A stretch of 64,000 nt of DNA from Amycolatopsis solani. Lineage in GTDB: Bacteria > Actinomycetota > Actinomycetes > Mycobacteriales > Pseudonocardiaceae. A program made the position numbers and the translations under genes. Positions 1 to 64,000 of the stretch are shown in pieces. The notes beneath the pieces are model-generated. The model made no database searches. It saw only the letters and a program-made list of their open reading frames with translations, and was not told the DNA's origin. The DNA lies in contig NZ_JAWQJT010000004.1 of NCBI RefSeq assembly GCF_033441515.1, positions 496,001 to 560,000 on the forward strand, read 5' to 3'. Each line of letters opens with the position of its first letter. The first letter of the stretch is position 1.

Positions 1-1
1 G

Positions 2-472
2 GTGGACGGCGCGTCGGGCGGGGTCGGCAGCCTCGCCGTCGGGCTCGCCCTCGCACGCGGCGCGCGGGTGATCGGCACCGCCGCGCCCGGCAACCAGCAG
101 TTCGTCGAAAGCCTCGGTGCCACCCCGGTGCCGTACGGGCCGGGTCTGCGCGAGCGCGTGCCGGGCCGGGTCGACGCCGCGCTCGACGTCGCCGGGAGGG
201 GTTCCTTGCCGGAGCTGGTCGCGCTCACCGGCACGCCGTCGTCGGTCGTCACGCTCGCCGACTTCGGCGGCCCGGCGCACGGCGTCCGCGTATCGGTCGG
301 CGTGCTGGGCGGCGAGCCGCACGGACGGCACGGCCTCGCCGCGGCGGCCCGCTGGTTCGAGCAGGGCCGGTTCCGCGTCCCCGTCGAGGCGGTCTTCGAA
401 GACGCCGCCGCCGCGCACGCCGCCGCCGAACGCGGGCCGCGGCGCGGCAAGCTGATCGTCGCGGTGGCTTAG
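2..472 (+). CDS. NADP-dependent oxidoreductase, zinc-type MDR family (3' end only)
   Basis: The reading frame is open to the left edge, so only the last ~156 residues are present. It begins inside the nucleotide-binding Rossmann fold with GASGGVGS, the glycine-rich motif of medium-chain dehydrogenase/reductase proteins of the quinone oxidoreductase type. ARVIGTA and the NQQFVESLGA segment that follow match the strand and helix that read the NADPH ribose. The C-terminus (RGKLIVAVA, TAG stop) is typical of these reductases. The catalytic N-terminal domain is outside the window, so substrate and zinc dependence cannot be judged. Homologues reduce quinones or enones with NADPH in the cytoplasm. 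The GTG at position 2 is not the true start. Confidence 0.85.
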   Translation: MDGASGGVGSLAVGLALARGARVIGTAAPGNQQFVESLGATPVPYGPGLRERVPGRVDAALDVAGRGSLPELVALTGTPSSVVTLADFGGPAHGVRVSVGVLGGEPHGRHGLAAAARWFEQGRFRVPVEAVFEDAAAAHAAAERGPRRGKLIVAVA

Positions 473-672
473 AGGTCAGTTCGGAACGAGCTGGCGTGTC
501 GGCTCGTCGTCCGGTGCGGATGCGCAGGCCGCCGGCAGGTGACCCCGGAGGCGCCGGACAACGCGGTCGTCGGCGCGCTCGCGGCCGGGGTGGCGGAACC
601 GCCGCGGGTGTACCGGAAGCAGGGGTTCGAGCCGCTCCCGCAGCTGGCCGGTCAGAATCCTGAACCGACCCC
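473..672 (+). other. 200-nt gap with a possible acetyltransferase remnant
   Basis: No complete gene is visible. In one plus-strand frame a short stretch around 600-640 reads VYRKQGFEPLP, resembling the C-terminal end of GNAT acetyltransferases (YRRxGFExL). No upstream GNAT core precedes it, and the frame runs on into the antisense of the next gene. This is either a decayed gene end or chance in GC-rich DNA. Confidence 0.2.
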
Positions 673-2544
673 TCAGGCTTCGCGGAGGCGGTGCAGGCGC
701 AGGGCCAGCTGGATCTCCAGCGCGCGGTCCGGCGCCTGCCAGTCCTCGCCCAGCAGCGACGCCACCCGTTCCAGCCGCTGCACCACCGTGTTCACGTGGA
801 CGTGCAGGACGTCCTTCGTGCGCGCCAGCTGCGCCCCGTTCGCGAAGTACGCCCGCAGCGTCGCGACGAGTTCGGTGCCGCGGCGCTCGTCGTAGTCGAG
901 CACCGGGCCGAGCGTCTGCCGGACGAACGCGTCGAGGTCCGCGCGGTCGCCGAGCAGCTGGCCGAGGAAGCCGAGCCCGGTCATCGCCGCGCCTTCGCCG
1001 GTCCGGCCGAGTGCGAGCAGCGCGCGGACGCAGCGCGCGGCTTCCGCGTGGGCGTCCGCGATCGCCGACGGGCCGCTCGCCGGGCCGGCCGCGCCCACCG
1101 TGACCGGGCGGCCGGTGGCCGCGCCGAGGTCGGCCGCCACGCGCCGGGCCAGCTCGTCCGGGTCGCCTTCGCCGAGCAGCACGACTTCCTCCGCGTGCAC
1201 GCCGACCAGGGTCGCGTGCCGGGCGGCCGCGCTCGCCACCCGCCGCCGCGAACCGCCGTCGGCGTGCGCGACCAGCACCGCGTGCGGTGCCGACAGGTCG
1301 ATGCCCAGCCGGCGGCCGCGGGCCAGCAGCGCACGGGGGTTGCGGTCCGGCGCGGTCAGCAGGTCGGTGAGCAGCTCGCCGCGGACCTCGTCCTCGGCCC
1401 GCACCACCGACCGCCGGAGCATCAGCAGCAGCGCCGTCACGACGCCGGCGCGTTCGAACAGCCGCCGGTCGGGTTCGGTCAGCCCGGGGCGGCCGGCCAG
1501 CGCGAGGCTGCCGAGCAGTTCAGGACCGGCCTGGACCGCGCACACCCAGCAGTCCTTCGTGGACACCGCGCGCCCGGCGGCGCGGGCCGCGGCGAGCGCG
1601 GCCGGGTCGAGGGCGACCGGGTCCGCCGAACTGGCCAGGAGCGTGCCCTCGGCGTCGTACACCGTGAGGTCGCCGTGCAGCACACCGGCGACGGCGGCGG
1701 CCACGTCCGGCAGGTCGCCGCCGCGCAGCACCAGGTCGGTGAGCCGGTCGTGGGCGTCCTCGGCGCGTTCCATCGCCTCGTTCTGCGCGCGGATCGTCGC
1801 GTTGGCCTCGTTGAGCTCGGCGACCGCGCGGCGTGTCTGGTCGAGGAGGTTCGCGCTGTCCAGCGCGATGGCCGCGTGGTCGGCCAGCGAGGACAGCAGG
1901 GCCACTTCGTCCGCGGTGAACTCCCGCGTGGCGCGGTCGGAGGCGAAGAGCACGCCGAGCACCTTGGGGCCGATCGCGAGGGGAACGCCGAGGATCGCGG
2001 TCAGGCCTTCGTCCTTGACGCCGGAGTCGATGTGCCGGGTGTGCTTGAACCGCTCGTCGTTGAAGTAGTCCGAAGTCGCGTACGGCCGCGCGGTCTGCGC
2101 GACCAGCCCGCCGAGGCCCTCCCCCATGCCGAGCACGATCTGCTGGAACTCCGCCGACACCGACCCGTCGCTGACCCGGACGTAGGTCTTGTTCTCGGCC
2201 TCCCGGTTCAGCGACAGGTAGGAGACGTCGACGCCGAGCAGTGCCCGCGCGCGGCGGACGATCGAGCGCAGCACGGTGTCCGGGTCGGACAGCGCGGCGA
2301 GCTCGCTCGCGGTGGCGAACAACGCGCCCACCTGGGCTTCGCGCCGCCGGTGCTCGTCGAGGGTCTCGCGGATCCGCAGGGCCAGCTCGCCCGCGGTGGC
2401 CAGCGCGGCCAGATCGCCCGCGCCGAGGGAGCCTTCGGCGCGGGCGGCCACGACGACGTGCGCCAGCTGCTCGGTGCTCGCCCCGGAGGCGAGGAGGTCG
2501 AGCAGCCGGCGCAACGCGTCGGAAGGTGCGGTCACGGCGGTCAT
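673..2544 (-). CDS. GAF-domain PucR/CdaR-type transcriptional regulator
   Basis: A cytoplasmic DNA-binding regulator of 623 residues. After a short helical N-terminus, a GAF sensory domain spans about residues 75-215 (GEGLGGLVAQT, ILGVPLAIG, VLGVLFASD). A coiled-coil-like helix follows near 215-245. A long middle region precedes a C-terminal PucR helix-turn-helix at about 565-615 (LRAYFANGAQLARTKDVLHVHVNTVVQRL). PucR/CdaR proteins usually activate catabolic genes in response to a small ligand sensed by the upstream domain. Its ATG lies 1 nt past the stop of the transporter gene, and the 3-hydroxybutyrate dehydrogenase gene precedes that, so it probably controls this operon and its own expression. 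The ligand is unknown; 3-hydroxybutyrate or a derivative is an inference. Confidence 0.88.
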   Translation of the reverse strand: MTAVTAPSDALRRLLDLLASGASTEQLAHVVVAARAEGSLGAGDLAALATAGELALRIRETLDEHRRREAQVGALFATASELAALSDPDTVLRSIVRRARALLGVDVSYLSLNREAENKTYVRVSDGSVSAEFQQIVLGMGEGLGGLVAQTARPYATSDYFNDERFKHTRHIDSGVKDEGLTAILGVPLAIGPKVLGVLFASDRATREFTADEVALLSSLADHAAIALDSANLLDQTRRAVAELNEANATIRAQNEAMERAEDAHDRLTDLVLRGGDLPDVAAAVAGVLHGDLTVYDAEGTLLASSADPVALDPAALAAARAAGRAVSTKDCWVCAVQAGPELLGSLALAGRPGLTEPDRRLFERAGVVTALLLMLRRSVVRAEDEVRGELLTDLLTAPDRNPRALLARGRRLGIDLSAPHAVLVAHADGGSRRRVASAAARHATLVGVHAEEVVLLGEGDPDELARRVAADLGAATGRPVTVGAAGPASGPSAIADAHAEAARCVRALLALGRTGEGAAMTGLGFLGQLLGDRADLDAFVRQTLGPVLDYDERRGTELVATLRAYFANGAQLARTKDVLHVHVNTVVQRLERVASLLGEDWQAPDRALEIQLALRLHRLREA

Positions 2545-2545
2545 G

Positions 2546-3874
2546 CTAGGGCGAAACGGTCGCCTGCTCCGCCTGAACGCCCTCGTCGTGCAGGGACTGG
2601 CCGCGGGTCTCGCCGGCCGCCAGCAGGGCGATCACGGTGAGCAGGCACATCCCCGTGACGTACAGCGACACCGGCACGGTGCTGCCCCAGGCCGAGAACA
2701 GCGCCACCGCGATCAGCGGCGCGACGGCGCCGGCGGCGATCGAGGACAGCTGGCCGCCGACCGACAGCCCGGTGTAGCGGACGCGGGTCGGGAACTGCTC
2801 GGCGAAGAACGCGGCCTGCGGGCCGTACATGGCGCCGTGCAGCACCAGCCCGACGGTCGTGGCCAGGACGATCACGGCCGACGACTTCGTGTCCAGCAGC
2901 GCGAAGAACGCGAAGCTCCACACGGCCATCCCGATCGCGCCGAACAGGTAGACCGGGCGGCGGCCGACGCGGTCGGACAGCGCGCCCCACATCGGGATGG
3001 TCACGAAGTGCACGGCCGACCCGATCAGGACCGCGGTCAGGCCCATGCCCTTCGGCAGGTGCAGGCCGGTCGTGACGTACACCAGGATGAACGCGGTGAT
3101 CACGTAGTACGACACGTTCTCGGCCATCCGGGCGCCGATGGTGACCAGCACCTCGCGCCAGTTGTGGCGGAAGACGTCGACGACGGGGACGTGCTTCTCG
3201 CCGCGCTCCGCGGCCCGCTGCTGAGCGGCGAGGAACACCGGCGACTCGGAGACGGCCAGCCGGATCCACAGCCCGATCAGCAGTAGCACCGCCGAGAGCA
3301 GGAACGGGATCCGCCAGCCCCAGGACAGGAAGGCCGCGTCGGACTGCGTCGCGGACAGGATCGCCAGCACGGCGGTGGCCAGCAGGTTGCCGCCCGGCGC
3401 GCCGCACTGCGGCCAGCTCGCCCAGAACCCGCGGCGGCGGTCGTCGCCGTGCTCGGAGACGATCAGGACGGCGCCACCCCATTCCCCGCCGAGCGCGAAG
3501 CCCTGGACGAGGCGGAGCAGCGTCAGCAGCACCGGAGCCGCGACGCCCGCGGAGGCGTAGGTCGGCAGGACGCCCATGAGCGCGGTCGAACCCCCCATCA
3601 GCGACAGGCTGACGATGAGCAGTTTCTTGCGCCCGAGCCGGTCGCCGAAGTGCCCGAACACCAGGCCGCCGATCGGGCGGGCGAGGAACCCGACCGCGTA
3701 GGTCAGGAACGCGAGCAGCGTGCCGGTGAGCGGGTCCGCCGTCGGGAAGAACAGCTTGTTGAACACCAGTGCCGCGGCCGAGGTGTAGAGGAAGAAGTCG
3801 TACCACTCGATGGTGGTGCCGATCAGGCTCGCGCCGACGATCTTGGCGATCGCCGACCGGTGGGGTTGGCTCAC
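2546..3874 (-). CDS. MFS transporter, metabolite:H+ symporter (MHS) type
   Basis: An integral membrane transporter of about 442 residues with 12 predicted helices. The N-terminus SLIGTTIEWYDFFLYTSAA is the hallmark of the MHS subfamily (ShiA/ProP/KgtP-like proton symporters). FGHFGDRLGRKK after the second helix is the MFS loop 2-3 motif. The start is the GTG at 3874, preceded by GGAAGTGGAG; the longer upstream frame lacks transporter character. It is 34 nt downstream of the dehydrogenase gene and 1 nt upstream of the PucR-type regulator. Substrate is therefore inferred as 3-hydroxybutyrate or a related carboxylate; the family also moves shikimate, citrate and dicarboxylates. Confidence 0.9.
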   Translation of the reverse strand: MSQPHRSAIAKIVGASLIGTTIEWYDFFLYTSAAALVFNKLFFPTADPLTGTLLAFLTYAVGFLARPIGGLVFGHFGDRLGRKKLLIVSLSLMGGSTALMGVLPTYASAGVAAPVLLTLLRLVQGFALGGEWGGAVLIVSEHGDDRRRGFWASWPQCGAPGGNLLATAVLAILSATQSDAAFLSWGWRIPFLLSAVLLLIGLWIRLAVSESPVFLAAQQRAAERGEKHVPVVDVFRHNWREVLVTIGARMAENVSYYVITAFILVYVTTGLHLPKGMGLTAVLIGSAVHFVTIPMWGALSDRVGRRPVYLFGAIGMAVWSFAFFALLDTKSSAVIVLATTVGLVLHGAMYGPQAAFFAEQFPTRVRYTGLSVGGQLSSIAAGAVAPLIAVALFSAWGSTVPVSLYVTGMCLLTVIALLAAGETRGQSLHDEGVQAEQATVSP

Positions 3875-3908
3875 TGCGGGCTCCACTTCCTTGTGGGGTT
3901 GGCGGGAT

Positions 3909-4658
3909 CTAGGCGGCGGTCCAGCCACCGTCGAGCGGGATGGACGCCCCGGTGATGTGGCCGGCGCGCGGGGAGCACAGCCACACCACCAGGGAAGCGA
4001 CGTCATCGGGTTCGATGAGCTTCTTGATCGCGGCCCGCCGGAGGAGGACCTCGGCGACGACGTCGTCGCGCGGGATGCCGTGCTCGGCGGCCTGCGCGTC
4101 GATCTGGCCGTCGACCAGCGGGGTGCGGACGTACCCGGGGTTCACGCAGTTGCTGGTGACCCCGTGCTCGGCGCCTTCGAGCGCGGCGACCTTGGAGAGC
4201 CCTTCGAGCCCGTGCTTGGCGGCGACGTACGCGGCTTTGTAGGCGGACGCGCGCAGCCCGTGCACGCTCGACATGTTGACGATCCGGCCCCAGCCCTTGG
4301 CGTACATCGACGGCAGCGCGTGCCGGATGAGCAGGAACGGCGCGGTGACCATCAGCGCCTGGATGCGCGTGAAGACCTCCGGCGGGAAGTCCTCGAGCGG
4401 CGCGACGTGCTGGATGCCGGCGTTGTTGACGAGGATGTCGACCTCGGCGGGCAGCGCGGCGATGGCGGCCGGGTCGGTCAGGTCGGCGGTGTGCGCCCAG
4501 CCGCCGGCTTCGGAGGCGGCGGCTTCGGCGCCTTCGGCGTCCACGTCGACGACGTGCACCTTGGCCCCGGCCGCCGCGAGAGCGCGGACGCAGGCGAGGC
4601 CGATGCCCCCGGCCCCGCCGGTCACGAGGGCGGTGCGCCCGTCCAGATCGCTGGTCAT
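3909..4658 (-). CDS. 3-hydroxybutyrate dehydrogenase (short-chain dehydrogenase)
   Basis: A cytoplasmic SDR of 249 residues predicted to oxidise (R)-3-hydroxybutyrate to acetoacetate with NAD+, as in polyhydroxybutyrate or ketone-body use. It has the cofactor motif TGGAGGIG near the start, NNAG at mid-protein, a catalytic serine in NMSSVHG, and YVAAK as the YxxxK catalytic pair. The downstream VNPGYVRTPLV and C-terminal GASIPLDGGWTA match the 3HB dehydrogenase subgroup better than generic FabG proteins. The chosen ATG (MTSDLDGRTALVTGG) places the Rossmann strand at the usual distance; the upstream extension is proline/arginine-rich noise. It is the first gene of a three-gene operon with the MHS transporter and PucR-type regulator. 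Confidence 0.85.
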   Translation of the reverse strand: MTSDLDGRTALVTGGAGGIGLACVRALAAAGAKVHVVDVDAEGAEAAASEAGGWAHTADLTDPAAIAALPAEVDILVNNAGIQHVAPLEDFPPEVFTRIQALMVTAPFLLIRHALPSMYAKGWGRIVNMSSVHGLRASAYKAAYVAAKHGLEGLSKVAALEGAEHGVTSNCVNPGYVRTPLVDGQIDAQAAEHGIPRDDVVAEVLLRRAAIKKLIEPDDVASLVVWLCSPRAGHITGASIPLDGGWTAA

Positions 4659-4748
4659 GGACGGGAACGGTAAGCGTGACCCGCGTCGCGGGCCATGTGC
4701 GCGGCGGCTACAAGTCGCGAAGATCCCGTGGTGTCGCCGCACACCCCG

Positions 4749-5135
4749 TCAGCGGGCCAGCACCGCCAGGTAGTGCGCGTTGGTCATCACGCCGAGGACG
4801 TTCCCGAACGGGTCGACGACCGACGCCGTCACGAATCCCGGCCCGCGTTCGGTGATCGGCTCGTGCTCCCGCGCGCCCAGCTCGTGGAGGCGGGCGACGG
4901 TCGCCTCGAGGTCGTCGACGTGCCAGTAGACGATCTCGCCGCTCGCCCCGCCCCGGCTCGCCGGGACGTACTTCCGGTCGATCAGCCCGAGCTCGTGCTG
5001 GTGGTCGCCGATGCGGAACTCGGCGTATCCGGGCCGCTCGAAGTACGGCTCGATGCCGAGGAACCCGGCGTACCACTCCTTGGCGGCTTCGTGGTCATCG
5101 GCGAAGTACGAAACGGTGGCCATTCCTCGCAGCAT
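4749..5135 (-). CDS. VOC (glyoxalase/bleomycin resistance) family protein
   Basis: A 128-residue single-domain vicinal oxygen chelate protein. The fold's beta-alpha-beta-beta-beta units are visible as VSYFADDHEAAKEWYAGFLGIEP and, in the second half, VYWHVDDLEATVARLHELGA ending in VDPFGNVLGVM. VOC proteins include metal-dependent isomerases, dioxygenases and antibiotic-binding proteins; the precise reaction is not evident. The ATG at 5135 is used because GAGGAG lies 5 nt upstream; an internal ATG four codons later lacks a separate ribosome site. It is divergent from a WYL regulator gene, with an inverted repeat between them, so regulation by that protein is likely. Confidence 0.85.
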   Translation of the reverse strand: MLRGMATVSYFADDHEAAKEWYAGFLGIEPYFERPGYAEFRIGDHQHELGLIDRKYVPASRGGASGEIVYWHVDDLEATVARLHELGAREHEPITERGPGFVTASVVDPFGNVLGVMTNAHYLAVLAR

Positions 5136-5177
5136 GTCTGCTCCTCTTCAGCGGGTGTGGAGCCAGCATGCGGGGTA

Positions 5178-5202
5178 AAAGTGCGCACGGAGTGAGCACT
5201 TT
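5178..5202. promoter_or_regulatory. Inverted repeat between VOC and WYL-regulator genes
   Basis: AAAGTGC (5178-5184) and GCACTTT (5196-5202) form perfect 7-bp arms around an 11-bp spacer. GTGCGCAC at 5181-5188 is itself palindromic. The element sits midway in the 85-bp divergent intergenic region, where an autoregulatory operator for the WYL/DeoR-type protein would be expected. Binding is inferred. Confidence 0.5.
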
Positions 5203-5220
5203 GTTTGCGACACTTCCCCC

Positions 5221-6150
5221 ATGCGCGCCGACCGCCTCGTGGCCACCCTCCTGCTGATGCAGGCACGCGGCCGCGTCACCGCGCGCGAGCTGGCCGTCGA
5301 ACTGGAGATCTCGGTCGCCACCGCCCGCCGCGACCTCGAAGCCCTCTCGGCCGCCGGGGTTCCCGTCTACCCCCAGCCCGGCCGCGGCGGTGGCTGGCAG
5401 CTCGTCGGCGGCGCGCGCACCGACCTCTCGGGCTTGAGCGCCGGCGAAGCGCAGGCCCTGTTCCTCCTGGCCGGCCCGGCCGCGGCCGCCGCGCCGGAGG
5501 TCAAGTCGGCGCTGCGCAAGCTCATGGGCGCGCTGCCGGGCACGTTCCGCGCGGCCGCCGAGGCGGCGGCGGACGCGGTCGTCGTCGACCAGGCCGGCTG
5601 GGGCGAGCGGCCGAAGGACCGGCCGCCGATGGTCGGGCTGCTGCGGGACGCGGTCGTCGCCCGCCGCCGCGTCCGCCTGACCTACACCGGACGCGAGCGC
5701 CTCGTCGATCCGTGGGGCCTGGTCGACAAGAACGACGTCTGGTACCTGGTCGCGGGCACCGAGAAGGGCCGGCGCACGTTCCGCGTCGACCGGATCACCG
5801 CGGCCGCTCCCACCGCCGAGCCGGCCGACCGGCCGACGGACCTGGAGCTGGCGAAGGTGTGGGAGGAGGTCGTCGAAGAGGTCGAGAAGCGCCGTTCGCC
5901 GCTCACCGCGGACGTCCTGCTGGACCGGCGCCACCTCGGCGTCATGCGGGACCGGTTCGGGCGGCACTGCGAGCTCGTGGCCGAGCTGCCGGACGACCGC
6001 GTGCGGGTGCGGGTCGCCGCGCCCGCGCCGATCATGATCGCGCAGGAGCTGGCGGGGTGGGGCGCGCTCGTCGAAGTCGAAGGTCCGGCGTCGGTCCGGG
6101 CCGAGCTGGCCCGCCTCGGCGCCGAGCTGGTTGCCCGTTATGCCCGATAA
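5221..6150 (+). CDS. WYL-domain transcriptional regulator (DeoR-type HTH)
   Basis: A 309-residue regulator. The N-terminal winged helix occupies residues 1-60 (LLLMQARGRVTARELAVELEISVATARRDLEALSAAG, with the recognition helix in the last part). A WYL domain follows at about 135-200, with the signature WYLVAGTEKGRRTFRVDRI. A C-terminal WCX-like extension (REHL/HRELV type) is present to residue 309. WYL domains bind nucleic acids or small ligands and often tune transcription of the neighbouring gene. No Shine-Dalgarno sequence precedes the ATG (CACTTCCCCC), so translation may be leaderless. The divergent VOC gene and the dyad at 5178-5202 are the likely target. Confidence 0.9.
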   Translation: MRADRLVATLLLMQARGRVTARELAVELEISVATARRDLEALSAAGVPVYPQPGRGGGWQLVGGARTDLSGLSAGEAQALFLLAGPAAAAAPEVKSALRKLMGALPGTFRAAAEAAADAVVVDQAGWGERPKDRPPMVGLLRDAVVARRRVRLTYTGRERLVDPWGLVDKNDVWYLVAGTEKGRRTFRVDRITAAAPTAEPADRPTDLELAKVWEEVVEEVEKRRSPLTADVLLDRRHLGVMRDRFGRHCELVAELPDDRVRVRVAAPAPIMIAQELAGWGALVEVEGPASVRAELARLGAELVARYAR

Positions 6151-6263
6151 CTCCGGCCGGCCCCGGCCACGCGCGGTATCGGGCCTGCTCACGCCGCCAC
6201 CCACCGAAAACCACCCGGCTTGAACGCGGTTCGCCCGCTATGCTCGGTGAACGCCGTTAATCG

Positions 6264-6302
6264 GTCCATTATGGACACTAGGAAGACCTACTACGAGTGT
6301 CC
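6264..6302. promoter_or_regulatory. Overlapping dyads upstream of the SRPBCC-FadD gene
   Basis: A 264-nt gene-free stretch (6151-6414) precedes the fused acyl-CoA synthetase gene. It contains a perfect 13-bp palindrome, GTCCATTATGGAC (6264-6276). Overlapping it, GGACACT (6273-6279) pairs with AGTGTCC (6296-6302) across 16 bp. The AT-rich core in GC-rich surroundings suggests an operator or attenuator hairpin. Nothing else coding is supported in the gap. Confidence 0.4.
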
Positions 6303-6414
6303 GTTACTCACCGGTATCTGGCCGTTCGGAGTATCCGTGATCACCCGTTTGCTGTTACTGTGACGCCTCCGTGACCTGAACGTGTGTTCGGTGACACTGC
6401 GGCGAGGGCAGACG

Positions 6415-8481
6415 ATGCGTGACGATGTGGTCGAGGCGAGTGCGGTGGTCGGGCACACGCCGGACGTGGTGTGGCAGATCGTCGGATCTCCGGAGTGGTA
6501 TGCGCGGTTCGTGCCGGAGATCAGCTGGTGCGAGGTGCAGGAACCAGCCTCGCGCGGCCGGGGGCCGAAGGGGATGATCAGGATCGTCCCGGCGCGCGGG
6601 CCGATGCTGGAGGCGCAGGTGCAGGCCGTCGTGTACCGGCCGGGCGAGCACGTGGTGTGGTGCGGCGTCCCGGACGAGGGCACGTGGGTCTCCCTGGAGC
6701 TGAGACCGTTGGCGGGCGGCAAGACCGAGTTGTTCGTGCGGATGATGCTACCGCCGGCGTACCTCGATCTGGTCTCGTCGATCAAGAAGGACGTCCGCGT
6801 CCTGGCCCGGCGGCTCGACCTGCACCTGGCCGGCGAATACGACACCGAAGCCGATCGCGACGGCAACAAGGCGACCAAGCTGCGCACCACCAGCGTACTG
6901 CTGCGCGCCGGCGTGCTCAGCCCGGCCCGGCCGGACAAGCTGGCCCGCCAGCTCAACTCCCTCGCGCAGTGGGGCGCCACCGTCGCGGGTGGCTACCAGG
7001 CCGCCGCCGGGCGCGTCCCTGACCAGCCCGCGCTGCACGACGAGCGCAACACCCGCACCTTCCGCCAGGTCCAGGAGCGCAGCAACCGGCTCGCCAACGC
7101 GCTGAGCGAACTCGGCGTCGCCGAGCGCGACCGGATCGCGCTGATGTGCCGCAACCACTCCGCGATGGTCGAGTCGTTCGTCGCGGCCAGCAAGCTCGGC
7201 GCCGACGTCGTCCTGCTGAACACCGGCCTGTCCGCGGCTTCGGTCAAGGACGTGCTCGCCGAACACAAGCCGTCCGCCGTGCTCGCCGACGACGAATTCG
7301 CGCAGACCATCGCGAACGTCCCCGGCGACTTCGCGCGGATCAGCACGTGGCCGGACGCCGACGCCGGCTACCCGACCGTCGACGAGCTGATCCACGCCGC
7401 GCCCGCCGATCCGCCGAAGCCGGTCGAGCGGCCGGGCAGGCTGGTCGTGCTCACCTCCGGCACCACCGGGACGCCGAAGGGCGCCCGCCGTCCCACCCCG
7501 AAGGGGCTCGGCTCCGCCGCGGCGATCCTCGACCGCATCCCGCTGCGCGCCGGCGACCGGATCCTCGTCGCGGCGCCGCTGTTCCACAGCTGGGGCCTTG
7601 CCGCGATGCAGATCGGCATGGCGCTGCGGGCGTCGCTGGCGCTGATCCGCAAGTTCGACGCCGAAGAGACGCTGCGGACGATCGCCGAGCAGAAGTGCGA
7701 CGCGCTGTTCGTCGTGCCGATCATGCTGCAGCGGATCATGGACCTGCCCGAACGGGTCCGCGCGCGCTACGACCTGTCGTCGCTGCGGATCGTGGCGAGC
7801 AGCGGTTCGGCGATGTCCGGCGCGTTCGTGACGTCGTTCATGGACACCTTCGGCGACGTCCTCTACAACTTCTACGGCTCGACCGAGGTGTCCTGGGCGA
7901 GCATCGCCGACCCCGCCGACCTGCGCGCGGCCCCGACCACGGCCGGCCGCTGCCTGCTCGGCACCCGCCTGGCCATCCTGGACGAGGACCGCAAGCCGGT
8001 GCCGCCGGGCGGCGAGGGCCAGATCTTCGTCGGCAACGACATGCTCTTCGACGGCTACACCAACGGCACCGACCCGGCCCGCGCGGCGGACCTGATGGCC
8101 ACCGGCGACGTCGGCTTCCTCGACGCGGCGGGCCGGCTGTTCGTCACCGGCCGGGCCGACGAGATGATCGTTTCCGGCGGCGAGAACGTCTTCCCGCGCC
8201 CGGTCGAGGAAGCCCTGGTCGCGCTGCCCGGCGTGCACGACGCGGCGGTGGTCGGCGTGGCGGACGCGGAGTGGGGCCAGCGCCTGGCGGCGTACGTCGT
8301 GCCCCGGCGCGGTGCTTCGCTGCACGCCGAGGACATCCGCGCATACATCCACCAGCGGCTGGCCCGGTTCGCCGTGCCGCGGGACGTCTACTTCGTCCCG
8401 GACCTCCCCCGCAACGCGACGGGCAAGATCCTCAAGCGCCTCCTGCACGACGACACCTGGCCGGCGACCTCCGAGTACTGA
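6415..8481 (+). CDS. SRPBCC domain fused to FadD-type acyl-CoA synthetase
   Basis: A 688-residue two-domain protein. Residues ~1-140 form an SRPBCC/START-like fold (VVGHTPDVVWQIVGSPEWYARFVPEI at the start, a long C-terminal helix near 120-140), a hydrophobic-ligand pocket. After a short linker, residues ~160-688 are a class I adenylate-forming ligase. The AMP-binding loop LTSGTTGTPKGA is at ~345-357, YGSTE at ~486-490, TGDVG near 565 and the catalytic lysine region GKILKRLL at ~668. The ligase part resembles mycobacterial FadD2/FadD12, activating fatty acids to acyl-CoA. The ATG at 6415 has GAGGGCAGACG upstream; an earlier in-frame start has none. The fused START-like domain may deliver or sense the acyl substrate (inference). 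Confidence 0.85.
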   Translation: MRDDVVEASAVVGHTPDVVWQIVGSPEWYARFVPEISWCEVQEPASRGRGPKGMIRIVPARGPMLEAQVQAVVYRPGEHVVWCGVPDEGTWVSLELRPLAGGKTELFVRMMLPPAYLDLVSSIKKDVRVLARRLDLHLAGEYDTEADRDGNKATKLRTTSVLLRAGVLSPARPDKLARQLNSLAQWGATVAGGYQAAAGRVPDQPALHDERNTRTFRQVQERSNRLANALSELGVAERDRIALMCRNHSAMVESFVAASKLGADVVLLNTGLSAASVKDVLAEHKPSAVLADDEFAQTIANVPGDFARISTWPDADAGYPTVDELIHAAPADPPKPVERPGRLVVLTSGTTGTPKGARRPTPKGLGSAAAILDRIPLRAGDRILVAAPLFHSWGLAAMQIGMALRASLALIRKFDAEETLRTIAEQKCDALFVVPIMLQRIMDLPERVRARYDLSSLRIVASSGSAMSGAFVTSFMDTFGDVLYNFYGSTEVSWASIADPADLRAAPTTAGRCLLGTRLAILDEDRKPVPPGGEGQIFVGNDMLFDGYTNGTDPARAADLMATGDVGFLDAAGRLFVTGRADEMIVSGGENVFPRPVEEALVALPGVHDAAVVGVADAEWGQRLAAYVVPRRGASLHAEDIRAYIHQRLARFAVPRDVYFVPDLPRNATGKILKRLLHDDTWPATSEY

Positions 8482-8744
8482 TGCCCGAGCACACCCCCGA
8501 CGGCCGGTACATCGTCGTGAACGGCCGCCGCTGGCGCGCGACGGACCCGGAGATCCCGGCCGACGTCCGCGACCGGCTGCAGAAGCACCTGATGGCGGCC
8601 CGGCGCGTGCAGGACCGCGAACGCACCCAGCTCGCGAAGGTCGCGCTGGGCGAGCGCGGCGAACCGTGGTGGGAGCAGACTTCCGCGCAACGGCGGGAGC
8701 GCTGGGAACAGGGACTGGCGGCGCTGGATCAGCCGACCGGCTGA
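8481..8744 (+). CDS. Small conserved protein coupled to the acyl-CoA synthetase
   Basis: An 87-residue protein with no named catalytic motif. It starts with DGRYIVVNGRRWRATDPEIPADVRDRL, a sequence widespread in actinobacteria and sometimes labelled biopolymer transporter Tol without evidence. The rest is a charged amphipathic helix (HLMAARRVQDRERTQLAKVALGERG) ending WWEQTSAQRRERWEQG. The ATG overlaps the synthetase stop (TGATG), so it is translationally coupled. Its last 16 nt overlap the convergent GyrI-like gene. It is soluble with no signal peptide. Function unknown. Confidence 0.75.
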   Translation: MPEHTPDGRYIVVNGRRWRATDPEIPADVRDRLQKHLMAARRVQDRERTQLAKVALGERGEPWWEQTSAQRRERWEQGLAALDQPTG

Positions 8745-9328
8745 CGCAGCACGGTCTTGAGCTTCTCAGGCACCGTCCGGCGTGGGTCGCCGAGGTAGAC
8801 CTCGTGGTGCAGCCCGGTCGGCGCCAATCCGTGCCGCTCGAGGAATTCGCCGTGCAAGCGGGCCAGCAACGGGCCTTCGTCGTCGTACGAGCCGACGTGC
8901 AGGGCCTGCGCGCAGCGACCCTCGTGCAGCTTCTCCAGCCGGACCGGCGCGTCGATCTTCTTCTTGCGCCGCACCGCTTCCCGGGCTTCCTCGACGGCGT
9001 CCTCGCCGATCCACGGCGGTTGCGCGATGAGCATCGTCCACTGCCAGGTGTCCTTGGCCCGCACGGTGAAGGCGGCGTAGTCGTCGGCCCACCACAGGCC
9101 TTCCAGCGGGCCGACGACGAAGTCCTCGCCGGTGCGCTTGGCCGTCATCTTGATCGTGTACGCGAAGGCGTAGAGCGCTTCGACGGCCTTTCGGTACGCC
9201 TCGGCCGTGTTCGGGTTGCCGCGGCCGTCGATCGCGAGGAACTGCTGCTCGGGCACGTCGAGCAGGGCCCAGTCGGTGTTCTTGGGCGCGTAGAGCTGGT
9301 TCAGCTCTTTCTTGAGGTCGTACGGCAT
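8729..9328 (-). CDS. GyrI-like small-molecule-binding protein
   Basis: A 199-residue cytoplasmic protein of the GyrI-like/SOUL-type effector-binding fold. The start LKKELNQLYAPKNTDWALLDVPEQQFLAIDGRGNP and the central KMTAKRTGEDFVVGPLEGLWW match the GyrI-like domain found alone or fused to AraC/MerR regulators. The tail HEGRCAQALHVGSYDDEGPLLARLHGE is the second repeat of the fold. Stand-alone members are thought to bind xenobiotics; some hydrolyse cyclopropanoid toxins. Its ATG overlaps the stop of the upstream padR gene by 1 nt, so the pair is one operon and probably responds to the same compound. The ligand is unknown. Confidence 0.85.
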   Translation of the reverse strand: MPYDLKKELNQLYAPKNTDWALLDVPEQQFLAIDGRGNPNTAEAYRKAVEALYAFAYTIKMTAKRTGEDFVVGPLEGLWWADDYAAFTVRAKDTWQWTMLIAQPPWIGEDAVEEAREAVRRKKKIDAPVRLEKLHEGRCAQALHVGSYDDEGPLLARLHGEFLERHGLAPTGLHHEVYLGDPRRTVPEKLKTVLRQPVG

Positions 9329-9837
9329 CAGGACATCCCCTCCAGCCACGCGGCTTCGGCTTCGAGCTGCGCGATCGAATAGTCGAAGATCGCGCGGACG
9401 AACGGCGGCACGTCCGGCTGGGCCGCGGCGGCGCGCCGGACTTCGGCCAGCTTCTCCGCGACCGCCTCGGCTCGCCGGGCCAGCGCCGCGGCGACCCGGT
9501 CCGGCGCCACCACCGGGCTGTTCGCCAGTCCGACGAGCAGCGGCGGGTGCACCGGGCGCAGTTCGGCGATGGCGGCTTCCGCGGCGGCCGCGCACGCCCG
9601 CCGTCCCGCTTCCGTCGCCGTGTACGTCTTCTTCGCCTTGGCGTGCGCGCGTTCCTGCTCGACTTCGGCGACCAGGCCGCGGTCGCGGAGTTTGCCGAGC
9701 ACGTAGTAGATCGAGCTGAACCCGAGCGCCGTCCACTCGCGCATGCCGCGTTCGGAGACGACTTCGTCGAGCTCGTAGCCGTGCCTCGGCCGCTCGACCA
9801 CCAGGCCGAGCACCGTCAGTTCCGCGTCGGTGAGCAC
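9328..9837 (-). CDS. PadR-family transcriptional regulator
   Basis: A 169-residue PadR regulator with an N-terminal winged helix (TVLGLVVERPRHGYELDEVVSERGMREWTALGFSSIYYVLGKLRDRGLV). The wing continues into KKTYTATEAGRRA. A helical C-terminal domain (residues ~90-169) serves dimerisation, as in the longer PadR-s1/VirR group. The start is a GTG with no Shine-Dalgarno sequence; a -10-like TAGAAT ends 6 nt before it, so the mRNA is probably leaderless. It is cotranscribed with the GyrI-like protein and probably represses its own promoter. Confidence 0.88.
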   Translation of the reverse strand: MLTDAELTVLGLVVERPRHGYELDEVVSERGMREWTALGFSSIYYVLGKLRDRGLVAEVEQERAHAKAKKTYTATEAGRRACAAAAEAAIAELRPVHPPLLVGLANSPVVAPDRVAAALARRAEAVAEKLAEVRRAAAAQPDVPPFVRAIFDYSIAQLEAEAAWLEGMS

Positions 9838-9842
9838 CGGCC

Positions 9843-9874
9843 TATTCTAGTACTGTAATACACCCACTCGTCAA
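9843..9874 (-). promoter_or_regulatory. padR promoter with overlapping operator dyad
   Basis: Read on the minus strand, TTGACG (9874-9869) and TAGAAT (9849-9844) are separated by 19 nt, and the GTG of padR follows 6 nt later. The -10 box lies within an 18-bp dyad, TATT-N2-AGTACT-N2-AATA (9843-9860). This is a good candidate for an autoregulatory PadR operator on a leaderless promoter. Confidence 0.55.
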
Positions 9875-9939
9875 CGGTTCCGGAAATTGTCGGTGGGGGC
9901 TGGCATGCTTCAGCGAGTACCGGAAAGCGAGGGAGCACA

Positions 9940-11259
9940 GTGGGGGGACAGGTGGTGACGGCGGTGCCGTGGACCGCGGAGCGCGTGGCCGGGCTGGCGC
10001 CGGATCCCGCGTCGGAGAAGGCGGGCCGGGCGCTCGCCGCGCCGGCGAAGTGGTCCGGCGCGGGCGCGTCCGAAGACGCCGTGTGGGGCTTCTGCCAGGG
10101 CAGTGGCAAGAAGCCGTACCAGACGTGCGTCGAGCTCGCCGAGCCCGCGTTCCGGTGTTCCTGTCCCAGCCGGAAGTTCCCGTGCAAGCACGCACTGGGG
10201 CTGCTGATGCTGTGGGCGGCCGGGAAGATCGACGCGGGACCGGCGCCGGAGTGGGTGCACACGTGGCTCGCCGAGCGAGCCGATCGCGCCCGGCGGGCGG
10301 AAAAACGCGCGGAAGCGACCGGCCCGAAGGACGAAGAAGCGGCCGCCCGCCGTGCGGGCGAACGCGCGGCGCGCGTCGAAGGCGGCGTCGCCGAGCTGAA
10401 GGTCTGGCTGACCGACCGGATCGGCGCCGGCTTCGCGGGCTTCGACCGCAACGGCGGCGAAGAACTGCGCACGGTCGCGGCCCGGATGGTCGACGCACAG
10501 GCGTCCGGCCTCGCGGGCGGCTTGAGGCGGGCGGCCGGGACCGTCGGCCGCCGCGACTGGCCGGAAGCGTTGCTCTCGGAGCTTTCGCTGCTGTACCTGC
10601 TGGCGGACGCGGCAGGCCGGCTGGACGAGCTGCCGCCGCCGCTGGCGGAGACGGTCCGGACCAGGCTCGGCTTCTCGGTGGAGACGGCCCGCGTCATGGA
10701 GACCGGCGAGCGCGTCTCGGACGACTGGCTGATCACCGGCGCGGCCGACGAGGAGAACGACCGGCTGCTGACTCGCCGGACGTGGCTGCGCGGCCGCGGC
10801 ACGGGCCGTGACGCGCTGGTGTTGTCGTTCGCCCCGCCGGGCCGCCCCCTGGACGCGTCCCTGCCACCCGGGCACCTGCTCACGGCGGAACTGGCGTTCT
10901 ACCCGGGCGCGGCCCCGTTGCGGGCACTGGTGGTGGAGCGCGGCATCCCGCTCGCGGCCCCGTCCGCCGAGGGCGGCTCCATCCCGGAGGCGCTGGCGGC
11001 GTACGCGGAGGCCATGGCCGCCGACCCGTGGCTGGAACGCTGGCCGATCCTGCTCTCGGCAGTCACCCCAGCCGAACACGCGGGCGGCTGGTGTCTGTCC
11101 GAAAAGGACGGAACAGCACTACCGCTGGTGCCGTACGCGTTCCCGTGGCCCCTGCTGGCGATGTCGGCGGGCCGCCCCCTGACGGTGGCGGGCGAGTGGA
11201 GCCCAGCCGGCTTCCGCCCCTTGACGTGCTGGCACGAAAACCGGGCGGTGCGCCTGTGA
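9940..11259 (+). CDS. SWIM zinc-finger protein of the MoxR/VWA cluster
   Basis: A 439-residue protein with one recognisable domain, a SWIM zinc finger at residues 73-84: C73-x-C75-x6-C82-x-H84, followed by the helix ALGLLMLWAAGK. SWIM fingers bind DNA or protein. The N-terminus (WTAERVAGLAPDPASEKAGRALAAPAKW) is conserved in this family. An alanine/arginine-rich charged stretch (~110-150) and a long helical C-terminal region have no named domain. The GTG at 9940 has GAGGGAG 4 nt upstream. It is the first of five same-strand genes and corresponds to the SWIM-bearing gene (yehQ-like) found with YehL-type MoxR ATPases. It probably acts as an adaptor or substrate receptor (inference). Confidence 0.85.
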   Translation: MGGQVVTAVPWTAERVAGLAPDPASEKAGRALAAPAKWSGAGASEDAVWGFCQGSGKKPYQTCVELAEPAFRCSCPSRKFPCKHALGLLMLWAAGKIDAGPAPEWVHTWLAERADRARRAEKRAEATGPKDEEAAARRAGERAARVEGGVAELKVWLTDRIGAGFAGFDRNGGEELRTVAARMVDAQASGLAGGLRRAAGTVGRRDWPEALLSELSLLYLLADAAGRLDELPPPLAETVRTRLGFSVETARVMETGERVSDDWLITGAADEENDRLLTRRTWLRGRGTGRDALVLSFAPPGRPLDASLPPGHLLTAELAFYPGAAPLRALVVERGIPLAAPSAEGGSIPEALAAYAEAMAADPWLERWPILLSAVTPAEHAGGWCLSEKDGTALPLVPYAFPWPLLAMSAGRPLTVAGEWSPAGFRPLTCWHENRAVRL

Positions 11260-11299
11260 ACCTTGCCCTGAAAGAACTTCGAGCACCGGAGGTGCACCC

Positions 11300-12691
11300 G
11301 TGAAGGCCTGGGAAGACCTCGTCGGCACCGCCCTCCTCGGCACCCGCCGCCGCACCCTCGACCTCGCCCACCTCCCGCCCGCCGTCCGGCCGCTCGCCGA
11401 AGACCGCGCCGACCCCGCCGAGCAGCTCCTCGCCGCCGCGGCGGTGCTCACCACCTTCCGGCGGGCCGGGCGGCAGGCGCTGCACGACGTGCGGCCACTG
11501 CCCGTTGCCACAGAGGACGAGCGCGCCTTCGTACCGCCGCTCGCCCGGGAACGGCTAGCCCGGCTGCTCGCCGCCAGTCATCCCGATCTGCTGCTCGAGT
11601 GGCTCGGCATCGTCGCCGGCACCCGCTACCGCGTCCCGCCCGAGACCCTTCCCCTACTCGCCGAAGCCGCGCGGACGAAAGCCGCCCTGCGCGGGCCGCT
11701 CGTCGCGGTCGCCGGGCCCGTCGGGGCCTGGCTCGGGCAGCGGAACCCGGACTGGTCCTTCCTCGGCGCCCCCGCGGAATCCGGTGGTTCGCCGGACATC
11801 TGGCAGTACGGCAGCCTCGCCCAGCGGCGCCGCTGGCTGGCCGCCAAGCTGGCCGAAGCACCCGATGAAGCCCGCGAAGCCCTCACGACGTCCTGGAAGT
11901 CCGAACCGGCCGACGTCCGCTCGGACTTCCTCAGCGTGCTCGCCCCGCACGTGCGGCCCGAGGACGAGGCCTTCCTCGAAGCCGCGCTGACCGACCGGGC
12001 GGCCGCCGTCCGGGAACGGGCCGCCGAGCTGCTCGGGCGGCTGCCCGGCACCCGGTACGGCGAAAGCATGGCCGAACGGCTGCGCCCGCTGGTCCGCAGC
12101 CGCAACCGGGTCCTGGAAATCGTGCTGCCGCAAGGCGAACGCGGTGACGGCACCGTCCGGCTGCGCACCCTCGTCGCGGCCGCTCCCCTGGCCTTCTGGA
12201 CCGAGTTCGGGCCGCCCGCCGAGGTGGTGCGGATGACCGTCGAGGGGTGCCCGGCCGCCGTGCTGCGCGACTCCTGGGCCACCGCCGCTGTCCGCCAAGG
12301 CGACGAGACCTGGGCGAAGGCGCTGATCGGCGCCGATCCCGGCGGGCGCACCACCCCGCCGCTGCTCGGCGTGCTGAGCCCGGCGAGCCAGGCCGCCACG
12401 ATCGGGCACCTGGTGAGCCGGCTGCCCGTCGAATCGTTCGCGCGGCTGGTGCACGAACTGCCCCGGCCGTGGACCAAGGAGCTCGGCACGGCCCTGCTCG
12501 ACTGGATCGCCCGCCAGGACGACCACCGCCTGGTTTCGCACGCCGCCGTCGTGATCGCCCGCGCGGTCCCGCCGCAGTGCCTGCGCCACCCGCTGGCCAC
12601 CACCCGCCTGACCATGGACGCCGGGCCGTGGCGCCGGGCGCTCACCGAAACGCTGAACTTCCGCCGCGAAATGTACGAGGAGCTCGCATGA
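11300..12691 (+). CDS. DUF5691 protein of the MoxR/VWA cluster
   Basis: A 463-residue soluble protein matching, from memory, the DUF5691 family. The N-terminus WEDLVGTALLGTRRRTLDL is characteristic, as is HPDLLLEWLGIVAGTRYRVP. The middle (VRSDFLSVLAPHVRPEDEAFLEAALTDRAAAVRERAAELLGRL) reads like short helical repeats of HEAT type, suggesting a protein-binding scaffold. No catalytic motif is seen. The GTG start has GGAGGTG 5 nt upstream. The stop overlaps the next gene's ATG (ATGA), so it is translationally coupled to the AAA ATPase. Its constant linkage to SWIM, AAA, DUF5682 and VWA genes argues for a role in that complex; the biochemical role is unknown. Confidence 0.8.
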   Translation: MKAWEDLVGTALLGTRRRTLDLAHLPPAVRPLAEDRADPAEQLLAAAAVLTTFRRAGRQALHDVRPLPVATEDERAFVPPLARERLARLLAASHPDLLLEWLGIVAGTRYRVPPETLPLLAEAARTKAALRGPLVAVAGPVGAWLGQRNPDWSFLGAPAESGGSPDIWQYGSLAQRRRWLAAKLAEAPDEAREALTTSWKSEPADVRSDFLSVLAPHVRPEDEAFLEAALTDRAAAVRERAAELLGRLPGTRYGESMAERLRPLVRSRNRVLEIVLPQGERGDGTVRLRTLVAAAPLAFWTEFGPPAEVVRMTVEGCPAAVLRDSWATAAVRQGDETWAKALIGADPGGRTTPPLLGVLSPASQAATIGHLVSRLPVESFARLVHELPRPWTKELGTALLDWIARQDDHRLVSHAAVVIARAVPPQCLRHPLATTRLTMDAGPWRRALTETLNFRREMYEELA

Positions 12692-13776
12692 CCGCCCCCG
12701 CCACCGTCCTCCGGCCGCACGCCGAACAGGACCACGCCGCCGAGCTGGCCGCGCTGGCCGCCGCCGACGACCGGGCGAAGCCGCCGAACTGGCACCTGTC
12801 CCCCTGGGCCGTCGTCGAATACCTGCTCGGCGGCACCCTGCCGGACGGCACCGTGCTCACGCCGAAGTACGTCGGCCCCCGCCGGCTGATCGAGGTCGCC
12901 GTCGCCACGCTGGCCACCGACCGCGCGCTGCTGCTGCTCGGCGTGCCGGGCACGGCGAAGACGTGGGTGTCCGAGCACCTCTCGGCCGCGATCAGCGGCG
13001 ACTCGACGCTGCTGGTGCAGGGCACCGCGGGCACGTCCGAGGAGTCGATCCGCTACGGCTGGAACTACGCCCGCCTGATCGCCGAGGGCCCGAGCCCCGC
13101 CGCGCTCGTCGAGAGCCCGCTGCTGCACGCGATGCGCGACGGGAAGCTGGCCCGGCTGGAGGAGCTGACCCGCATCCCGGCCGACGTCCAGGACTCGCTG
13201 ATCACGATCCTGTCCGAGAAGACACTGCCGATCCCGGAGCTGGGCACCGAGGTGCAGGCGCGGCCGGGCTTCAACCTGATCGCGACGGCCAACAACCGCG
13301 ACAAGGGCGTCAACGAGCTGTCGAGCGCGCTGCGGCGGCGGTTCAACACGGTCGTGCTGCCGCTGCCGGACAGCGCCGACGCGGAGGTCGAGATCGTCAG
13401 CAGGCGGGTCGCCGAGCTGGGCAAGTCGCTGCAGCTGCCCACCGAGGCCGCCGAGCTCGCCGAGATCCGCCGGGTGGTCACGGTGTTCCGCGAGCTGCGC
13501 TCGGGCCGCACCGAAGACGGCCGCACGGCGGTGAAGTCGCCGTCCGGCACGCTCTCCACCGCGGAGGCGATCAGCGTGCTCACCGGCGGGCTCGCACTGG
13601 CGGCGCACTTCGGCGACGGCGTGCTGCGCCCGCACGACGTCGCGGCCGGCATCCACGGCGCCGTGGTCAAGGACCCGGTCGCCGACCGCGCGATCTGGAT
13701 CGAATACCTGGAGACGGTGGTCCGCGAGCGCGACGGCTGGGCCGACTTCTACCGGGCCGGCCAGGAGATTTCGTGA
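12688..13776 (+). CDS. MoxR-type AAA+ ATPase (YehL-like)
   Basis: A 362-residue AAA+ ATPase. Walker A is GVPGTAKT at residues 85-92. The acidic Walker B region is RLEELTRIP at ~156-164, with a Glu-Glu pair rather than Asp-Glu. Sensor 1 lies in IATANNRDKG (~198-207), and the arginine finger region in SSALRRRFNTV. The MoxR signature pre-sensor segment PIPELGTEVQARPGF is present. MoxR ATPases act as hexameric chaperones that work with VWA proteins to insert cofactors or remodel complexes. The start is the ATG in ATGA overlapping DUF5691; the far longer upstream frame is an antiphase artefact. The next gene overlaps by GTGA. The length and sequence fit the YehL branch better than canonical MoxR. 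Confidence 0.9.
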   Translation: MTAPATVLRPHAEQDHAAELAALAAADDRAKPPNWHLSPWAVVEYLLGGTLPDGTVLTPKYVGPRRLIEVAVATLATDRALLLLGVPGTAKTWVSEHLSAAISGDSTLLVQGTAGTSEESIRYGWNYARLIAEGPSPAALVESPLLHAMRDGKLARLEELTRIPADVQDSLITILSEKTLPIPELGTEVQARPGFNLIATANNRDKGVNELSSALRRRFNTVVLPLPDSADAEVEIVSRRVAELGKSLQLPTEAAELAEIRRVVTVFRELRSGRTEDGRTAVKSPSGTLSTAEAISVLTGGLALAAHFGDGVLRPHDVAAGIHGAVVKDPVADRAIWIEYLETVVRERDGWADFYRAGQEIS

Positions 13777-15956
13777 CGGCGACCCACCTGCTCGGCATCC
13801 GCCACCACGGCCCGGGATCCGCCAGGGCCGTGGCGGCGCGGCTCGCCGAACTCGAGCCCGACGTCGTGCTGATCGAGGGCCCGCCCGAAGCCGACGTCCT
13901 GGTCGAGCTGACCGAAGACCCGGCGATGGCGCCGCCGGTCGCGCTGCTGGCCTACGCGACCGACGACGTCTCGCGGGCCGCGTTCTGGCCGTTCGCCGTC
14001 TTCAGCCCGGAATGGCAGGCGCTCACCTACGCCCGCGAAGCCGGGATCCCGGTGCGGTTCTGCGACCTGCCGGCCGCGAACACGTTCGCCGCGGGTCCCG
14101 ACGAGCTCGCCGGCCCACCGGTCGACCCGCTGGCGCTGCTGGCTTCGGCGGGCGGCTACGACGACCCGGAACGCTGGTGGGACGACGTCGTCGAGTCCCG
14201 GCGGGACAGCGAAAACCCGTTCGACGTGATCGCCGACGCGATGACCGCGGTGCGCGAAGACGAAGAACCCCCGCAGGGCAGCGAAGCCCGGCGTGAGGCG
14301 TACATGCGCTCGGTGCTGCGCCGCACCCGCAAGGACGGCTTCGAAAACATTGCGGTCGTCTGCGGGGCCTGGCACGTACCCGCGCTGGCCGACCCGCTGC
14401 CGCCGGCGTCGCACGACCAGGCCGTCCTCAAAGGACTCCCGAAGCGCAAGGTCGCGTGCACCTGGGTGCCGTGGACGCACGGCAGGCTGGCCACCGCCAG
14501 CGGGTACGGCGCCGGGGTGCGGTCGCCGGGCTGGTACCACCACCTGTTCACGACGGCCGAAGACGTCACCGCGCGCTGGCTGACCGGCGTCGCCGGGGTG
14601 CTGCGGGAAGAGGACCTGCCCGTCTCGACCGCGCACGTCATCGAAGCCGTCCGGCTGGCCGAAGCGCTGGCGACGCTGCGCGGGCGGTCGTCGGCCGGGC
14701 TCGCCGAGGTCACCGAAGCCACCCGGTCCGTGCTGTGCGGTGGCGACGAGGTGCAGGTCGAGCTGGTCACCCGGCGGCTGGTGGTCGGCGAACGGCTCGG
14801 CGAGGTCCCCGACCGGGTGCCGCAGCCGCCGCTGGCCGCGGACCTGACCGCGACGGCGAAACGCCTGCGGCTCAAGAAGGATCCGGTCGTCAAGGAGCTC
14901 GACCTCGACCTGCGCACACCCGGCGGGCTCGACCGCTCGAAGCTGCTGCACCGGCTGCGGATCCTCGGCATCGAGTGGGGCAGCCGGGAGGCGTCGGCGC
15001 GGCGGAACAAGGGCACGTTCCGGGAAACCTGGGCGCTGGCCTGGGAACCGTCGTTCGAGGTCGACCTGGTCGCGGCGGCGGTCTACGGCACGACCGTGCC
15101 CTCGGCGGCCACGGCCGCGGTGCGCGGCACCGTCGAGGGCACGCCACCGCTGGACGAGGTCACCACGGCCGTCGAGAACTGCTTGCTCGCCGACCTGCCG
15201 GAGGCGCTGCCCGAAGCGCTCGCGGCGCTCGACGCCCGTGCGGCGGCCGACGCGGACGTCGCGCGGCTGATGTCGGCGCTGCCGGCGCTGGCCAGGGCGA
15301 CCCGCTACGGGAACGTGCGCGGCACCGACACCGGTGCCCTGCGGGCGGTCGCCGACCGCATGCTCGACCGGATCTGCGCCGGGCTGCCCCCGGCCGCCCA
15401 CGGCATCGACGACGACGCCGCGGCCCGGCTGGCCGCGCTGGTCGACGGCGTGCACGACGCCACCTCGCTGCTGGATGACGCCGCCAAGGAACGCTGGCTG
15501 GCGGCGCTGGCCCGGCTCGCGGAACGCCCGTCGCTGCCGCCGCTGCTGGCCGGGCGGCTCACCCGGATCCTGCACGACAGCGGCCTCCTCGACGCGCTCG
15601 ACATCGAGCTGCGGCTCGGCCGGGCGCTGACGCCGGGCATCACGCCGTCGGCGGGAGCGGCGTACGTCGAGGGCTTCTTCGACGGCGGCGCGCTGCTGCT
15701 GGTGCACGACGAAGGCCTGCTGCGGGTGATCGACGCCTGGCTCGCGGGGATCCCGCCGGAGGTCTTCACCGAGGTGCTTCCGTTGCTGCGCCGGACGTTC
15801 GGCGCGTTCAGCGGGCCCGAGAAACGGGCGATCGGGCACCGGGCGGCCGGCCTGACCGGCCCCGCCCGGCTCGCCCCGGTGGCCGACGAACTGGACGAGG
15901 ACCGGGCGGAGCGCGTGCTGCCCGTCCTGGCCACACTGCTGGGGGTGGGGGCATGA
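13773..15956 (+). CDS. DUF5682 protein with TIKI/TraB-like GxxH motifs
   Basis: A 727-residue soluble protein of the DUF5682 family (E. coli YehM-like in length and context). The N-terminal ~240 residues form an alpha/beta domain with GIRH at 8-11, IEGPPE at ~34-39 and GAWH at 198-201. Two GxxH motifs plus a glutamate after a hydrophobic strand are the pattern described for the TIKI/TraB/GumN/EreA-ChaN hydrolase superfamily, so a metal-dependent hydrolase site is plausible (inference). The remaining ~480 residues are helical and alanine/leucine-rich, perhaps a platform for the ATPase. GTGA and ATGA overlaps join it to the AAA and VWA genes. Substrate unknown. Confidence 0.82.
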   Translation: MTATHLLGIRHHGPGSARAVAARLAELEPDVVLIEGPPEADVLVELTEDPAMAPPVALLAYATDDVSRAAFWPFAVFSPEWQALTYAREAGIPVRFCDLPAANTFAAGPDELAGPPVDPLALLASAGGYDDPERWWDDVVESRRDSENPFDVIADAMTAVREDEEPPQGSEARREAYMRSVLRRTRKDGFENIAVVCGAWHVPALADPLPPASHDQAVLKGLPKRKVACTWVPWTHGRLATASGYGAGVRSPGWYHHLFTTAEDVTARWLTGVAGVLREEDLPVSTAHVIEAVRLAEALATLRGRSSAGLAEVTEATRSVLCGGDEVQVELVTRRLVVGERLGEVPDRVPQPPLAADLTATAKRLRLKKDPVVKELDLDLRTPGGLDRSKLLHRLRILGIEWGSREASARRNKGTFRETWALAWEPSFEVDLVAAAVYGTTVPSAATAAVRGTVEGTPPLDEVTTAVENCLLADLPEALPEALAALDARAAADADVARLMSALPALARATRYGNVRGTDTGALRAVADRMLDRICAGLPPAAHGIDDDAAARLAALVDGVHDATSLLDDAAKERWLAALARLAERPSLPPLLAGRLTRILHDSGLLDALDIELRLGRALTPGITPSAGAAYVEGFFDGGALLLVHDEGLLRVIDAWLAGIPPEVFTEVLPLLRRTFGAFSGPEKRAIGHRAAGLTGPARLAPVADELDEDRAERVLPVLATLLGVGA

Positions 15957-17125
15957 CCGCGGAGACCGACGACCGGCTGCGGCGCTGGCGGCTGGTGCTG
16001 GGCGGCGACGGCGCCGGGCCCGGCTCGGGGCTGGCCGACACGGAACTGTCCGATGAGGACAGTGGGGTCGACCAGGTGCTGGCCGCGCTCTACGACAAGC
16101 CGGACGAGGAGGCCGCGGGTGGCCCGCGCGGGGCGAACCTGGGTGCGTCGGCGCCCCGGGTCGCGCGCTGGCTGGGTGACATCCGCCGCTACTTCCCCAG
16201 CACGGTGGTGCAGGTGATGCAGCGCGACGCCGTCGACCGGCTCGGGCTGACCCGGATGCTGCTGGAGAAGGAGCTGCTGTCGGCGGTCGAACCCGACGTG
16301 CACCTGGTCGGCACGCTGCTCTCGCTCAACGGCGTGCTGCCCGAGGAGACGAAGGAGACCGCGCGGGAGGTCGTCCGCAAGGTGGTCCACGAGCTGGAGG
16401 AGCGCCTCGCCGAGCGCACCCGCGCCGCGATCAAGGGCGCGCTGGACAAGGCGTCGCGCACCCACCGGCCCCGCCCGGGCGACGTCGACTGGGCGCGCAC
16501 GATCCACGCGAACCTCAAGCACTACTCCCCCGAGCTGCGCACGATCGTGCCGGAGCGCCTGATCGGCTTCGGGCGGCGGCAGCAGGCGGTGCAGCGGGAC
16601 GTGATCCTGGCCGTCGACCAGTCGGGCTCGATGGCGGAGTCGGTCGTCTACTCCGGGCTGTTCGGCGCGGTGCTGGCCTCGATGCGGGCGCTGCGGACGT
16701 CGTTCGTCGCGTTCGACACGGAGGTGGCGGACCTGACCGAGCACCTGACCGACCCGGTCGACGTCCTGTTCGGCACCCAGCTGGGCGGCGGCACCGACAT
16801 CAACCGGGCGATCGCCTACTGCGAGGGCCTGGTCGAGCGCCCGGAGCGCACGCTGCTGGTGCTGATCAGCGACCTGTACGAGGGCGGTGACGCCGACGAG
16901 CTGCTGCACCGCGTCGGCGAGCTGGTGGGCGCGGGGGTCCAGGTGGTCACGCTGCTGGCGCTGTCCGATTCGGGTGCGCCTTCCTACGACCACGAGAACG
17001 CGGCGGCGCTGGCCGAGCTGGGCGTCCCGGCGTTCGCGTGCACCCCGGACCAGTTCCCCGAGCTGATGGCCGCCGCCATCCGCGGCGACGACCTGCAGGG
17101 ATGGGTGGCTCGCGAGACCAGCTGA
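15953..17125 (+). CDS. VWA-domain protein (MoxR partner, YehP-like)
   Basis: A 390-residue protein whose C-terminal ~190 residues are a von Willebrand factor A domain with a complete metal-ion-dependent adhesion site. DQSGS is at residues 222-226 (DxSxS), GGGTDIN near 279-285 supplies the threonine, and [10 protein letters not shown] near 303-312 supplies the aspartate. The N-terminal half ([13 protein letters not shown], later [22 protein letters not shown]) is helical and conserved in this family. VWA proteins are the usual partners of MoxR ATPases, presenting substrates through the metal site. No signal peptide or membrane helix is present, so the complex is cytoplasmic. It is the last gene of the five-gene operon, ATGA-overlapped with DUF5682. 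Confidence 0.9.
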
Positions 17126-17165
17126 GTCGCGGAATCAAACCGAATGGCGTGATGTTGAGGAGGGT

Positions 17166-17181
17166 GTGGGACGGTTCCCAC
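17166..17181. promoter_or_regulatory. Short perfect inverted repeat before rpmJ
   Basis: GTGGGA (17166-17171) and TCCCAC (17176-17181) flank a CGGT loop, 17 nt before the L36 ATG and beyond the VWA stop. It could be a weak terminator for the MoxR operon or a regulatory hairpin in the rpmJ leader. No canonical AT-rich Zur box was found here. Confidence 0.4.
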
Positions 17182-17198
17182 GGGAAGGACGGTCCACC

Positions 17199-17321
17199 AT
17201 GAAGGTCCGCAGCTCGATCCGCTCGCTGGCCCGCCAGCAGGGCGCGCAGGTCATCCGCCGCGGCAACCGGGTGTTCGTGATCAACAAGGACAACCCGCGC
17301 TCGAAGGCGCGTCAGGGCTGA
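17199..17321 (+). CDS. rpmJ: 50S ribosomal protein L36, cysteine-free (C-) paralogue
   Basis: A 40-residue ribosomal protein L36: [14 protein letters not shown], then [17 protein letters not shown] and a terminal ARQG. The usual zinc ligands (three cysteines and a histidine) are all absent, replaced by Ala, Gln and Asn/Lys. This is therefore the zinc-independent form, like E. coli YkgO or Streptomyces RpmJ2, which replaces the zinc-bearing L36 when zinc is scarce. It stands alone rather than in the S13/S11 operon, as expected for the second copy. AAGGA lies upstream of the ATG. Its 3' end overlaps the convergent monooxygenase gene by 10 nt. Zur control is typical for such paralogues but no Zur box is evident. 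Confidence 0.92.
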
Positions 17322-18787
17322 ACCGCGCTCGCCGGCGTGCGGGACCCGAACCGCAGCACGCCGTCGTCGAGCCGGGTGAAGCGCATGTCCGCCAGATCCA
17401 GCAGGTAGTTCTGGCGCATCATCCAGGGCCGCTTCCCGCCCTGCTTCGGCAGGCCGGAAGCGGCCCTTTTGATGTACCCGGACTGCAGGTCCACGATTGG
17501 CCGCGGCTCACCGGCCGACTCCGCCGACGCCGGGTCGGGCACGCAGAACGCGTACCCGTGGCGATCCAGGTGCGCCAGCAGCCGGCAGACGTACTGGGAC
17601 GCCAGATCCGCCCGCAGCGTCCACGAGTTGTTCGTGTAGCCCACGCACCACGCCAGGTTCGGGACGCCGCCGAACATCATGCCCTTGTACGCCCGCTGCT
17701 CCCCCGGCTCGATCGCGCGGCCGTCGACGTCGAGTGAAATCCCGCCGAAGGCCACCAGGCGAAGGCCGGTCGCCGTGACGATGATGTCCGCCGGCACCGT
17801 ACGTCCCGAAGCCAGTTCCACTCCGGTTTCGGTGAAGCGCGAGATCCCGTCCGTCACGATGTCGGCCTTGCCCGACCGCAGCGCCTTGAACAGGTCCGCG
17901 TCCGGGACCAGGCACAGGCGCTGGTCCCACGGGTCGTACGACGGCACGAAGTGCGGGTCCACCGGGATCGACGCCGGCAGCTGCGCCGCCACGCGGTCGC
18001 GCAGCGCCCGCGCGGCCCGGCCCGGGAGGCGGCGCATCAGCTGGAAGAACAGCGTTCCCATGACCACGTTCTTGCCGCGGACCACCCGGTGCGCGAGCTT
18101 CTCCGGCAGCAGCGCGCGGATCCGGTCGGCGAGCGCGTCGCGGCCCGGGCGCGCCACGATGTACGACGGCGAGCGCTGCAGCATCGTCACGCTCGAAGCG
18201 CGAGAGGCCATCGCCGGGACGAGCGTCACCGCCGTCGCGCCGCTGCCGATCACGACGACCCGCTTGTCCGTGTAGTCCAGCGACGAAGGCCAGTGCTGCG
18301 GGTGGACGATCTCGCCCGCGAAGTCCGCGCGGCCCGGGAAGTCGACGACGTGCCCGGACTCGTAGGAGTAGTAACCACTGCACAGGTACAGGAACCGGCA
18401 CGTGAACGTCGCGCCGTGTGCCGTCGAGACCGTCCACCGCGCCGACGAAGACGACCACGACGCCCGCACCACCCGGTGCCCGAAGCGGATCCGGTCGACG
18501 ATCCCGTGCGCGGCCGCCGTCTCGCGGATGTACGCGAGGATCGACGGCCCGTCCGCGATCGCCTGGGGGTCCTTCCACGGGCGGAACGGGTAGCCGAGGG
18601 TGAACATGTCCGAATCCGACCGGATGCCGGGGTAGCGGAACAGGTCCCAGGTGCCGCCGATGGTGTCGCGCGCTTCGAGCACCGCGTACGTCTTGCCCGG
18701 CAGCCGTTCCTGGAGCCGGCAGGCCGCGCCGATGCCGGACAGCCCGGCCCCCACGATCAGGACGTCGACGTGTTCGGCACCGGTCAT
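17312..18787 (-). CDS. Flavin-containing (Baeyer-Villiger-type) monooxygenase
   Basis: A 491-residue FAD/NADPH monooxygenase. The FAD Rossmann motif [10 protein letters not shown] is at residues ~13-22, with GGTW near 46. The Baeyer-Villiger fingerprint [12 protein letters not shown] (FxGxxxHxxxWP) lies at ~150-161, and the NADPH motif GSGATA near 173. TGL at ~335 and the long C-terminal part fit the EtaA/EthA-like branch of the family. Such enzymes oxygenate ketones or sulfur compounds such as thioamides. The ATG at 18787 gives a normal N-terminus; the upstream extension is arginine-rich and unlikely. It is convergent with rpmJ and 22 nt downstream of the lyase gene. The natural substrate is unknown. 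Confidence 0.88.
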
Positions 18788-18809
18788 GGTTCGCAGCGTA
18801 ACCGGGGCC

Positions 18810-21164
18810 CTACCACCGCACGACCCGCGTCGCGCCGAACGTGCCCTTGAGCGGCACCGCAACGGGCTTGCCGTGCACGGTCACCGTCACGCTCTCCTGT
18901 GTCTGCGTCGGGTCCGACACCGCCAGCTGATGCCGCCCGACCGCGACCGACGCGGGCCCGGAGGCGCTGACGCCGTCGACCGAACCGGCCGCGAAGAAGT
19001 TCGCCAGCAGCACGTCCCCGGTCTGGACGGCCTGGACCGTCGCGGTGTTGGACCGCACGCGCCACGCCCAGGACGCCGCCAGGGTGCCGAGCATCGACGC
19101 GCCCGGCAGCACCGCGTACGCGTACGTCGCGCCCGTCGGCTGCACGCCGTGCTCCAGGATCAGCTTCTGGTACCGGCGCGTGTTCGGCGTGGTGGTGCCC
19201 TTGGTGTTGGCGCCGGTGTCGATGTCGCGCCACGCGCCGGTCCGATCCTCGCGCAGCGCCGTCACCGAAGCGCCGTCCAGGACCACGTACCCGCCGACGT
19301 CCTCCAGGTGCACCCAGCGCGGCTTGCGCAGCGCGGACGCCTTGCCGGGGTCGGTGGCCACCCGCCGGCCGTCCGCGAGCAGCGCCCCGCCCCCGCCCTC
19401 GCCGAGGTTGCGGTTCTCGATCGTCGTGCGCACCGCGTGGCCGGACGTGCTCGTGATCCCGGCGCCGAGGCACAGGATCCCGGCCGGGGTGAAGAACCAC
19501 GACTTCTTCGCGACCAGCGAGCCGTCCCAGGACTTGAAGTCGAGCGCGTAGGCGCCGCTGCGCGCGTCCCAGCGGACGCCGCCGGTGTGCGGGTTCGGCC
19601 CGACCGGCACGCCGCCGAACGCCGGGTCGGGCGGCCCGTCGTTTTCCGTCGTGCCGGGCAGCAGCAGCGGGTCGACGGTCGGCCAGTAGGCGTCGGTGTA
19701 GTGGCCCTTGGCGTTCGGGAGGAACGTGTAGAGCACGCCGTCGCCGACGTGGTAGCCCTTGAGGTTCTGGCCGTTGATGGCTTCGTAGCGCGAGATTCGC
19801 GTCGAGCTGACGCCGAGGGAGGCCGACCAGTCCTCGGTGACGTGGACCAGGCGGTCCTGCTGGCCGAAGTTCCGGTGCGTGGCGGTGACCCGCGCCGGGC
19901 GCGCGCCCGAGGCGAGCATGTCCTGCGCGAACTCGATGCCCGGCGTCGCCACCAGGTCCGGGCCGGGCGCGAACCGTTCGGGGTCCGGGATCCTCAGGAA
20001 CGGCGCGTACGCGCCTTCCTTGATCCACTTCGCGGCCAGCGCGTTGAGGTCGGTCTTGGTCTTGCCCGAAGCCGTCCGCGCCAGCACGAGGGTCGCGACG
20101 GTGAGCTGGTGGCCGATGTCGTGCCCGGTCTCCCCCTGCCGCGACAGCATCCGCCCGCGCACCGGCTCCATCAGCGCGCCCGCGTAGACGAACGGCGCGA
20201 AGCTGTCCGCGACCAAGGCGTAGATCTTGTCCTTGAGCGGCTGCGGGAGCGCGTACTCGGTGCCCTGCGTGACGTGGATGGCGCCGGCGAGCGCGGTGAG
20301 CAGCACGATGCCGTAGTGCCCGGGGTACGGGATGGTGTCGTGCTGGAGGAACGAGCCGTCGACGTGGAAGCCGTCGCCGGCCGCGCGGTCCAGCTTCGCC
20401 ACGACGCTCGCCGCGCCCCCGCCGGCGACGTCGGTGAGCGCGTCGAGGCCGGTCTTGATCCACGCGGCGTCGCCGAGCAGCGCGCCGGACACGATCGAGA
20501 TCAGCGCCTTGTCCGCCCGGTTGGCCCCGGTTTCGACGACGGCCGCGTTGTTCGCGCGCCGGTTCGGATCGCCGACGAACCGCTTGACCGGCTTGAGGTA
20601 GCGGGCGAGCTGGTCCGCGGTCAGCTGGTCGGCGACCACCGAAAGCGTGTGCAGCAGGTAGTACGGGATGCCGATCTCGTAGGTGTACCAGTTGCCGATC
20701 TCGCCGACGTTTTCGTTGTACTGGCTGGTGTAGATCAGCTCGAGCGCCGCCTTGATCCGCTCGAGCACCGCCGGATCGCCGGCCAGCGCACCGCCCGGGG
20801 TACCCCAGTCGACGGCGATCGCGCGCAGCCGGGCGTACATCGACGTAGTGTAGTCACTGCCCGGCCCGAGCGGCAGGTCCGTCCACAGTGGAGCGCCACC
20901 GCCGGCGACGGACAGGCTCGAGTGGTACGCCTTAGCCACGCGGCTTAAGTTCGCGAGCGCCTCGGTCCGTTCCGGCGACGGCCGGTTGATCCCGGTCTGC
21001 AGCTGCCGGTAGGCAGCAACGATCGGCGCCGTCGCGGCGGGCACCCCACTCGCGGCGCCGCCCACGGGCCCAGCGCCGGCGGCGAACGCCGGACGGGCGA
21101 GGAGCACGGTGGAAGCGGCCGCCAGGGCACCACCGCGCAGGGCATTTCTCCGGTTCACGGGCAT
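18810..21164 (-). CDS. Secreted polysaccharide lyase family 8 (hyaluronate/xanthan lyase type)
   Basis: A 784-residue exported lyase. The N-terminus PVNRRNALRGGALAAASTVLLARPAFA is a Tat-like signal peptide with cleavage after AFA. The catalytic alpha/alpha toroid carries the PL8 set: NWYTYEIGIPYYL, TGANRADKA (Asn), DGSFLQHDTIPYPGHYG (His and Tyr) and RGRMLSRQG (Arg). The C-terminal half is the beta-sandwich domain. PL8 enzymes cleave uronic-acid-containing polysaccharides (hyaluronan, chondroitin, xanthan) by beta-elimination; which one is used here cannot be read from sequence. It neighbours the uronate catabolic genes. Unsaturated products would still need a glucuronyl hydrolase, which is not in this window. 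Confidence 0.88.
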   Translation of the reverse strand: MPVNRRNALRGGALAAASTVLLARPAFAAGAGPVGGAASGVPAATAPIVAAYRQLQTGINRPSPERTEALANLSRVAKAYHSSLSVAGGGAPLWTDLPLGPGSDYTTSMYARLRAIAVDWGTPGGALAGDPAVLERIKAALELIYTSQYNENVGEIGNWYTYEIGIPYYLLHTLSVVADQLTADQLARYLKPVKRFVGDPNRRANNAAVVETGANRADKALISIVSGALLGDAAWIKTGLDALTDVAGGGAASVVAKLDRAAGDGFHVDGSFLQHDTIPYPGHYGIVLLTALAGAIHVTQGTEYALPQPLKDKIYALVADSFAPFVYAGALMEPVRGRMLSRQGETGHDIGHQLTVATLVLARTASGKTKTDLNALAAKWIKEGAYAPFLRIPDPERFAPGPDLVATPGIEFAQDMLASGARPARVTATHRNFGQQDRLVHVTEDWSASLGVSSTRISRYEAINGQNLKGYHVGDGVLYTFLPNAKGHYTDAYWPTVDPLLLPGTTENDGPPDPAFGGVPVGPNPHTGGVRWDARSGAYALDFKSWDGSLVAKKSWFFTPAGILCLGAGITSTSGHAVRTTIENRNLGEGGGGALLADGRRVATDPGKASALRKPRWVHLEDVGGYVVLDGASVTALREDRTGAWRDIDTGANTKGTTTPNTRRYQKLILEHGVQPTGATYAYAVLPGASMLGTLAASWAWRVRSNTATVQAVQTGDVLLANFFAAGSVDGVSASGPASVAVGRHQLAVSDPTQTQESVTVTVHGKPVAVPLKGTFGATRVVRW

Positions 21165-21243
21165 GACGACGACTCCCAGGATCAAGACAGCCTTGGCTTG
21201 CGGGGAAGGGGATTCAGTTGTGCGGCGGCGTGGTGGAGCATCA

Positions 21244-21300
21244 CCCCGCACTTTCACGTGAAAGTGCGGGGCCCAGGTTGGCACTTTCACGTGAAAGTGC
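21244..21300. repeat. Two copies of a CACGTG-centred 20-bp palindrome
   Basis: GCACTTTCACGTGAAAGTGC occurs at 21248-21267 and again at 21281-21300, separated by 13 nt. The first copy extends by four C:G pairs to a perfect 28-bp palindrome (21244-21271). The pair fills the gap between the lyase and aldehyde dehydrogenase genes (both minus strand). Two further copies lie inside scpB (62033-62085), so this is a dispersed repeat. It may fold as a hairpin or serve as a protein-binding site. Confidence 0.85.
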
Positions 21301-21303
21301 GAG

Positions 21304-22746
21304 TCAGCGGGAGCCGTCGGTGCGGCGGGGCAGTTGCCAGGGGTTGGCCTCCTGCAAGGGTTCGGGGAGCAGCGCGTCCGGGAAGCCCTGCCAGGCGATC
21401 GGGCGCAGGAAGCGCTCGATCGCCGCGGTGCCGACGGACGTCGTCGTCGGGGCGGTCGTCGCCGGGTACGGGCCGCCGTGGTGCTGGGCCCAGCTCACCG
21501 TCACGCCGGTGGGCCAGTCGTTCCACAGCAGGCGGCCGGCGATGCGGGCCAGTGGGGGCAGCACCGGCCGGAGCCAGTCCGCGTCGGACTCCTCGCCGTG
21601 GATCGTGGCGGTGAGCCCCGGTTCGATCACGTCGAGCAGGCGCAGCAGCTCGGCCTGGTCGGCGTAGGTGACGATCAGCGACGCCGGGCCGAAGCACTCC
21701 TCGTGCACGGTGTCGCCGCCCTCGAGGAACTGCTTGCCGGTGGTCGCCAGGAGCGTCGGGGCGAACGCCGCCGACGAAGACACCACCTCGACGCCCGGCA
21801 CCTCCTGCAGCGCCGCAAGCTTCGACGCATACCCCGAAGCGATGCGGTCGTTGAGCATCGGCTGGGCCGCGGCGCCCGCCAGCGCGTCCTTCAACGTCGA
21901 GGTCAAGCCGTGGTCCTCGGGCAGGAACAGCAGGCCCGGCTTGGTGCAGAACTGCCCGGCGCCCAGGGTGAACGACCCGGCGTACCCCTTGGCGACGGCT
22001 TCCCCGCGCGCGGCGATCGCGGCTTCGGTCACCACGACCGGGTTGACGCTGCCGAGCTCGCCGTAGAACGGGATCGGCCGCGGCCGAGCGTTCGCGATGT
22101 CGAACAACGCCCGGCCGCCCGGGATGGAGCCGGTGAACGACGCCGCCGCGATGCGCGGGTCCTTCAGCGCCGTGACACCTTCGTCCTGCCCGAAGATCAC
22201 GTCGAAGATGCCGTCCGGCGCGCCGGCGCCGATCAGGGCTTCGCGCACGATGCGGCCGGTCAGCGCGGACAGCTCCGGGTGCCCGGGGTGCGCCTTGAGG
22301 ATCACCGGGCAGCCCGCGGCGAGCGCGGACGCCGTGTCGCCGCCGGCGACGCTGAACGCGAACGGGAAGTTGCTCGCGGCGAACACCAGCACCGGGCCGA
22401 TGGCGGTCTTCACGCGGCGGATGTCCGGGCGGGGGCCCATCGGCCAGTCCGGGTCGGCGTGGTCGACGGTCGCGCCGAGGAACTCGCCGTCGGTGAGCAC
22501 CTCGCCGAACAGGCGCAGCTGGAACGTCGTGCGCTTCAGCTCGCCCGCCAGCCGCGGGGTGGCCGGCAGGTGCGTTTCGGCGTGGGCCAGCGGGACGAGG
22601 TCGTCCGCGGCGGCGTCCAGTGCGTCGGCGGCCGCGACCAGCCAGCGGGCGCGCTCGGCCGGGGTGGCCTCGGCGGCGGGACGGGCGGCTTCGGCGGCGG
22701 CCGCCAGGATCTTCTCGAGCGTGGCGGCTTCGGTGGCCTGGCTCAT
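21304..22746 (-). CDS. 2,5-dioxovalerate (alpha-ketoglutarate semialdehyde) dehydrogenase
   Basis: A 480-residue NAD(P)+ aldehyde dehydrogenase. The catalytic cysteine is in AGQFCTKPG and the general base in FYGELGSVNP, the sequence context of the alpha-ketoglutaric semialdehyde dehydrogenase branch. FAASNFPFAFSVAGGDTASALAAGCPVILKAHPGHPE is the cofactor and oxyanion region. It oxidises 2,5-dioxopentanoate to 2-oxoglutarate, the last step of oxidative uronate/aldarate catabolism. The ATG is 15 nt after the stop of the unrecognised gene, in one operon with glucarate dehydratase and the 5-keto-4-deoxyglucarate dehydratase gene. It is the last gene of that run. Confidence 0.9.
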   Translation of the reverse strand: MSQATEAATLEKILAAAAEAARPAAEATPAERARWLVAAADALDAAADDLVPLAHAETHLPATPRLAGELKRTTFQLRLFGEVLTDGEFLGATVDHADPDWPMGPRPDIRRVKTAIGPVLVFAASNFPFAFSVAGGDTASALAAGCPVILKAHPGHPELSALTGRIVREALIGAGAPDGIFDVIFGQDEGVTALKDPRIAAASFTGSIPGGRALFDIANARPRPIPFYGELGSVNPVVVTEAAIAARGEAVAKGYAGSFTLGAGQFCTKPGLLFLPEDHGLTSTLKDALAGAAAQPMLNDRIASGYASKLAALQEVPGVEVVSSSAAFAPTLLATTGKQFLEGGDTVHEECFGPASLIVTYADQAELLRLLDVIEPGLTATIHGEESDADWLRPVLPPLARIAGRLLWNDWPTGVTVSWAQHHGGPYPATTAPTTTSVGTAAIERFLRPIAWQGFPDALLPEPLQEANPWQLPRRTDGSR

Positions 22747-22761
22747 TTGGGGTACAGCTCC

Positions 22762-23889
22762 TCAGTTCTCATGGGCGGCGGCGGTGGCCGTGGCCAGGTC
22801 GCCCCAGCGACCCGGACCGGCCAGTCCGAGGTGGTACAGGTGCAGCTCCGCGGCGCCCGCCTTGGCCAGCTCGCCGGCGTACGCGGCGATGTCCGGCACC
22901 CGGGCGGCGGCGACCGCGGTGATGTAACTGCCGATCGCGACCCGCTCGGGCAGTGCCTCCCGGGCCGCCGCGACGGCCTCGGCACCCGTGGCGGGCGCCC
23001 AGCCGAACAATACGACCGCGTCGACGTCGTCCGCAGCGGACGGCGTCAGCCCCGGCAGTGCGCCGGTGACCCACGGGTCGAGCGCGCCGTGCAACACGAT
23101 CCGCACCCCCGAAGGCAGCACCGCCAGCACCGCGGCCCGCAAGGCGTCGGTGGCTTCCTGCCGGACCCGCAGCAGCATCGAGGTCAACGACGGCGGCAGT
23201 CCGTCGGCCGTCACCCCCAGGTCGCCGGTCGCGATCAGCCGCCGGACCTCCTCGACGAGCTGGGCCCGGACGGTGTCCGCGTCGACGTCCCATGACGCGG
23301 CGCACGCGTCGCAGCAGCAGATCGACAGCAGCCGGGCCACCGCGGGCGCCCAGACGCCGTCGGTCTTCTCGTGCTGGTGCTGGTGCACCGCGCCGAGCGG
23401 GCCGCACGCCTCGAGGATCACCGACGACAGCTCCAGCCCGGCGACGGCCTGCGCGGTCAGCGTCGCCGCGTACTCGCGCACCGCGGGCTGCGACGGGCAC
23501 AGCGCCCACGGGTACGGCTCGCCGAAGCAGTTGCGCACCACGACGTCCGGGTGCTCGTAGCCGAGCTGGGAGTTGTGGGTCAGCACGATCCACGCGGCCG
23601 CCGGTATCCCGGCCTCGTTGAGCAGCCGGACCGCGTCACCGCCGGAGTCCTCCGGCGAAACCCAGTCCGGAGTGGACGGACGCAGCGCACCCCACCCTTC
23701 GGAAACCGGGCGGTAGAACGCCGCGTGCCGAGCGACGACCGAAGTCCGCGAAGCCGACCACGGCGTCGCCGCGCGGGCGCTGTGGTACGACAGCGCCACG
23801 GCCACCTCGTCGACGCCCAGATCCCGGACGCGCGCGGCGAACCCGGACTCCAGGACGTCCCAGGGGTAGGCGTATCCCGTCACCTTCAC
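22762..23889 (-). CDS. Unrecognised TIM-barrel-like protein in the uronate cluster
   Basis: A 375-residue soluble protein not assigned to a named family. It starts GYAYPWDVLESGFAARVRDLGVDEVAVALSYHS, like the first strand/helix of a TIM barrel. The segment YEHPDVVVRNCFGEPYPWALCPSQPAVREY resembles uncharacterised glycosidase-like barrels. A cysteine cluster CCCDACAASWDVD near residue 200 could bind metal. VILEACGP and VVLFGWAP are further strand ends. The GTG at 23889 is chosen because it lies 4 nt after the glucarate dehydratase stop with GAGGTGG upstream. Position suggests a role in supplying or opening a uronate derivative, perhaps a hydrolase or lactonase; this is speculation. Confidence 0.7.
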   Translation of the reverse strand: MKVTGYAYPWDVLESGFAARVRDLGVDEVAVALSYHSARAATPWSASRTSVVARHAAFYRPVSEGWGALRPSTPDWVSPEDSGGDAVRLLNEAGIPAAAWIVLTHNSQLGYEHPDVVVRNCFGEPYPWALCPSQPAVREYAATLTAQAVAGLELSSVILEACGPLGAVHQHQHEKTDGVWAPAVARLLSICCCDACAASWDVDADTVRAQLVEEVRRLIATGDLGVTADGLPPSLTSMLLRVRQEATDALRAAVLAVLPSGVRIVLHGALDPWVTGALPGLTPSAADDVDAVVLFGWAPATGAEAVAAAREALPERVAIGSYITAVAAARVPDIAAYAGELAKAGAAELHLYHLGLAGPGRWGDLATATAAAHEN

Positions 23890-23893
23890 CGGG

Positions 23894-25150
23894 TCACCAC
23901 CTCGCCGTGTTCGGCTCGAACCCCGGCACATACTTGCGCATGTAGGTCACGTCGTCCCGTTTGGTCAGTCCACATCGGACGTAGTTCTCGTGCAGGCGGG
24001 CCAGCGCGTCCTCGTCCAGTCGTACGCCGAGGCCCGGGGCCGCCGGTACCGCGACGGCGCCGTCCCGGAAGGAAAGCGCGCCCGGTTCGATGACGTCCTC
24101 GACCTTCCACGGCCAGTGCGTGTCGCACGCGTAGGTCAGGTGCGGGGTCGCCGCGGCGACCTGCACCATCGCGGCCAGGCTGATCCCGAGGTGGCTGTTG
24201 GAGTGCATCGACAGGCCGACGCCGAAGCTCTCGCACGTCGTCGACAGCGACTGCGTCGCCCGCAGGCCGCCCCAGAAGTGGTGGTCCGACAGCAGGACGC
24301 CGATCGCGCGCGCCCGGAAGCCCGGGTCGATGTCGCCGAAGTTGACCACGCACATGTTGGTGGCCAGCGGCATCGACGCCTCGGTTGCCACCTGCGCCAT
24401 GCCCTCGATGCCCGGCGTCGGGTCTTCGAGGTACTCGAGGACGCCGTCGAGCTCACCGGCGACCCGGATGCCGGTCTCAGGAGTCCACGCGCCGTTCGGG
24501 TCGATCCGCAGCGGGTGGCCGGGGAACGCCTCGGCCAGCGCGCGGATCCCGTCGACCTCCTGGCCCGGTTCGAAGACGCCGCCCTTGAGCTTGATCGAGC
24601 GGAAGCCGTACTCGTCGATCATCCGTTTCGCCGACCCCACCAGGGTTTCCGGCGTGGTGATCTCGCCCCAGGAGTCCTCGCGGCCGTCGACGTGCTTGCC
24701 GTACTTGTAGAACAGGTACGCCGAGAACTCGACGGCGTCACGCGCCTTGCCGCCGAGCAGGTCGGTGATCGGGCGCCCGAGGTACTGGCCCTGCGCGTCC
24801 AGGCACGCGACCTCGAACAGCGAATAGACGCTGGCGATGGTCTTGCGGATGGAGAACCCGCCGATCAGCCCGTGCGCGTCGGTCAGAACCGTGTCCGACA
24901 ACGCCCGCGCGACCAGCCGCTGCAGCCCGGGCAGGTCGAAGACGTCGTGGCCGCGCAGCTGCGGCAGCACCTTGCGGACCTCGCCGAGGAACGCGGAATC
25001 GCCGTAGGACTCGCCGAGCCCGACGATCCCGTCCTCGCACTTCACCTGCACGACGCTGCGCAGCGCGAACGGCTCGTGCACGCCCATCACGTTGAGCAGC
25101 GGCGGGTCGGCGAACGCGACCGGCGTCAGCACCACATCGAGGATCTTCAT
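23894..25150 (-). CDS. gudD: Glucarate dehydratase (enolase superfamily)
   Basis: A 418-residue enolase-superfamily acid-sugar dehydratase. It has the KxK base (SIKLKGG), metal ligands in RIDPNGAW, EYLEDPTP and ATNMCVVNFGD, and the second base region SDHHFWGGL followed by HSNSHLGIS. The motifs and length match glucarate dehydratase rather than mandelate racemase or galactonate dehydratase. It converts D-glucarate (and often L-idarate) to 5-keto-4-deoxy-D-glucarate. The start ATG overlaps the upstream kdgD stop by 1 nt (TGATG). The operon order kdgD-gudD-unknown-semialdehyde dehydrogenase matches the reaction order closely. Confidence 0.92.
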   Translation of the reverse strand: MKILDVVLTPVAFADPPLLNVMGVHEPFALRSVVQVKCEDGIVGLGESYGDSAFLGEVRKVLPQLRGHDVFDLPGLQRLVARALSDTVLTDAHGLIGGFSIRKTIASVYSLFEVACLDAQGQYLGRPITDLLGGKARDAVEFSAYLFYKYGKHVDGREDSWGEITTPETLVGSAKRMIDEYGFRSIKLKGGVFEPGQEVDGIRALAEAFPGHPLRIDPNGAWTPETGIRVAGELDGVLEYLEDPTPGIEGMAQVATEASMPLATNMCVVNFGDIDPGFRARAIGVLLSDHHFWGGLRATQSLSTTCESFGVGLSMHSNSHLGISLAAMVQVAAATPHLTYACDTHWPWKVEDVIEPGALSFRDGAVAVPAAPGLGVRLDEDALARLHENYVRCGLTKRDDVTYMRKYVPGFEPNTARW

Positions 25151-26085
25151 CAGCCCAGCGCCTTCAGCGTGACGAAGCCGTCCTCCACGATCTTCTCGAG
25201 CCGGTGGACCTGCTCCGGCGTCGGCTCGACCAGCGGCGGCCGGACCGGGCCGACCTTGTCGCCGCGCAACCGCGCGGCGGCCTTCACCAGGGACACGGCG
25301 AAGCCCGGCGTCTCGTCCCGCAGCGCCACCAGCGGCAGGTAGAAGCCGGTCAGCAGCGCGTCCAGCACGCGGGTGTCGCCCTCGCCGAGCGCGCGGTGGA
25401 AGCGGTGCGCGATCTCCGGCGCGAAGCAGTGCACCGCCGAGGAGTAGCGGGCGACGCCGATCGAGGCGTACGCCTTGGCCGAGACCTCCGCGGTCGGCAA
25501 CCCGTTGAAGAACAGGAACTTCCGCGCCCGCTCGGTGTCCAGCGCCCGGATCGTGGTGACGATCCGGGTCATCACCTCGACGTCGCCGTAGCCGTCCTTG
25601 AGCCCCACGATCGAGGGAATGTCGAGCAGCGCCGCCGCCGTCTGCGCCGTGTACACCCCGGTGCCGCGGTGGTAGACGATCACCGGCACCGACGAGTCGC
25701 CGACGGCGTACCGGACGAAGTCGACCAGGCCGCTGGGCGGCCCGGTGACCAGGTACGGCGGCAGCAGCAGGACGCCGTCGGCACCCCCGGCCTCGGCGAG
25801 GGCGATGCCCGCCCGCGCCGAGGCGGCACCCCCGCCCGCACCCACCCAGACCGGAACCCGGCCCGCGGTGACCTCACGGGTCTTCGCGAGCACAGCGGCG
25901 TGCTCGGCCGGCGACAGGGAGCTGAATTCACCCGTGCCGCACGCGACGAACAGGGCGCCGGCGCCCGCCGCGATGTGGCTCTCCACGTTCTCCGCGAGCG
26001 CGTCGAGGTTGACCTCGAGGTCCTCGGTGAACGGGGTGAGGGGGAAGGCCAGCAGGCCGTCCAGCGCGATCTCGGTCTGTGCCAT
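25150..26085 (-). CDS. kdgD: 5-dehydro-4-deoxyglucarate dehydratase
   Basis: A 311-residue member of the DHDPS/N-acetylneuraminate lyase superfamily. The Schiff-base lysine is in IVGLKDGYGD and the catalytic tyrosine in VIVYHRGTGVY. FPLTPFTEDLEVNLDAL and CGTGEFSSLSPAE are typical of KdgD. It dehydrates and decarboxylates 5-keto-4-deoxyglucarate to 2,5-dioxopentanoate, feeding the semialdehyde dehydrogenase of the same operon. GGAGAG lies about 10 nt upstream of the ATG. It is 52 nt downstream of the symporter gene and overlaps gudD by 1 nt. Confidence 0.92.
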   Translation of the reverse strand: MAQTEIALDGLLAFPLTPFTEDLEVNLDALAENVESHIAAGAGALFVACGTGEFSSLSPAEHAAVLAKTREVTAGRVPVWVGAGGGAASARAGIALAEAGGADGVLLLPPYLVTGPPSGLVDFVRYAVGDSSVPVIVYHRGTGVYTAQTAAALLDIPSIVGLKDGYGDVEVMTRIVTTIRALDTERARKFLFFNGLPTAEVSAKAYASIGVARYSSAVHCFAPEIAHRFHRALGEGDTRVLDALLTGFYLPLVALRDETPGFAVSLVKAAARLRGDKVGPVRPPLVEPTPEQVHRLEKIVEDGFVTLKALG

Positions 26086-26137
26086 CTGTTTTCTGCTCTC
26101 CGTTGGTCGGGTGCGGCCGGGGGTGGACCGGCTTCGG

Positions 26138-27643
26138 TCAAGCGGGCACGGTCGTGCCTTCCTTCGTGCGGTCGACGTCGTCGTCGACGTTCACGGTGTC
26201 GACGATCTCATCGGCGACCGCACTGCGCTCGGGCGCGAGCAGGCCGAGACCGACGTACAGGGCCAGCGAAACCAGGATCGGCGTGGCGATCAGCACGGTC
26301 TGGTTCGCGTTGAAGACGTAGTAGCAGAGCGCGTAGGCGATCAGGCCGCCCGCCCAGGACACCAGCGCCGCGCGCGGGCCGCACTTGCGGAACCACGGCA
26401 GCATGCCCAGCAGCAGCGGGATGGAGATCGGGCCCATCAGCGCGGCGACCCAGTTGACGACGATCTGCAGCACGCCGCCGAGGTTCTGCGCCTGCGTGGC
26501 CACCAGCATGGTGAGCGCGACGAACACGACGGTGGTGATCCGCGCGGCCTTGAGGCCCTGGACGTCGGTCCACTGCCGCGTGCGGCGGACCATCGCCGGG
26601 ATCATGTCCCGGGTGATCACCGCGGAGATCGCGTTGGCGTCGGAGGAGACCATCGCCATGGTGTGCGAGAAGATGCCGGCCAGCACCAGGCCGACCAGGC
26701 CCGGCGGCAGGAACGTCGTCGTCATGATCGCGTAGGACTGCGTCGGGTCCTTGATGCCCGGGATGAGCAGCGGTGCCGCGAACATCGGGAACATCAGCAC
26801 CAGCGGCCACAAGAGGTACAGCGCGGACGAAAGGCGCGCGCCGCGCTTGGCTTCGTGGGTGTTCGGCGCCGCCATGTAGCGCTGCGCCAGGTTCCACATG
26901 CCTCCGTTGTACTCCAGCGTCTTCACCAGCACGTAGACGAGCAGGAAGATGGTGGTGTACTTCGACGTCACCGGGTTGATGTGGTTTTCGGGCAGCTTGT
27001 CCCACATCGTCCAGAGCGCGGAGATCCCGCCGAGCTTGCCCAGTACGACCACGATCATCACGATCGCGGCGATGCCCTGGATGACGAACTGGCCGAAGTC
27101 GGTGAGCGCGTCGGCCCACAGCCCGCCGATGGTGCAGTAGACGAGGGTGACCGCGCCGGTGATGAGGATGCCGAGGTTGTAGTCGAGGCCGGCGAAGACG
27201 TGCAGCAGCGTCGCGACGGCGAACCACTTGGCGGCGATGTCGAAGATCTTCAGCAGGCTGCCGCTCCAGGCGAGCGCCTGCTGCGTCGGCACGTTGTACC
27301 GCTTGGCCAGGTACTCCAGCGGCGAGGCGACGCCCAGCTTCGAGCGCAACCGGTTCCAGCGGGCGGCGAACAGCCAGCTGCCGATGCCCACGCCGATGCC
27401 GATGCTGGCGAAGCCCCAGAAGTACACGGTGACGCCGCTGGTGTACGCGACGCCCGCGTACGCGACGAACAGCACGGCGCTGTAGCCGGACATGTGGTGC
27501 GAGATGCCGGCCAGCCACCACGGCATCTTGCCGCCGGCCGTGAAGAAGTCCTTCACGTCGCTGACCCGTTTGTGCGACCACCAGCCGATCACGATCATCA
27601 GCGCGAAGTACGCGCAGACCATCGTCCAGTCGAGTGCGTGCAC
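26138..27643 (-). CDS. Sodium:solute symporter (SSS family)
   Basis: A 501-residue membrane transporter with about 13 helices. The start HALDWTMVCAYFALMIVIGWW followed by DFFTAGGKMPWWLAGISHHMSGYSA is the SSS family N-terminus. HTMAMVSSDANAISAVITRDM is the conserved sodium-site helix. The C-terminus ends in a charged cytoplasmic tail. The GTG at 27643 is chosen for AAGGGAG 6-7 nt upstream and because the first helix begins directly after it. It heads the minus-strand uronate operon and faces the IclR regulator, so uronates or aldarates are the likely cargo (inferred from context). Confidence 0.88.
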   Translation of the reverse strand: MHALDWTMVCAYFALMIVIGWWSHKRVSDVKDFFTAGGKMPWWLAGISHHMSGYSAVLFVAYAGVAYTSGVTVYFWGFASIGIGVGIGSWLFAARWNRLRSKLGVASPLEYLAKRYNVPTQQALAWSGSLLKIFDIAAKWFAVATLLHVFAGLDYNLGILITGAVTLVYCTIGGLWADALTDFGQFVIQGIAAIVMIVVVLGKLGGISALWTMWDKLPENHINPVTSKYTTIFLLVYVLVKTLEYNGGMWNLAQRYMAAPNTHEAKRGARLSSALYLLWPLVLMFPMFAAPLLIPGIKDPTQSYAIMTTTFLPPGLVGLVLAGIFSHTMAMVSSDANAISAVITRDMIPAMVRRTRQWTDVQGLKAARITTVVFVALTMLVATQAQNLGGVLQIVVNWVAALMGPISIPLLLGMLPWFRKCGPRAALVSWAGGLIAYALCYYVFNANQTVLIATPILVSLALYVGLGLLAPERSAVADEIVDTVNVDDDVDRTKEGTTVPA

Positions 27644-27683
27644 CGCAGGCTCCCTTCCGCGTCCACGTCGATGTGGTTTCACT

Positions 27684-27736
27684 GTTCACATCTATGAACG
27701 GAGTCTGTTATAGTGATTATGTTCATCCATAAGAAC
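27684..27736. promoter_or_regulatory. IclR operator dyads and divergent promoters
   Basis: GTTCA (27684-27688) and TGAAC (27695-27699) form a dyad with a 6-bp spacer. A second pair, GTTC (27721-27724) and GAAC (27733-27736), lies on the other side of the minus-strand -10-like TATAAC (27712-27707). TAATAT at 27751-27756 is a candidate -10 for the IclR gene. The layout suits an IclR repressor controlling the symporter operon and itself. Confidence 0.5.
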
Positions 27737-27796
27737 GTTGTTCGGGACGCTAATATGGCCGGAGTCACAAGTCAACGGCCGGACGGAGGAGCACAA

Positions 27797-28597
27797 ATGC
27801 CGCAGAAGGTGGACACGGCGGAGGGTGCTCCCGCCGAGTCGTCGGGGGTGAAGTCCGCGCGCCGGGCCGTCGACCTCATCGAGACGTTCGCGGCGAACGA
27901 CGTCTGGCTGTCGCTCTCGGACCTGCACGCGCGCACGGGCTTCCCCCGCTCGTCGCTGCACGGCCTGCTGCGGACGCTGCTGGAGGCCGGCTGGCTGGAG
28001 GCGGACACCAACACCGCCCGCTACCGGCTCGGCGTCCGCGCGCTGATCTGCGGCACGGCGTACCTGGACCGCGACGCCGTCGTCCCGTTCGCCACCGAGG
28101 CGCTCGAGCGCATCCGCGAGAAGACGGGCTTCACCGCGCACTTCGCGCGGCGCAACGGCACCGAGGTCGTCTACCTCGAGACGCGGGAGTCGCAGCGCTC
28201 CACGCACCTCGTCTCCCGCGTCGGCCGCACGCTGCCCACGCACGCGACCGCGCTGGGCAAGGCGCTGCTGGCCGAGCTGACGCACGACGAGATCGAGGCG
28301 CTGATGCCGGCGTCGCTGACCGCGCTGACCCCGAACACCATCACGACGCTCGAAGCGCTGCACGCCGAGTGCGCCGCGACGCGCGAGCGCGGGTACGCCG
28401 CCGAGGTCGAGGAGGGCACGCTGGGCGTCCGCTGCGTCGCCGCGGTGATCCCCTACCGGATCCCGGGCACCGACGCGATCAGCTGCTCGATGCCGATCTC
28501 CCAGGTGAGCGACGCCGACGCGCAGCGCGTCGGCGAGCTGCTCGCCGAAACCACCGCCGAGCTCGGGCAGCAGCTGCGCCGGGCCGGCATTCGCTGA
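27797..28597 (+). CDS. IclR-family transcriptional regulator of uronate catabolism
   Basis: A 266-residue IclR protein. The winged helix spans ~25-85 (SARRAVDLIETFAANDVWLSLSDLHARTGFPRSSLHGLLRTLLEAGWL). The effector-binding domain covers ~100-260, with GRTLPTHATALGKALLAEL and the GVRCVAAVIPYRIPGTDAISCSMPIS core. The ATG at 27797 has GGAGGAG 5 nt upstream; the in-frame upstream extension crosses the operator region and is rejected. It is divergent from the symporter and followed 26 nt later by uronate dehydrogenase. Repression relieved by a uronate or pathway acid is the expected mode. Confidence 0.9.
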   Translation: MPQKVDTAEGAPAESSGVKSARRAVDLIETFAANDVWLSLSDLHARTGFPRSSLHGLLRTLLEAGWLEADTNTARYRLGVRALICGTAYLDRDAVVPFATEALERIREKTGFTAHFARRNGTEVVYLETRESQRSTHLVSRVGRTLPTHATALGKALLAELTHDEIEALMPASLTALTPNTITTLEALHAECAATRERGYAAEVEEGTLGVRCVAAVIPYRIPGTDAISCSMPISQVSDADAQRVGELLAETTAELGQQLRRAGIR

Positions 28598-28623
28598 CCG
28601 CCGCCCTTACCGAGAGGAAATCC

Positions 28624-29430
28624 ATGACGGACCAGCGTGTGCTCATCACCGGGTCGGCGGGGGTCGTCGGCACCCTGATGCGGCCCCGCTTGAAGCGCGA
28701 CGGCCGCGTGCTGCGCCTGCTCGACCTGGCCCCGCAGACGGCGTCGGACGCCTCCGAAGAGGTCGTGACGGCTTCGGTGACCGACGCTTCGGCGATGGCG
28801 TCGGCGTGCGAAGGCGTGGACGCGCTGATCCACCTCGGCGGGCACAGCCGCGAGAACTCGTGGGAAGCGACCCTGGACGTCAACATCAACGGGACGCAGA
28901 CGGTCCTGGAGGCGGCGCGCCAGGCCGGCATCACGCGGGTGATCCTGGCTTCCAGCAACCACGCGGTGGGCTTCCGCCGCAACGACGAGGACCTGCCGGC
29001 GGACTCGTCCCCGCGCCCGGACACGTACTACGGCGTCTCCAAGGCGGCGATCGAGGCGCTGGGCAGCCTGTACCACTCGCGCTTCGGCATGGACGTCATC
29101 GTGATCCGGATCGGCTCCTGCTTCGAGACGCCGTTGCCGCTGGGCCCGCGCGGCCTGACGACGTGGCTGTCCCCGGACGACGGGGCCCGGCTGTTCGAGG
29201 CCTGCCTGTCGGCGCCGTCGCCGGGGTACCGGCTGATCTGGGGCGTCTCGGACAACACGCGCCGGATCTACTCGCTGGCCGAGGCGGAGGCGCTGGGCTA
29301 CAAGTCCCTGGACGACGCCGAGGTGTACGCGGAGCAGCTGGCGTCGAAGCCCGCACCCACCGGGGCGGCGGCCGAGTACGTGGGCGGCCCGTTCTGCACC
29401 GCTCCCCTGGGTGTCTTCAACCCGCTCTGA
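28624..29430 (+). CDS. udh: Uronate dehydrogenase (NAD-dependent epimerase fold)
   Basis: A 268-residue extended-SDR enzyme, close to the 265 residues of Agrobacterium uronate dehydrogenase. The cofactor loop is TGSAGVVG. HLGGHSRENSWEATLDVNINGT and ASSNHAVGF follow as in Udh. YYGVSK contains the YxxxK pair, and RIGSCFETP and ARLFEACL complete the family pattern. It oxidises D-glucuronate or D-galacturonate to the aldaro-1,4- or 1,5-lactone with NAD+. GAGAGGAAATCC precedes the ATG. Together with gudD, kdgD and the semialdehyde dehydrogenase it makes an oxidative uronate route to 2-oxoglutarate. A recognisable aldarolactonase is absent here. Confidence 0.88.
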   Translation: MTDQRVLITGSAGVVGTLMRPRLKRDGRVLRLLDLAPQTASDASEEVVTASVTDASAMASACEGVDALIHLGGHSRENSWEATLDVNINGTQTVLEAARQAGITRVILASSNHAVGFRRNDEDLPADSSPRPDTYYGVSKAAIEALGSLYHSRFGMDVIVIRIGSCFETPLPLGPRGLTTWLSPDDGARLFEACLSAPSPGYRLIWGVSDNTRRIYSLAEAEALGYKSLDDAEVYAEQLASKPAPTGAAAEYVGGPFCTAPLGVFNPL

Positions 29431-29438
29431 CGTCCTAC

Positions 29439-29474
29439 GGAAGCCGCGGAGGTACTAGTACCTTCGCGGCTTCC
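29439..29474. terminator. 17-bp stem-loop after udh
   Basis: Arms 29439-29455 and 29458-29474 pair over 17 bp with one G-T wobble around a 2-nt TA loop; the centre is GGTACTAGTACC. It starts 9 nt after the udh stop and ends 31 nt before the deacetylase start. It has no U-tract, as is common for actinobacterial intrinsic terminators. Confidence 0.65.
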
Positions 29475-29505
29475 TCGGCTCTCCGGGCGAAGCCAGGGTG
29501 GCGCC

Positions 29506-30237
29506 ATGATCTTGAAATCCCGCCGCGCGCGGAAGTGGACGATCGTCGTGGCGAGCGTGCTCGTCGTGGTCCTGGGCGCCGCGTTCACGCTGTTCGAGGT
29601 GTCGAAGTCGCGGACGTTCCAGTTCTTCGGAACCCTGGTGAACCGGGTCGAGACGGACGAGAAGATCGTCGCCCTCACCTTCGACGACGGGCCCGACCCC
29701 GCCGGGACCCAGGCCATCCTGGACACGCTGCGCCGCCGCCAGGTGCCGGCCACGTTCTTCCTCATCGGCCGGGACATCGCCGCGCACCCGGACCTCGCCC
29801 GCGCGATCGCGGCGGCCGGCCACGAGATCGGGAACCACAGCTTCAGCCACGACCGGATGATCGGCGTGACCCCGGCCTGGGTCGCCGACGAGGTCGAAGC
29901 CACCGACGCCCTCATCCGCGCCACCGGCTACCCCGGCGAGATCCACTTCCGGCCGCCGAACGGGAAGAAGCTCTTCGCCCTCCCGCACTACCTCGCGTCG
30001 CACGACCGCACCACGATCACCTGGGACGTCGAGCCCGATTCCGACGGGACGCCGGACGCCGCGAGCGTCGAGCAGGCCGCCGTCGACCAGGTCCGGCCCG
30101 GCTCGATCGTGCTGCTGCACGCCATGTACGCCGCGCGAGGGCAGACCCGGCAGGCGATCGGGCCGATCGTCGACCGGCTCAAGCAGCGCGGCTACCGGTT
30201 CGTGACCGTGTCGCAGCTGCTGGCAGCTCGACGCTGA
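29506..30237 (+). CDS. Membrane-anchored polysaccharide deacetylase (NodB domain)
   Basis: A 243-residue protein with an N-terminal membrane anchor (WTIVVASVLVVVLGAAFTLF, residues 11-30). The extracellular NodB domain has motif 1 TFDDGPDP, motif 2 HEIGNHSFSHD with the two zinc histidines, motif 3 RPPNG in place of the commoner RPPYG, TWDVEP and LLHA. Carbohydrate esterase 4 enzymes remove N-acetyl groups from peptidoglycan or chitin-like glycans. AGGGTGG lies upstream of the ATG. Its last 59 nt overlap the convergent sensor kinase gene. It is separated from udh by a hairpin, so it is probably its own unit. Confidence 0.88.
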   Translation: MILKSRRARKWTIVVASVLVVVLGAAFTLFEVSKSRTFQFFGTLVNRVETDEKIVALTFDDGPDPAGTQAILDTLRRRQVPATFFLIGRDIAAHPDLARAIAAAGHEIGNHSFSHDRMIGVTPAWVADEVEATDALIRATGYPGEIHFRPPNGKKLFALPHYLASHDRTTITWDVEPDSDGTPDAASVEQAAVDQVRPGSIVLLHAMYAARGQTRQAIGPIVDRLKQRGYRFVTVSQLLAARR

Positions 30238-31159
30238 CGACCCACTCGCCGTCGCGCGGGCCGTAGGACAACCCGCCCGCGGCCTGCTCCGCCAGGCCGG
30301 CCAGTCCGTAGCCGCCGCCCGGGCGCGGCGTTCCCTTGAGCGCGTTGCGCGCGGTGATCTTCACCCGCTCGCCGGGTTCGACGTCGAACCGCAGCCGGAC
30401 GCCGGGGCCGTTGTGCCGCAACGCGTTCACGGCCGTCTCCGCGACGAACCGCTCGGCCAGCTCCCGCAGCGGACGCGGCAGCGCGGGCAGCACCGGGTCG
30501 CGGTCGAGGACCAGGCCCGCGGTGCGCAGCCGGGCCAGCACCTCGGCGAGGTCCGGCGCTCGCTCGTCGTCGGCACGCAGGTCGTCGAGCGTGCGGCGGA
30601 CCAGCGTGAGCGCGCCGCGCCCGGCGGCCAGGAGGGTGTCGAGGCGCTCGCGGTCGGCGTCGGTCAGGTCGCCGACCGCGCGCAGGGTTTCGGCCTGCAC
30701 CAGCATGACGGCCGTGGTCTGGGCGAGGGTGTCGTGCAGCCGGCGGGCGGCGCGCTCGGCCCGGTCGGCCAGCGCGCGACGGCGTTCGGCGCCGAGCAGC
30801 CAGGCGACCGCGCAGATCGTGACGGCCAGGAACGTGCCGTCGAAGGGCCCCTTGGCTGGGAACACGGCCGCACCGACGGCGAGGGCCGCCGCGGCCGCGA
30901 GCCACCGCTGCGGTGTGCTGTAGAGCGCGAGCAGCACCGGGACGTACATCGTGTTGCGCGGCTGGTCGAGCAGCAGGTGCCCGGCCGTCGCCAGGGTGAC
31001 GGCCACCAGCACGGCGGCGGGCGCGCGCCGCGACCACAGCAGCGGGACCAGCTGCACCGCGCTGAGCAGCGCCGCGACCCAGCCCTGGTGCGGGGTCCAG
31101 GCGCCGCCGGCGAAGAACACCGCCGCGGCCGCGGCCGTCGTGACGAAGGACTGGCGCAT
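30179..31159 (-). CDS. Two-component sensor histidine kinase (NarL-partner type)
   Basis: A 326-residue kinase. The N-terminal ~125 residues hold about four membrane helices (VTTAAAAAVFFAGGAW, LLSAVQLVPLLW, AVLVAVTLATAGHLLL, LAAAAALAVGAAVF). A HisKA_3 dimerisation domain follows with the phospho-acceptor in ARRLHDTLAQTTAVML (His ~147). The ATPase part contains NALRHNGPG as the N-box and GGGYGLAGLAEQAAG as the G-box. No extracellular sensor domain is visible, so it probably senses through its membrane part. It is divergent from the response regulator with only 24 bp between starts. No Shine-Dalgarno is present, so a leaderless mRNA is likely. Confidence 0.9.
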   Translation of the reverse strand: MRQSFVTTAAAAAVFFAGGAWTPHQGWVAALLSAVQLVPLLWSRRAPAAVLVAVTLATAGHLLLDQPRNTMYVPVLLALYSTPQRWLAAAAALAVGAAVFPAKGPFDGTFLAVTICAVAWLLGAERRRALADRAERAARRLHDTLAQTTAVMLVQAETLRAVGDLTDADRERLDTLLAAGRGALTLVRRTLDDLRADDERAPDLAEVLARLRTAGLVLDRDPVLPALPRPLRELAERFVAETAVNALRHNGPGVRLRFDVEPGERVKITARNALKGTPRPGGGYGLAGLAEQAAGGLSYGPRDGEWVVSVELPAAATRSRTGSRAA

Positions 31160-31166
31160 GCGCCCG

Positions 31167-31176
31167 ACAGTAGAGT
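31167..31176. promoter_or_regulatory. Overlapping divergent -10 boxes of the two-component pair
   Basis: In the 24-bp gap between the two ATGs, TAGAGT (31171-31176, plus strand) ends exactly 7 nt before the regulator ATG. TACTGT (31172-31167, minus strand) ends exactly 7 nt before the kinase ATG. Both distances suit leaderless transcripts. The hexamers share 2 bp, so the promoters should exclude each other. Confidence 0.5.
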
Positions 31177-31183
31177 GCCCGGC

Positions 31184-31759
31184 ATGATCCGGGTCCAGGT
31201 CGTCGACGACCACGCGCTCGTGCGCGAGGGCATCGCCCTGATCCTGGCGGCGCGGCCGGACGTCGACGTCGTCGCGCAGTACGCGAGCGGGCCGGAGCTG
31301 CTCGCGTCGCCGGTCGAGGCCGACGTCGTGCTGCTCGACCTGTACCTGCCCGGGATGGACGGCCTCGAAGTCCTGCGCCGGCTGGGTCCTGCGCCGAGGG
31401 TGCTGATGCTGACCACGATCGGCCGGCCTCGTGAAATCCGTGAAGCGCTCAACGCGGGCGCGGCCGGGTTCGTGCTGAAGGACTCGTCCGGCGACGAGCT
31501 GGCGGCCGCGGTCCGGGCCGCGCACCAGGGCGTGACCGCGCTGAGCCCGGCGGTGGCGTCGGCACTGAGCGCGGGCGGCGCGCTGACGCCGAGAGAGCGG
31601 GACGTGCTGGAACTGCTCGGCGAAGGACTGTCCAACCGGGACATCGCGACCCGGCTGCGGCTGGCCGAACGGACGGTGAAGGTGCACGTCGGCAACGTCC
31701 TGGCCAAGCTGGGCGTCACGAGCCGCACTCAGGCGGCGCTGCTGGCCAGGGACCGGTGA
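31184..31759 (+). CDS. LuxR/NarL-family response regulator
   Basis: A 191-residue regulator. The receiver domain (1-115) has acidic residues in VVDDHALVREGI, the phospho-acceptor Asp in VVLLDLYLPGMDG, and LTTIGR and LKDSS for the switch threonine and lysine. The C-terminal HTH (~130-190) reads LTPRERDVLELLGEGLSNRDIATRLRLAERTVKVHVGNVLAKLGV. The start is fixed by the conserved IRVQVVDDH beginning. It pairs with the divergent kinase gene and lacks a ribosome site, consistent with a leaderless transcript. The downstream secreted beta-helix gene 52 nt away is a possible target. Confidence 0.92.
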   Translation: MIRVQVVDDHALVREGIALILAARPDVDVVAQYASGPELLASPVEADVVLLDLYLPGMDGLEVLRRLGPAPRVLMLTTIGRPREIREALNAGAAGFVLKDSSGDELAAAVRAAHQGVTALSPAVASALSAGGALTPRERDVLELLGEGLSNRDIATRLRLAERTVKVHVGNVLAKLGVTSRTQAALLARDR

Positions 31760-31811
31760 TCGCGGCCGGCTTGTACGTCCCCTGTACGAGCCTGGCTTAG
31801 CGTCGCGCGCC

Positions 31812-32953
31812 ATGTCGAAGAAACTGCTGGCGCTGGGCGTGTTCGCCGCCCTCGCCACCACGGCGTTCACCGCCACCGACGCGGCCGCCGCGCCGAAGAC
31901 CTACTACGTCGACCAGGTTTCCGGCAGCGACACCGCGGCCGGGACGTCGCAGTCGGCGCCGTGGAAGTCGCTCGGCAAGGTCGCCGCGACCACCCTCGCG
32001 CCCGGGGACACCGTGCTGCTGCGCCGCGGCCGGACCTGGACCGGCGGGCTCGCCGTCCGCGGCTCCGGCAGCGCGGCCGCCCCGGTGACCATCGGCGCCT
32101 ACGGCACCGGGGCGCGCCCGATCGTCCAAGGGAACGACGAAGCCTGCGTCGACCTGCCCGGCAACTACATCACCGTGCAGGACCTGCAGGTCGGCGTCGC
32201 GGCCGACGCCGGGCGCTGCTCCTGGGCGGGCGTCGAGGTCGGCGGGGACCACGACAAGGTGCTCTCGAACTACATCACCGGCGCCGGCACCGAGGACACG
32301 CAGAACACCTTGTCGACAACAACCACATGACCGTCGCGACGCCGGGCGGCAGCGACGACTCGGGGGCGTTCGCGATCCTGGTGCCGGGCAACGGATCCGA
32401 CATCGGCTGGAACCGGATCAGCGGGTCGATAGCGGTGAGCGACGACTTCGGCGGCCTCGACGGCGCCGCGGTCGAGATCTTCTACCACTCCGGCAACGTC
32501 ACCCACCACAACATCGCCGAGGACAGCGAGTCCTTCACCGAGCTCGGCACAGACGCCGACGGCCGGAACGGCCCCGTGACCGGCACCGCCTTCCGCAACA
32601 ACTCGGTCTGGCTGGGCAACGCCGAATCCGAGGGCTTCGTCTGTTACGGCGGCTGCACGAACCAGACGCTGAAGCTCACCCAGAACGTCGTCCAGGCCGC
32701 CATGAAGGTCGGGTACGCCGACAGCGGCTGGACCGCCACCGACCACAACGTCTTCTTCGGCGGGCAGCGGCAGTTCACGCCGGGCGCCACGGACGAGGTC
32801 GCCGACCCGAAGTTCACGTCGGCCACGAACCTGGTCCTCACCGCGGGCAGCCCGGCGATCGGCCTCGGCACGGCGAAGTACGCGGACGTCGACGTCGACG
32901 GCACCGCGATCGGCACGCGGATCGACGCGGGCGCCTACCAGTTCACCCCGTGA
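31812..32953 (+). pseudogene. Secreted right-handed beta-helix protein, frameshifted
   Basis: Two frames together make one protein of ~380 residues. The first (31812-32330) has a Sec signal peptide (KKLLALGVFAALATTAFTATDAAAA), then YYVDQVSGSDTAAGTSQSAPWKSLGKV, the start of pectate-lyase-like parallel beta-helix proteins. It ends prematurely after EDTQNTL. From about 32312 the other frame continues VDNNHMTV and runs through beta-helix rungs (VEIFYHSGNVTHHNIAEDSE, FRNNSVWLGN) to IDAGAYQFTP at 32953. One base is missing near 32309-32311. Intact relatives are secreted polysaccharide lyases or glycosidases. A sequencing error is possible. The end overlaps the convergent TetR gene by 11 nt. Confidence 0.8.
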
Positions 32954-33560
32954 CGTACCGGGTCAGCATCGCGACCATCTCGTTCTCCAGCCTTCCGGGG
33001 TCCATCGGTTCGTGGTCGGCCACGAGCTGGTGGACGACCAGCTCGGTCGTCGTGACGACCAGCCGGGCCGCCGTCGCGATGTCGGCGACCCGGACCTCGG
33101 GGTGGGTCTCGAACAGCTCCTCGACGTAGCTGACCAGCGACTGCTTGAGCCGCGCGACCTTTTCGAGGAGCTCGGCCGAGCGCGGGGCCTGCTCCATCAG
33201 CAGGCGCAGCAGCTGCGGGTCGCCGAGGTGGGTTTCGATCGCGCCGCGGACGAAGACGCGGAAGATTTCCTCGATCGAGCCGGGCAGCTCCGCGCGCTGG
33301 ATCCGTTCCGTGGCGGCGGCGCCTTCGTCGAGGTGGCGGACCAGCAGCTCGGCCAGGATCGAGTCCTTGTTCGGGAAGTACTGGTACAGCGAGCCGATGG
33401 AGATGCCGGCCCGCTCGGCGATGCGGTTGGTGGTGCCCGCGGCGTAGCCGTGCTCGCCGAAAACGTGAGCAGCCGCGGTCAGGATCCGCTGCCGGGTCAG
33501 CTCGGCGCGGACCTGACGCGGCTGTTTACGTGCCTGGATGCGACGCTCGCCCAAGCTCAC
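32943..33560 (-). CDS. TetR-family regulator
   Basis: A 205-residue TetR protein. The DNA-binding region is RQRILTAAAHVFGEHGYAAGTTNRIAERAGISIGSLYQYFPNKDSILAELL (residues ~23-75). The C-terminal domain (AETL-type TetR_C) binds an unknown ligand. The start is a GTG with GAGGAGGAG directly upstream. It is divergent from the PPOX-flavoprotein/reductase operon, with a TGAG-N6-CTCA dyad in the 67-bp gap, so it most likely represses that operon. Confidence 0.9.
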   Translation of the reverse strand: MSLGERRIQARKQPRQVRAELTRQRILTAAAHVFGEHGYAAGTTNRIAERAGISIGSLYQYFPNKDSILAELLVRHLDEGAAATERIQRAELPGSIEEIFRVFVRGAIETHLGDPQLLRLLMEQAPRSAELLEKVARLKQSLVSYVEELFETHPEVRVADIATAARLVVTTTELVVHQLVADHEPMDPGRLENEMVAMLTRYVTG

Positions 33561-33603
33561 GGCTCCTCCTCTCGCGCGCCTCGAAAGCGAGTAGCGCAGG
33601 ATC

Positions 33604-33621
33604 TGAGTATTTGCTCATAAT
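33604..33621 (+). promoter_or_regulatory. TetR operator candidate and leaderless -10
   Basis: TGAG (33604-33607) and CTCA (33614-33617) form a dyad with a 6-bp AT-rich spacer. It overlaps CATAAT (33616-33621), a -10-like box ending 6 nt before the ATG of the flavoprotein gene. No Shine-Dalgarno is present, so the transcript probably starts at the ATG and would be blocked by a bound repressor. Confidence 0.5.
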
Positions 33622-33627
33622 TGTGTC

Positions 33628-34248
33628 ATGACCAGCACAAACATGCTGCGCCGCGTGACCATGGCCGAGGTGCGGTCCCGGCTGGGCGAGCCCGAAGCCA
33701 TGATCGAGGCCAAGATCGGCGACCGCATCGACCGGCACGCCCGGCGCTTCATCGCCCACTCGCCGTTCCTGACGCTGGCCACCGCCGACGCCGCGGGCCG
33801 TGCCGACTGCTCGCCCCGCGGCGACTACCCCGGGTTCGTGAAGGTCCTCGACGAACGCACCCTCGCCATGCCCGACCGCACCGGCAACAAGATCGCCGAC
33901 TCCTTCCGCAACATCGCCGAGAACGACGGTGTCGGGCTGCTCTTCTTCGTCCCCGGCACCCGGGAAACCCTGCGCGTCAACGGCAGCGCGTACGTCACCG
34001 ACGAGCCCGACGTCCTGGCCCGGATGCGCACCGAGGCGAAGGAGCCGATGCTCGCCATCGTCATCGAGGTCGAGCAGGTGTACTTCCACTGCGGCCGCGC
34101 GCTGATCCGCTCGCGGCTGTGGAACCCGGCGAGCCAGGCGCTGGCCGCGGAGCTGCCTTCGGTGGGCGAGGTCGCCGCCGAGGCGATGGGCGGCGACCCC
34201 GAACTCCTCGAGCGGATGCTCGAAGAGGGCTACCGGAAGCTGTACTGA
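33628..34248 (+). CDS. FMN-dependent PPOX-type flavoprotein (MSMEG_1061-like)
   Basis: A 206-residue protein of the pyridoxamine-5-phosphate-oxidase-like split barrel. KIGDRIDRHARRFIAHSPFLTLATADAAGRADCSPRGDYPGFV is the FMN-binding core, with DRTGNKIADSFRNI and ETLRVNGSAYVTD further on. These features match the family NCBI names MSMEG_1061 family FMN-dependent PPOX-type flavoprotein; reactions are mostly undefined. It is the first gene of a three-gene unit with a VanB-type reductase (1-nt gap) and a siderophore-interacting protein, so the reductase may supply its electrons (inference). Probably under the divergent TetR. Confidence 0.85.
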   Translation: MTSTNMLRRVTMAEVRSRLGEPEAMIEAKIGDRIDRHARRFIAHSPFLTLATADAAGRADCSPRGDYPGFVKVLDERTLAMPDRTGNKIADSFRNIAENDGVGLLFFVPGTRETLRVNGSAYVTDEPDVLARMRTEAKEPMLAIVIEVEQVYFHCGRALIRSRLWNPASQALAAELPSVGEVAAEAMGGDPELLERMLEEGYRKLY

Positions 34249-34249
34249 C

Positions 34250-35131
34250 ATGCAGAAGACGATCCTGGACCGCGTCGAGCGCGTCGCCGACGACGTCGTC
34301 TCCCTCGTGCTGCGTGGCGACGAAGGCGATCTGGCCCCGTGGGAGCCCGGCGCGCACATCGACCTCGCGCTGCCGAACTGGCTGACCCGGCAGTACTCGC
34401 TCTGCGGCGACCCCGCGGACCGCTCCGCCTACCGGATCGCGGTCCGGCACGACCCGCTCAGCCGCGGCGGCTCGGAGTACGTCCACCTGTACCTGCGCCC
34501 CGGCCGGACCCTGGAAGTTTCGGTGCCGCGCAACCACTTCCCGCTGGTGGCCGCCCCGGAATACCTGTTCGTGGCCGGCGGCATCGGGATCACGCCGATC
34601 ATCCCGATGCTGCGGGCCGCCGGCACCCGGGCGACGCTGGTGTACGCGGGCCGCTCGGCTTCGACGATGCCGTTCGCGGCGGACCTCGTGGCCGCGTACG
34701 GCGAACGCGTGCGGCTGTACTCCGAGGAACGGCCGGACCTCGCGGCGCTGGCGGCGGAGTTCCCGGCGGCGGAGGTCTACTGCTGCGGCCCGGCGTCCAT
34801 GGTGGACGCGGCCGAAGCGCTGTTCCCGCGCGTGCACACCGAACGCTTCCAGCCCACCCGGCGCGTCTTCGGGCCGGACACCCCGTTCGAGGTGGTGTGC
34901 GCCCGATCCGAGCAGACCCTCCGGGTCCCGGCCGACGAATCGCTGCTCGACGTGCTGAACCACGCCGGGAAGCCGGTGCCGTCCGGCTGCCGCGAGGGCG
35001 TCTGCGGCAGCTGCGAACTCTCCGTCCTCGACGGCGACCCCGAGCACCGCGACGACATCGGCGCGCCGGCCGGGCGGATGTACCCGTGCGTGTCGCGTGC
35101 CTCGTCGCCCCGGCTCGTGCTGGACGTCTGA
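34250..35131 (+). CDS. PDR/VanB-type oxidoreductase (flavin, NAD, 2Fe-2S)
   Basis: A 293-residue three-domain electron-transfer protein. Residues ~1-95 form the flavin domain, with RQYSLCGDP contacting FMN. Residues ~95-205 are the NAD domain, with VAGGIGITPIIPML and YCCGPASMV. The C-terminal plant-type ferredoxin has ligands in CREGVCGSCELSV plus YPCVS (C-x4-C-x2-C and a fourth cysteine). Such reductases drive Rieske oxygenases or demethylases, but no oxygenase gene is adjacent. It lies 1 nt after the flavoprotein gene and overlaps the siderophore-interacting protein by 1 nt, pointing to electron delivery to those partners or to ferric iron. Confidence 0.9.
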   Translation: MQKTILDRVERVADDVVSLVLRGDEGDLAPWEPGAHIDLALPNWLTRQYSLCGDPADRSAYRIAVRHDPLSRGGSEYVHLYLRPGRTLEVSVPRNHFPLVAAPEYLFVAGGIGITPIIPMLRAAGTRATLVYAGRSASTMPFAADLVAAYGERVRLYSEERPDLAALAAEFPAAEVYCCGPASMVDAAEALFPRVHTERFQPTRRVFGPDTPFEVVCARSEQTLRVPADESLLDVLNHAGKPVPSGCREGVCGSCELSVLDGDPEHRDDIGAPAGRMYPCVSRASSPRLVLDV

Positions 35132-35928
35132 TGATCCCGAAGGTGCGCCGCCCGAAGACGCGACGGATGATCACGCTCGAAGTCCGCGCGAACACCGCAC
35201 CGAGCCCGGCGTTCCGGACCATCACCCTCGGCGGCCCGGCCCTCGCGGACTTCGAACCGGCGGGCGACGACCAGGCCGTGCGCCTGTTCTTCCCCCGCGA
35301 CGGCCAAGCCGGCCTGCGGATGCCCACGCGCGACAACGAGGGCTGGATGGCCGAGGTGCTGATGCTGCCGAAGTCGCGCCGCCCGTGGGTCCGCAACTAC
35401 ACGATCCGGCGCGCCCGCCCCGGCGAGATCGACATCGAGTTCGCCCTCCACGACGGCGACGCCCCGGCGGCTTCGTGGGCCCGCACCGCGCGCCCCGGCG
35501 ATCCGGCGGGCATCTTCGACATGGGCGTGAGCTACCTGCCGCCGCCCGGGGTGGCGTGGCAGCTGCTGGCCGGCGACGAGAGCGCGGTGCCGGCGATACT
35601 GGCGATCCTCGAAGGCGCGCGGTCCGACCTGGTCGCGGAGGTGTTCCTGGAGGTGCCGTCGACGGCAGACGTCCGGGACCTCGACCCGCCACCGGGCGTG
35701 CGGGTGCACTGGCTGCCGCGGGACGAGCCCGGCCGCCGCCCGGGCACGCTGGCGCTCAAGACGATCGAGGCGGCGGACCTCCCGGAGGGGCGCGCGTACA
35801 CGTGGGTGGCCGGGGAAAGCGCGCTGGCCACGGGCGTCCGGCGCCACCTGGTGCGCGAGCGCGGCTGGCCGAAGCCGGACATCGCGTTCCTCGGCTACTG
35901 GCGCCACGGCCGCGCGGCCCCGGGCTGA
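35131..35928 (+). CDS. Siderophore-interacting protein (ferric-siderophore reductase)
   Basis: A 265-residue SIP/ViuB-like flavoprotein. The FAD site is in WVRNYTIRRARPGEIDIEFALH, the NAD(P)H site in AGDESAVPAILAILE, and the C-terminus YTWVAGESALATGVRRHLVRERG...GYWRHG is diagnostic. SIPs reduce ferric siderophores to release iron in the cytoplasm. Its ATG overlaps the stop of the VanB-type reductase gene (TGATG). The same operon holds two redox proteins, so an iron or flavin redox role is likely. No IdeR/DmdR-type box was noticed upstream of the operon. Confidence 0.9.
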   Translation: MIPKVRRPKTRRMITLEVRANTAPSPAFRTITLGGPALADFEPAGDDQAVRLFFPRDGQAGLRMPTRDNEGWMAEVLMLPKSRRPWVRNYTIRRARPGEIDIEFALHDGDAPAASWARTARPGDPAGIFDMGVSYLPPPGVAWQLLAGDESAVPAILAILEGARSDLVAEVFLEVPSTADVRDLDPPPGVRVHWLPRDEPGRRPGTLALKTIEAADLPEGRAYTWVAGESALATGVRRHLVRERGWPKPDIAFLGYWRHGRAAPG

Positions 35929-36234
35929 GCCACGATCGCCGCCGCGCCGGGTCACCCACGTACACCGCCCGGCCGGGCCCCCCACGCGCGGCCGCCGGGC
36001 ACCAGGTACCCGGCCTCGAGCTGAACCAGCGCGATCGCCGCCACCGCGCCGGGCCACCCACGCGCCCGGCCGGCTAGGCCGGGCGCCGGGCCGCCCCACG
36101 CGCGCCACCGGCCGGCCAGGTCGGGCAGCAGCAGCCCGGCGGCGGCTGGCACCAGCCCGAGCGAATCGTCCGGCTGGGTACCGCGGTGCTGCTCGCGTAC
36201 CATCGCGGGCAGCCTCGACGTCGAGGAGGCAGGC
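35929..36234. other. 306-nt GC-rich gap with imperfect direct repeats
   Basis: No supported gene. Three imperfect direct repeats beginning GCGCCGGG and containing CCCACG occur at 35944-35960, 36046-36064 and 36083-36104. A faint hydrophobic minus-strand reading (LGLVPAAAGLLLPDLAGRW, then AAIALVQLEAGYLVPG) could be a decayed membrane-protein gene but has no intact frame. The promoter of the AraC-type gene must lie at the right end. Confidence 0.4.
36062..36086. terminator. 10-bp stem-loop in the sip-araC gap
   Basis: GCGCCCGGCC (36062-36071) and GGCCGGGCGC (36077-36086) pair perfectly around a 5-nt GGCTA loop, ~130 nt after the siderophore-interacting-protein stop. This is a strong GC hairpin without a U-tract, plausible as a terminator for that operon. 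Confidence 0.5.
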
Positions 36235-37101
36235 GTGGGCGAACTCGGGCTGGCCGACACCAACGGCATCCTCGCGCTGCCCTGGGTCCGCCCCGAACGC
36301 ACCTCCGCCGGGCTCGGCTGGGACCGCGTCTACGTCTCCAAGCAGCGCGAACGCCCCTACCGCGCCGAGTTCGGCGCCGCACGCAGCCATCAGCTGATCC
36401 TGCACCTCGACGGGCCTGTGACGGTCCGGCGCGGCGTCGGCACGCCTCGCGAGCAGAGCCGCCGGATGCCCGTCGGCGGGTTGTTCCTTCAGCCCTCGCA
36501 CGCGGAGCTGTCCGTCGAGCTCGGCGGTGAGCTCGACACCGTGCACGTCTACGTCGACGACGACGCCGTGCAGGAGGCCGCCGGGGGAAGCGTGCGGCTC
36601 GCCGAGGAGCTGGGCAGCTCGGATCCCCTGCTCGAACAGCTCGTGCTGAGCCTCGACGGCGTCGTCCGCGACTGGGAGCCCAGCGCTCGCACCTACGCCG
36701 ACCAGCTCGGGGCGCTCGTCGCCGCGCAGCTGGTCCGGCGGCACCGCGCCGGGCCGGTCGCCGCGCCCGTCGCGCGGGGGCTTTCGGACCGGCAGTTCGC
36801 GCGCGTCCGCGATCTGATGACCGAGCGCCTCGCCGAAGCGGTGCCGCTCGCCGAGCTGGCCGCGCTCGCCGGGCTGAGCGTCAGCCAGTTCTCGCGGCAG
36901 TTCAAGGCGCGCACCGGCCTGCCGCCGCACCGGTTCCTGCTGCGCCTGCGCGTCGAGCGGGCGGGGCTGCTGCTGCGCACCGGCGACGACCCGATCGCCG
37001 ACATCGCCGCCCGCTGCGGCTTCTCCCACCAGGAGCACCTGACGCGCGTGCTGCGCGCCCAGCTCGGCACCACCCCGGCCGCGCTGCGCCGGGCGGGCTG
37101 A
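36235..37101 (+). CDS. AraC-family regulator of the hydroxyquinol operon
   Basis: A 288-residue AraC/XylS protein. An N-terminal cupin-like ligand domain spans ~20-130. Two helix-turn-helix units follow at ~185-285: VPLAELAALAGLSVSQFSRQFKARTGLPPHRFLLRLRVERA, then DPIADIAARCGFSHQEHLTRVLRAQLGTTPAALRR. The GTG start follows GAGGAGGCAGGC. The aromatic catabolic genes start 73 nt downstream on the same strand, so it is the likely activator of the fused reductase-dioxygenase and hydroxylase genes. The inducer may be resorcinol or a related phenol (inference). Confidence 0.85.
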   Translation: MGELGLADTNGILALPWVRPERTSAGLGWDRVYVSKQRERPYRAEFGAARSHQLILHLDGPVTVRRGVGTPREQSRRMPVGGLFLQPSHAELSVELGGELDTVHVYVDDDAVQEAAGGSVRLAEELGSSDPLLEQLVLSLDGVVRDWEPSARTYADQLGALVAAQLVRRHRAGPVAAPVARGLSDRQFARVRDLMTERLAEAVPLAELAALAGLSVSQFSRQFKARTGLPPHRFLLRLRVERAGLLLRTGDDPIADIAARCGFSHQEHLTRVLRAQLGTTPAALRRAG

Positions 37102-37174
37102 CTCGCGCGTTTCGTGCCGTCCGGCAGCAGGAACGTGCAGGACCCGGGCTCGTCCGCGCCGGATACTGCGTCGC

Positions 37175-38917
37175 ATGACCTCGTTCAGCTACGCCGCGAA
37201 CCCCGTCCGGGTGGTCTTCGGCTCGCTCGGCACCCTCGGCGACGAAGCCGGCCGCCTCGGGCTGAGCCGGGTGCTGCTGGTCGGCGGCGCGCGGTTCGGT
37301 GACCGGGCCGCGGCGGCGCTCGGCCCGCGCCTGGCCGCCCGGTTCGAAGAGCCGGCCATGCACACCCCGGTCGACGTCACCGAGCGCGCGCTCAAGGTCG
37401 TCGCCGAGCACGACGTCGACGGCGTCGTCGCGATCGGCGGCGGTTCCGCCACCGGGCTGGCCAAGGCCATCGCGCTGCACACCGACCTGCCGCAGCTGAT
37501 CGTCCCGACGACCTACGCGGGTTCCGAACTCACCTCCGTGCTCGGCCAGACGGCCGACGGCCGCAAGACCACGCAGAAGACCTCGAAGGTCCGGCCCGAG
37601 GCCGTCCTCTACGACGTCGATCTGACGCTGTCCCTGCCGGTGCCCCTCTCGGCGGCCAGCGGGCTCAACGCACTGGCCCACGCGGTGGAAGCGACCTACG
37701 CGCCGGACGCCAACCCGATGACCGACCTGTTCGCCGCGGAGGCCAAGCGGCTGCTCGTGAGCGCACTCCCCCGCATCGCGGCGGATCCGTCCGATGTGGA
37801 CGCGCGGACCGACGCGCTGCGCGGCGCCTGGCTGGCCGGCTCGTGCCTCGACGCCGTCACGATGGGCCTGCACCACCAGCTCTGCCACCACCTCGGCGGC
37901 AAGTTCGGGCTGCCGCACGCGGAAACCCACGCCGTTCTCCTCCCGTACGTCATGGCGGAGAAAGGCCTGGACGACGCGAACGACGTCTTCGAGCTGGCCG
38001 CGTCCCTCCCGATCCCGCACTCGCTGGCCGAGCTGGGCCTCACCGAAGCCGACCTCGAGGGCGAACCGGAGCTGCTCCGCCAGGCTCTGCACGGCACCCG
38101 TCCCGCCGCGCCGCCGAGCCTCAAGGCGCTGACGAAGCAGGTGGCCGACAGCTTCGCCGGCGCCCCGGACCGCGTGCGCACCCTCCTCACCGACCTGGTC
38201 GAAACCCTGCACGGCTACGCCATCCGCACCGACCTCACGCAGGACGAGTGGGAGTACGCGATCGGTTTCCTCACCCGCGCCGGGCACATCACCACCGACA
38301 CCCGCCAGGAGTTCATCCTGCTGTCGGACACCCTCGGCGTCTCCAGCGTCGTCGACGTCCTGACCAACTCGCGGACGCCGGACACGACGCCGTCGGCCGT
38401 GCTCGGCCCCTTCTACGTCGAGGGACCACCCGAGACCCCGCAGGGCGCCGACATCGCGGAAGGCTTGCCGGGCACGCCCCTGTCGGCCGACATCCTCGTC
38501 ACCGACACGCAGGACGTGCCGGTCGCCGGCGCGATCGTCGACGTCTGGCAGTCCAATGAGGACGGTTTCTACGACGTCCAGCTGCCCGACCTGGACGGCC
38601 CGGTGCTGCGGGCGCGGTTCCGCACCGACGCCGAGGGGCGGCTGCGGTTCCGGACGATCGTGCCCAGCGCGTACCCGATCCCCGCCGACGGCCCGGTCGG
38701 CGAGATGCTGACCGCCGTCGGACGGCACCCGTACCGCGCCCCGCACGTGCACTTCATGATCGCCAAGCCCGGCTACCGCACGCTGATCACCCAGCTGTTC
38801 GTCGCCGGCGGCGAGTACCTCGACTCCGACACCGTGTTCGGCGTCAAGGACGGCCTGATCGTCGACTTCACCGACGGACTCGAGTTCACCTTCCGGATCT
38901 CAGGGAGCGGTGCATGA
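37175..38917 (+). CDS. Fused maleylacetate reductase - hydroxyquinol 1,2-dioxygenase
   Basis: A 580-residue natural fusion. Residues ~1-325 are an iron-type alcohol dehydrogenase of the maleylacetate reductase group: IGGGSATGLAKAIAL binds NAD, and HHQLCHHLGGKFGLPHAETHA holds the metal-site histidines. Residues ~325-580 are an intradiol dioxygenase with its helical N-terminal segment. Its iron ligands are Tyr466 (end of the VDVWQSNEDGFY signature), Tyr500 (SAYPIP), His524 and His526 (PHVHF). The dioxygenase opens hydroxyquinol to maleylacetate, and the reductase turns that into 3-oxoadipate, so one chain performs two consecutive steps. There is no ribosome site; GATACT ends 7 nt before the ATG, suggesting a leaderless mRNA. 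ATGA overlap with the hydroxylase. Confidence 0.92.
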   Translation: MTSFSYAANPVRVVFGSLGTLGDEAGRLGLSRVLLVGGARFGDRAAAALGPRLAARFEEPAMHTPVDVTERALKVVAEHDVDGVVAIGGGSATGLAKAIALHTDLPQLIVPTTYAGSELTSVLGQTADGRKTTQKTSKVRPEAVLYDVDLTLSLPVPLSAASGLNALAHAVEATYAPDANPMTDLFAAEAKRLLVSALPRIAADPSDVDARTDALRGAWLAGSCLDAVTMGLHHQLCHHLGGKFGLPHAETHAVLLPYVMAEKGLDDANDVFELAASLPIPHSLAELGLTEADLEGEPELLRQALHGTRPAAPPSLKALTKQVADSFAGAPDRVRTLLTDLVETLHGYAIRTDLTQDEWEYAIGFLTRAGHITTDTRQEFILLSDTLGVSSVVDVLTNSRTPDTTPSAVLGPFYVEGPPETPQGADIAEGLPGTPLSADILVTDTQDVPVAGAIVDVWQSNEDGFYDVQLPDLDGPVLRARFRTDAEGRLRFRTIVPSAYPIPADGPVGEMLTAVGRHPYRAPHVHFMIAKPGYRTLITQLFVAGGEYLDSDTVFGVKDGLIVDFTDGLEFTFRISGSGA

Positions 38918-40656
38918 GCTACGACACCGACGTCATCGTGGTCGGCAGCGGCCCGGCCGGCGGCGCCGCGGCCCTGCTGCTCGCCACCTACGGCGTCCCC
39001 ACGGTGCTCGCCACCAAGTACGGCTGGACGGCGAACACGCCCCGCGCGCACATCACCAACCAGCGCACCATGGAGGTGCTGCGCGACCTCGGCGTCGAGG
39101 ACAAGGCCCTCGCCATCGGCACGCCGCCGGAACTGATGGGCGACACCGTGCTCTGCACGTCGCTGACCGGGCCGGAGATCGGCCGGATCGCCAGCTGGGG
39201 CACCGGCGACCGGTCGGCGGCCGAGTACACCGCCGCCAGCCCGTGCCACATGATCGACCTGCCGCAGACCTACCTCGAGCCGATCCTGGCGGGCGAAGCC
39301 GCCGCGCGCGGTGCGAAACTGCGGCTGGACACCGAATTCCTCGACTTCACGCAGGACGGCGACGGCGTCACCGCCCGGTTCCGCGACCGCGTCCGCGGCG
39401 ACGAGTTCACGTTGCGCGCCCAATACCTGATCGGCGCGGACGGCGCCCGCAGCCGCGTCGCCGACCAGGCCGGCCTGCCGATCGCCGGGCAGACCGGCAA
39501 GGCGGGGAGCATGAACATCACGTTCACCGCCGACCTCGCGCCGTACGTGGCCCACCGGCCGAGCGTCCTGTACTGGGTGATGCGGCCGGGCGCGCACCTC
39601 GGCGGGATCGGGATGGGCCTGGTCCGGATGGTCCGGCCGTGGAACGAATGGCTGCTGACCTGGGGCTACGACATCGAGCAGGCCCCGCCGGACGTCGACG
39701 TCGAGGAGGCGACGCGGCTGGTGCGCGACCTCGTCGGCGACCCGGACCTCGAGGTCGAGATCACCTCGACGTCGCTGTGGACGGTCAACCACAACTACGC
39801 CACCGAATACCGCAACGGCCGGGTGTTCTGCGCCGGGGACGCCGTGCACCGGCACCCGCCGTCCAACGGGCTCGGCTCCAACACGTCCGTCCAGGACTCC
39901 TACAACCTGGCCTGGAAGCTCGCGATGGTGCTGCGCGGCGAGGCGGGAGAGAGACTGCTGGACAGCTACAGCGCCGAACGGGCGCCGGTGGGCAAGCAGA
40001 TCGTCGACCGGGCAAACCTCAGCCGCGACCAGTTCGGGCCGATCTTCGCCGCGCTCGGCATCGACGGCGGCACCGACGCCGACGGCATCACGGCCGGGCT
40101 CGAAACCTGCCTCGCGCCCACGGCCGAGGGCGCGCGCAAACGTCGTGAGCTGGAGCGGGCGATCGAGCTGAAGCACTACGAGTTCAACGCCCACGGCGTC
40201 GAGCTGGACCAGCGGTACGTCTCCGGCGCGGTGCTGCCCGACGGCGTCACGGCGGAATCGGACCGCGACCCCGAGCTGTTCCACCGGCCGAGCACCGAGC
40301 CGGGCGCGAAGCTGCCGCACGCCTGGCTCGTCGGCTCGCACGGCCGCCGTGTGTCCACTTTGGACCTCGTGGCCGGCGGTCGCTGGACGGTGCTGACCGG
40401 CCTCACCGGCACGCCGTGGCGGGACGCGGCGGCCAAGGTGGGCGCGGAACTGGGCCTCGACCTGCGGGCCGTCCGGATCGGCGACCCCGGCACCCGCGAC
40501 GCCTACGGTGACTGGTCGCGGCTGAGCGGCATCGACGAGGACGGCTGCCTGCTGGTCCGCCCGGACGGCTACGTCGCCTGGCGCCAGGCCACCGCGGCAC
40601 CCGACGCCGCCAAGGCCCTGCTCAGCGCGTTGCGGCAGGTCCTCGACCGGCCCTGA
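38914..40656 (+). CDS. FAD-dependent aromatic hydroxylase (TfdB/resorcinol type)
   Basis: A 580-residue class A flavin monooxygenase. The FAD motif is VVGSGPAGGAAALLLA, the DG motif is YLIGADGARSRVA, and the GD motif is FCAGDAVHRHPPSNGLGSNTSVQDSYNLAWKL. A C-terminal thioredoxin-like domain follows (~470-580), as in phenol hydroxylases. The length and motifs fit the 2,4-dichlorophenol/resorcinol hydroxylase branch. Being ATGA-coupled to the hydroxyquinol dioxygenase fusion, it most likely makes hydroxyquinol from resorcinol or 4-hydroxysalicylate-type precursors with NAD(P)H and O2. The substrate is inferred from context. Confidence 0.88.
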   Translation: MSYDTDVIVVGSGPAGGAAALLLATYGVPTVLATKYGWTANTPRAHITNQRTMEVLRDLGVEDKALAIGTPPELMGDTVLCTSLTGPEIGRIASWGTGDRSAAEYTAASPCHMIDLPQTYLEPILAGEAAARGAKLRLDTEFLDFTQDGDGVTARFRDRVRGDEFTLRAQYLIGADGARSRVADQAGLPIAGQTGKAGSMNITFTADLAPYVAHRPSVLYWVMRPGAHLGGIGMGLVRMVRPWNEWLLTWGYDIEQAPPDVDVEEATRLVRDLVGDPDLEVEITSTSLWTVNHNYATEYRNGRVFCAGDAVHRHPPSNGLGSNTSVQDSYNLAWKLAMVLRGEAGERLLDSYSAERAPVGKQIVDRANLSRDQFGPIFAALGIDGGTDADGITAGLETCLAPTAEGARKRRELERAIELKHYEFNAHGVELDQRYVSGAVLPDGVTAESDRDPELFHRPSTEPGAKLPHAWLVGSHGRRVSTLDLVAGGRWTVLTGLTGTPWRDAAAKVGAELGLDLRAVRIGDPGTRDAYGDWSRLSGIDEDGCLLVRPDGYVAWRQATAAPDAAKALLSALRQVLDRP

Positions 40657-41559
40657 TCACGGCGTGGTGGTGACCCCGGTGAACGTCACCGGGGTCTTCG
40701 GGGGCCCGCTGCCGTCGCCGATGCCCGGCTTCGAGGAGTCGATGCCGCCGCGGGCGACCTGGTCCAGGACGGCGAGGCCGGCGTCGTCGATGCTGCCGAA
40801 GACCGTGTACTCCGGCGGGATCTGCGTCTCGCCGAAGACCAGGAAGAACTGCGAACCGCCGGTGTCGGGCTGGCTCGTCTTCGCCATCGCCAGGATCCCG
40901 CGGCCGTAGGTCAGCTCGGGGAACACCTCGTCGCGGATCGTGTAGCCCGGGCCGCCGGTCCCGTCGCCGACCGGGTCGCCGCACTGCAGCATCTGCAGGC
41001 CGGCCGTCACCGAGAGCCGGTGGCACGACGTGCCGTCGTAGAAGCCCTGCTTCGCCAGGCTCACGAAGTTGACCACGGTGCACGGGGCCAACGCGCGGTC
41101 CAGCGTCAGCCCGATGGCACCCGCGCTCGTCGCGAGCCGCACGTCGACCGTCCCGGACGACGGTGCCGGGCCGTCCGGCGGCAGCCCGGCCTTCTTCGGC
41201 GCCGGCGCGCCGGGATCCGGGGTGAACGCGCAGGTCACCGGGTCGGCCAGCGGTTTCACCCGTTTCGGCATCGCGGCCCGGCCGCCGGGGATCGAAACCG
41301 GCGAGCTGACCGTGACCGGCGGGGTGGCCGAAGACGCCATCGCCGAGGACGTCGGCGCGGCGAAGAAACCACCGCCGGCCTGACCGTCCGGCTTGCGCAG
41401 GAACCCGGGGTAGCCCCAGGCCAGGAACGCCAGCACCATCACGACGACGACCACGACCGACCCGGTGACCAGCGCCATCGCCGTCGTCGAAGTCCGCTTC
41501 GGCGGTATCGGCGGCGGCCACTGGCCGTACTGCTGAGGCCGCTCCCCCGGCTCGCTCAT
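40657..41559 (-). CDS. Membrane-anchored cyclophilin-type peptidyl-prolyl isomerase
   Basis: A 300-residue protein: a proline-rich cytoplasmic start (PQQYGQWPPPIPPKR), one membrane helix (MALVTGSVVVVVVMVLAFLAWGY, ~27-50), a Ser/Ala/Pro-rich linker and an extracytoplasmic cyclophilin domain (~135-300). Cyclophilin marks are NFVSLAKQGFYDGTSCHRLS, QCGDPVGDGTGGPGYTI, GSQFFLVFG and YTVFGSI. It probably assists folding of exported proteins. The ATG at 41559 has GGGGAG 6 nt upstream; an upstream in-frame ATG does not. Its stop abuts the convergent hydroxylase stop. Confidence 0.88.
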   Translation of the reverse strand: MSEPGERPQQYGQWPPPIPPKRTSTTAMALVTGSVVVVVVMVLAFLAWGYPGFLRKPDGQAGGGFFAAPTSSAMASSATPPVTVSSPVSIPGGRAAMPKRVKPLADPVTCAFTPDPGAPAPKKAGLPPDGPAPSSGTVDVRLATSAGAIGLTLDRALAPCTVVNFVSLAKQGFYDGTSCHRLSVTAGLQMLQCGDPVGDGTGGPGYTIRDEVFPELTYGRGILAMAKTSQPDTGGSQFFLVFGETQIPPEYTVFGSIDDAGLAVLDQVARGGIDSSKPGIGDGSGPPKTPVTFTGVTTTP

Positions 41560-41625
41560 GAACGCTCCCCTCGTCGAGAGCTCCATTCTGCCGCCGACGG
41601 CCGTTCCCCGGGCGAGAACGCCCGA

Positions 41626-43899
41626 TCAGGGCAGCCCCCACGGTGAACTCGGCCCACCCGGCGTGACCGGCCGGACACCGAAGTCCGGCTTGTCCCCCTT
41701 CCGGTGGACGAACGCGTCCTCGCCACGCCCGAGTTCGACTTGGACGTCCCCGGTGGCCAGCCGCCGCCACCGGCGGGCCCGGCCGCGCGCGTCGGTCACG
41801 GCGAGCTCGCCCTCGATGCCCGGCCGCAGCACGCACGGCGCCCCGGCCTCGCTGTGCACCTTCAGCCAGCGGGTCCGGCCGCCGGCCCGGGACGCGCTGA
41901 GCAGGAACGCGCCCTCGGTGCGGAAGTCGCGCAGCGCGATGTCGCCCCACGCCGACGGGACCGCGGGGAACACCCGCAGCACGCCGCCCCAGCTCTGCAC
42001 CAGCATGTCCTGCAACGACTTCGCCGCCGACAGCGGCGTTTCGATGACCGGCCCGGACTCCTTGTACATCGTGTTCGGCTGGATGTACCGCCGTTGCAGC
42101 TCGCCGAGGTAGAACGCGGCCTGGTCGCCGCGGAGCATCTGCGCCGAGATCGACGCGGCCCCGGTGAACGTGTAGCCCTGCAGCGCGCCTTCGAAGCCGA
42201 CCCAGTGGTTCAGCGACGTTTCGATGATCTGGCGGTGTTCCGGCTGCTCCCAGGTGACGTCGTAGAGCGGGTAGATCTGCAGCAGGTGCGAGTAGTGCCG
42301 GTGCGACTTCGCGAACGGGACCCCGGCGCCGATCATGTAGCCGTTCGCATCGGCCGGGTAGGCCACGAGGTTCGCGAGGACGTCCCGCCACTTCGGGGCG
42401 AGCGCGTCACCGGGCGCGATCTCCAGGAGCGTCTTGCAGCCCCAGCGGATCAGCGAGAGGTCGTAGTTGCAGTCCGGGGCGTTGACGCCGTACTCGGGTG
42501 AGAACGTCGGCGGCAAGTGCAGCTTCCCGTCGGCGCCCGGAGCGAGGAAGTGCAGGTAGTAGTTGATTGCTTTGCGCAGCAAGGGGAACAGCGTGCCGGT
42601 CAGCAGGGTCCGGTCCATCGTGTGCCGGTAGGACAGCCACACGTTGTGCAGGGCCCAGGTCAGGTTGCCGACCTCCGGCGTCGGCGTGTCCTGCCCCGGG
42701 ACGCCCACGGGGAACCCGCTGGTGGCGTTCGAAACGCCGTTGAGCAGGGTCATGTCGGTCGTGCGCGGGATCCCGGCCGAGTCGGCCTGGTACGGCTGCG
42801 CGACCTGGCTGGTGAGGTTCGCGCGGTACTTGCCGAGCGCGTAGCTGACGGCGTCCAGCTCCAGGTGGTTGGAGCCGTGGATCAGCCAGTATTCGAGCTG
42901 GACGTTGAGGTTCCACCAGGTCGCCGGCCACGGCGTGTTCTCCAGCCACGGCCCGGACGTCGCCATCACCGGTGCCTCGCGCCGGGCCGCCGACGCGACC
43001 TTGTAGAGCTGGATCCAGTAGAAGCTCTGCAGCCGGGTGTCCGGAATGGACAGGAAACTGCCCCGGTAGAAGTCGTGCCACCAGCGGCGGTGGTCCCGGG
43101 TCAGCTCGGCGAACGCGCCCGCGCGGCGGACCGTGGCGAGCGCACGGGCCACCGACGTCCGTTCCGGGTGCGACCACGCGACCGACGTGTACAGCGTGCG
43201 CGCGCCGCCGCGCGCCACCTCCCGCCAGGCCGTCACGTGCTCGCCGCCGGCCAGCAGCGGCTGGACGGCCAGGCGGGCGTCCCCGCTGGTCGTCAGGTTC
43301 ACCGGCGGGTTGGCGGTGTAGCCCGCCGGCGGCGGCTTGTTCCACACCGGGTCGGCGCGCGGGCTGACCGCCACCGCCGGGTGGAACACCCACGCGAACC
43401 CGCGTTCGCCTTCGCTGGGCCGGACTTCGATCGCGAGCAACGACTGTCCGGTGTGGACGATCGCGCGCAGGCTCAGGCTGCCCGCCGTCGTCGTGATCGT
43501 GCCGGTCAGCTCGGCGTTCCACAGGTCCAGCCGCCAGTCGAGCGCGGTGATCGCGCCGACCGGCTCCAGCGTGAAGTACCCGATGGGCAGCCGGGCCAGG
43601 CCGAACAGCGACCCGAACTCCGGCCGGTGGTCCTGCACCTGGCTGTGCTGGACGTTGAAGCGGATCGCGTTGCGCCCGGGCTCGGCGTAGATCGCGGAGC
43701 CGAGGAACCCGTTGCCCAGGAACGGTCCCTCGTACCAGGTCTTCGGCAGCCGCCGCCAGTACAGGTCGGCGGTGCCCAGGAACCCGGCCCAGGAGAAGTC
43801 GTCGCCGCCCGGTTCCGCCGCCGCGGCCGCGGGGGCCAAGCCGGCGGCGGCCAGCCCGGCGAGCGCGCCGCCGAGCACGGTTCTGCGGGTGATGTCCAT
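41626..43899 (-). CDS. Tat-exported GH95-like glycoside hydrolase (paralogue 1)
   Basis: A 757-residue exported protein. The start DITRRTVLGGALAGLAAAGLAPAAAAA is a twin-arginine signal peptide. The mature part aligns in motif order with glycoside hydrolase family 95 (alpha-fucosidase/galactosidase): EGPFLGNGFLG near residue 60, WWNLNVQLEYW, FSPEYGVNAPDCNYDLSLIRW and KSHRHYSHLLQIYPLYD in the (alpha/alpha)6 barrel. It then has a small C-terminal beta domain. Similarity to classic GH95 enzymes is partial, so specificity is open. GAGGAGG lies before the ATG. It follows its paralogue after 25 nt on the same strand, most likely in one operon. Confidence 0.7.
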   Translation of the reverse strand: MDITRRTVLGGALAGLAAAGLAPAAAAAEPGGDDFSWAGFLGTADLYWRRLPKTWYEGPFLGNGFLGSAIYAEPGRNAIRFNVQHSQVQDHRPEFGSLFGLARLPIGYFTLEPVGAITALDWRLDLWNAELTGTITTTAGSLSLRAIVHTGQSLLAIEVRPSEGERGFAWVFHPAVAVSPRADPVWNKPPPAGYTANPPVNLTTSGDARLAVQPLLAGGEHVTAWREVARGGARTLYTSVAWSHPERTSVARALATVRRAGAFAELTRDHRRWWHDFYRGSFLSIPDTRLQSFYWIQLYKVASAARREAPVMATSGPWLENTPWPATWWNLNVQLEYWLIHGSNHLELDAVSYALGKYRANLTSQVAQPYQADSAGIPRTTDMTLLNGVSNATSGFPVGVPGQDTPTPEVGNLTWALHNVWLSYRHTMDRTLLTGTLFPLLRKAINYYLHFLAPGADGKLHLPPTFSPEYGVNAPDCNYDLSLIRWGCKTLLEIAPGDALAPKWRDVLANLVAYPADANGYMIGAGVPFAKSHRHYSHLLQIYPLYDVTWEQPEHRQIIETSLNHWVGFEGALQGYTFTGAASISAQMLRGDQAAFYLGELQRRYIQPNTMYKESGPVIETPLSAAKSLQDMLVQSWGGVLRVFPAVPSAWGDIALRDFRTEGAFLLSASRAGGRTRWLKVHSEAGAPCVLRPGIEGELAVTDARGRARRWRRLATGDVQVELGRGEDAFVHRKGDKPDFGVRPVTPGGPSSPWGLP

Positions 43900-43924
43900 T
43901 CCGGCCTCCTCGTCGAAGCGGGTG

Positions 43925-46219
43925 TCAGACCGGCAGGCCCCACGCGGGCGCCGGACCGAGGGCGGGGACGTCTCGCGGCGCGAACTCCGGCCGCGTGCCC
44001 CGGGGCGTGACGACGGCGGTCCCACCGCGCCGCAGCCCGATCGAGAGCCGGCCCGGGCCGGCGGCCCGCCACGGCAGGTGCCTGCCGTGCTCGTCGCGGA
44101 CGTCGACGTCCCCGGCGATGCCGTGCTGGAGGACCAGGGGTTCGCCGGCTTCGCTGCGCACGCGGACGAACTCCGTGGTGCCCCCGCGCCGGGAGGCGTC
44201 CACGAGGAACGCGCCCTCCGCGCGCAGCCCCGAGATCGAGGCGTCCCGCCAGGTCGACGACACCGACGGGAAGACCTTGAGCACCCCGCCGGAACCCTGC
44301 ATCAGCATGTCCACAACGGACTGGGCGGCCGTGATCGGGCTCTCGATGGCGAAGTTCGAGCCTTCGCGGTACATCGTGTTCGCGGTCAGCTCGGTGTCGG
44401 CCACGATGTTCCGGTCGAGGAAGAACTTCAAGTACCGCAACGCTTCTTCCGGCGCGTCCATCACGGACTTCATCGAGGACGCGGCCGCGTAGCTGTAGCC
44501 GTGCCAGGCGGACTGGTCGGCGGCCCAGTGGTCGAAGGTGCGCGTCATGACGTCGCGGTCGGCGGGGGTGTCCCAGACCTTCTCCCGCAACGGGTACAGC
44601 CACAGCAGGTGCGAGAAGTGCCGGTGCGACGCGGCCAGCGGGACGCCGTCGCCGATCAGCACGCCGTTGACGGGATCTTCGTGGTAGGGCACCAGTTTCG
44701 CGCCGATCTCCCGCCAGATCGGCACGCGCGGCTCGTTCAGGCGCAGGATCCGGGCGGTGTCGACGAGGGTGCCGGCCGCCCACCGGATCAGCGACAGGTC
44801 GTAGGTGCAGTCGGGGGTGTCGGCGTACTCCGGCGACCGGGTCAGCGGCAGGTGCAGGAAGCCGTCCGGGCCCGTGACCAGGAAGTGGCGGTAGAAGTTC
44901 AGCGCCTTCGCCAGCGTCGGGTACAGGACGTCGCGCAGCACGCTCCGGTCCAGGTGGTGGCGGTAGGCCAGCCAGACGTTGTGCAGGCCCCACAACAGGT
45001 TCCCGGTCTGGTCGGTCTTGGACGTCGTCCCGGGAACGCCGACCGAGCGCGTGCCGCCGGGGCGCAGCCGCCAGTCACCCGGGTGCGAAAGCGCGTAGGT
45101 GTCGCCATCGCGGTACGCGGGCGGCACGGACGCCTCGAGGTTCGCGTGGTCGCGCCGGAAGGTCTCGGTGACGGCGTCGAGTTCGGGGTGGTTGCTGCTG
45201 TTGACGATCGGGTAGGTGACCTGGACGTTGAGGTTCCACCACACCGCGGTCCAGCTGTTGCCGACCTCGGGGAACCACGGGCCCCACTCCGAGACCACGG
45301 GGCCGCCGGCGCGCGTGGCGGCCGCGATCTTGTACAGCTGGATCCAGTAGAAGCGCTGCACCTGCTTGTCCGGCACCGAAACGAAGCTGCGCCGGTGGTA
45401 GTCGTTCCACCAGTGGCGGTGGCGCGCGAGGAGGAAGTCCGGGTTCAGCGCAAGCGCTTTCCGGACGCTCTCGAGGGCGTCGGCGGTGTGCGTGGTGCCG
45501 GGGAAACTGTAGGCGACGGTCGCAGCGAGGAGCCGCCGGGCCCCGATCGCGCGTTCCCGCCACGCCGTCGTGTACCCGCCGCCGGCGAGCATCGGCTGCG
45601 CGCAGTACCCGTCCGCGAGCTCGGGCGCGGGGTTCGCGACGTACTCGGGCGGCTTGCGGACGGCCCGCGTCGTCGCGGACTCCAGCGGCTGGAACGCCCA
45701 CGCCGCACCGGCTTCGCCCGCGCTCGGCGTCATCGACACGAGCAGCACGCCGAGGTCGTTGTGCACGACCGCGGAGAAGGCGACCGAGCCCTGGGTCGTG
45801 GTGATGGTGCCGCCCAGCTCGGCGTTGTAGAGGTCGAGCGTCCAGTCGACGGCGGTGATCGCGCCGGCCAGGGTGAGCGTGAGGTAGCCGATCGGCAGCC
45901 GGGACAGGCCGATGCCCGCCTCCCACTGGATCCGCTGGTCCTGCACCTGGGTGTGGCTCAGCATCACCTTCAGCACCTGCGGCGTCTGGCCGGCGTAGAC
46001 CTGCGCGCCGAGGTAGCCGTTGGCCAGGAACGGGCCCTCCCGCCAGTTCTTCGGCAGCCGCTTCCAGACCATGCGCGCGTCGGCGGCGACTTCGCGGTGC
46101 GGGTTCGCCGCCCCCGCGAGGGCGGGCGGGGCCCCCTTCGCCCACAGACCGCCGAAGGCCGCGGCCCCGGCCGCGACCGAGGCAGCACGGAGCACCGTCC
46201 GCCGGGACACTGAGTCCAT
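43925..46219 (-). CDS. Tat-exported GH95-like glycoside hydrolase (paralogue 2)
   Basis: A 764-residue paralogue of the downstream gene, with the same architecture. The N-terminus DSVSRRTVLRAASVAAGAAAFGGLWAKGAPPALA is a Tat signal. Shared landmarks are REGPFLANGYLGAQVYAG, WWNLNVQVTYPIVNSSNHPELDAV, SPEYADTPDCTYDLSLIRW, SHRHFSHLLWLYPLREK and GLRAEGAFLVDASRRGG. The two proteins are alignable end to end but clearly diverged, which suggests an old duplication with different substrates. GGAGGATGCTTC precedes the ATG. The ~196-nt upstream gap holds the promoter and a 42-nt palindrome. Function is inferred as extracellular glycan degradation. Confidence 0.7.
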   Translation of the reverse strand: MDSVSRRTVLRAASVAAGAAAFGGLWAKGAPPALAGAANPHREVAADARMVWKRLPKNWREGPFLANGYLGAQVYAGQTPQVLKVMLSHTQVQDQRIQWEAGIGLSRLPIGYLTLTLAGAITAVDWTLDLYNAELGGTITTTQGSVAFSAVVHNDLGVLLVSMTPSAGEAGAAWAFQPLESATTRAVRKPPEYVANPAPELADGYCAQPMLAGGGYTTAWRERAIGARRLLAATVAYSFPGTTHTADALESVRKALALNPDFLLARHRHWWNDYHRRSFVSVPDKQVQRFYWIQLYKIAAATRAGGPVVSEWGPWFPEVGNSWTAVWWNLNVQVTYPIVNSSNHPELDAVTETFRRDHANLEASVPPAYRDGDTYALSHPGDWRLRPGGTRSVGVPGTTSKTDQTGNLLWGLHNVWLAYRHHLDRSVLRDVLYPTLAKALNFYRHFLVTGPDGFLHLPLTRSPEYADTPDCTYDLSLIRWAAGTLVDTARILRLNEPRVPIWREIGAKLVPYHEDPVNGVLIGDGVPLAASHRHFSHLLWLYPLREKVWDTPADRDVMTRTFDHWAADQSAWHGYSYAAASSMKSVMDAPEEALRYLKFFLDRNIVADTELTANTMYREGSNFAIESPITAAQSVVDMLMQGSGGVLKVFPSVSSTWRDASISGLRAEGAFLVDASRRGGTTEFVRVRSEAGEPLVLQHGIAGDVDVRDEHGRHLPWRAAGPGRLSIGLRRGGTAVVTPRGTRPEFAPRDVPALGPAPAWGLPV

Positions 46220-46360
46220 GAAGCATCCTCCGAATTCATACTACGTTTCGGCGAGTTCAAGCGGCGGCGTGCGGCCATACTTGCAGAGGGTGTCCCAAAA
46301 CGCCAGAGTCGTTCACCCGGAAAGCGGCAAAGACATCCGATGAATACCGGCGCGGGAGGT
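46220..46360 (-). promoter_or_regulatory. Upstream region of the GH95-like operon
   Basis: No gene fits in this stretch. It contains the leader and presumably the promoter of the two hydrolase genes: an AT-rich segment with TTGAAC and a TAGTATGAAT stretch on the minus strand close to the start. Spacing between these boxes is too short for a confident -35/-10 call. Confidence 0.3.
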
Positions 46361-46402
46361 CGTGAGTGTTTAGTCGGGTTAGAACCCGACTAAACACTCA
46401 CG
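46361..46402. repeat. 42-nt perfect palindrome (20-bp arms)
   Basis: CGTGAGTGTTTAGTCGGGTT (46361-46380) is followed by AG and its exact reverse complement (46383-46402). It is far less GC-rich than its surroundings and ends 13 nt before the M1 peptidase stop codon. It can act as a bidirectional hairpin terminator. The length and perfection suggest a dispersed repeat family. Confidence 0.85.
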
Positions 46403-46415
46403 AGCGTTGGGCGGG

Positions 46416-47822
46416 CTAAAGCGGCGGGAGAGCGGTCGAGTCGAGCCAGCGGGTGAAGAACGCGGTCAGCGGCCGGGCCGCGTACGCCTCCGCCGTCGAG
46501 ACGAACTGGGCCGTCGTGACCAGACCGTGCCGGTTCTCGACCGCCCACGCCTTCAGCAGCGCGAAGAACGCCGGGTCGCCGATCTCCGTGCGGAGGGCGT
46601 GCAGGGTCAGGGCGCCGCGCTTGTAGACGCGCTCGTCGAACATCCGCGCCACGCCCGGGTCGGCGATCCGGACGTCCGCCGGCTTCGCCTTGACGCGCGC
46701 GTACCAGTCGCGGGCCAGCGCCTCGGCGGACGGCCCGCCGGACTCCTCCGACCACAGCCACTCGGCGTAGGTCGCGAAGCCTTCGTTCAGCCAGATGTGC
46801 CGCCAGTCCGCCACGGTCAGGCTGTTGCCGAACCACTGGTGGGACAGCTCGTGCACCACCAGCCGCTCGTACGTGCGGCGGCCGTCGACGTGGTTGGCGC
46901 CGAAGATCGACATGCCCTGCGCCTCGATCGGGTCGTCGAGGTCGTCGTCCGTGACCACGATGACGTACTCGTGGAACGGGTACGGGCCGAACAGCCGCTG
47001 GAGGAACTCCATCATCCGGCCCTGCCGCCCGAAGTCGCGGTCGAACGCCCGGCGCAGCCGCGGCGGCACGGCGGCCCGCTGCGGCACCGTCTCGGTGACC
47101 GACTCGACGCGGCCGTGCCCGAAGCCGAGGCTGAGCAGGCGCGCGCCCACGCCGGCGGGCGGCGCCCAGCCGCGGCCGGTCAGCTCGACGTCGTCGTAGC
47201 GGCCGATCTGCACGCTCATCAGGTACGTCGCCGTCGGCTCCGGCCGCTCGAACACCCACCTCGTCGTGCTGGCCGACGTCGACCGCTCGACGAGGGTGCC
47301 GGTGACCGCGACCAGGTACGGCGACGCCGTCGTCACGCTCACCCGGTACGACGCCTTGTCCGACGGGTGGTCGTTGCACGGGAACCACGACGGCGCGCCG
47401 ACCGGCTGGCTCGCCACCAGCGCGCCGTCGGTCAGCTCGTCCCAGCCGACGTCACCCCAGCGGCTGCGGACCGGGCGCGGGTTGCCGACGTAGTGGACCT
47501 CGACCGTGAACGCGGCACCGGCCGCGACCGACTTCGCCGGCTTGACGTGCAGCTTCACCCCGCGCTTCACGTACTTCGCGGGCCGTCCGTCGACCAGCAC
47601 GCGGTTGATCCGGAACTCGCCGAAGTCGAAGCTGGCACGGGAAAGCGCCTGCGTCGCCTCCGCGGTGATCACCGCCGCGGCCGACAGCCGGTTGGGCGCG
47701 ACCTTGTAGTCGAGCGTGAGGTCGTAGTGCCGGACCCGGTACCCGCCGTTGCCGTGGGCGGGGAGGTAGGGATCACCGGAGGTGTCCGCGCCGGGTGCCG
47801 GAGCAGGAGCCTTCGCAATCAC
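46416..47822 (-). CDS. M1-family metallopeptidase (aminopeptidase N-like)
   Basis: A 468-residue gluzincin, shorter than full aminopeptidase N because it lacks the long C-terminal helical domain. Residues ~25-230 form the N-terminal beta domain. The zinc site is HELSHQWFGN at ~322, with the third ligand in NEGFATYAEW about 18 residues later. The exopeptidase motif is a variant, EAQGMSIFG, instead of GAMEN. There is no signal peptide. The GTG start has AGGAAAGG upstream. It lies 90 nt downstream of the NRPS-like gene on the same strand; such peptidases recur beside Pls-like genes and may process the product (inference). Confidence 0.88.
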   Translation of the reverse strand: MIAKAPAPAPGADTSGDPYLPAHGNGGYRVRHYDLTLDYKVAPNRLSAAAVITAEATQALSRASFDFGEFRINRVLVDGRPAKYVKRGVKLHVKPAKSVAAGAAFTVEVHYVGNPRPVRSRWGDVGWDELTDGALVASQPVGAPSWFPCNDHPSDKASYRVSVTTASPYLVAVTGTLVERSTSASTTRWVFERPEPTATYLMSVQIGRYDDVELTGRGWAPPAGVGARLLSLGFGHGRVESVTETVPQRAAVPPRLRRAFDRDFGRQGRMMEFLQRLFGPYPFHEYVIVVTDDDLDDPIEAQGMSIFGANHVDGRRTYERLVVHELSHQWFGNSLTVADWRHIWLNEGFATYAEWLWSEESGGPSAEALARDWYARVKAKPADVRIADPGVARMFDERVYKRGALTLHALRTEIGDPAFFALLKAWAVENRHGLVTTAQFVSTAEAYAARPLTAFFTRWLDSTALPPL

Positions 47823-47912
47823 CCGAGCCGAACCTTTCCTCGTACCGACGTACCAAACCAGGCTCGCACGGACGGGTGAGTCCGGCGAGCCAGGTGGGTA
47901 CTTCGTGACCTT

Positions 47913-50900
47913 CTACTTACCCGTCCACGCGGAGATCGGGTTGCCGAGCCAGCGCGTGTCGGCCGGCACCTCGTCGCCGCGGGTCACCAGCGACCCGGGG
48001 CCGACCGTGGTGCGCGCGCCGATACCGGCGCCCGGCAGCACGATGCCGTGCGGGCCGAGCGTCGCGCCTTGGCCGAGCACCACCCGCGACATGCTCATGA
48101 TCCGGTCGTGGAACAGGTGCGTCTGCACGACGCAGCCGCGGTTGATGGTCGCGCCGTCGCCCAGCTCGACGAGGTCGGCCTCGGGCAGCCAGTACGTCTC
48201 GAGCCAGACCCCGCGGCCGATCTTGACGCCCATCGTGCGCAGCCACGCGCTCAGCAGCGGCGTGCCGCCGATCGAGCCGATCAGCCACGGCACCGCGAGC
48301 GCCTCGACGAACGTGTCGGCCAGCTCGTTGCGCCAGACGAACGAGCTCCACAGCGGGTGGTCGACTTCGCGGAACTTGCCGACCAGCAGCCACTTCACGA
48401 CGGTCGCGGTCAGCGCCGCCACGACGCCGGCGGCCAGCAGCGCGGGCCCGGCGAGCAGCACGGCGACCCCGAACCCGAACACGGACGCGGCCCACAGCAG
48501 CCCGAAGGCGACCGACACGGTCAGCGCGACGCCGCACATCACCGGGATGATCCGGCACAGCTCGACCAGCGCCCGCGCCGCCTTCAGGTGCAGCGCCGGG
48601 GTGTAGGTGCGGCTGGTGTCAGCGTCGCCGATCGCGCGGCGCACCGGCAGCGGCGGCATGCCGAGGTACGACGAACCCTTCTTCGCCTTCAACGGCGTCG
48701 AGGACAACACACCCACGAGTCCGCGCTTCGGCACCGAACGCCCCGGGGCGGTCATCCCCGAGTTGCCGAGGAACGCCTGCTTGCCGATCCGGGCCGGGGC
48801 GACGTGCAGCCAGCCGTGGCCGAGTTCGTAGGTCGCCACCATGGTGTCGTCGGCCAGGAACGCACCGCTGTCGACCTTGGTCATCTTCGGCAGCGCCAGG
48901 ACGGTCGACGCCTCGACGTTGCGGCCGACCTTCGCGCCGAGCAGCCGCAGCCACACCGGCGTGAACAGGCTGGCGTACAGCGGGAACAGGCCTTCGCGGG
49001 CCATGCTCATCAGCCGTTCGGTGGCCCAGACCTGCCACGCGACGCGGCCGTGCACCGGGTGGTAGCCCTCGACCATGCCGATGCTCAGCGCCCGGACACC
49101 GGCCAGCACCAGCAGCATGTAAGCCAGGAAGTACGCGGCGGTCGCGACCGGCACGAAGACCAGCGCCCGGGTGAACGCGTCGAGCAGCGTCGGCGCGCCG
49201 GAGATCGCGTAGCCGAGGACGGCGACGCCCGCCAGCGCGGCGAAGCCGGGCAGGAAGCCGAGCGCCAGGGAAGTCACGCCGTACACGGTGGCCCAGAAGT
49301 GCGACCGCGGCGGGCGGCTCGACGGCCACTTCAGCGCGTCACGCTCGTCCTTCGCCACGCGCGCGGCGGGCGAACCGGCCCAGCGCTGCCCGGCCGGGAC
49401 GGCACCGCGGACGGTCGAGCCGGCCGCGATCTCCGCGCCCTTGCCGATCCGGACGCCCGGGAACAGCGTGCTGCGCGCGCCGATGCGGGCTTCCGCGCCG
49501 ACGCGGACCTTGCCGATGTGCACGACGTCGCCGTCGACCCAGTGGCCGGTCAGGTCGACCTCGGGCTCGATCGCGGCCCCGCGGCCCAGCTTCAGGAAGC
49601 CGGTGACCGGCGGCGGCGAGTGCAGGTCGACGTCCTTGCCGATCCGCGCGCCGAGCGCCTTCGCGTACGTCGTCATCCAGGACGCGCCGGCGACGCTGTC
49701 CGCGCCGGAGAACTCGGCGAGCTTCTCGGCCGTCCACAGTCGCAAGTGGACACTCCCGCCGCGCGGGTAGGTGCCGGGACGGACCCCGGACAGCAGCACG
49801 CGCGCGCCACCGGCGGCGATCGCGATCCGGCCCGCGGGGCTGAACAGCACCACCCAGGCCAGGCCGAGCCACGCCCAGTTCAGCGTCGGCGCCCAGGCGA
49901 ACCCGAGCAGGGACAGGACGTTCGACAGCGCGGCGGCCAGCGTCGCCCAGCGCAGGCCGACGAGCCCCATCAGCGGGACGGTCAGCAATGTCTGGACGAC
50001 CCCGGCGCGACGCGGGGTCGGTGCGATGTCGCGGCGTTCGGTGGCCTGGCCGCTCAGCGCGTCCAGCACCGCGGCCAGCGCACCCAGCTTGGGGTGGGCG
50101 TAGACGTCGGCGACCGACACCTGCGGGTGCCGGGTGCGGATGCGCGCGACCACCTGCGCGGCGGTCAGGCTGCCGCCGCCGTGGGTGAAGAAGTCGGCCT
50201 TCGGGTCGTCGACCGACACCCCGAGGATCTCGGCCCAGCCTTCGGCGAGCCACGTCTCGGTCGGCGACAGCCCGGTGGCGTCCACTGTGGACAGCGGCCA
50301 CGGGAGGGCGTTGCGGTCGACCTTGCCGGAGGTGCGGGTCGGCAGGTCTTCGACGACGGCGAGCAGCGGCACCAGCGCGGCGGGCAGGTGCTCACGCAGC
50401 CGGTTCGCGGCCTGGTCGTGGTCGAACGGCTCGGTGCCGGGCACGACGTAGCCGACGAGGACCTGGTTGCCCGCCTTGGTGCGGCGGATCGCGGCGGCCG
50501 CGCCCTGCACCCCGGGGAGGGCCTGCAGCGCGGCGTCGACCTCGCCCAGCTCGATGCGGCGGCCGCCGAGCTTGACCTGCTCGTCGAGCCGGCCGAGGAA
50601 CAGCAGGCCCTCGGCTTCGGCGCGGACCATGTCACCCGAGCGGTAGGCGCGCTGCCAGCCCAGCGACGGCAGCGGCGCGAACTTCTCCGCGTCCTTCTCG
50701 GTGTCGAGGTAGCGGGCCAGGCCGACACCGCCGATCACGAGCTCGCCGGTCTCGCCCATCGCGACCGGCCGGCCCTCGTCGTTGACGACGGCGAGCTGCC
50801 AGCCGGACAGCGGCAGGCCGATCCGCACCGGGCCCTCACCGGTCAGCTGCGCGGCGCAGGCGACGACGGTGGCCTCGGTCGGGCCGTAGGTGTTCCAGAC

Positions 50901-51800
50901 TTCGCGGCCTTCGACGGCGACGCGCTCGGCCAGCTCCGGCGGGCACGCTTCGCCGCCGAAGATGAGCAGGCGGACGTCTTCGAGCGCGTCGGCGGGCCAC
51001 AGCGCGGCCAGCGTCGGCACGGTCGAGACGACGGTGATCCGCTGCGCGACCAGCCACGGGCCGAGGTCGACGCCGGTGCGGACCAGCGCGCGGGGCGCCG
51101 GGACCAGGCAGGCGCCGTGGCGCCAGGCCAGCCACATCTCTTCGCAGGAAGCGTCGAAGGCGACGCTCAGGCCGGCCAGGACGCGGTCGCCGGGGCCGAC
51201 CGGCTCGTCGGCGAGGAAGAGCTCGGCCTCGGCGTCGACGAACGCGGCGGCGGAGGCGTGCGTGACCGCGACGCCCTTGGGCTTGCCGGTGGAACCGGAG
51301 GTGAAGATGATCCAGGCGTCGTCGGCCGGGCCGGGGACGCCGTCACGCCCACCCGGCGTGCTGTGGACGTTGATCTTGCCGTCGGTGGCGACGGCGGCCA
51401 CTTGTGCTTCCTCGAAGACCAGTTCGGCGCGCTCGTCCGGGTCGTCCGCGTCGACGGGCACGTACGCGGCGCCGACGGACAGGGTGGCGAGGATCGCGAT
51501 GTACAGCTCGGCGGTGCCGGAGGAGATCCGGATGCCGACGCGGTCACCGAGGCCGACGCCGTAGCCGCGCAGCCGCCGGCCGTAGGCGTCGATCTCCTCG
51601 AGGAGCCGCCGGTAGGTCAGCGTCGTGGTGCCGTCGTCGATCGCGGCGGCGTTGGGGTGGAGCTCGGCGGTCGCCGCGACGATGTCGAGCAGGGTGCGCT
51701 CGCTCGCGCCGAGCCCCGACCAGAACAGGGCGCGGTCAGCGACCGGGGCCGGCGCCGCCGTGACCGCGGCGGAACCGGTGGGTTCGATCGTGACGGTCAT
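47913..51800 (-). CDS. Pls/PosA-family NRPS-like membrane protein
   Basis: A 1295-residue protein related to epsilon-poly-lysine synthetase. The adenylation domain (~25-515) has IIFTSGSTGKPKGV, FDASCEEMW, NTYGPTEATVVA, and PTRTSGKVDRNALP with the catalytic lysine. A carrier domain (~530-600) has FFTHGGGSLTAAQVV with the phosphopantetheine serine. The rest alternates about six membrane helices with three left-handed beta-helix (hexapeptide acyltransferase-like) domains near 715-815, 950-1030 and 1190-1290. No condensation or thioesterase domain is present. By analogy with Pls, an amino acid would be activated, tethered, then polymerised or transferred at the membrane. The amino acid is unknown. 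The ATG follows GAGGTGG. Confidence 0.88.
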   Translation of the reverse strand: MTVTIEPTGSAAVTAAPAPVADRALFWSGLGASERTLLDIVAATAELHPNAAAIDDGTTTLTYRRLLEEIDAYGRRLRGYGVGLGDRVGIRISSGTAELYIAILATLSVGAAYVPVDADDPDERAELVFEEAQVAAVATDGKINVHSTPGGRDGVPGPADDAWIIFTSGSTGKPKGVAVTHASAAAFVDAEAELFLADEPVGPGDRVLAGLSVAFDASCEEMWLAWRHGACLVPAPRALVRTGVDLGPWLVAQRITVVSTVPTLAALWPADALEDVRLLIFGGEACPPELAERVAVEGREVWNTYGPTEATVVACAAQLTGEGPVRIGLPLSGWQLAVVNDEGRPVAMGETGELVIGGVGLARYLDTEKDAEKFAPLPSLGWQRAYRSGDMVRAEAEGLLFLGRLDEQVKLGGRRIELGEVDAALQALPGVQGAAAAIRRTKAGNQVLVGYVVPGTEPFDHDQAANRLREHLPAALVPLLAVVEDLPTRTSGKVDRNALPWPLSTVDATGLSPTETWLAEGWAEILGVSVDDPKADFFTHGGGSLTAAQVVARIRTRHPQVSVADVYAHPKLGALAAVLDALSGQATERRDIAPTPRRAGVVQTLLTVPLMGLVGLRWATLAAALSNVLSLLGFAWAPTLNWAWLGLAWVVLFSPAGRIAIAAGGARVLLSGVRPGTYPRGGSVHLRLWTAEKLAEFSGADSVAGASWMTTYAKALGARIGKDVDLHSPPPVTGFLKLGRGAAIEPEVDLTGHWVDGDVVHIGKVRVGAEARIGARSTLFPGVRIGKGAEIAAGSTVRGAVPAGQRWAGSPAARVAKDERDALKWPSSRPPRSHFWATVYGVTSLALGFLPGFAALAGVAVLGYAISGAPTLLDAFTRALVFVPVATAAYFLAYMLLVLAGVRALSIGMVEGYHPVHGRVAWQVWATERLMSMAREGLFPLYASLFTPVWLRLLGAKVGRNVEASTVLALPKMTKVDSGAFLADDTMVATYELGHGWLHVAPARIGKQAFLGNSGMTAPGRSVPKRGLVGVLSSTPLKAKKGSSYLGMPPLPVRRAIGDADTSRTYTPALHLKAARALVELCRIIPVMCGVALTVSVAFGLLWAASVFGFGVAVLLAGPALLAAGVVAALTATVVKWLLVGKFREVDHPLWSSFVWRNELADTFVEALAVPWLIGSIGGTPLLSAWLRTMGVKIGRGVWLETYWLPEADLVELGDGATINRGCVVQTHLFHDRIMSMSRVVLGQGATLGPHGIVLPGAGIGARTTVGPGSLVTRGDEVPADTRWLGNPISAWTGK

Positions 51801-51878
51801 CGAGCGTCCACCTCGACCGTGACGAAGACATGCAGGGACAAAGCATGGGCGCGCAAGCCCACCACTCACCTTCCGGGA

Positions 51879-51910
51879 GCCTCAACCGGGCTCGCTCTCC
51901 TGGTTGAGGC
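51879..51910. promoter_or_regulatory. Stem-loop upstream of the Pls-like gene
   Basis: GCCTCAACC (51879-51887) pairs with GGTTGAGGC (51902-51910) around a 14-nt loop, ~80 nt upstream of the pls-like ATG and in its probable leader. It could be an attenuator or a terminator for the upstream der operon. Confidence 0.4.
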
Positions 51911-51933
51911 GCCCGCAACGACCTTCCACAATA

Positions 51934-51962
51934 CCTGTGGATGACGAAAAGGTATCCACAGG
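51934..51962. promoter_or_regulatory. Inverted DnaA-box-like pair between der and the Pls-like gene
   Basis: CCTGTGGAT (51934-51942) and ATCCACAGG (51954-51962) are exact inverted repeats with an 11-nt AAAA-containing spacer. Each arm holds a sequence one base from TTATCCACA (GTATCCACA and TCATCCACA). It is either a hairpin terminator after der or a pair of weak DnaA sites; no origin-type cluster is present. Confidence 0.35.
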
Positions 51963-52009
51963 GTCACGAGGGAGTGTCGGACCTCACGCGGGCCCGCCAC
52001 GTGGGGAAA

Positions 52010-53470
52010 TCACCGCGTCCGTGCGGCCTTCCCGCCGATCTTCTGCTTCGCCTTCTTCTCCCGGACCCGGACGTTCACCCGGACGGGGCTGCCGGTGAAG
52101 CCGAACTGCTCCCGGAACTTGCGCTCGATGAACCGGCGGTAGCCCGCCTCGAGGAAGCCGGTGGTGAACAGCACCAGCGTCGGCGGCCGGATGCCGGCCT
52201 GCGTCGCGAACAGCACCTTCGGCTGCTTGCCCGAGCGGACCGGCGGCGGGGTGGCCGCGATCAGGTCGGACAGCCACGCGTTGAGCTGACCGGTCGGCAC
52301 CCGCTGGTCCCACGACTTCAGCGCGGTCCGCAGCGCCGGCGCGAGCTTGCGCACCGAACGGCCGGTCAGCGCCGAGATGTTGACCTTCTCCGCCCACGGC
52401 ACGCGGACCAGGCCGCGGTCGAGCTCGCGGACCATCGCGTGCCGCCGGTCCTCGTCGACCAGGTCCCACTTGTTGAACGCGAGCACGCAGGCGCGCCCGG
52501 CCTCGACGACCATGGTCAGCACCCGCAGGTCCTGCTCCGAGAGCGGCTCGGCCGCGTCGAGCAGCACGATCGCGACCTCGGCCGCGTCGATCGCGGTCTT
52601 GGTGCGCAGCGAGGCGTAGTACTCGGCGCCGGCGGCGAAGTTGACGCGCTTGCGCAGGCCCGCCGTGTCGACGAACCGCCAGGTCTCGCCGTCCAGCTCG
52701 ACCAGCGAGTCGACCGGGTCGACGGTGGTGCCGGCGACCGAGTCGACGACCGAGCGCTCCTCGCCGGAGAGCTTGTTGAGCAGGCTCGACTTGCCGACGT
52801 TCGGCTTGCCGACCAGCGCGACGCGCCGCGGCCCCGACGTCACGGCGCCGCCTTCGCGCGGCGACTCGGGCAGGGCCTTGAGGATGGCGTCGAGCAGGTC
52901 GCCGGAGCTGCGGCCGTGCAGCGCGCTGACCGGGTGCGGCTCGCCGAGGCCGAGCGACCACAGCGACGCGGTGTCCGCGAGCAGGCGGTCGTCGTCGACC
53001 TTGTTCGCGGCCAGCAGCACCGGCTTCTTCGAGCGGCGCAGCACCTTGGAGACGGCTTCGTCGGTGGCGGTGGCGCCGACCGTGGCGTCGATCACCAGCA
53101 GCACGGCGTCCGCGGTCTGCATGGCCAGCTCGGCCTGCGCGGCGACGGAGGCCTGCAGGCCGGTCGCGTCCGGCTCCCAGCCACCCGTGTCGACCAGGGT
53201 GAACTTGCGCCCGCCCCAGAAGGCGTCGTAGGCGACGCGGTCGCGGGTCACGCCCGGCACGTCCTGCACGACGGCTTCGCGGCGGCCGAGGATGCGGTTG
53301 ACCAGCGTCGACTTGCCCACGTTCGGGCGGCCGACGACGGCGAGCACCGGCTGCGCGAGCGCGGCCTCCTCGGCCAGCTCGGCCGCCTCGATCTGCGCGT
53401 CGAGCGCGGCGAACTCGGTCTCTTCCGACCAAGTGCCGTCGACTTCGCCGATGCTGTCGAACTCTTCCAT
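52010..53470 (-). CDS. der: Ribosome biogenesis GTPase Der
   Basis: A 486-residue double-GTPase. The first G domain (~40-200) has [14 protein letters not shown] and NKVD. The second (~215-390) has [17 protein letters not shown] and NKWD. A C-terminal KH-like domain follows ([31 protein letters not shown]) and a basic tail ([18 protein letters not shown]). Der acts in 50S subunit assembly. An N-terminal acidic extension of ~40 residues is typical of actinobacterial forms. It follows the acyltransferase by 16 nt in the cmk-plsC-der operon, the arrangement seen in mycobacteria near scpA/scpB. Confidence 0.96.
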
Positions 53471-53486
53471 GAGAACCCAATTTCCC

Positions 53487-54146
53487 TTATGGCGTAACGA
53501 ATCCGTTTTCGCTACGCCAATCGTCCAAAGTCTTGACGAGCGCCGCGAGCTCGCCGCGGAGCTCTTCGGTGCCCTGGTCGAGCCCGGTCTTCCCGGGGCC
53601 GACCTTCGGCGTGAACGGCTCCCCCACGAGGATGTCCACGCGCGGGCGCCAGCGCCGCTTGCCGTCGGCCGGCTTGCGGGTCCCCCGCGTCGCGACCGGG
53701 AGCACGGTCGCGCCGGAGGCCCGGACCAGCCAGGCCGCGCCGCGTTCGGCCGCGCCGACGTCCCCGGCGCCGCGGGTGCCTTCGGGGAAGATCCCGACGA
53801 CCCCGCCGCCCTTGAGCACGCCGACCGCGGTCATCAGCGGTTTGCGGTCGATCTCGCCGCGCTTGAGCGGGATCTGCCCGATCGCCAGGAGGAACCTCCC
53901 GGCGAGCCCGGCGAACAGCTCGGCCTTGACCAGGAACGCCGAACGCCGCGGCAGCATTCCGAAGATCAGCTGCGGCTCGATCATCGAACTGTGGTTGGCG
54001 ACCACGACCACCGGCCCGGTGGCGGGCATGCGGTCACGGCCGTGCACGCGAACGCGGAAGGCCGACCGCAAATGGTACCGGGCGAAAATCCGCCCGGCTT
54101 CGTGGAGCCATGCGACGGATCCCTCGGGGAGTCCGTCAGCTTTCAT
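53487..54146 (-). CDS. Lysophospholipid acyltransferase family protein (PlsC-like)
   Basis: A 219-residue 1-acylglycerol-3-phosphate acyltransferase-type protein. The first motif is [13 protein letters not shown], an HX4E variant of the usual HX4D. The second region is [12 protein letters not shown] and the third [30 protein letters not shown] is motif IV. It should acylate lysophosphatidate or a related acceptor at the membrane. The start is the ATG in an ATGA overlap with the cmk stop, so it is translationally coupled. It is regularly found between cmk and der in actinobacteria. Confidence 0.88.
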
Positions 54147-54868
54147 CGCGCTACCTCGGCGTTGCACCCCGCCAGCAGGCCGCGGTGGCTGGCCAGTTCG
54201 CTGAGGGCGACGATCACCTGGTCGATCGACAGTTCGGACGTGTCGACGTGCACGGCGTCGTCGGCCGCGCGCAGCGGCGAGGCGGCGCGGGTCGAGTCGA
54301 GGTGGTCGCGGCGCTCGACGCTCGCCAGCGCGTCGGCGACCGACGACGTCCGGCCGGCGGCGGTGTCCTGGGTGCTCCGGCGGGAGGCGCGGACGTCGGC
54401 CGACGCGGTCAGGAAGACCTTCAGCGGCGAGTCCGGCACGACGACGGTGCCGATGTCGCGGCCCTCGACGACGATCCCGCCGCGGTGCCCGACGACGTCG
54501 CCGATGATCTCGCGCTGCCTGCCGACCAGCAGCTCGCGCACGTGCGGCACGGCCGAGACCGGCGAGACGGCCTTGGTGACCTCGGGACCTCGGATGTCGG
54601 CGGCGACGTCCTCGCCGCCGAGCCGGATCTCGGGGCGCTCGGGGCTGGTCCCGATGCTGAAGTCCGCCTGGTCGGCGACGTCGGCGACGGCTGACTGGTC
54701 GGTGGGGTCCACGCCGGCGCGCAGCACGGCGAGGGTGACCATCCGGTACATGGCACCGGTGTCGAGGTAGCCGGCGCCGAGGCGGTCGGCGAGCTTGCGG
54801 GCGACGGTGGTCTTCCCGGTCCCCGACGGGCCGTCCAAGGCGACCACACCACGTAGGGCTCCCGTCAC
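54143..54868 (-). CDS. cmk: (d)CMP kinase
   Basis: A 241-residue cytidylate kinase that phosphorylates CMP/dCMP with ATP. The P-loop is ALDGPSGTGKTT near the N-terminus. LDTGAMYRMVTLAVLRAG binds nucleotide, VVEGRDIGTVVVPDSPLKVFLTAS is the NMP-binding core, and the R-x-R-R-type lid is ASVERRDHLDSTR. The start is the GTG at 54868 (VTGALRGVVALDG), chosen for GAGGAG about 7 nt upstream; longer in-frame starts at 54907 and 54985 lack a good ribosome site. It overlaps the acyltransferase gene by ATGA. Confidence 0.93.
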   Translation of the reverse strand: MTGALRGVVALDGPSGTGKTTVARKLADRLGAGYLDTGAMYRMVTLAVLRAGVDPTDQSAVADVADQADFSIGTSPERPEIRLGGEDVAADIRGPEVTKAVSPVSAVPHVRELLVGRQREIIGDVVGHRGGIVVEGRDIGTVVVPDSPLKVFLTASADVRASRRSTQDTAAGRTSSVADALASVERRDHLDSTRAASPLRAADDAVHVDTSELSIDQVIVALSELASHRGLLAGCNAEVAR

Positions 54869-54932
54869 CGGCACTCTCCTCGCGTTCTCGTCGGCTTTGG
54901 GGTCCATTCTGCCGGTCGGGGTGCGGAGGAGA

Positions 54933-55499
54933 TCAGTCGCCCCGCGCGCCGAAGCGGGCGACGACCAAGGCGAGGCGCTCGTCACGGTGTTCCGGGGACA
55001 GCCGGTGGCCGCGGTCCAGCGTCACCAGGCCGTGCAGCGTGCTCCAGAACACCTCGGTCAGCGCGCCCGCGTCCTGGCTGCCCGACACCGGCTCGACCAC
55101 GGCGAAGAGCCCGCCGTAGGCCTCCTGCATCACCGCCGGGGTGTCGTCCTGGGCGAACGGCAGCTCCGACGCCAGCGTGAACATCGCGTCGTACAGCGCG
55201 GGCTTGGCCTCGGCGAACGCCACGTACGCCGCGGCGACCCCGGCGACCCCGCCGGCACGGGCGGCCGCGAGCGCGGTGGACAGCTCACCGAAGCCCTCGA
55301 GCGCGGCCGCCGTCATGATCGCGTCCTTGCCGCCGGGGAAGTGGCTGTAGAGCACCGGCTGGCTGTACTCGATCAGGGCCGCGAGCCGCCGGGTGGTGAC
55401 CGCGTCCCAGCCCTCCGCTTCGGCGAGCTCCCTGGCCGCCGTGACGATCCGCTGCCCGCGCTCGGTCCGGTCGCGCACACGCCGTTGTCGCTGGATCAT
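54933..55499 (-). CDS. TetR/AcrR-family regulator
   Basis: A 188-residue TetR protein. The DNA-binding domain is QRIVTAARELAEAEGWDAVTTRRLAALIEYSQPVLYSHFPGGKDAIMTAAALEGF (residues ~16-70). The C-terminal domain is the WHG type common in actinobacteria. It starts at the ATG directly beside an array of four CTAGC-N3-GCTAG operators and is divergent from a small membrane protein gene (DUF4267). It very probably represses itself and that gene. Ligand unknown. Confidence 0.9.
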   Translation of the reverse strand: MIQRQRRVRDRTERGQRIVTAARELAEAEGWDAVTTRRLAALIEYSQPVLYSHFPGGKDAIMTAAALEGFGELSTALAAARAGGVAGVAAAYVAFAEAKPALYDAMFTLASELPFAQDDTPAVMQEAYGGLFAVVEPVSGSQDAGALTEVFWSTLHGLVTLDRGHRLSPEHRDERLALVVARFGARGD

Positions 55500-55508
55500 G
55501 AGCCGATG

Positions 55509-55571
55509 CTAGCACTGCTAGACAAACTAGCGCCGCTAAGTTAGCGTTGCTAGTAATGCTAGCGCCGCTAG
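55509..55571. promoter_or_regulatory. Array of four CTAGC-N3-GCTAG operators
   Basis: Four 13-bp dyads fill the tetR/DUF4267 gap: CTAGC-act-GCTAG (55509-55521), CTAGC-gcc-GCTAA (55527-55539), TTAGC-gtt-GCTAG (55541-55553) and CTAGC-gcc-GCTAG (55559-55571). Start-to-start steps are 18, 14 and 18 bp. The outer two are perfect and the inner two have one mismatch each. This is almost certainly the binding region of the adjacent TetR protein. Confidence 0.75.
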
Positions 55572-55590
55572 AAAAACTGAAGGGAACACC

Positions 55591-55959
55591 ATGGTGATCA
55601 CCGGCTACGTCCTCGTCGCGATCGTCTCGCTCGGCATCATCTACATCGGCCTCAACTACCTCTTCGCGCCGGTGAAGACCGCCGCGGGCTTCGGCTTCGG
55701 CGAAGTCCCCGAAAACGCCGCAAACTTCTTGAACGTCAAGGGCGGCCGCGACGTCGGCGCCGGCCTGATCCCGCTGGCCCTGATGATCTACGGCGACCCG
55801 CACGCGCTGGGCTGGGTCTTCCTCACCGCGGCCCTCTGGCCCGTCTTCGACATGCTGATCGTGCTGCGCCACCGGGGGAAGAAGGCCGTCGCCTTCGGCG
55901 TCCACGGCCTCACCGCCGCCGTCATGGTCGTCGCGGCGCTGCTGCTCCTGCTCGGCTGA
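55591..55959 (+). CDS. DUF4267 small membrane protein
   Basis: A 122-residue protein with about four membrane helices (VLVAIVSLGIIYIGLNYLF, DVGAGLIPLALMIYG, LGWVFLTAALWPVFDMLIV, HGLTAAVMVVAALLLLL). The FGFGEVPENAANFLNVKGGRDVGAGL segment matches the DUF4267 family as I recall it. The ATG has AAGGGAACACC upstream. It faces a tetR gene across four operators, so it is probably induced when a compound releases the repressor. The family's role is unknown; TetR-linked members are often thought to help stress or solvent tolerance. Confidence 0.8.
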   Translation: MVITGYVLVAIVSLGIIYIGLNYLFAPVKTAAGFGFGEVPENAANFLNVKGGRDVGAGLIPLALMIYGDPHALGWVFLTAALWPVFDMLIVLRHRGKKAVAFGVHGLTAAVMVVAALLLLLG

Positions 55960-55995
55960 ACGTCGCGAATCGGACAGGTGGGTTACGGTGGTTGG

Positions 55996-56478
55996 GTGAA
56001 CGTCGAAGTAACCCCTCTTCCCGGCATCGGGGTCCGCAAGGACTTCAGCACCCGTACCGGCCGCCGCATCGGCGTCGTGTCGCAGCGGGACGGCCACACC
56101 GAGCTCATCGTGTCCAAAGCGGACGACGCCGACGCCTGCGCCGCCTCGATCCCGCTGACCGCGGACGAGGCGGGCACGCTGGCCAACCTGCTCGGCGCGC
56201 CGCAGCTGGTCGCCCAGCTCACCGAGGAGCACCAGGACCTGCCGGGGATCAGCACCAAGCAGCTGCCGATCAAGCCGTCCGGCCCGTTCGACGGCCGGAC
56301 GCTCGGCGACACGGCGATGCGCACCCGCACCGGCGTCTCGGTGGTCGCGGTCGCGCGGGCCGGCCAGGTGCACCCCTCGCCGACGCCCGACTTCGCCCTC
56401 ACCGGCGGCGACCTGCTGGTCGCCGTCGGCACGAGCGAGGGTCTCGAAGCCGCCGCCAAGATCCTGAAGTACGGCTGA
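55996..56478 (+). CDS. Cation:proton antiporter regulatory subunit (KhtT-like)
   Basis: A 160-residue soluble protein ending in a TrkA-C (RCK_C) domain: GRTLGDTAMRTRTGVSVVAVARAGQVHPSPTPDFALTGGDLLVAVGTSEGLEAAA. The N-terminal part (VEVTPLPGIGVRKDFSTRTGRRIGVVSQRDG) is typical of KhtT/YhaT proteins, which gate a K+/H+ antiporter in response to nucleotide or pH. The GTG at 55996 is used; TACGGT ends 6 nt before it and no Shine-Dalgarno is present, so translation is probably leaderless. It lies 7 nt upstream of the antiporter gene. Confidence 0.88.
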   Translation: MNVEVTPLPGIGVRKDFSTRTGRRIGVVSQRDGHTELIVSKADDADACAASIPLTADEAGTLANLLGAPQLVAQLTEEHQDLPGISTKQLPIKPSGPFDGRTLGDTAMRTRTGVSVVAVARAGQVHPSPTPDFALTGGDLLVAVGTSEGLEAAAKILKYG

Positions 56479-56485
56479 GCCCACG

Positions 56486-57679
56486 ATGGACCACACCGCG
56501 CTGTCCCTGATCGAACTGGGGGCGGTCTTCTTCGTGCTGGGCGCGCTCGGGCGCCTGGCCGGGAAGATCGGCCTCTCCCCCATCCCGCTGTACCTGCTCG
56601 GCGGCCTCTGCTTCGGCTCCGGCGGGCTGATCCCGCTGACCGACATCGGCGGCTTCACCCACCTCGCCAGTGAAATCGGCGTCGTGCTGCTGCTCCTGTT
56701 GCTGGGCCTCGAATACTCGGCGGCCGAGCTGTTCACCGGCCTGCGCCGCTCCTGGACGGCGGGCCTGCTCGACATCGTCCTCAACGCCGCCCCCGGCGCG
56801 GCGGTCGCGCTGCTGCTGGGCTGGGGCCCGGTCGGCGCGATGGTGATGGCGGGCGTCACGTACATCTCGTCGTCCGGCATCGTCGCGAAGGTCCTCGGCG
56901 ACCTCGGCCGCCTCGGCAACCGCGAGACGCCGGTGGTGCTGTCGATCCTCGTGTTCGAAGACCTGGTGATGGCGCTCTACCTGCCGATCCTCACGGCGGT
57001 GCTCGGCGGCGTCTCGCTGCTCGGCGGTCTGGAAGCCGTCGGGATCTCGCTGCTGGTGATCACCGTGGTGCTGGTCATCGCGCTGAAGTTCGGCCGGTAC
57101 GTCTCGGCCGCCGTCGACAGCCCCGACCGCGAGGTGTTCCTGCTCAAGGTGCTGGGCGCAGCGCTGCTGGTGGCGGGCATCGCGTCGGCGATGCAGGTGT
57201 CGGCCGCGGTCGGCGCGTTCCTGCTCGGCATCGCGATCTCGGGCTCGACGGCGGAGAACGCGACGCACCTGCTCGAGCCGTTGCGCGACCTGTTCGCCGC
57301 GGTGTTCTTCGTGGTGTTCGGCCTCAACACGAACCCGGCGTCGATCCCACCCGTGCTCGGCTGGGCGGTGGTCCTGGCGGTGGTGACGACGGCGACCAAG
57401 GTCGGCACCGGCTGGTGGGCCGCGCGCAGGCAGGGCATCGGGAAGATGGGCCGCGCCCGCGCCGGAGCGGCACTGGTGGCGCGCGGCGAGTTCTCGATCG
57501 TCATCGCGGGCCTGGCGGTGACAGCGGGCGCGGTGACCGGCGAACTGGCGGCCCTGGCCACGGCGTACGTCCTGCTGATGGCCATCCTCGGCCCGACGGC
57601 CGCCCGCGTGGTGGAGCCGATCGCCCGCGCCCTCCAACGCAAATCGGCCACGAAGACCGCCCCGGCCGAGGCGAACTAG
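56486..57679 (+). CDS. Monovalent cation:proton antiporter, CPA2 family (KhtU-like)
   Basis: A 397-residue membrane protein with ~12 helices of the KefB/KhtU type. LLLLLLGLEYS near residue 70, YISSSGIVAKVLGDLGRL, SILVFEDLVMALYLPI with the ion-binding Asp, VGAFLLGIAISGS and RAGAALVARGEFSIVIAGL are conserved CPA2 segments. It lacks the C-terminal KTN domain of Kef; regulation comes from the separate upstream subunit. It exchanges K+ or Na+ for protons at the cytoplasmic membrane. A 65-nt hairpin ends the unit. Confidence 0.9.
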   Translation: MDHTALSLIELGAVFFVLGALGRLAGKIGLSPIPLYLLGGLCFGSGGLIPLTDIGGFTHLASEIGVVLLLLLLGLEYSAAELFTGLRRSWTAGLLDIVLNAAPGAAVALLLGWGPVGAMVMAGVTYISSSGIVAKVLGDLGRLGNRETPVVLSILVFEDLVMALYLPILTAVLGGVSLLGGLEAVGISLLVITVVLVIALKFGRYVSAAVDSPDREVFLLKVLGAALLVAGIASAMQVSAAVGAFLLGIAISGSTAENATHLLEPLRDLFAAVFFVVFGLNTNPASIPPVLGWAVVLAVVTTATKVGTGWWAARRQGIGKMGRARAGAALVARGEFSIVIAGLAVTAGAVTGELAALATAYVLLMAILGPTAARVVEPIARALQRKSATKTAPAEAN

Positions 57680-57687
57680 CCCGCGGT

Positions 57688-57752
57688 CCCGAGCGCCCCA
57701 ATGTGGCCTTCGGTGCGTGAGACGCAACCAAGGCCGCCTTGGGGCGCTCGGG
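57688..57752. repeat. 65-nt long hairpin between convergent genes
   Basis: CCCGAGCGCCCCAA (57688-57701) pairs with TTGGGGCGCTCGGG (57739-57752). Inside, GGCCTT (57705-57710) pairs with AAGGCC (57730-57735), and TGCGT-GAG-ACGCA (57714-57726) closes the tip. The element sits exactly between the antiporter stop and the convergent GNAT stop, so it can terminate both. Its structured, asymmetric interior suggests a repeated genomic element. Confidence 0.75.
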
Positions 57753-58703
57753 TCAGACCTCACGCGCCCAGCGCACGTACCGGTGCTTCGGCACGAACCC
57801 CGCCTTCGCGAAGATCCCCGACGCCCCAGCCGGGTCCGCCGAGTCCACGCTCAGGCTGGCCCGGTCGTACCCGAGCCCGGCGGCCGTCGCGAGCGCGTGA
57901 CCCAGCAACGCGCTCGCGACGCCCCGCCGGCGGTGCTCCCTCGCCGTCCCGATGACCATGAAGTGCGCGTCCCGCACGCCGGTCGCCGCGGTGTCGGCCG
58001 CCCAGGACATCGTCACCAGCACCCCCACCGCGGTCCCGCCGTCCCGCGCCAGGAAACTGACCTCCGGCTGGAACGTCTGGTTGACGATCTTGTTCCGCCA
58101 CTGGTCCGCCGGCATCGGCGCGGCGCCCCAGAAGTCCCGGTAGGCGTCGTTCCGTACCGCGCGGAACTCCTCGTCGGCCGCCGCCGTCCACCCCTCGATC
58201 CGCAGTCCCGGCACGGCGACGCCGGTCACCTCCGAAAGCGCGTGCTCCATGCGCTGGAAGTACCGCACCGGCGCGAAGCCCCGCGAACGCACGAGTTCGG
58301 GCACCCCGGCGATGTGCTCCGCCTTGTGGACGTCGACCACGAGCCGCAGCGCCGGGTGGTGCCGGGCGTGCACGACCTCCGCCGCCGCCACGCCCGCGTC
58401 CACCAGCGCGGTCCCGATACCGCGGCGGCGGTATGCCGGGTGCACGCCGCCGTCGAGGAAGACCCGGTGGACCGCTTCCGCTTCCGCCTTGTGGCGGACC
58501 TTCACGTAGCCGACGAGCGCCTCGCCGTCGAACGCGGCGAGGCTCGCCCGCTCGAGGTCCGCGTACGGGTCGATCAGCTCCTGGAGCGTGTCCTCCTCGG
58601 TGTAGTTCTCCCCGATCCGGTCCACTGTCTCGATCGCGTTGAGCAGGTCGGCCGATGCCTTGGCGTCCGCCGGGACGAGCGGCCGCCACGTGAGTTCGCG
58701 CAT
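57753..58703 (-). CDS. Tandem GNAT acetyltransferase (MshD-like architecture)
   Basis: A 316-residue protein with two GNAT domains. In the first (~1-150) the acetyl-CoA loop is HPAYRRRGIGTALVDAG. In the second (~165-316) it is AREHRRRGVASALLGHALATA, and the chain ends with SGIFAKAGFVPKHRYVRW. Two-domain GNATs of this size include mycothiol synthase MshD, but the sequence is not obviously MshD itself; a relative acting on another amine, or on an antibiotic, is equally possible. The stop codon touches the end of the 65-nt hairpin. Confidence 0.85.
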   Translation of the reverse strand: MRELTWRPLVPADAKASADLLNAIETVDRIGENYTEEDTLQELIDPYADLERASLAAFDGEALVGYVKVRHKAEAEAVHRVFLDGGVHPAYRRRGIGTALVDAGVAAAEVVHARHHPALRLVVDVHKAEHIAGVPELVRSRGFAPVRYFQRMEHALSEVTGVAVPGLRIEGWTAAADEEFRAVRNDAYRDFWGAAPMPADQWRNKIVNQTFQPEVSFLARDGGTAVGVLVTMSWAADTAATGVRDAHFMVIGTAREHRRRGVASALLGHALATAAGLGYDRASLSVDSADPAGASGIFAKAGFVPKHRYVRWAREV

Positions 58704-58752
58704 GCGGCCGAACGTAACCGCCTCCGGGGCCGCTGTCGTGCGGATTCCGCGG

Positions 58753-60597
58753 CTACCGCAGGTCCGCCCGGCCCGCCGACGGCACGTGCTCGCCGCCGGG
58801 CGGGGCCGGGTGCGTGGTCGCCTGCGCCGGGATGCCCACCAGCGGGATGGACGCCGACGTGCGGGCCAGGTCCAGGGTCACCCGGCCCGGCTGGGCGGGG
58901 CCGCGGATGAAGCTGCCGTCCGTGCCGCCGATGATCAGCGCGAGCGCGTGCCCGCGCGGCACGATGTGGTCGGTCGAGGCCAGCCGGAACGTCATCGTGT
59001 ACGCCGTTCCGGGCGTCAACGGGCGTTCCTGGGACAGCGACGCGTAGTTCGCGAGGTCCGCCCAGCCCCGGCTGAGGATCGTGTAGTTGACCTTCTTCGG
59101 GTCGGCGGACGCGATCTTGTAGCAGGCGTCGTCCCCGGCCGCCGACGAGCCCCAGCAGTTCTCCGCCGTCCCCGTCTTGATCCCCTCGCCGCTGCCGGCG
59201 AAGTTGCGGATCGTCGCCGGGCCGAGGTCGACGAGCAGCGCCGACAGCCGCGCCGACGAGGTGGACGGCGTCGCCGTCACGGTGAGCCTCGTGGTCCCCG
59301 ACACCTGGACGTCCGACGTCAGCGCCCCGGTCGAGTAGGTCAGCGCCGCGCTGCCCGGGTTCGTCACCCAGGTGTCCTCGCCCAGGTTCGGGTTGTCGGT
59401 GAAGGACGCGGTGCCCGAGGACGTCGCCGTGCCCAGCGTGCCGGACGCGCCCGGCCGCAACGTCGTCGCCACCGCGTTCGCCGCCGGGTACGCGCTCTGG
59501 TCCACCCACTGGTCCGGCTGCCGCTCGACGCTCGCCTGCGGCCCGTTCTGGACGCCGTTGTCGACGCCGAGCAAGTAGTGGTCGAACCACCGGTGCAGCA
59601 GGTCGACCCAGTCGGCGCGCCGGTAGTCGAACGGGTCGACGTGCCCGGTCTGCGACAGCCAGATCTTCTTCTCGACGTTCAGCCCGCTCCACCACTGTCC
59701 GAAGTGGATGGTCTTGACGTTCAGGTCGTTGACGCCGTGGGAAAGCAGCACGCTGGCCCGCACGTTGCCGGCCCGGGTGACGTAGTCCCGGTCCGCCCAC
59801 AGCGGCCCGTAGTCGCCGTTGGCCGTCGCGCCCTGGGTGAGGACCTGGTTCTGCGCCGAGCAGTTCTGCCCGGAGTTGCGCGCTTCGACGGTCTGCGCGA
59901 GGCCCGCCGGGTTGAAGCCGAAGGTCGCGCCGTCGGAGCGGTAGTAGTCGTACCAGGAGCTGATCGCCGAGATCGGCACGACGGTCTTCAGCCCGGCGAC
60001 GCCGGTCGCCGCGACGCCGTTGGCGATCGTGCCGTCGTAGGACTTCCCGATCATGCCGACGTTGCCGGTGCTCCAGCCCGCCGTCACCGCGGTGCCGCCG
60101 GTCTTCGCGCTGTAGCCGGTGACGCGGCCGTTGAGCCAGTCGACGACCTTCCGCGCCGAATCGACGTCGGAGGCGCCGCCGACGTCCGCGCAGCCCGCCG
60201 AGCGGTTGGTCCCGGCCAGGTCGACGAGCACCACCGCGTACCCGCGCGGCACGAAGTAGTTGTCGTAGAACAGCGGGAACTTCACCGGCTTGCCGGCGCT
60301 GTCGTACGTCTTGAGCTCGCTCTCGTTGCCGCGGCCGCAGCACGAGTAGTACGGGCTCGCGTCCATGATCACCGGCACGCGCGAGGTCGCGCCGGACGGG
60401 CGCACGATGTCCGCGGCGACGCGGTCGGACCGGCCGTCGCCGTCACCGTCGCGGCCGATGTCGACCCAGACCGTCTCCCGGATCGCGGACGCGTAGTCGT
60501 AGACGGGTTCAGTGCCCCGGGGCGCCGCGGCGTGCGCCGCCCCGGGCGTGAACGTCGAGAAGAGGATGAGCGCGAGCAGTACCAGACCGGTTCGCAT
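58753..60597 (-). CDS. Secreted Xaa-Pro dipeptidyl-peptidase/CocE-NonD hydrolase
   Basis: A 614-residue exported serine hydrolase. The Sec signal peptide is RTGLVLLALILFSTFTPGAAHAAA. The alpha/beta hydrolase domain (~40-360) has nucleophile elbow GKSYDGTIANG, acid region SHGVNDLNV and histidine QTGHVDPF. The C-terminal jelly-roll (~370-600) is the X-Pro dipeptidyl-peptidase C domain (STGALTSDVQVSGTTRLTVTATPS; HALALIIGGTDG). It may remove N-terminal X-Pro dipeptides or hydrolyse esters outside the cell. It is flanked by rluB on the same strand 69 nt downstream and by the GNAT gene. Confidence 0.88.
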   Translation of the reverse strand: MRTGLVLLALILFSTFTPGAAHAAAPRGTEPVYDYASAIRETVWVDIGRDGDGDGRSDRVAADIVRPSGATSRVPVIMDASPYYSCCGRGNESELKTYDSAGKPVKFPLFYDNYFVPRGYAVVLVDLAGTNRSAGCADVGGASDVDSARKVVDWLNGRVTGYSAKTGGTAVTAGWSTGNVGMIGKSYDGTIANGVAATGVAGLKTVVPISAISSWYDYYRSDGATFGFNPAGLAQTVEARNSGQNCSAQNQVLTQGATANGDYGPLWADRDYVTRAGNVRASVLLSHGVNDLNVKTIHFGQWWSGLNVEKKIWLSQTGHVDPFDYRRADWVDLLHRWFDHYLLGVDNGVQNGPQASVERQPDQWVDQSAYPAANAVATTLRPGASGTLGTATSSGTASFTDNPNLGEDTWVTNPGSAALTYSTGALTSDVQVSGTTRLTVTATPSTSSARLSALLVDLGPATIRNFAGSGEGIKTGTAENCWGSSAAGDDACYKIASADPKKVNYTILSRGWADLANYASLSQERPLTPGTAYTMTFRLASTDHIVPRGHALALIIGGTDGSFIRGPAQPGRVTLDLARTSASIPLVGIPAQATTHPAPPGGEHVPSAGRADLR

Positions 60598-60666
60598 GCG
60601 ACCACGCTGGCAGGGCCGGCCGCGCTCGCGCCACGGCGGAAAGTCGGGACTGTGCCTACCGGAGTG

Positions 60667-61419
60667 TCAGAGCTCGACGTTCCGGTACAGCGCGCCGACC
60701 TCGCCCTTGGTCAGCCGCCGGATCGAGCCGACGCGCTGGTTGCCGAGCTGGACGTCGCCGACCGCGGTCCGGACCAGCTTGAGGACCGGGTGCCCGGTGT
60801 CCTTGAGCAGGCGGCGCACGATGTGCTTCTTGCCCTCGTGGATGACCAGCTCCACCAGCGACTTGCCGGAGTGCATGTCCTTCACCCGGAACTGGTCGAC
60901 CTTGATGATGCCGTCCGGCAGCTCCCAGCCGTTGCGCAGCTCCTTGCCGAGCCCGCGCGGCACGAGGCCGTCGACCTCGGCGAGGTAGGTCTTGAGCACC
61001 CGGTAGGACGGGTGCATCAGCCGGTGGTTGAGGTCGCCGTCGTTGGTCAGCAGCAGCAGGCCCTCGGTGTTCTCGTCGAGCCGTCCGACGTGCACGACGC
61101 CGGGCGTCTCCTCGTACCGGCCGGCCAGGTAGTCGCCGACGCACGGGCGGCCGCGGTCGTCCGACATCGTCGAGTGCACGCCCTTGGGCTTGTTCAGGGC
61201 GAGATAGATCAGGTCGTCGCGCAGGTTCACGCGGGTGCCGTCGACGTGGATGACCGCCTCGTCCGGGTGCACCCGGCGGCCCAGCTCGGTGACGACCTCG
61301 CCGTCCACCTCGACCCGTCCGGCCGCGATCAGGTCTTCCGCCGCGCGCCGGGAGGCGACCCCGGCCTGCGACAGCACCTTCTGCAGGCGGATGCCGTCGG
61401 GGTGTTCACTGGATGTCAT
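60667..61419 (-). CDS. rluB: 23S rRNA pseudouridine synthase (RluB-type)
   Basis: A 250-residue pseudouridine synthase. An S4 RNA-binding domain spans ~10-60 (IRLQKVLSQAGVASRRAAEDLIAAGRVEVDG). The catalytic domain has VGRLDENTEGLLLLTNDG with the essential Asp, LNKPKGV, and HEGKKHIVRRLLKDTGHPVLKLVRTAVGDV. It isomerises a uridine of the 23S rRNA peptidyl-transferase region. Its ATG lies inside the end of scpB (14-nt overlap), so the two are translationally linked, as in mycobacteria. Confidence 0.94.
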   Translation of the reverse strand: MTSSEHPDGIRLQKVLSQAGVASRRAAEDLIAAGRVEVDGEVVTELGRRVHPDEAVIHVDGTRVNLRDDLIYLALNKPKGVHSTMSDDRGRPCVGDYLAGRYEETPGVVHVGRLDENTEGLLLLTNDGDLNHRLMHPSYRVLKTYLAEVDGLVPRGLGKELRNGWELPDGIIKVDQFRVKDMHSGKSLVELVIHEGKKHIVRRLLKDTGHPVLKLVRTAVGDVQLGNQRVGSIRRLTKGEVGALYRNVEL

Positions 61420-62248
61420 CGATGGTGTCCACTTCGGGTAGCAACGGAGCGATGGCGGGCAGGTCGTTCAGTGACGACAGCCCCAGTCGCTCCAGGAACA
61501 GCTCGGTCGTCACGTACAGCGTGCCGGTCGTGTCGGGGTCGGTCCCCATCTCTTCGATGAGGCCGCGCGCGAGCAACGTCCGGATCACGCCGTCCACGTT
61601 CACGCCGCGCACCGCGGCGACCCTGGCCCGGGTCACCGGCTGCCGGTACGCGATCACGGCGAGGCTCTCCAGCGCGGCCCGGGTCAGCTTCGACCGCTGG
61701 CCGTCCAGCAGGAGCTTCTCCACGAACGGGGCGTAGACGTCCCTAGTGTAGAACCGCCACCCTTCGCCGACGCGCCGCAGGTCGATCCCGCTGGTCCGCT
61801 CGGTGAACTTCTGCGCCATGGTCCGCAGCGCGACGACGATCCGGGCCTTGGGCTGCTCGAGGGTTTCGGCGAGCAGCTCTTCGCTCGCGGGCGAGTCGAC
61901 GACGAGCAACAGCGACTCGAGAGCCGCTTCGAGGGCTTCGTCGGAGCTGACGTCGGGCAACAGGCTGATGTCCCCGCTCGCGACCAGCTCGGACTCGGGA
62001 TCCTCAGCCCCCGGCTCCCCTTCGGGCGCGTCGCTTTCACGTGAAAGCTCCGCCTCGGGGGCCGCACTTTCACGTGAAAGTGCGGGCTCGGGGGTGGGCG
62101 GCTCGACCACGGGGTCGACCGGCCTGCCGTCCTCGTCCACGGGCTCGCCGGACAGGGCCTCGTCCAGCGCCAGCTCCGCCGCGGCCTCGGCCGGCTCGCC
62201 CACCGGCGGCACCGGCGCTTCGGCCACTTCGTCGTTCTCGGGACTCAC
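61406..62248 (-). CDS. scpB: Segregation and condensation protein ScpB
   Basis: A 280-residue kleisin-interacting winged-helix protein. The conserved part begins at ~95 (DEALEAALESLLLVVDSPASEELLAETLEQP) and includes SKLTRAALESLAVIAYRQPVTRARVAAVRGVNVDGVIRTLLARGLIEE. With ScpA and SMC it compacts and segregates the chromosome. The N-terminal ~90 residues are an acidic, proline/alanine-rich low-complexity arm, longer than in most ScpB proteins. Within it, LSRES occurs twice, each encoded by a CACGTG palindrome (62033-62048 and 62062-62085). GTG start in GTGA overlap with scpA. Confidence 0.94.
   Translation of the reverse strand: MSPENDEVAEAPVPPVGEPAEAAAELALDEALSGEPVDEDGRPVDPVVEPPTPEPALSRESAAPEAELSRESDAPEGEPGAEDPESELVASGDISLLPDVSSDEALEAALESLLLVVDSPASEELLAETLEQPKARIVVALRTMAQKFTERTSGIDLRRVGEGWRFYTRDVYAPFVEKLLLDGQRSKLTRAALESLAVIAYRQPVTRARVAAVRGVNVDGVIRTLLARGLIEEMGTDPDTTGTLYVTTELFLERLGLSSLNDLPAIAPLLPEVDTIDDIQ
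62033..62085. repeat. CACGTG palindromes embedded in scpB
   Basis: GCTTTCACGTGAAAGC (62033-62048) and GCACTTTCACGTGAAAGTGC (62064-62083, extended to 24 bp at 62062-62085) are the same element as the pair at 21244-21300. Both copies are in frame and encode LSRES in the disordered N-terminal arm of ScpB, 14 codons of insert-like sequence in all. Confidence 0.8.
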
Positions 62249-63165
62249 CCGTACTCCTCTTCGTCTCCGGCGGCGCGGTCCAGCTCGGCCGCCGCGGAGG
62301 CTTCTTCCTTCGAGCCGCCCGTCCAGCGGACGTGCAGTTCCGCCAGCGCCTCGGTCTGCTCGAACTGGACCGTCGCCTCGCGGTAGAGCTCCAGCAGCGC
62401 CAGGAAGCGCGCGACGATCTCCACCGTGTGCTCGCAGTCGTCGACCAGCTCGCCGAACGTCGCCTGGCCGCGCTCGGCGAGCATCACCCGCAGCAGCGCC
62501 GCGTGCTCGCGGACCGAGACGCGGCCCATGTGGATGTGCGCGATCGACACCGTCGGCGGCGGCTTCGGCTTGAACACCGCGACCGCGATCTCGGCGAACT
62601 TGTCCGGCGTCACGCCCAGCATCACCTCGGGCAGCAGCCCGACGAACCGGTCCTCCAGCGCCACCGACCGCGGGTAGCGCCGCAGCGCGCCCTGTTCCAG
62701 CTCGCCGAACAGCGCCGCCACCTGCTTGTACGCGCGGTACTGCAGGATCCGCGCGAACAGCAGGTCACGGGCCTCGAGCAGGGCGAGGTCGTCCTCGTTC
62801 TCCACCTCGGCCGAGGGCAGCAGCCGCGCCGCCTTGAGGTCGAGCAGGGTCGCCGCGATGACCAGGAACTCCGTCGTCTCGTCGAGGTTCCAGTCGGTGC
62901 CCAGCGCCCGCGTGTAGGCGATGAAGTCGTCGGTGACCCGGTGCAGGGCCACCTCGGTGACGTCGAGCTGGTGCTGCGAGATCAGCTGCAGCAGCAGGTC
63001 GAACGGTCCTTCGAAGTTGGCCAGCCGCACCTTGAACTTGGACGTGCTCAGTTCTTCGGTGTTGACGCCTTCGGGGATCATCCCGCCGTGCACCGTCTGG
63101 TGCGGCTCCGGGACCTCCGCAACCGGCTCCGGCGCGTCGGCCGGGGCCGCTTCCGGCTCGTCCAT
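62245..63165 (-). CDS. scpA: Segregation and condensation protein ScpA (kleisin)
   Basis: A 306-residue kleisin subunit of the SMC complex. After a disordered acidic start, KFKVRLANFEGPFDLLLQLISQHQLDVTEVALHRVTDDFIAY is the ScpA signature that binds the SMC neck. EFLVIAATLLDLKAARLLP follows, and the C-terminal winged helix (ATFGELVDDCEHTVEIVARFLALLELYREATVQFEQ) binds the SMC head. It overlaps scpB by GTGA and the upstream RHH-like gene by 1 nt. Confidence 0.95.
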   Translation of the reverse strand: MDEPEAAPADAPEPVAEVPEPHQTVHGGMIPEGVNTEELSTSKFKVRLANFEGPFDLLLQLISQHQLDVTEVALHRVTDDFIAYTRALGTDWNLDETTEFLVIAATLLDLKAARLLPSAEVENEDDLALLEARDLLFARILQYRAYKQVAALFGELEQGALRRYPRSVALEDRFVGLLPEVMLGVTPDKFAEIAVAVFKPKPPPTVSIAHIHMGRVSVREHAALLRVMLAERGQATFGELVDDCEHTVEIVARFLALLELYREATVQFEQTEALAELHVRWTGGSKEEASAAAELDRAAGDEEEYG

Positions 63166-63572
63166 CAGCCCTCGGTTTCGCCGCCGTCTGAGCCGACCAC
63201 CCGCAGCCGCTGCACCAGCACCGACTCCTCGCCGTGCTGGTCGAAGTCGGCCAGCAGCACCGCGACCGCCTCGCGGACCAGCCGGCCGCGGTCGACGACC
63301 AGCTCGTGCTTGGCGCGCAGCGTCAGCCGGGCCTGCTCCATGGCGACGAGCTCGTCCCCGGAGACGTACACGGTGATCTTCGCGTCGTGCTTGGTGCGGC
63401 CGGACCCGTGCGGGGCCGCGCTGCGGGCCAGCTGTTCCGTCCGGCCGTTGTCCGAAGGCTTGGCCTTCTCGACGGGCTCGGCGGGCGGTGCCTGGGGAGG
63501 GAGATCGAGGGCGGGACTGGAGGTGATCCTGAAGAGTTCCGACGCTCCGGGCAGGGAAGCGCGCCTGCTCAC
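63165..63572 (-). CDS. Conserved protein between parA and scpA, ribbon-helix-helix-like
   Basis: A 135-residue protein. The N-terminal ~60 residues are low-complexity. From KHDAKITVYVSGDELVAMEQARLTLRAKHELVVDRGRLVREAVAVLLADF it reads like a ribbon-helix-helix: a beta strand (KITVYV), a helix, then a second helix rich in RxxREAV. Such a fold would fit a DNA-binding partner of the ParA-type ATPase encoded upstream (GTGA overlap), much as small centromere-binding proteins partner plasmid ParAs. This is an inference; no function is established. The GTG start has no alternative nearby. Confidence 0.75.
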   Translation of the reverse strand: MSRRASLPGASELFRITSSPALDLPPQAPPAEPVEKAKPSDNGRTEQLARSAAPHGSGRTKHDAKITVYVSGDELVAMEQARLTLRAKHELVVDRGRLVREAVAVLLADFDQHGEESVLVQRLRVVGSDGGETEG

Positions 63573-64000
63573 CGAGCGATCACCTCGCGGGCCAGCTGGC
63601 GGTACGCCGCCGCGCCGGCCGACTTGGGCGCCCAGGTCGTGATCGGCTCACCCGCGACCGTCGTCTCGGGGAACCGCACCGTGCGGTTGATGACCGTGTC
63701 GAACACGGTCTCGCCGAATGCCTCCACCACGCGAGCCATGACCTCCTTCGAATGCAGGGTTCTCGGGTCGTACATGGTGGCGAGAATCCCGACTATGTCC
63801 AGTTTGGGGTTGAGGCGTTCCTGGACCTTCTCGATGGTGTCGATCAGGAGGGCGACGCCTCGCAGACTGAAGAACTCGCACTCCAGCGGGATGATCACGC
63901 CGTCCGCGGCGGTCAGCGCGTTCACCGTGAGCAAGCCGAGCGAGGGCTGGCAGTCCACAAGAACATAGTCGTAGTCGTTCATGACCGGACGAAGGACCCG
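63569..64000 (-). CDS. ParA/MinD-family ATPase (3' part; 5' end outside window)
   Basis: The C-terminal ~143 residues of a ParA-type ATPase; the frame is open to the right edge and an in-frame ATG at 63982 is internal. DYVLVDCQPSLGLLTVNALTAADGVIIPLECEFFSLRGVALLIDTIEKV contains the Walker A' partner and switch II region. GILATMYDPRTLHSKEVMARVVEAFGETVFDTVINRTVRFPE is typical of the ParA paralogue linked to scpA/scpB in actinobacteria (mycobacterial Rv1708-like). The P-loop is not in the window. It probably helps chromosome or cell-pole partitioning alongside the SMC complex. Confidence 0.9.
   Translation of the reverse strand, partial: RVLRPVMNDYDYVLVDCQPSLGLLTVNALTAADGVIIPLECEFFSLRGVALLIDTIEKVQERLNPKLDIVGILATMYDPRTLHSKEVMARVVEAFGETVFDTVINRTVRFPETTVAGEPITTWAPKSAGAAAYRQLAREVIAR

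What the first reader, a model, noticed from the sequence alone, without database searches (positions are those of the whole stretch)
9940..17125. Five-gene MoxR/VWA/SWIM system with two DUF partners
Seen: SWIM protein, DUF5691, AAA ATPase with GVPGTAKT, DUF5682 and VWA with an intact DxSxS site. The last four are chained by ATGA/GTGA overlaps. Known: MoxR ATPases pair with VWA proteins as chaperones, and E. coli yehL/M/P/Q is a similar, largely uncharacterised set. Inference: the five proteins form one ATP-driven complex in which SWIM or DUF5691 recruits a target, VWA presents it and DUF5682 acts on it. Such a machine could serve complex maturation, stress or defence.
Basis: partly seen in the sequence, partly recalled or inferred. 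Interest (0 to 1): 0.75.

Follow-up and report, generated by a model that had tools for sequence, protein, structure and literature searches.

The report
MoxR–VWA machine carrying TraB-like enzyme
Five adjacent bacterial genes encode what looks like an ATP-driven protein machine whose central subunit carries an unrecognised enzyme-like domain of the TraB/Tiki kind, and the same machine sits, unstudied, in nearly every E. coli.

Summary
SWIM, DUF5691, YehL-type MoxR AAA+, DUF5682 and VWA lie at 9940-17125 of an Amycolatopsis-type chromosome; 4-nt overlaps join the last four genes. The set is a real unit. In 296 genomes of the phylum, DUF5682, this VWA and this AAA+ occur in 21, 21 (the same) and 20 (a subset); all 18 genomes with above-cutoff DUF5691 are among them. 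Single frames join SWIM to DUF5691 (16 loci; three lack the zinc motif) and DUF5682 to VWA (4 loci). E. coli yehLMPQ is the same module, with DUF4132 instead of DUF5691; yehM is in 5284 of 5426 E. coli genomes. New here: the first ~240 residues of DUF5682 resemble the TraB/Tiki fold. The top viral-library match is a TraB protein (E 1.4e-6), profile alignment beats 100 shuffles, and six of seven TraB-invariant residues have counterparts identical in all 113 sequences with a residue there. PDB, Pfam and hhalign probability alone are weak. Best reading: a MoxR-VWA motor gating a TraB/Tiki-type hydrolase, with a zinc/helical-repeat adaptor. Catalysis, interfaces and substrate are untested. Defence is unlikely but, given patchiness across the phylum, not excluded.

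The parts
9940..11259 (+). SWIM zinc-finger protein, 439 aa; homologous to E. coli YehQ beyond the zinc motif
   Evidence: Pfam SWIM 3.2e-5; profile-profile with YehQ group 222 columns, prob 99, E 4.4e-18
10156..10191 (+). SWIM motif C73-x-C75-x6-C82-x-H84
   Evidence: 85 of 94 aligned rows keep all four, the other 9 rows are gaps there
11300..12691 (+). DUF5691 protein, 463 aa, possibly HEAT-like helical repeat
   Evidence: Pfam DUF5691 1.2e-105; only sub-threshold HEAT_2 0.027 and HEAT_EZ 0.049; no structure was predicted
12688..13776 (+). MoxR-type AAA+ ATPase, YehL orthologue
   Evidence: AAA_5 9e-38; blastp to YehL 2.7e-77, 41% over 359 aa
12940..12963 (+). Walker A GVPGTAKT
   Evidence: K91 in 108 of 109 rows, 1 gap
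13147..13167 (+). Walker B region LARLEEL, Glu-Glu instead of the usual Asp-Glu (usual form recalled)
   Evidence: E158 and E159 in 108 of 109 rows, 1 gap
13773..15956 (+). DUF5682 protein, 727 aa, YehM orthologue
   Evidence: Pfam 1.2e-271; blastp to YehM 6.9e-41; AF2 model pLDDT 88.7
13773..14492 (+). TraB/Tiki-like alpha/beta domain, residues about 1-240
   Evidence: AF2 of residues 1-260, pLDDT 87.9 pTM 0.86; Foldseek BFVD top hit TraB family protein E 1.4e-6; hhalign to TraB
13794..13808 (+). motif 1, G8-I-R-H11-H12 (TraB GxxH)
   Evidence: H11 113 of 118 rows, 5 gaps; G8 108, P 5, 5 gaps
14364..14375 (+). last motif, G198-A-W-H201 (second TraB GxxH)
   Evidence: G198 and H201 113 of 118 rows, 5 gaps
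14493..15953 (+). largely helical C-terminal part of DUF5682
   Evidence: secondary structure of AF2 model
15953..17125 (+). VWA (CoxE-like) protein, 390 aa, YehP orthologue
   Evidence: VWA_CoxE 1.6e-54; blastp to YehP 5.4e-75
16616..16630 (+). MIDAS DxSxS, D222-Q-S-G-S226
   Evidence: D222, S224, S226 in 107 of 108 rows, 1 gap

Best explanation
The five genes encode one ATP-driven machine. Shown here by sequence: AAA+, DUF5682 and VWA form a core that travels together; DUF5682 is sometimes fused to VWA and SWIM to DUF5691, so the likely sub-assemblies are [AAA+ ring + DUF5682-VWA] and [SWIM-DUF5691]. Supported by fold and motifs: the first ~240 residues of DUF5682 are a TraB/Tiki-like domain with a strictly conserved set of His, Glu, Asp and Arg residues at the positions that are invariant in TraB. 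Inferred: the AAA+ hexamer pulls or twists the VWA-DUF5682 unit through the MIDAS-bearing VWA domain, as NorQ does to NorD. Each ATP cycle opens or loads the TraB/Tiki-like site, so DUF5682 hydrolyses (or binds and transfers) its substrate only when the motor engages. The SWIM zinc finger with its partner (DUF5691, or DUF4132 in the E. coli type) selects the client. The role is cellular housekeeping: protein-complex remodelling, regulated cleavage or quality control.
For: Co-occurrence in the same 296 genomes (window genome included): PF18934 in 21, VWA E<=1e-20 in the same 21, AAA E<=1e-40 in 20, all inside the 21, DUF5691 over cut-off in 18, all inside; hypergeometric 1e-32, 4e-30, 5e-26 (genomes are not independent). 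Numbers of DUF5682, AAA and VWA matches agree in 19 of the 21 genomes; in G050 and G259 the extra DUF5682 match is a fragment. Linkage in 102 loci. Three cyanobacterial genomes in which DUF5682 lies away from one or both partners still carry AAA (70-71% identity) and VWA (59-63%). Fusions: 16 SWIM-DUF5691 and 4 DUF5682-VWA. TraB/Tiki fold: BFVD top hit TraB family protein E 1.4e-6, prob 1.00, the only BFVD hit below 0.001; ChaN and BcR135 at PDB ranks 4, 5, 7 and 20, E 0.15-0.9, both named as members of this fold in PMC6254334 and PMC7979712 (passages); hhalign score 31.6 against 100 column shuffles (mean 12.0, sd 2.1, max 21.6), reversed and unrelated profiles 11.5-18.1. TraB invariants G38 H41 E67 E159 R228 G249 H252 correspond to G8 H11 E35 D98 R174 G198 H201 of DUF5682; all but G8 (108 of 113) are identical in every row with a residue. 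H..E..R..H is also the order of H50, E78, R261, H289 in EreC (PMC7979712 passages); this equivalence is by order, not superposition. Motor motifs intact.
Against: No activity, interface or substrate shown. No TraB match in Pfam above threshold (1 of 43 N-domains, E 0.18). hhalign probability is only 28.8% in the best run and 9.4% on the stock alignments (P 0.0034). No PDB hit reaches E 0.001, and the three best (Tetrahymena complex IV chains, E 0.0018-0.039) could not be tied to the TraB family by me. TM-scores of the BFVD TraB hit are 0.39/0.46 with rmsd 12.8. ChaN of the same fold binds haem (PMC7979712 passages), so the fold does not prove hydrolysis. D98 stands where TraB has Glu, and that pairing was made by eye: hhalign placed a gap there. 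The extra Glu beside the first His in EreC and RRSP is absent. Walker B is EE, so ATPase activity must be measured. The module is absent from most genomes of the phylum (275 of 296), so it is not universal housekeeping.
Confidence: 0.5

Rival explanations
1. Cofactor or metal insertase: the module works like NorQD or CoxDE, and DUF5682 is a haem- or metal-binding scaffold (as ChaN in the same fold) that loads a client enzyme; no hydrolysis.
For: Well-characterised MoxR-VWA pairs insert metals (NorQD abstract; CoxD-CoxE and Mg-chelatase listed in PMC7159879 passages). The VWA protein is of the CoxE family. ChaN is among the PDB hits. A paper notes DUF4132 as possibly linked to molybdopterin biosynthesis and MolR (PMC8533742 passage).
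Against: No cofactor enzyme was seen conserved beside the module: among flanking frames the largest shared cluster covered 14 of 102 loci, the clusters I read were MFS, ABC and a kinase-like frame, and the rest looked like lineage synteny (listing capped at 60 clusters). The conserved residues match TraB/Ere sites. The same paper saw no change in D. radiodurans moeA or moeB in that experiment.
Confidence: 0.27
2. Conflict or defence system like the MoxR-vWA ternary systems (VMAP, iSTAND, FtsH, beta-propeller) described in eLife 2020.
For: Same MoxR-vWA engine plus third component (PMC7159879 passages); weak bpMoxR match of the AAA protein, below cut-off; DUF5691 matches a PADLOC HEAT-ARM model over 94 residues at 2.7e-5; only 21 of 296 genomes of the phylum have it; some plasmid copies lie near restriction-modification genes, transposases or a toxin-antitoxin pair.
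Against: No PADLOC match to AAA better than 0.005 and none to DUF5682, VWA or SWIM; yehM in 5284 of 5426 E. coli genomes, 5289 of 5291 places chromosomal, and DUF5682 in 146 of 150 genomes of one actinobacterial genus, four of them by weak matches only, unlike a patchy defence gene; the window's neighbours do not read like defence genes (translations, not searched); a single-sequence scan of viral contigs found none.
Confidence: 0.1
3. Protein chaperone only: the TraB-like domain is a dead or structural fold and the module remodels a client complex like RavA-ViaA.
For: RavA-ViaA precedent (PMC3893208 passages); the large helical part; fold match without demonstrated catalysis.
Against: Eleven of 21 examined N-domain positions (chosen because they were conserved in the first alignments) are identical in all 113 sequences with a residue there, from Actinobacteria to E. 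coli and Fusobacterium, more than a scaffold usually needs.
Confidence: 0.13

Closest known systems
E. coli yehLMPQ (YehL subfamily of MoxR)
   Same: YehL, YehM, YehP are orthologues of the AAA, DUF5682 and VWA proteins (blastp 2.7e-77, 6.9e-41, 5.4e-75); YehM is Pfam DUF5682; YehQ is homologous to the SWIM protein by profile.
   Different: No DUF5691 in the E. coli control genome; DUF4132 (YehI) lies upstream instead and is not detectably related to DUF5691; SWIM gene is last, not first.
NorQ-NorD / CoxD-CoxE (MoxR-VWA insertases)
   Same: MoxR AAA+ with a VWA partner; NorQ is the best non-midasin PDB match of the AAA; the window VWA is Pfam VWA_CoxE.
   Different: They lack DUF5682, SWIM and DUF5691, and their target genes lie beside them (both recalled); no client gene is conserved here.
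TraB/PrgY/GumN and Tiki/Ere/ChaN superfamily
   Same: Fold match (weaker in 99) and corresponding GxxH...E...(E/D)...R...GxxH residues.
   Different: Not reached by Pfam TraB at threshold; here the domain is tied to a MoxR-VWA motor and carries a ~480-residue helical part.
MoxR-vWA ternary conflict systems (PMC7159879)
   Same: MoxR + vWA + a conserved third protein.
   Different: Third protein is DUF5682, not VMAP, iSTAND, FtsH or a propeller; the paper holds no SWIM mention; near-core in E. coli and one actinobacterial genus.

Membership tests
YehL-type MoxR/VWA module (yehLMPQ) | Orthologous AAA+, DUF5682 and VWA | tested here: met
YehL-type MoxR/VWA module (yehLMPQ) | SWIM protein homologous to YehQ | tested here: met
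   no significant blastp similarity but hhalign prob 99, E 4.4e-18 over 222 columns
YehL-type MoxR/VWA module (yehLMPQ) | DUF4132 (YehI-type) protein | tested here: not met
   DUF5691 stands there instead; no YehI match in window 5001-22000, the stretch examined
TraB/Tiki superfamily (DUF5682 N-domain) | Common alpha/beta fold | tested here: met
   Foldseek BFVD TraB E 1.4e-6, prob 1.00, TM 0.39/0.46; PDB hits ChaN and BcR135 only at E 0.15-0.9
TraB/Tiki superfamily (DUF5682 N-domain) | GxxH, Glu, Arg, GxxH in order, invariant | tested here: met
   alignment; first Gly is Pro in 5 of 113
TraB/Tiki superfamily (DUF5682 N-domain) | Sequence match to Pfam TraB above cut-off | tested here: not met
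   1 of 43 N-domains, E 0.18
TraB/Tiki superfamily (DUF5682 N-domain) | Hydrolase activity | not testable with these tools
   needs enzymology
MoxR-VWA pair | AAA+ of the MoxR clade with VWA carrying an intact MIDAS | tested here: met
MoxR-VWA pair | Physical AAA-VWA complex | not tested
Known anti-phage defence system | Match to a defence-system profile | tested here: not met
   only weak partial matches, best HEAT-ARM_XIII 2.7e-5 for DUF5691
Known anti-phage defence system | Patchy distribution | tested here: inconclusive
   near-core in E. coli and one genus, but 21 of 296 genomes across the phylum

The most novel reading that the evidence does not exclude
The module is an ATP-gated TraB/Tiki-type protease: a kind of energy-dependent proteolytic machine in which a MoxR ring and a VWA co-chaperone, rather than a ClpX/FtsH-type unfoldase, switch on a Tiki-family active site, with SWIM plus a swappable partner protein choosing clients. 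It would be near-core in E. coli and in a large actinobacterial genus and yet unrecognised.
Probability: 0.3. Interest if true: 0.88.

Novelty: new variant of a known kind. Interest (0 to 1): 0.64.

Why it matters
YehL is one of two MoxR proteins of E. coli K-12 and names one of seven MoxR subfamilies (PMC3893208 passages), yet I found no functional study in the library searched: no held paper contains DUF5682 or DUF5691, and two hold at least two of yehL/M/P/Q, both genome papers by their listing. Assigning DUF5682/YehM to the TraB/Tiki fold gives the orphan module a candidate active site. It names residues (H11, E35, R174, H201 of the window protein; by my count on the translation, H11 and E35 fall at the same positions in YehM) whose loss can be tested in an ordinary laboratory strain.

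Tried and rejected
Whole-protein Foldseek of DUF5682 against the PDB was uninformative (helical-repeat hits, none E<=0.001); cutting to the N-domain helped. PDB sequence searches with P0002, with the N-domain profile A3, with the VWA protein and with TraB gave nothing usable. I could not confirm that the top PDB hits of the N-domain (7w5z_E, 8b6h_DQ, 8bqs_DQ) are the TraB-family subunit that a figure legend of PMC10060162 mentions for the Tetrahymena complex (passage), so I do not count them.

TraB-family and ChaN-family members were nearly absent in the actinobacterial sample (1 of 119; 0 of 119), so the TraB profile was built from YbaP and loci of other phyla.

A sixth conserved gene was sought and not found. 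rpmJ-like and PadR-like neighbours turned up in only two other loci, both close Amycolatopsis (pattern search, blastp). DUF5691 as a relative of DUF4132 was tested and rejected. The 4-nt overlaps recur in relatives (SWIM-DUF5691 40 of 71, DUF5691-AAA 59 of 78, AAA-DUF5682 40 of 98, DUF5682-VWA 56 of 95 same-strand pairs), but no chance baseline was run, so I give them little weight. A single-sequence scan of viral contigs found no relative of P0002. Plasmids: 36 of 72,556 records match P0002. On rechecking I raised defence from 0.07 to 0.10 because the report now states the phylum-level patchiness and plasmid contexts.
Full report
WHAT IS THERE. The five genes are as described. The window lies in a 10.28-Mb, four-contig genome whose nearest named relatives by DUF5682 are Amycolatopsis (95% identity). 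Downstream comes a short rpmJ-like frame (17199-17321), upstream a divergent PadR-like gene (9328-9837), both named by reading the translation.

IT IS A UNIT. I asked for four of the five families in the same draw of 296 genomes of the phylum, window genome included. DUF5682: 21 genomes. VWA at E<=1e-20: the same 21. AAA at E<=1e-40: 20, all among the 21; the missing one, G259, has its DUF5682 51 bases from a contig end. DUF5691 over its cut-off: 18, all among the 21; three sub-threshold matches lie in genomes without DUF5682. Hypergeometric values are; genomes share ancestry, so they are not probabilities of independent events. SWIM was not surveyed genome-wide. The numbers of DUF5682, AAA and VWA matches agree in 19 of 21 genomes; in G050 and G259 the extra DUF5682 match is a fragment.

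GENE ORDER. 74 have the window order on one strand. 11 have SWIM and DUF5691 divergent from AAA-DUF5682-VWA; the six named ones are Streptomyces (5) and Streptantibioticus (1). AAA and VWA were each found in 98 of 102. Of the misses, L039, L117 and L090 are contig edges. L107, L112 and L127 are cyanobacterial loci whose genomes hold strong AAA and VWA genes; L127 has AAA beside DUF5682 and VWA on another contig, and L112 starts 287 bases before DUF5682, so a contig end limits what it shows. The reach is wide: Actinobacteria, Cyanobacteria, Bacteroidota, Planctomycetes, Chloroflexota, Trueperaceae and Thiofilum by the titles (group names partly recalled), plus Deinococcus, Rhizobium and Fusobacterium records.

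VARIANTS. (i) Window type, with DUF5691. (ii) E. coli type: DUF4132 (YehI-like) instead of DUF5691, SWIM (YehQ-like) after VWA: E. coli, L050 and plasmid-collection records L141, L142, L143, L144, L150; L047 also carries YehI, AAA, DUF5682, VWA and a SWIM-type motif. L128 (Niastella) has both DUF5691 and a YehI-like gene. (iii) DUF5682 and VWA in one frame: L046, L048, L049 (with a SWIM-type motif after VWA by pattern) and L151; L151 also has DUF4132, AAA and a SWIM match below cut-off. (iv) A divergent set, AAA, VWA and a DUF5682 relative matching Pfam positions 4-503 of 727, without a SWIM motif by pattern (L051). In the variants that I could see whole, AAA, VWA and the N-terminal part of DUF5682 are what is shared.

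FUSIONS. In 13 the SWIM match starts at the beginning of the profile; in L038, L072 and L093 it starts at profile position 89-123, so the zinc motif is not in that frame and these three are weaker. Four have DUF5682 and VWA in one frame; the L151 one is annotated as a single 1257-aa protein.

THE DUF5682 N-DOMAIN. The AF2 model of the full protein (43-sequence alignment, pLDDT 88.7) has an alpha/beta N-terminal domain and a mostly helical remainder. Residues 1-260 folded alone give pLDDT 87.9, pTM 0.86. Foldseek against BFVD: rank 1 is a viral 'TraB family protein', E 1.4e-6, prob 1.00, TM 0.39/0.46, rmsd 12.8, the only hit below 0.001. Against the PDB no hit is below 0.001; ranks 1-3 are Tetrahymena complex IV chains that I could not identify further, while ChaN (2g5g) and BcR135 (2rad, 3b55) take ranks 4, 5, 7 and 20 at E 0.15-0.9, among unrelated folds. 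PMC6254334 and PMC7979712 list ChaN and BcR135 as members of one fold with the Tiki/Ere enzymes (passages). hhalign of 52 DUF5682 N-domains against YbaP plus 15 relatives: score 33.0, P 6e-4, probability 28.8%, with the confident stretch at the last motif only. The low-stringency full-length alignment runs colinearly 1-243 to 18-269. Trimmed score 31.6 against 100 column shuffles with mean 12.0, sd 2.1 and maximum 21.6; two reversed and four unrelated profiles 11.5-18.1. The stock tool on fewer sequences gives score 27.8, P 0.0034, probability 9.4%. TraB-invariant G38, H41, E67, E159, R228, G249, H252 (14 sequences) correspond to DUF5682 G8, H11, E35, D98, R174, G198, H201; H11, E35, D98, R174, G198 and H201 are identical in all 113 rows with a residue there (of 118; 5 gaps), G8 in 108. 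The D98-E159 pairing is by eye. In EreC the residues H50, E78, R261 and H289 act together (PMC7979712 passages): the same order, with similar spacing within each pair. I conclude a TraB/Tiki-like domain (about 0.85), with hydrolysis a further inference because ChaN of this fold binds haem.

MOTOR AND ADAPTOR. Of 109 AAA rows (1 gap), Walker A Lys91, Asn202 and Arg218 are in 108 and Arg217 in 107, and Walker B is Glu-Glu in 108; MIDAS D, S, S in 107 of 108 VWA rows (1 gap); SWIM C, C, C, H in 85 of 94 (9 gaps). The SWIM protein and YehQ are homologous over 222 columns. DUF5691 shows only sub-threshold HEAT similarity.

MECHANISM. By analogy with NorQD, where a finger of the VWA protein enters the AAA+ pore and ATP work twists a linker in NorD (abstract), I propose that the MoxR ring acts on the VWA-DUF5682 unit to open or load the TraB/Tiki-like site, with SWIM-DUF5691 delivering clients. 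Shown: co-occurrence, linkage, single-frame fusions, conserved residues, fold match. Inferred: ring-VWA contact, gating, hydrolysis, client delivery.

WHY PROBABLY NOT DEFENCE. PADLOC gave weak partial matches only: HEAT-ARM_XIII 2.7e-5 for DUF5691, 0.005-0.013 for the AAA, none for the other three. yehM is in 5284 of 5426 E. coli genomes, in 5166 over at least 80% of the gene, median one copy, 5289 of 5291 places chromosomal. DUF5682 is in 146 of 150 genomes of the genus of G023, four of these only by weak matches (G023's genus shares the Streptomyces arrangement, the name is inference), and in 72 of 80 of the window's genus, 51 of them full-length. Against this, the phylum as a whole is patchy (21 of 296) and some copies lie on plasmids (36 of 72,556 records).

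WHAT IS IN PRINT. No held paper contains DUF5682, DUF5691, or MoxR with 'SWIM zinc finger'. Two contain at least two of yehL, yehM, yehP, yehQ (listing only). Three contain DUF4132 (passages of two seen). A search for pairs among TIKI, TraB, MoxR, yehM and GumN listed 12 of 17 papers, no listed one holding yehM. The 2020 survey of MoxR-vWA ternary systems describes four types and holds no 'SWIM' (passages). Subscription papers, among them the Tiki superfamily paper, could not be checked, so earlier notice of a YehM-Tiki link is possible.

Noticed in passing
own genus survey: Of 80 genomes of the window's genus, 51 carry full-length DUF5682 (E 5e-266 or better) and 21 carry only a divergent copy matching in its N-terminal part (E 4e-18 to 1e-31); no genome listed has both (chance 4e-13, ignoring ancestry; at most 11 candidates per genome were scored). 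Clade split or functional replacement.
   Followed up: partly
12688-13776, residues 158-159: Walker B carries Glu-Glu in 108 of 109 aligned AAA rows (1 gap) instead of the usual Asp-Glu (recalled); a possible signature of this MoxR subfamily.
   Followed up: partly
L107, L112, L127: In three cyanobacterial genomes DUF5682 lies apart from one or both of AAA and VWA, but both genes are present in the genome.
   Followed up: yes
L147:5941-7854: In a Fusobacterium record a 637-aa protein not matched by my DUF5691 profile stands between SWIM and AAA.
   Followed up: no
L151:2735-7654: A 1639-aa protein without Pfam match at 0.01 lies between DUF4132 and the AAA gene on a Streptomyces plasmid.
   Followed up: no
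L146:11157-12382: On the Methylosinus trichosporium plasmid the VWA gene matches in three separate frames and is probably broken, while the other four genes are annotated.
   Followed up: no
L148: An unverified 14-kb 'Bacteriophage sp.' record from faeces carries AAA-DUF5682-VWA; probably a bacterial contig.
   Followed up: no
17199-17321: A short rpmJ (L36)-like frame without cysteines (zinc-independent type, recalled) follows the VWA gene; a pattern search found it beside the module only in L052 and L053.
   Followed up: partly
9328-9837 (-): PadR-like regulator (named by reading its translation) divergent from the SWIM gene, 86-88% identical in L052 and L053 only among the loci searched.
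   Followed up: partly
PMC8533742, passage: A D. radiodurans operon with a DUF4132 protein rises strongly when the repressor DdrO is depleted; whether it belongs to a yeh-type module was not tested.
   Followed up: no
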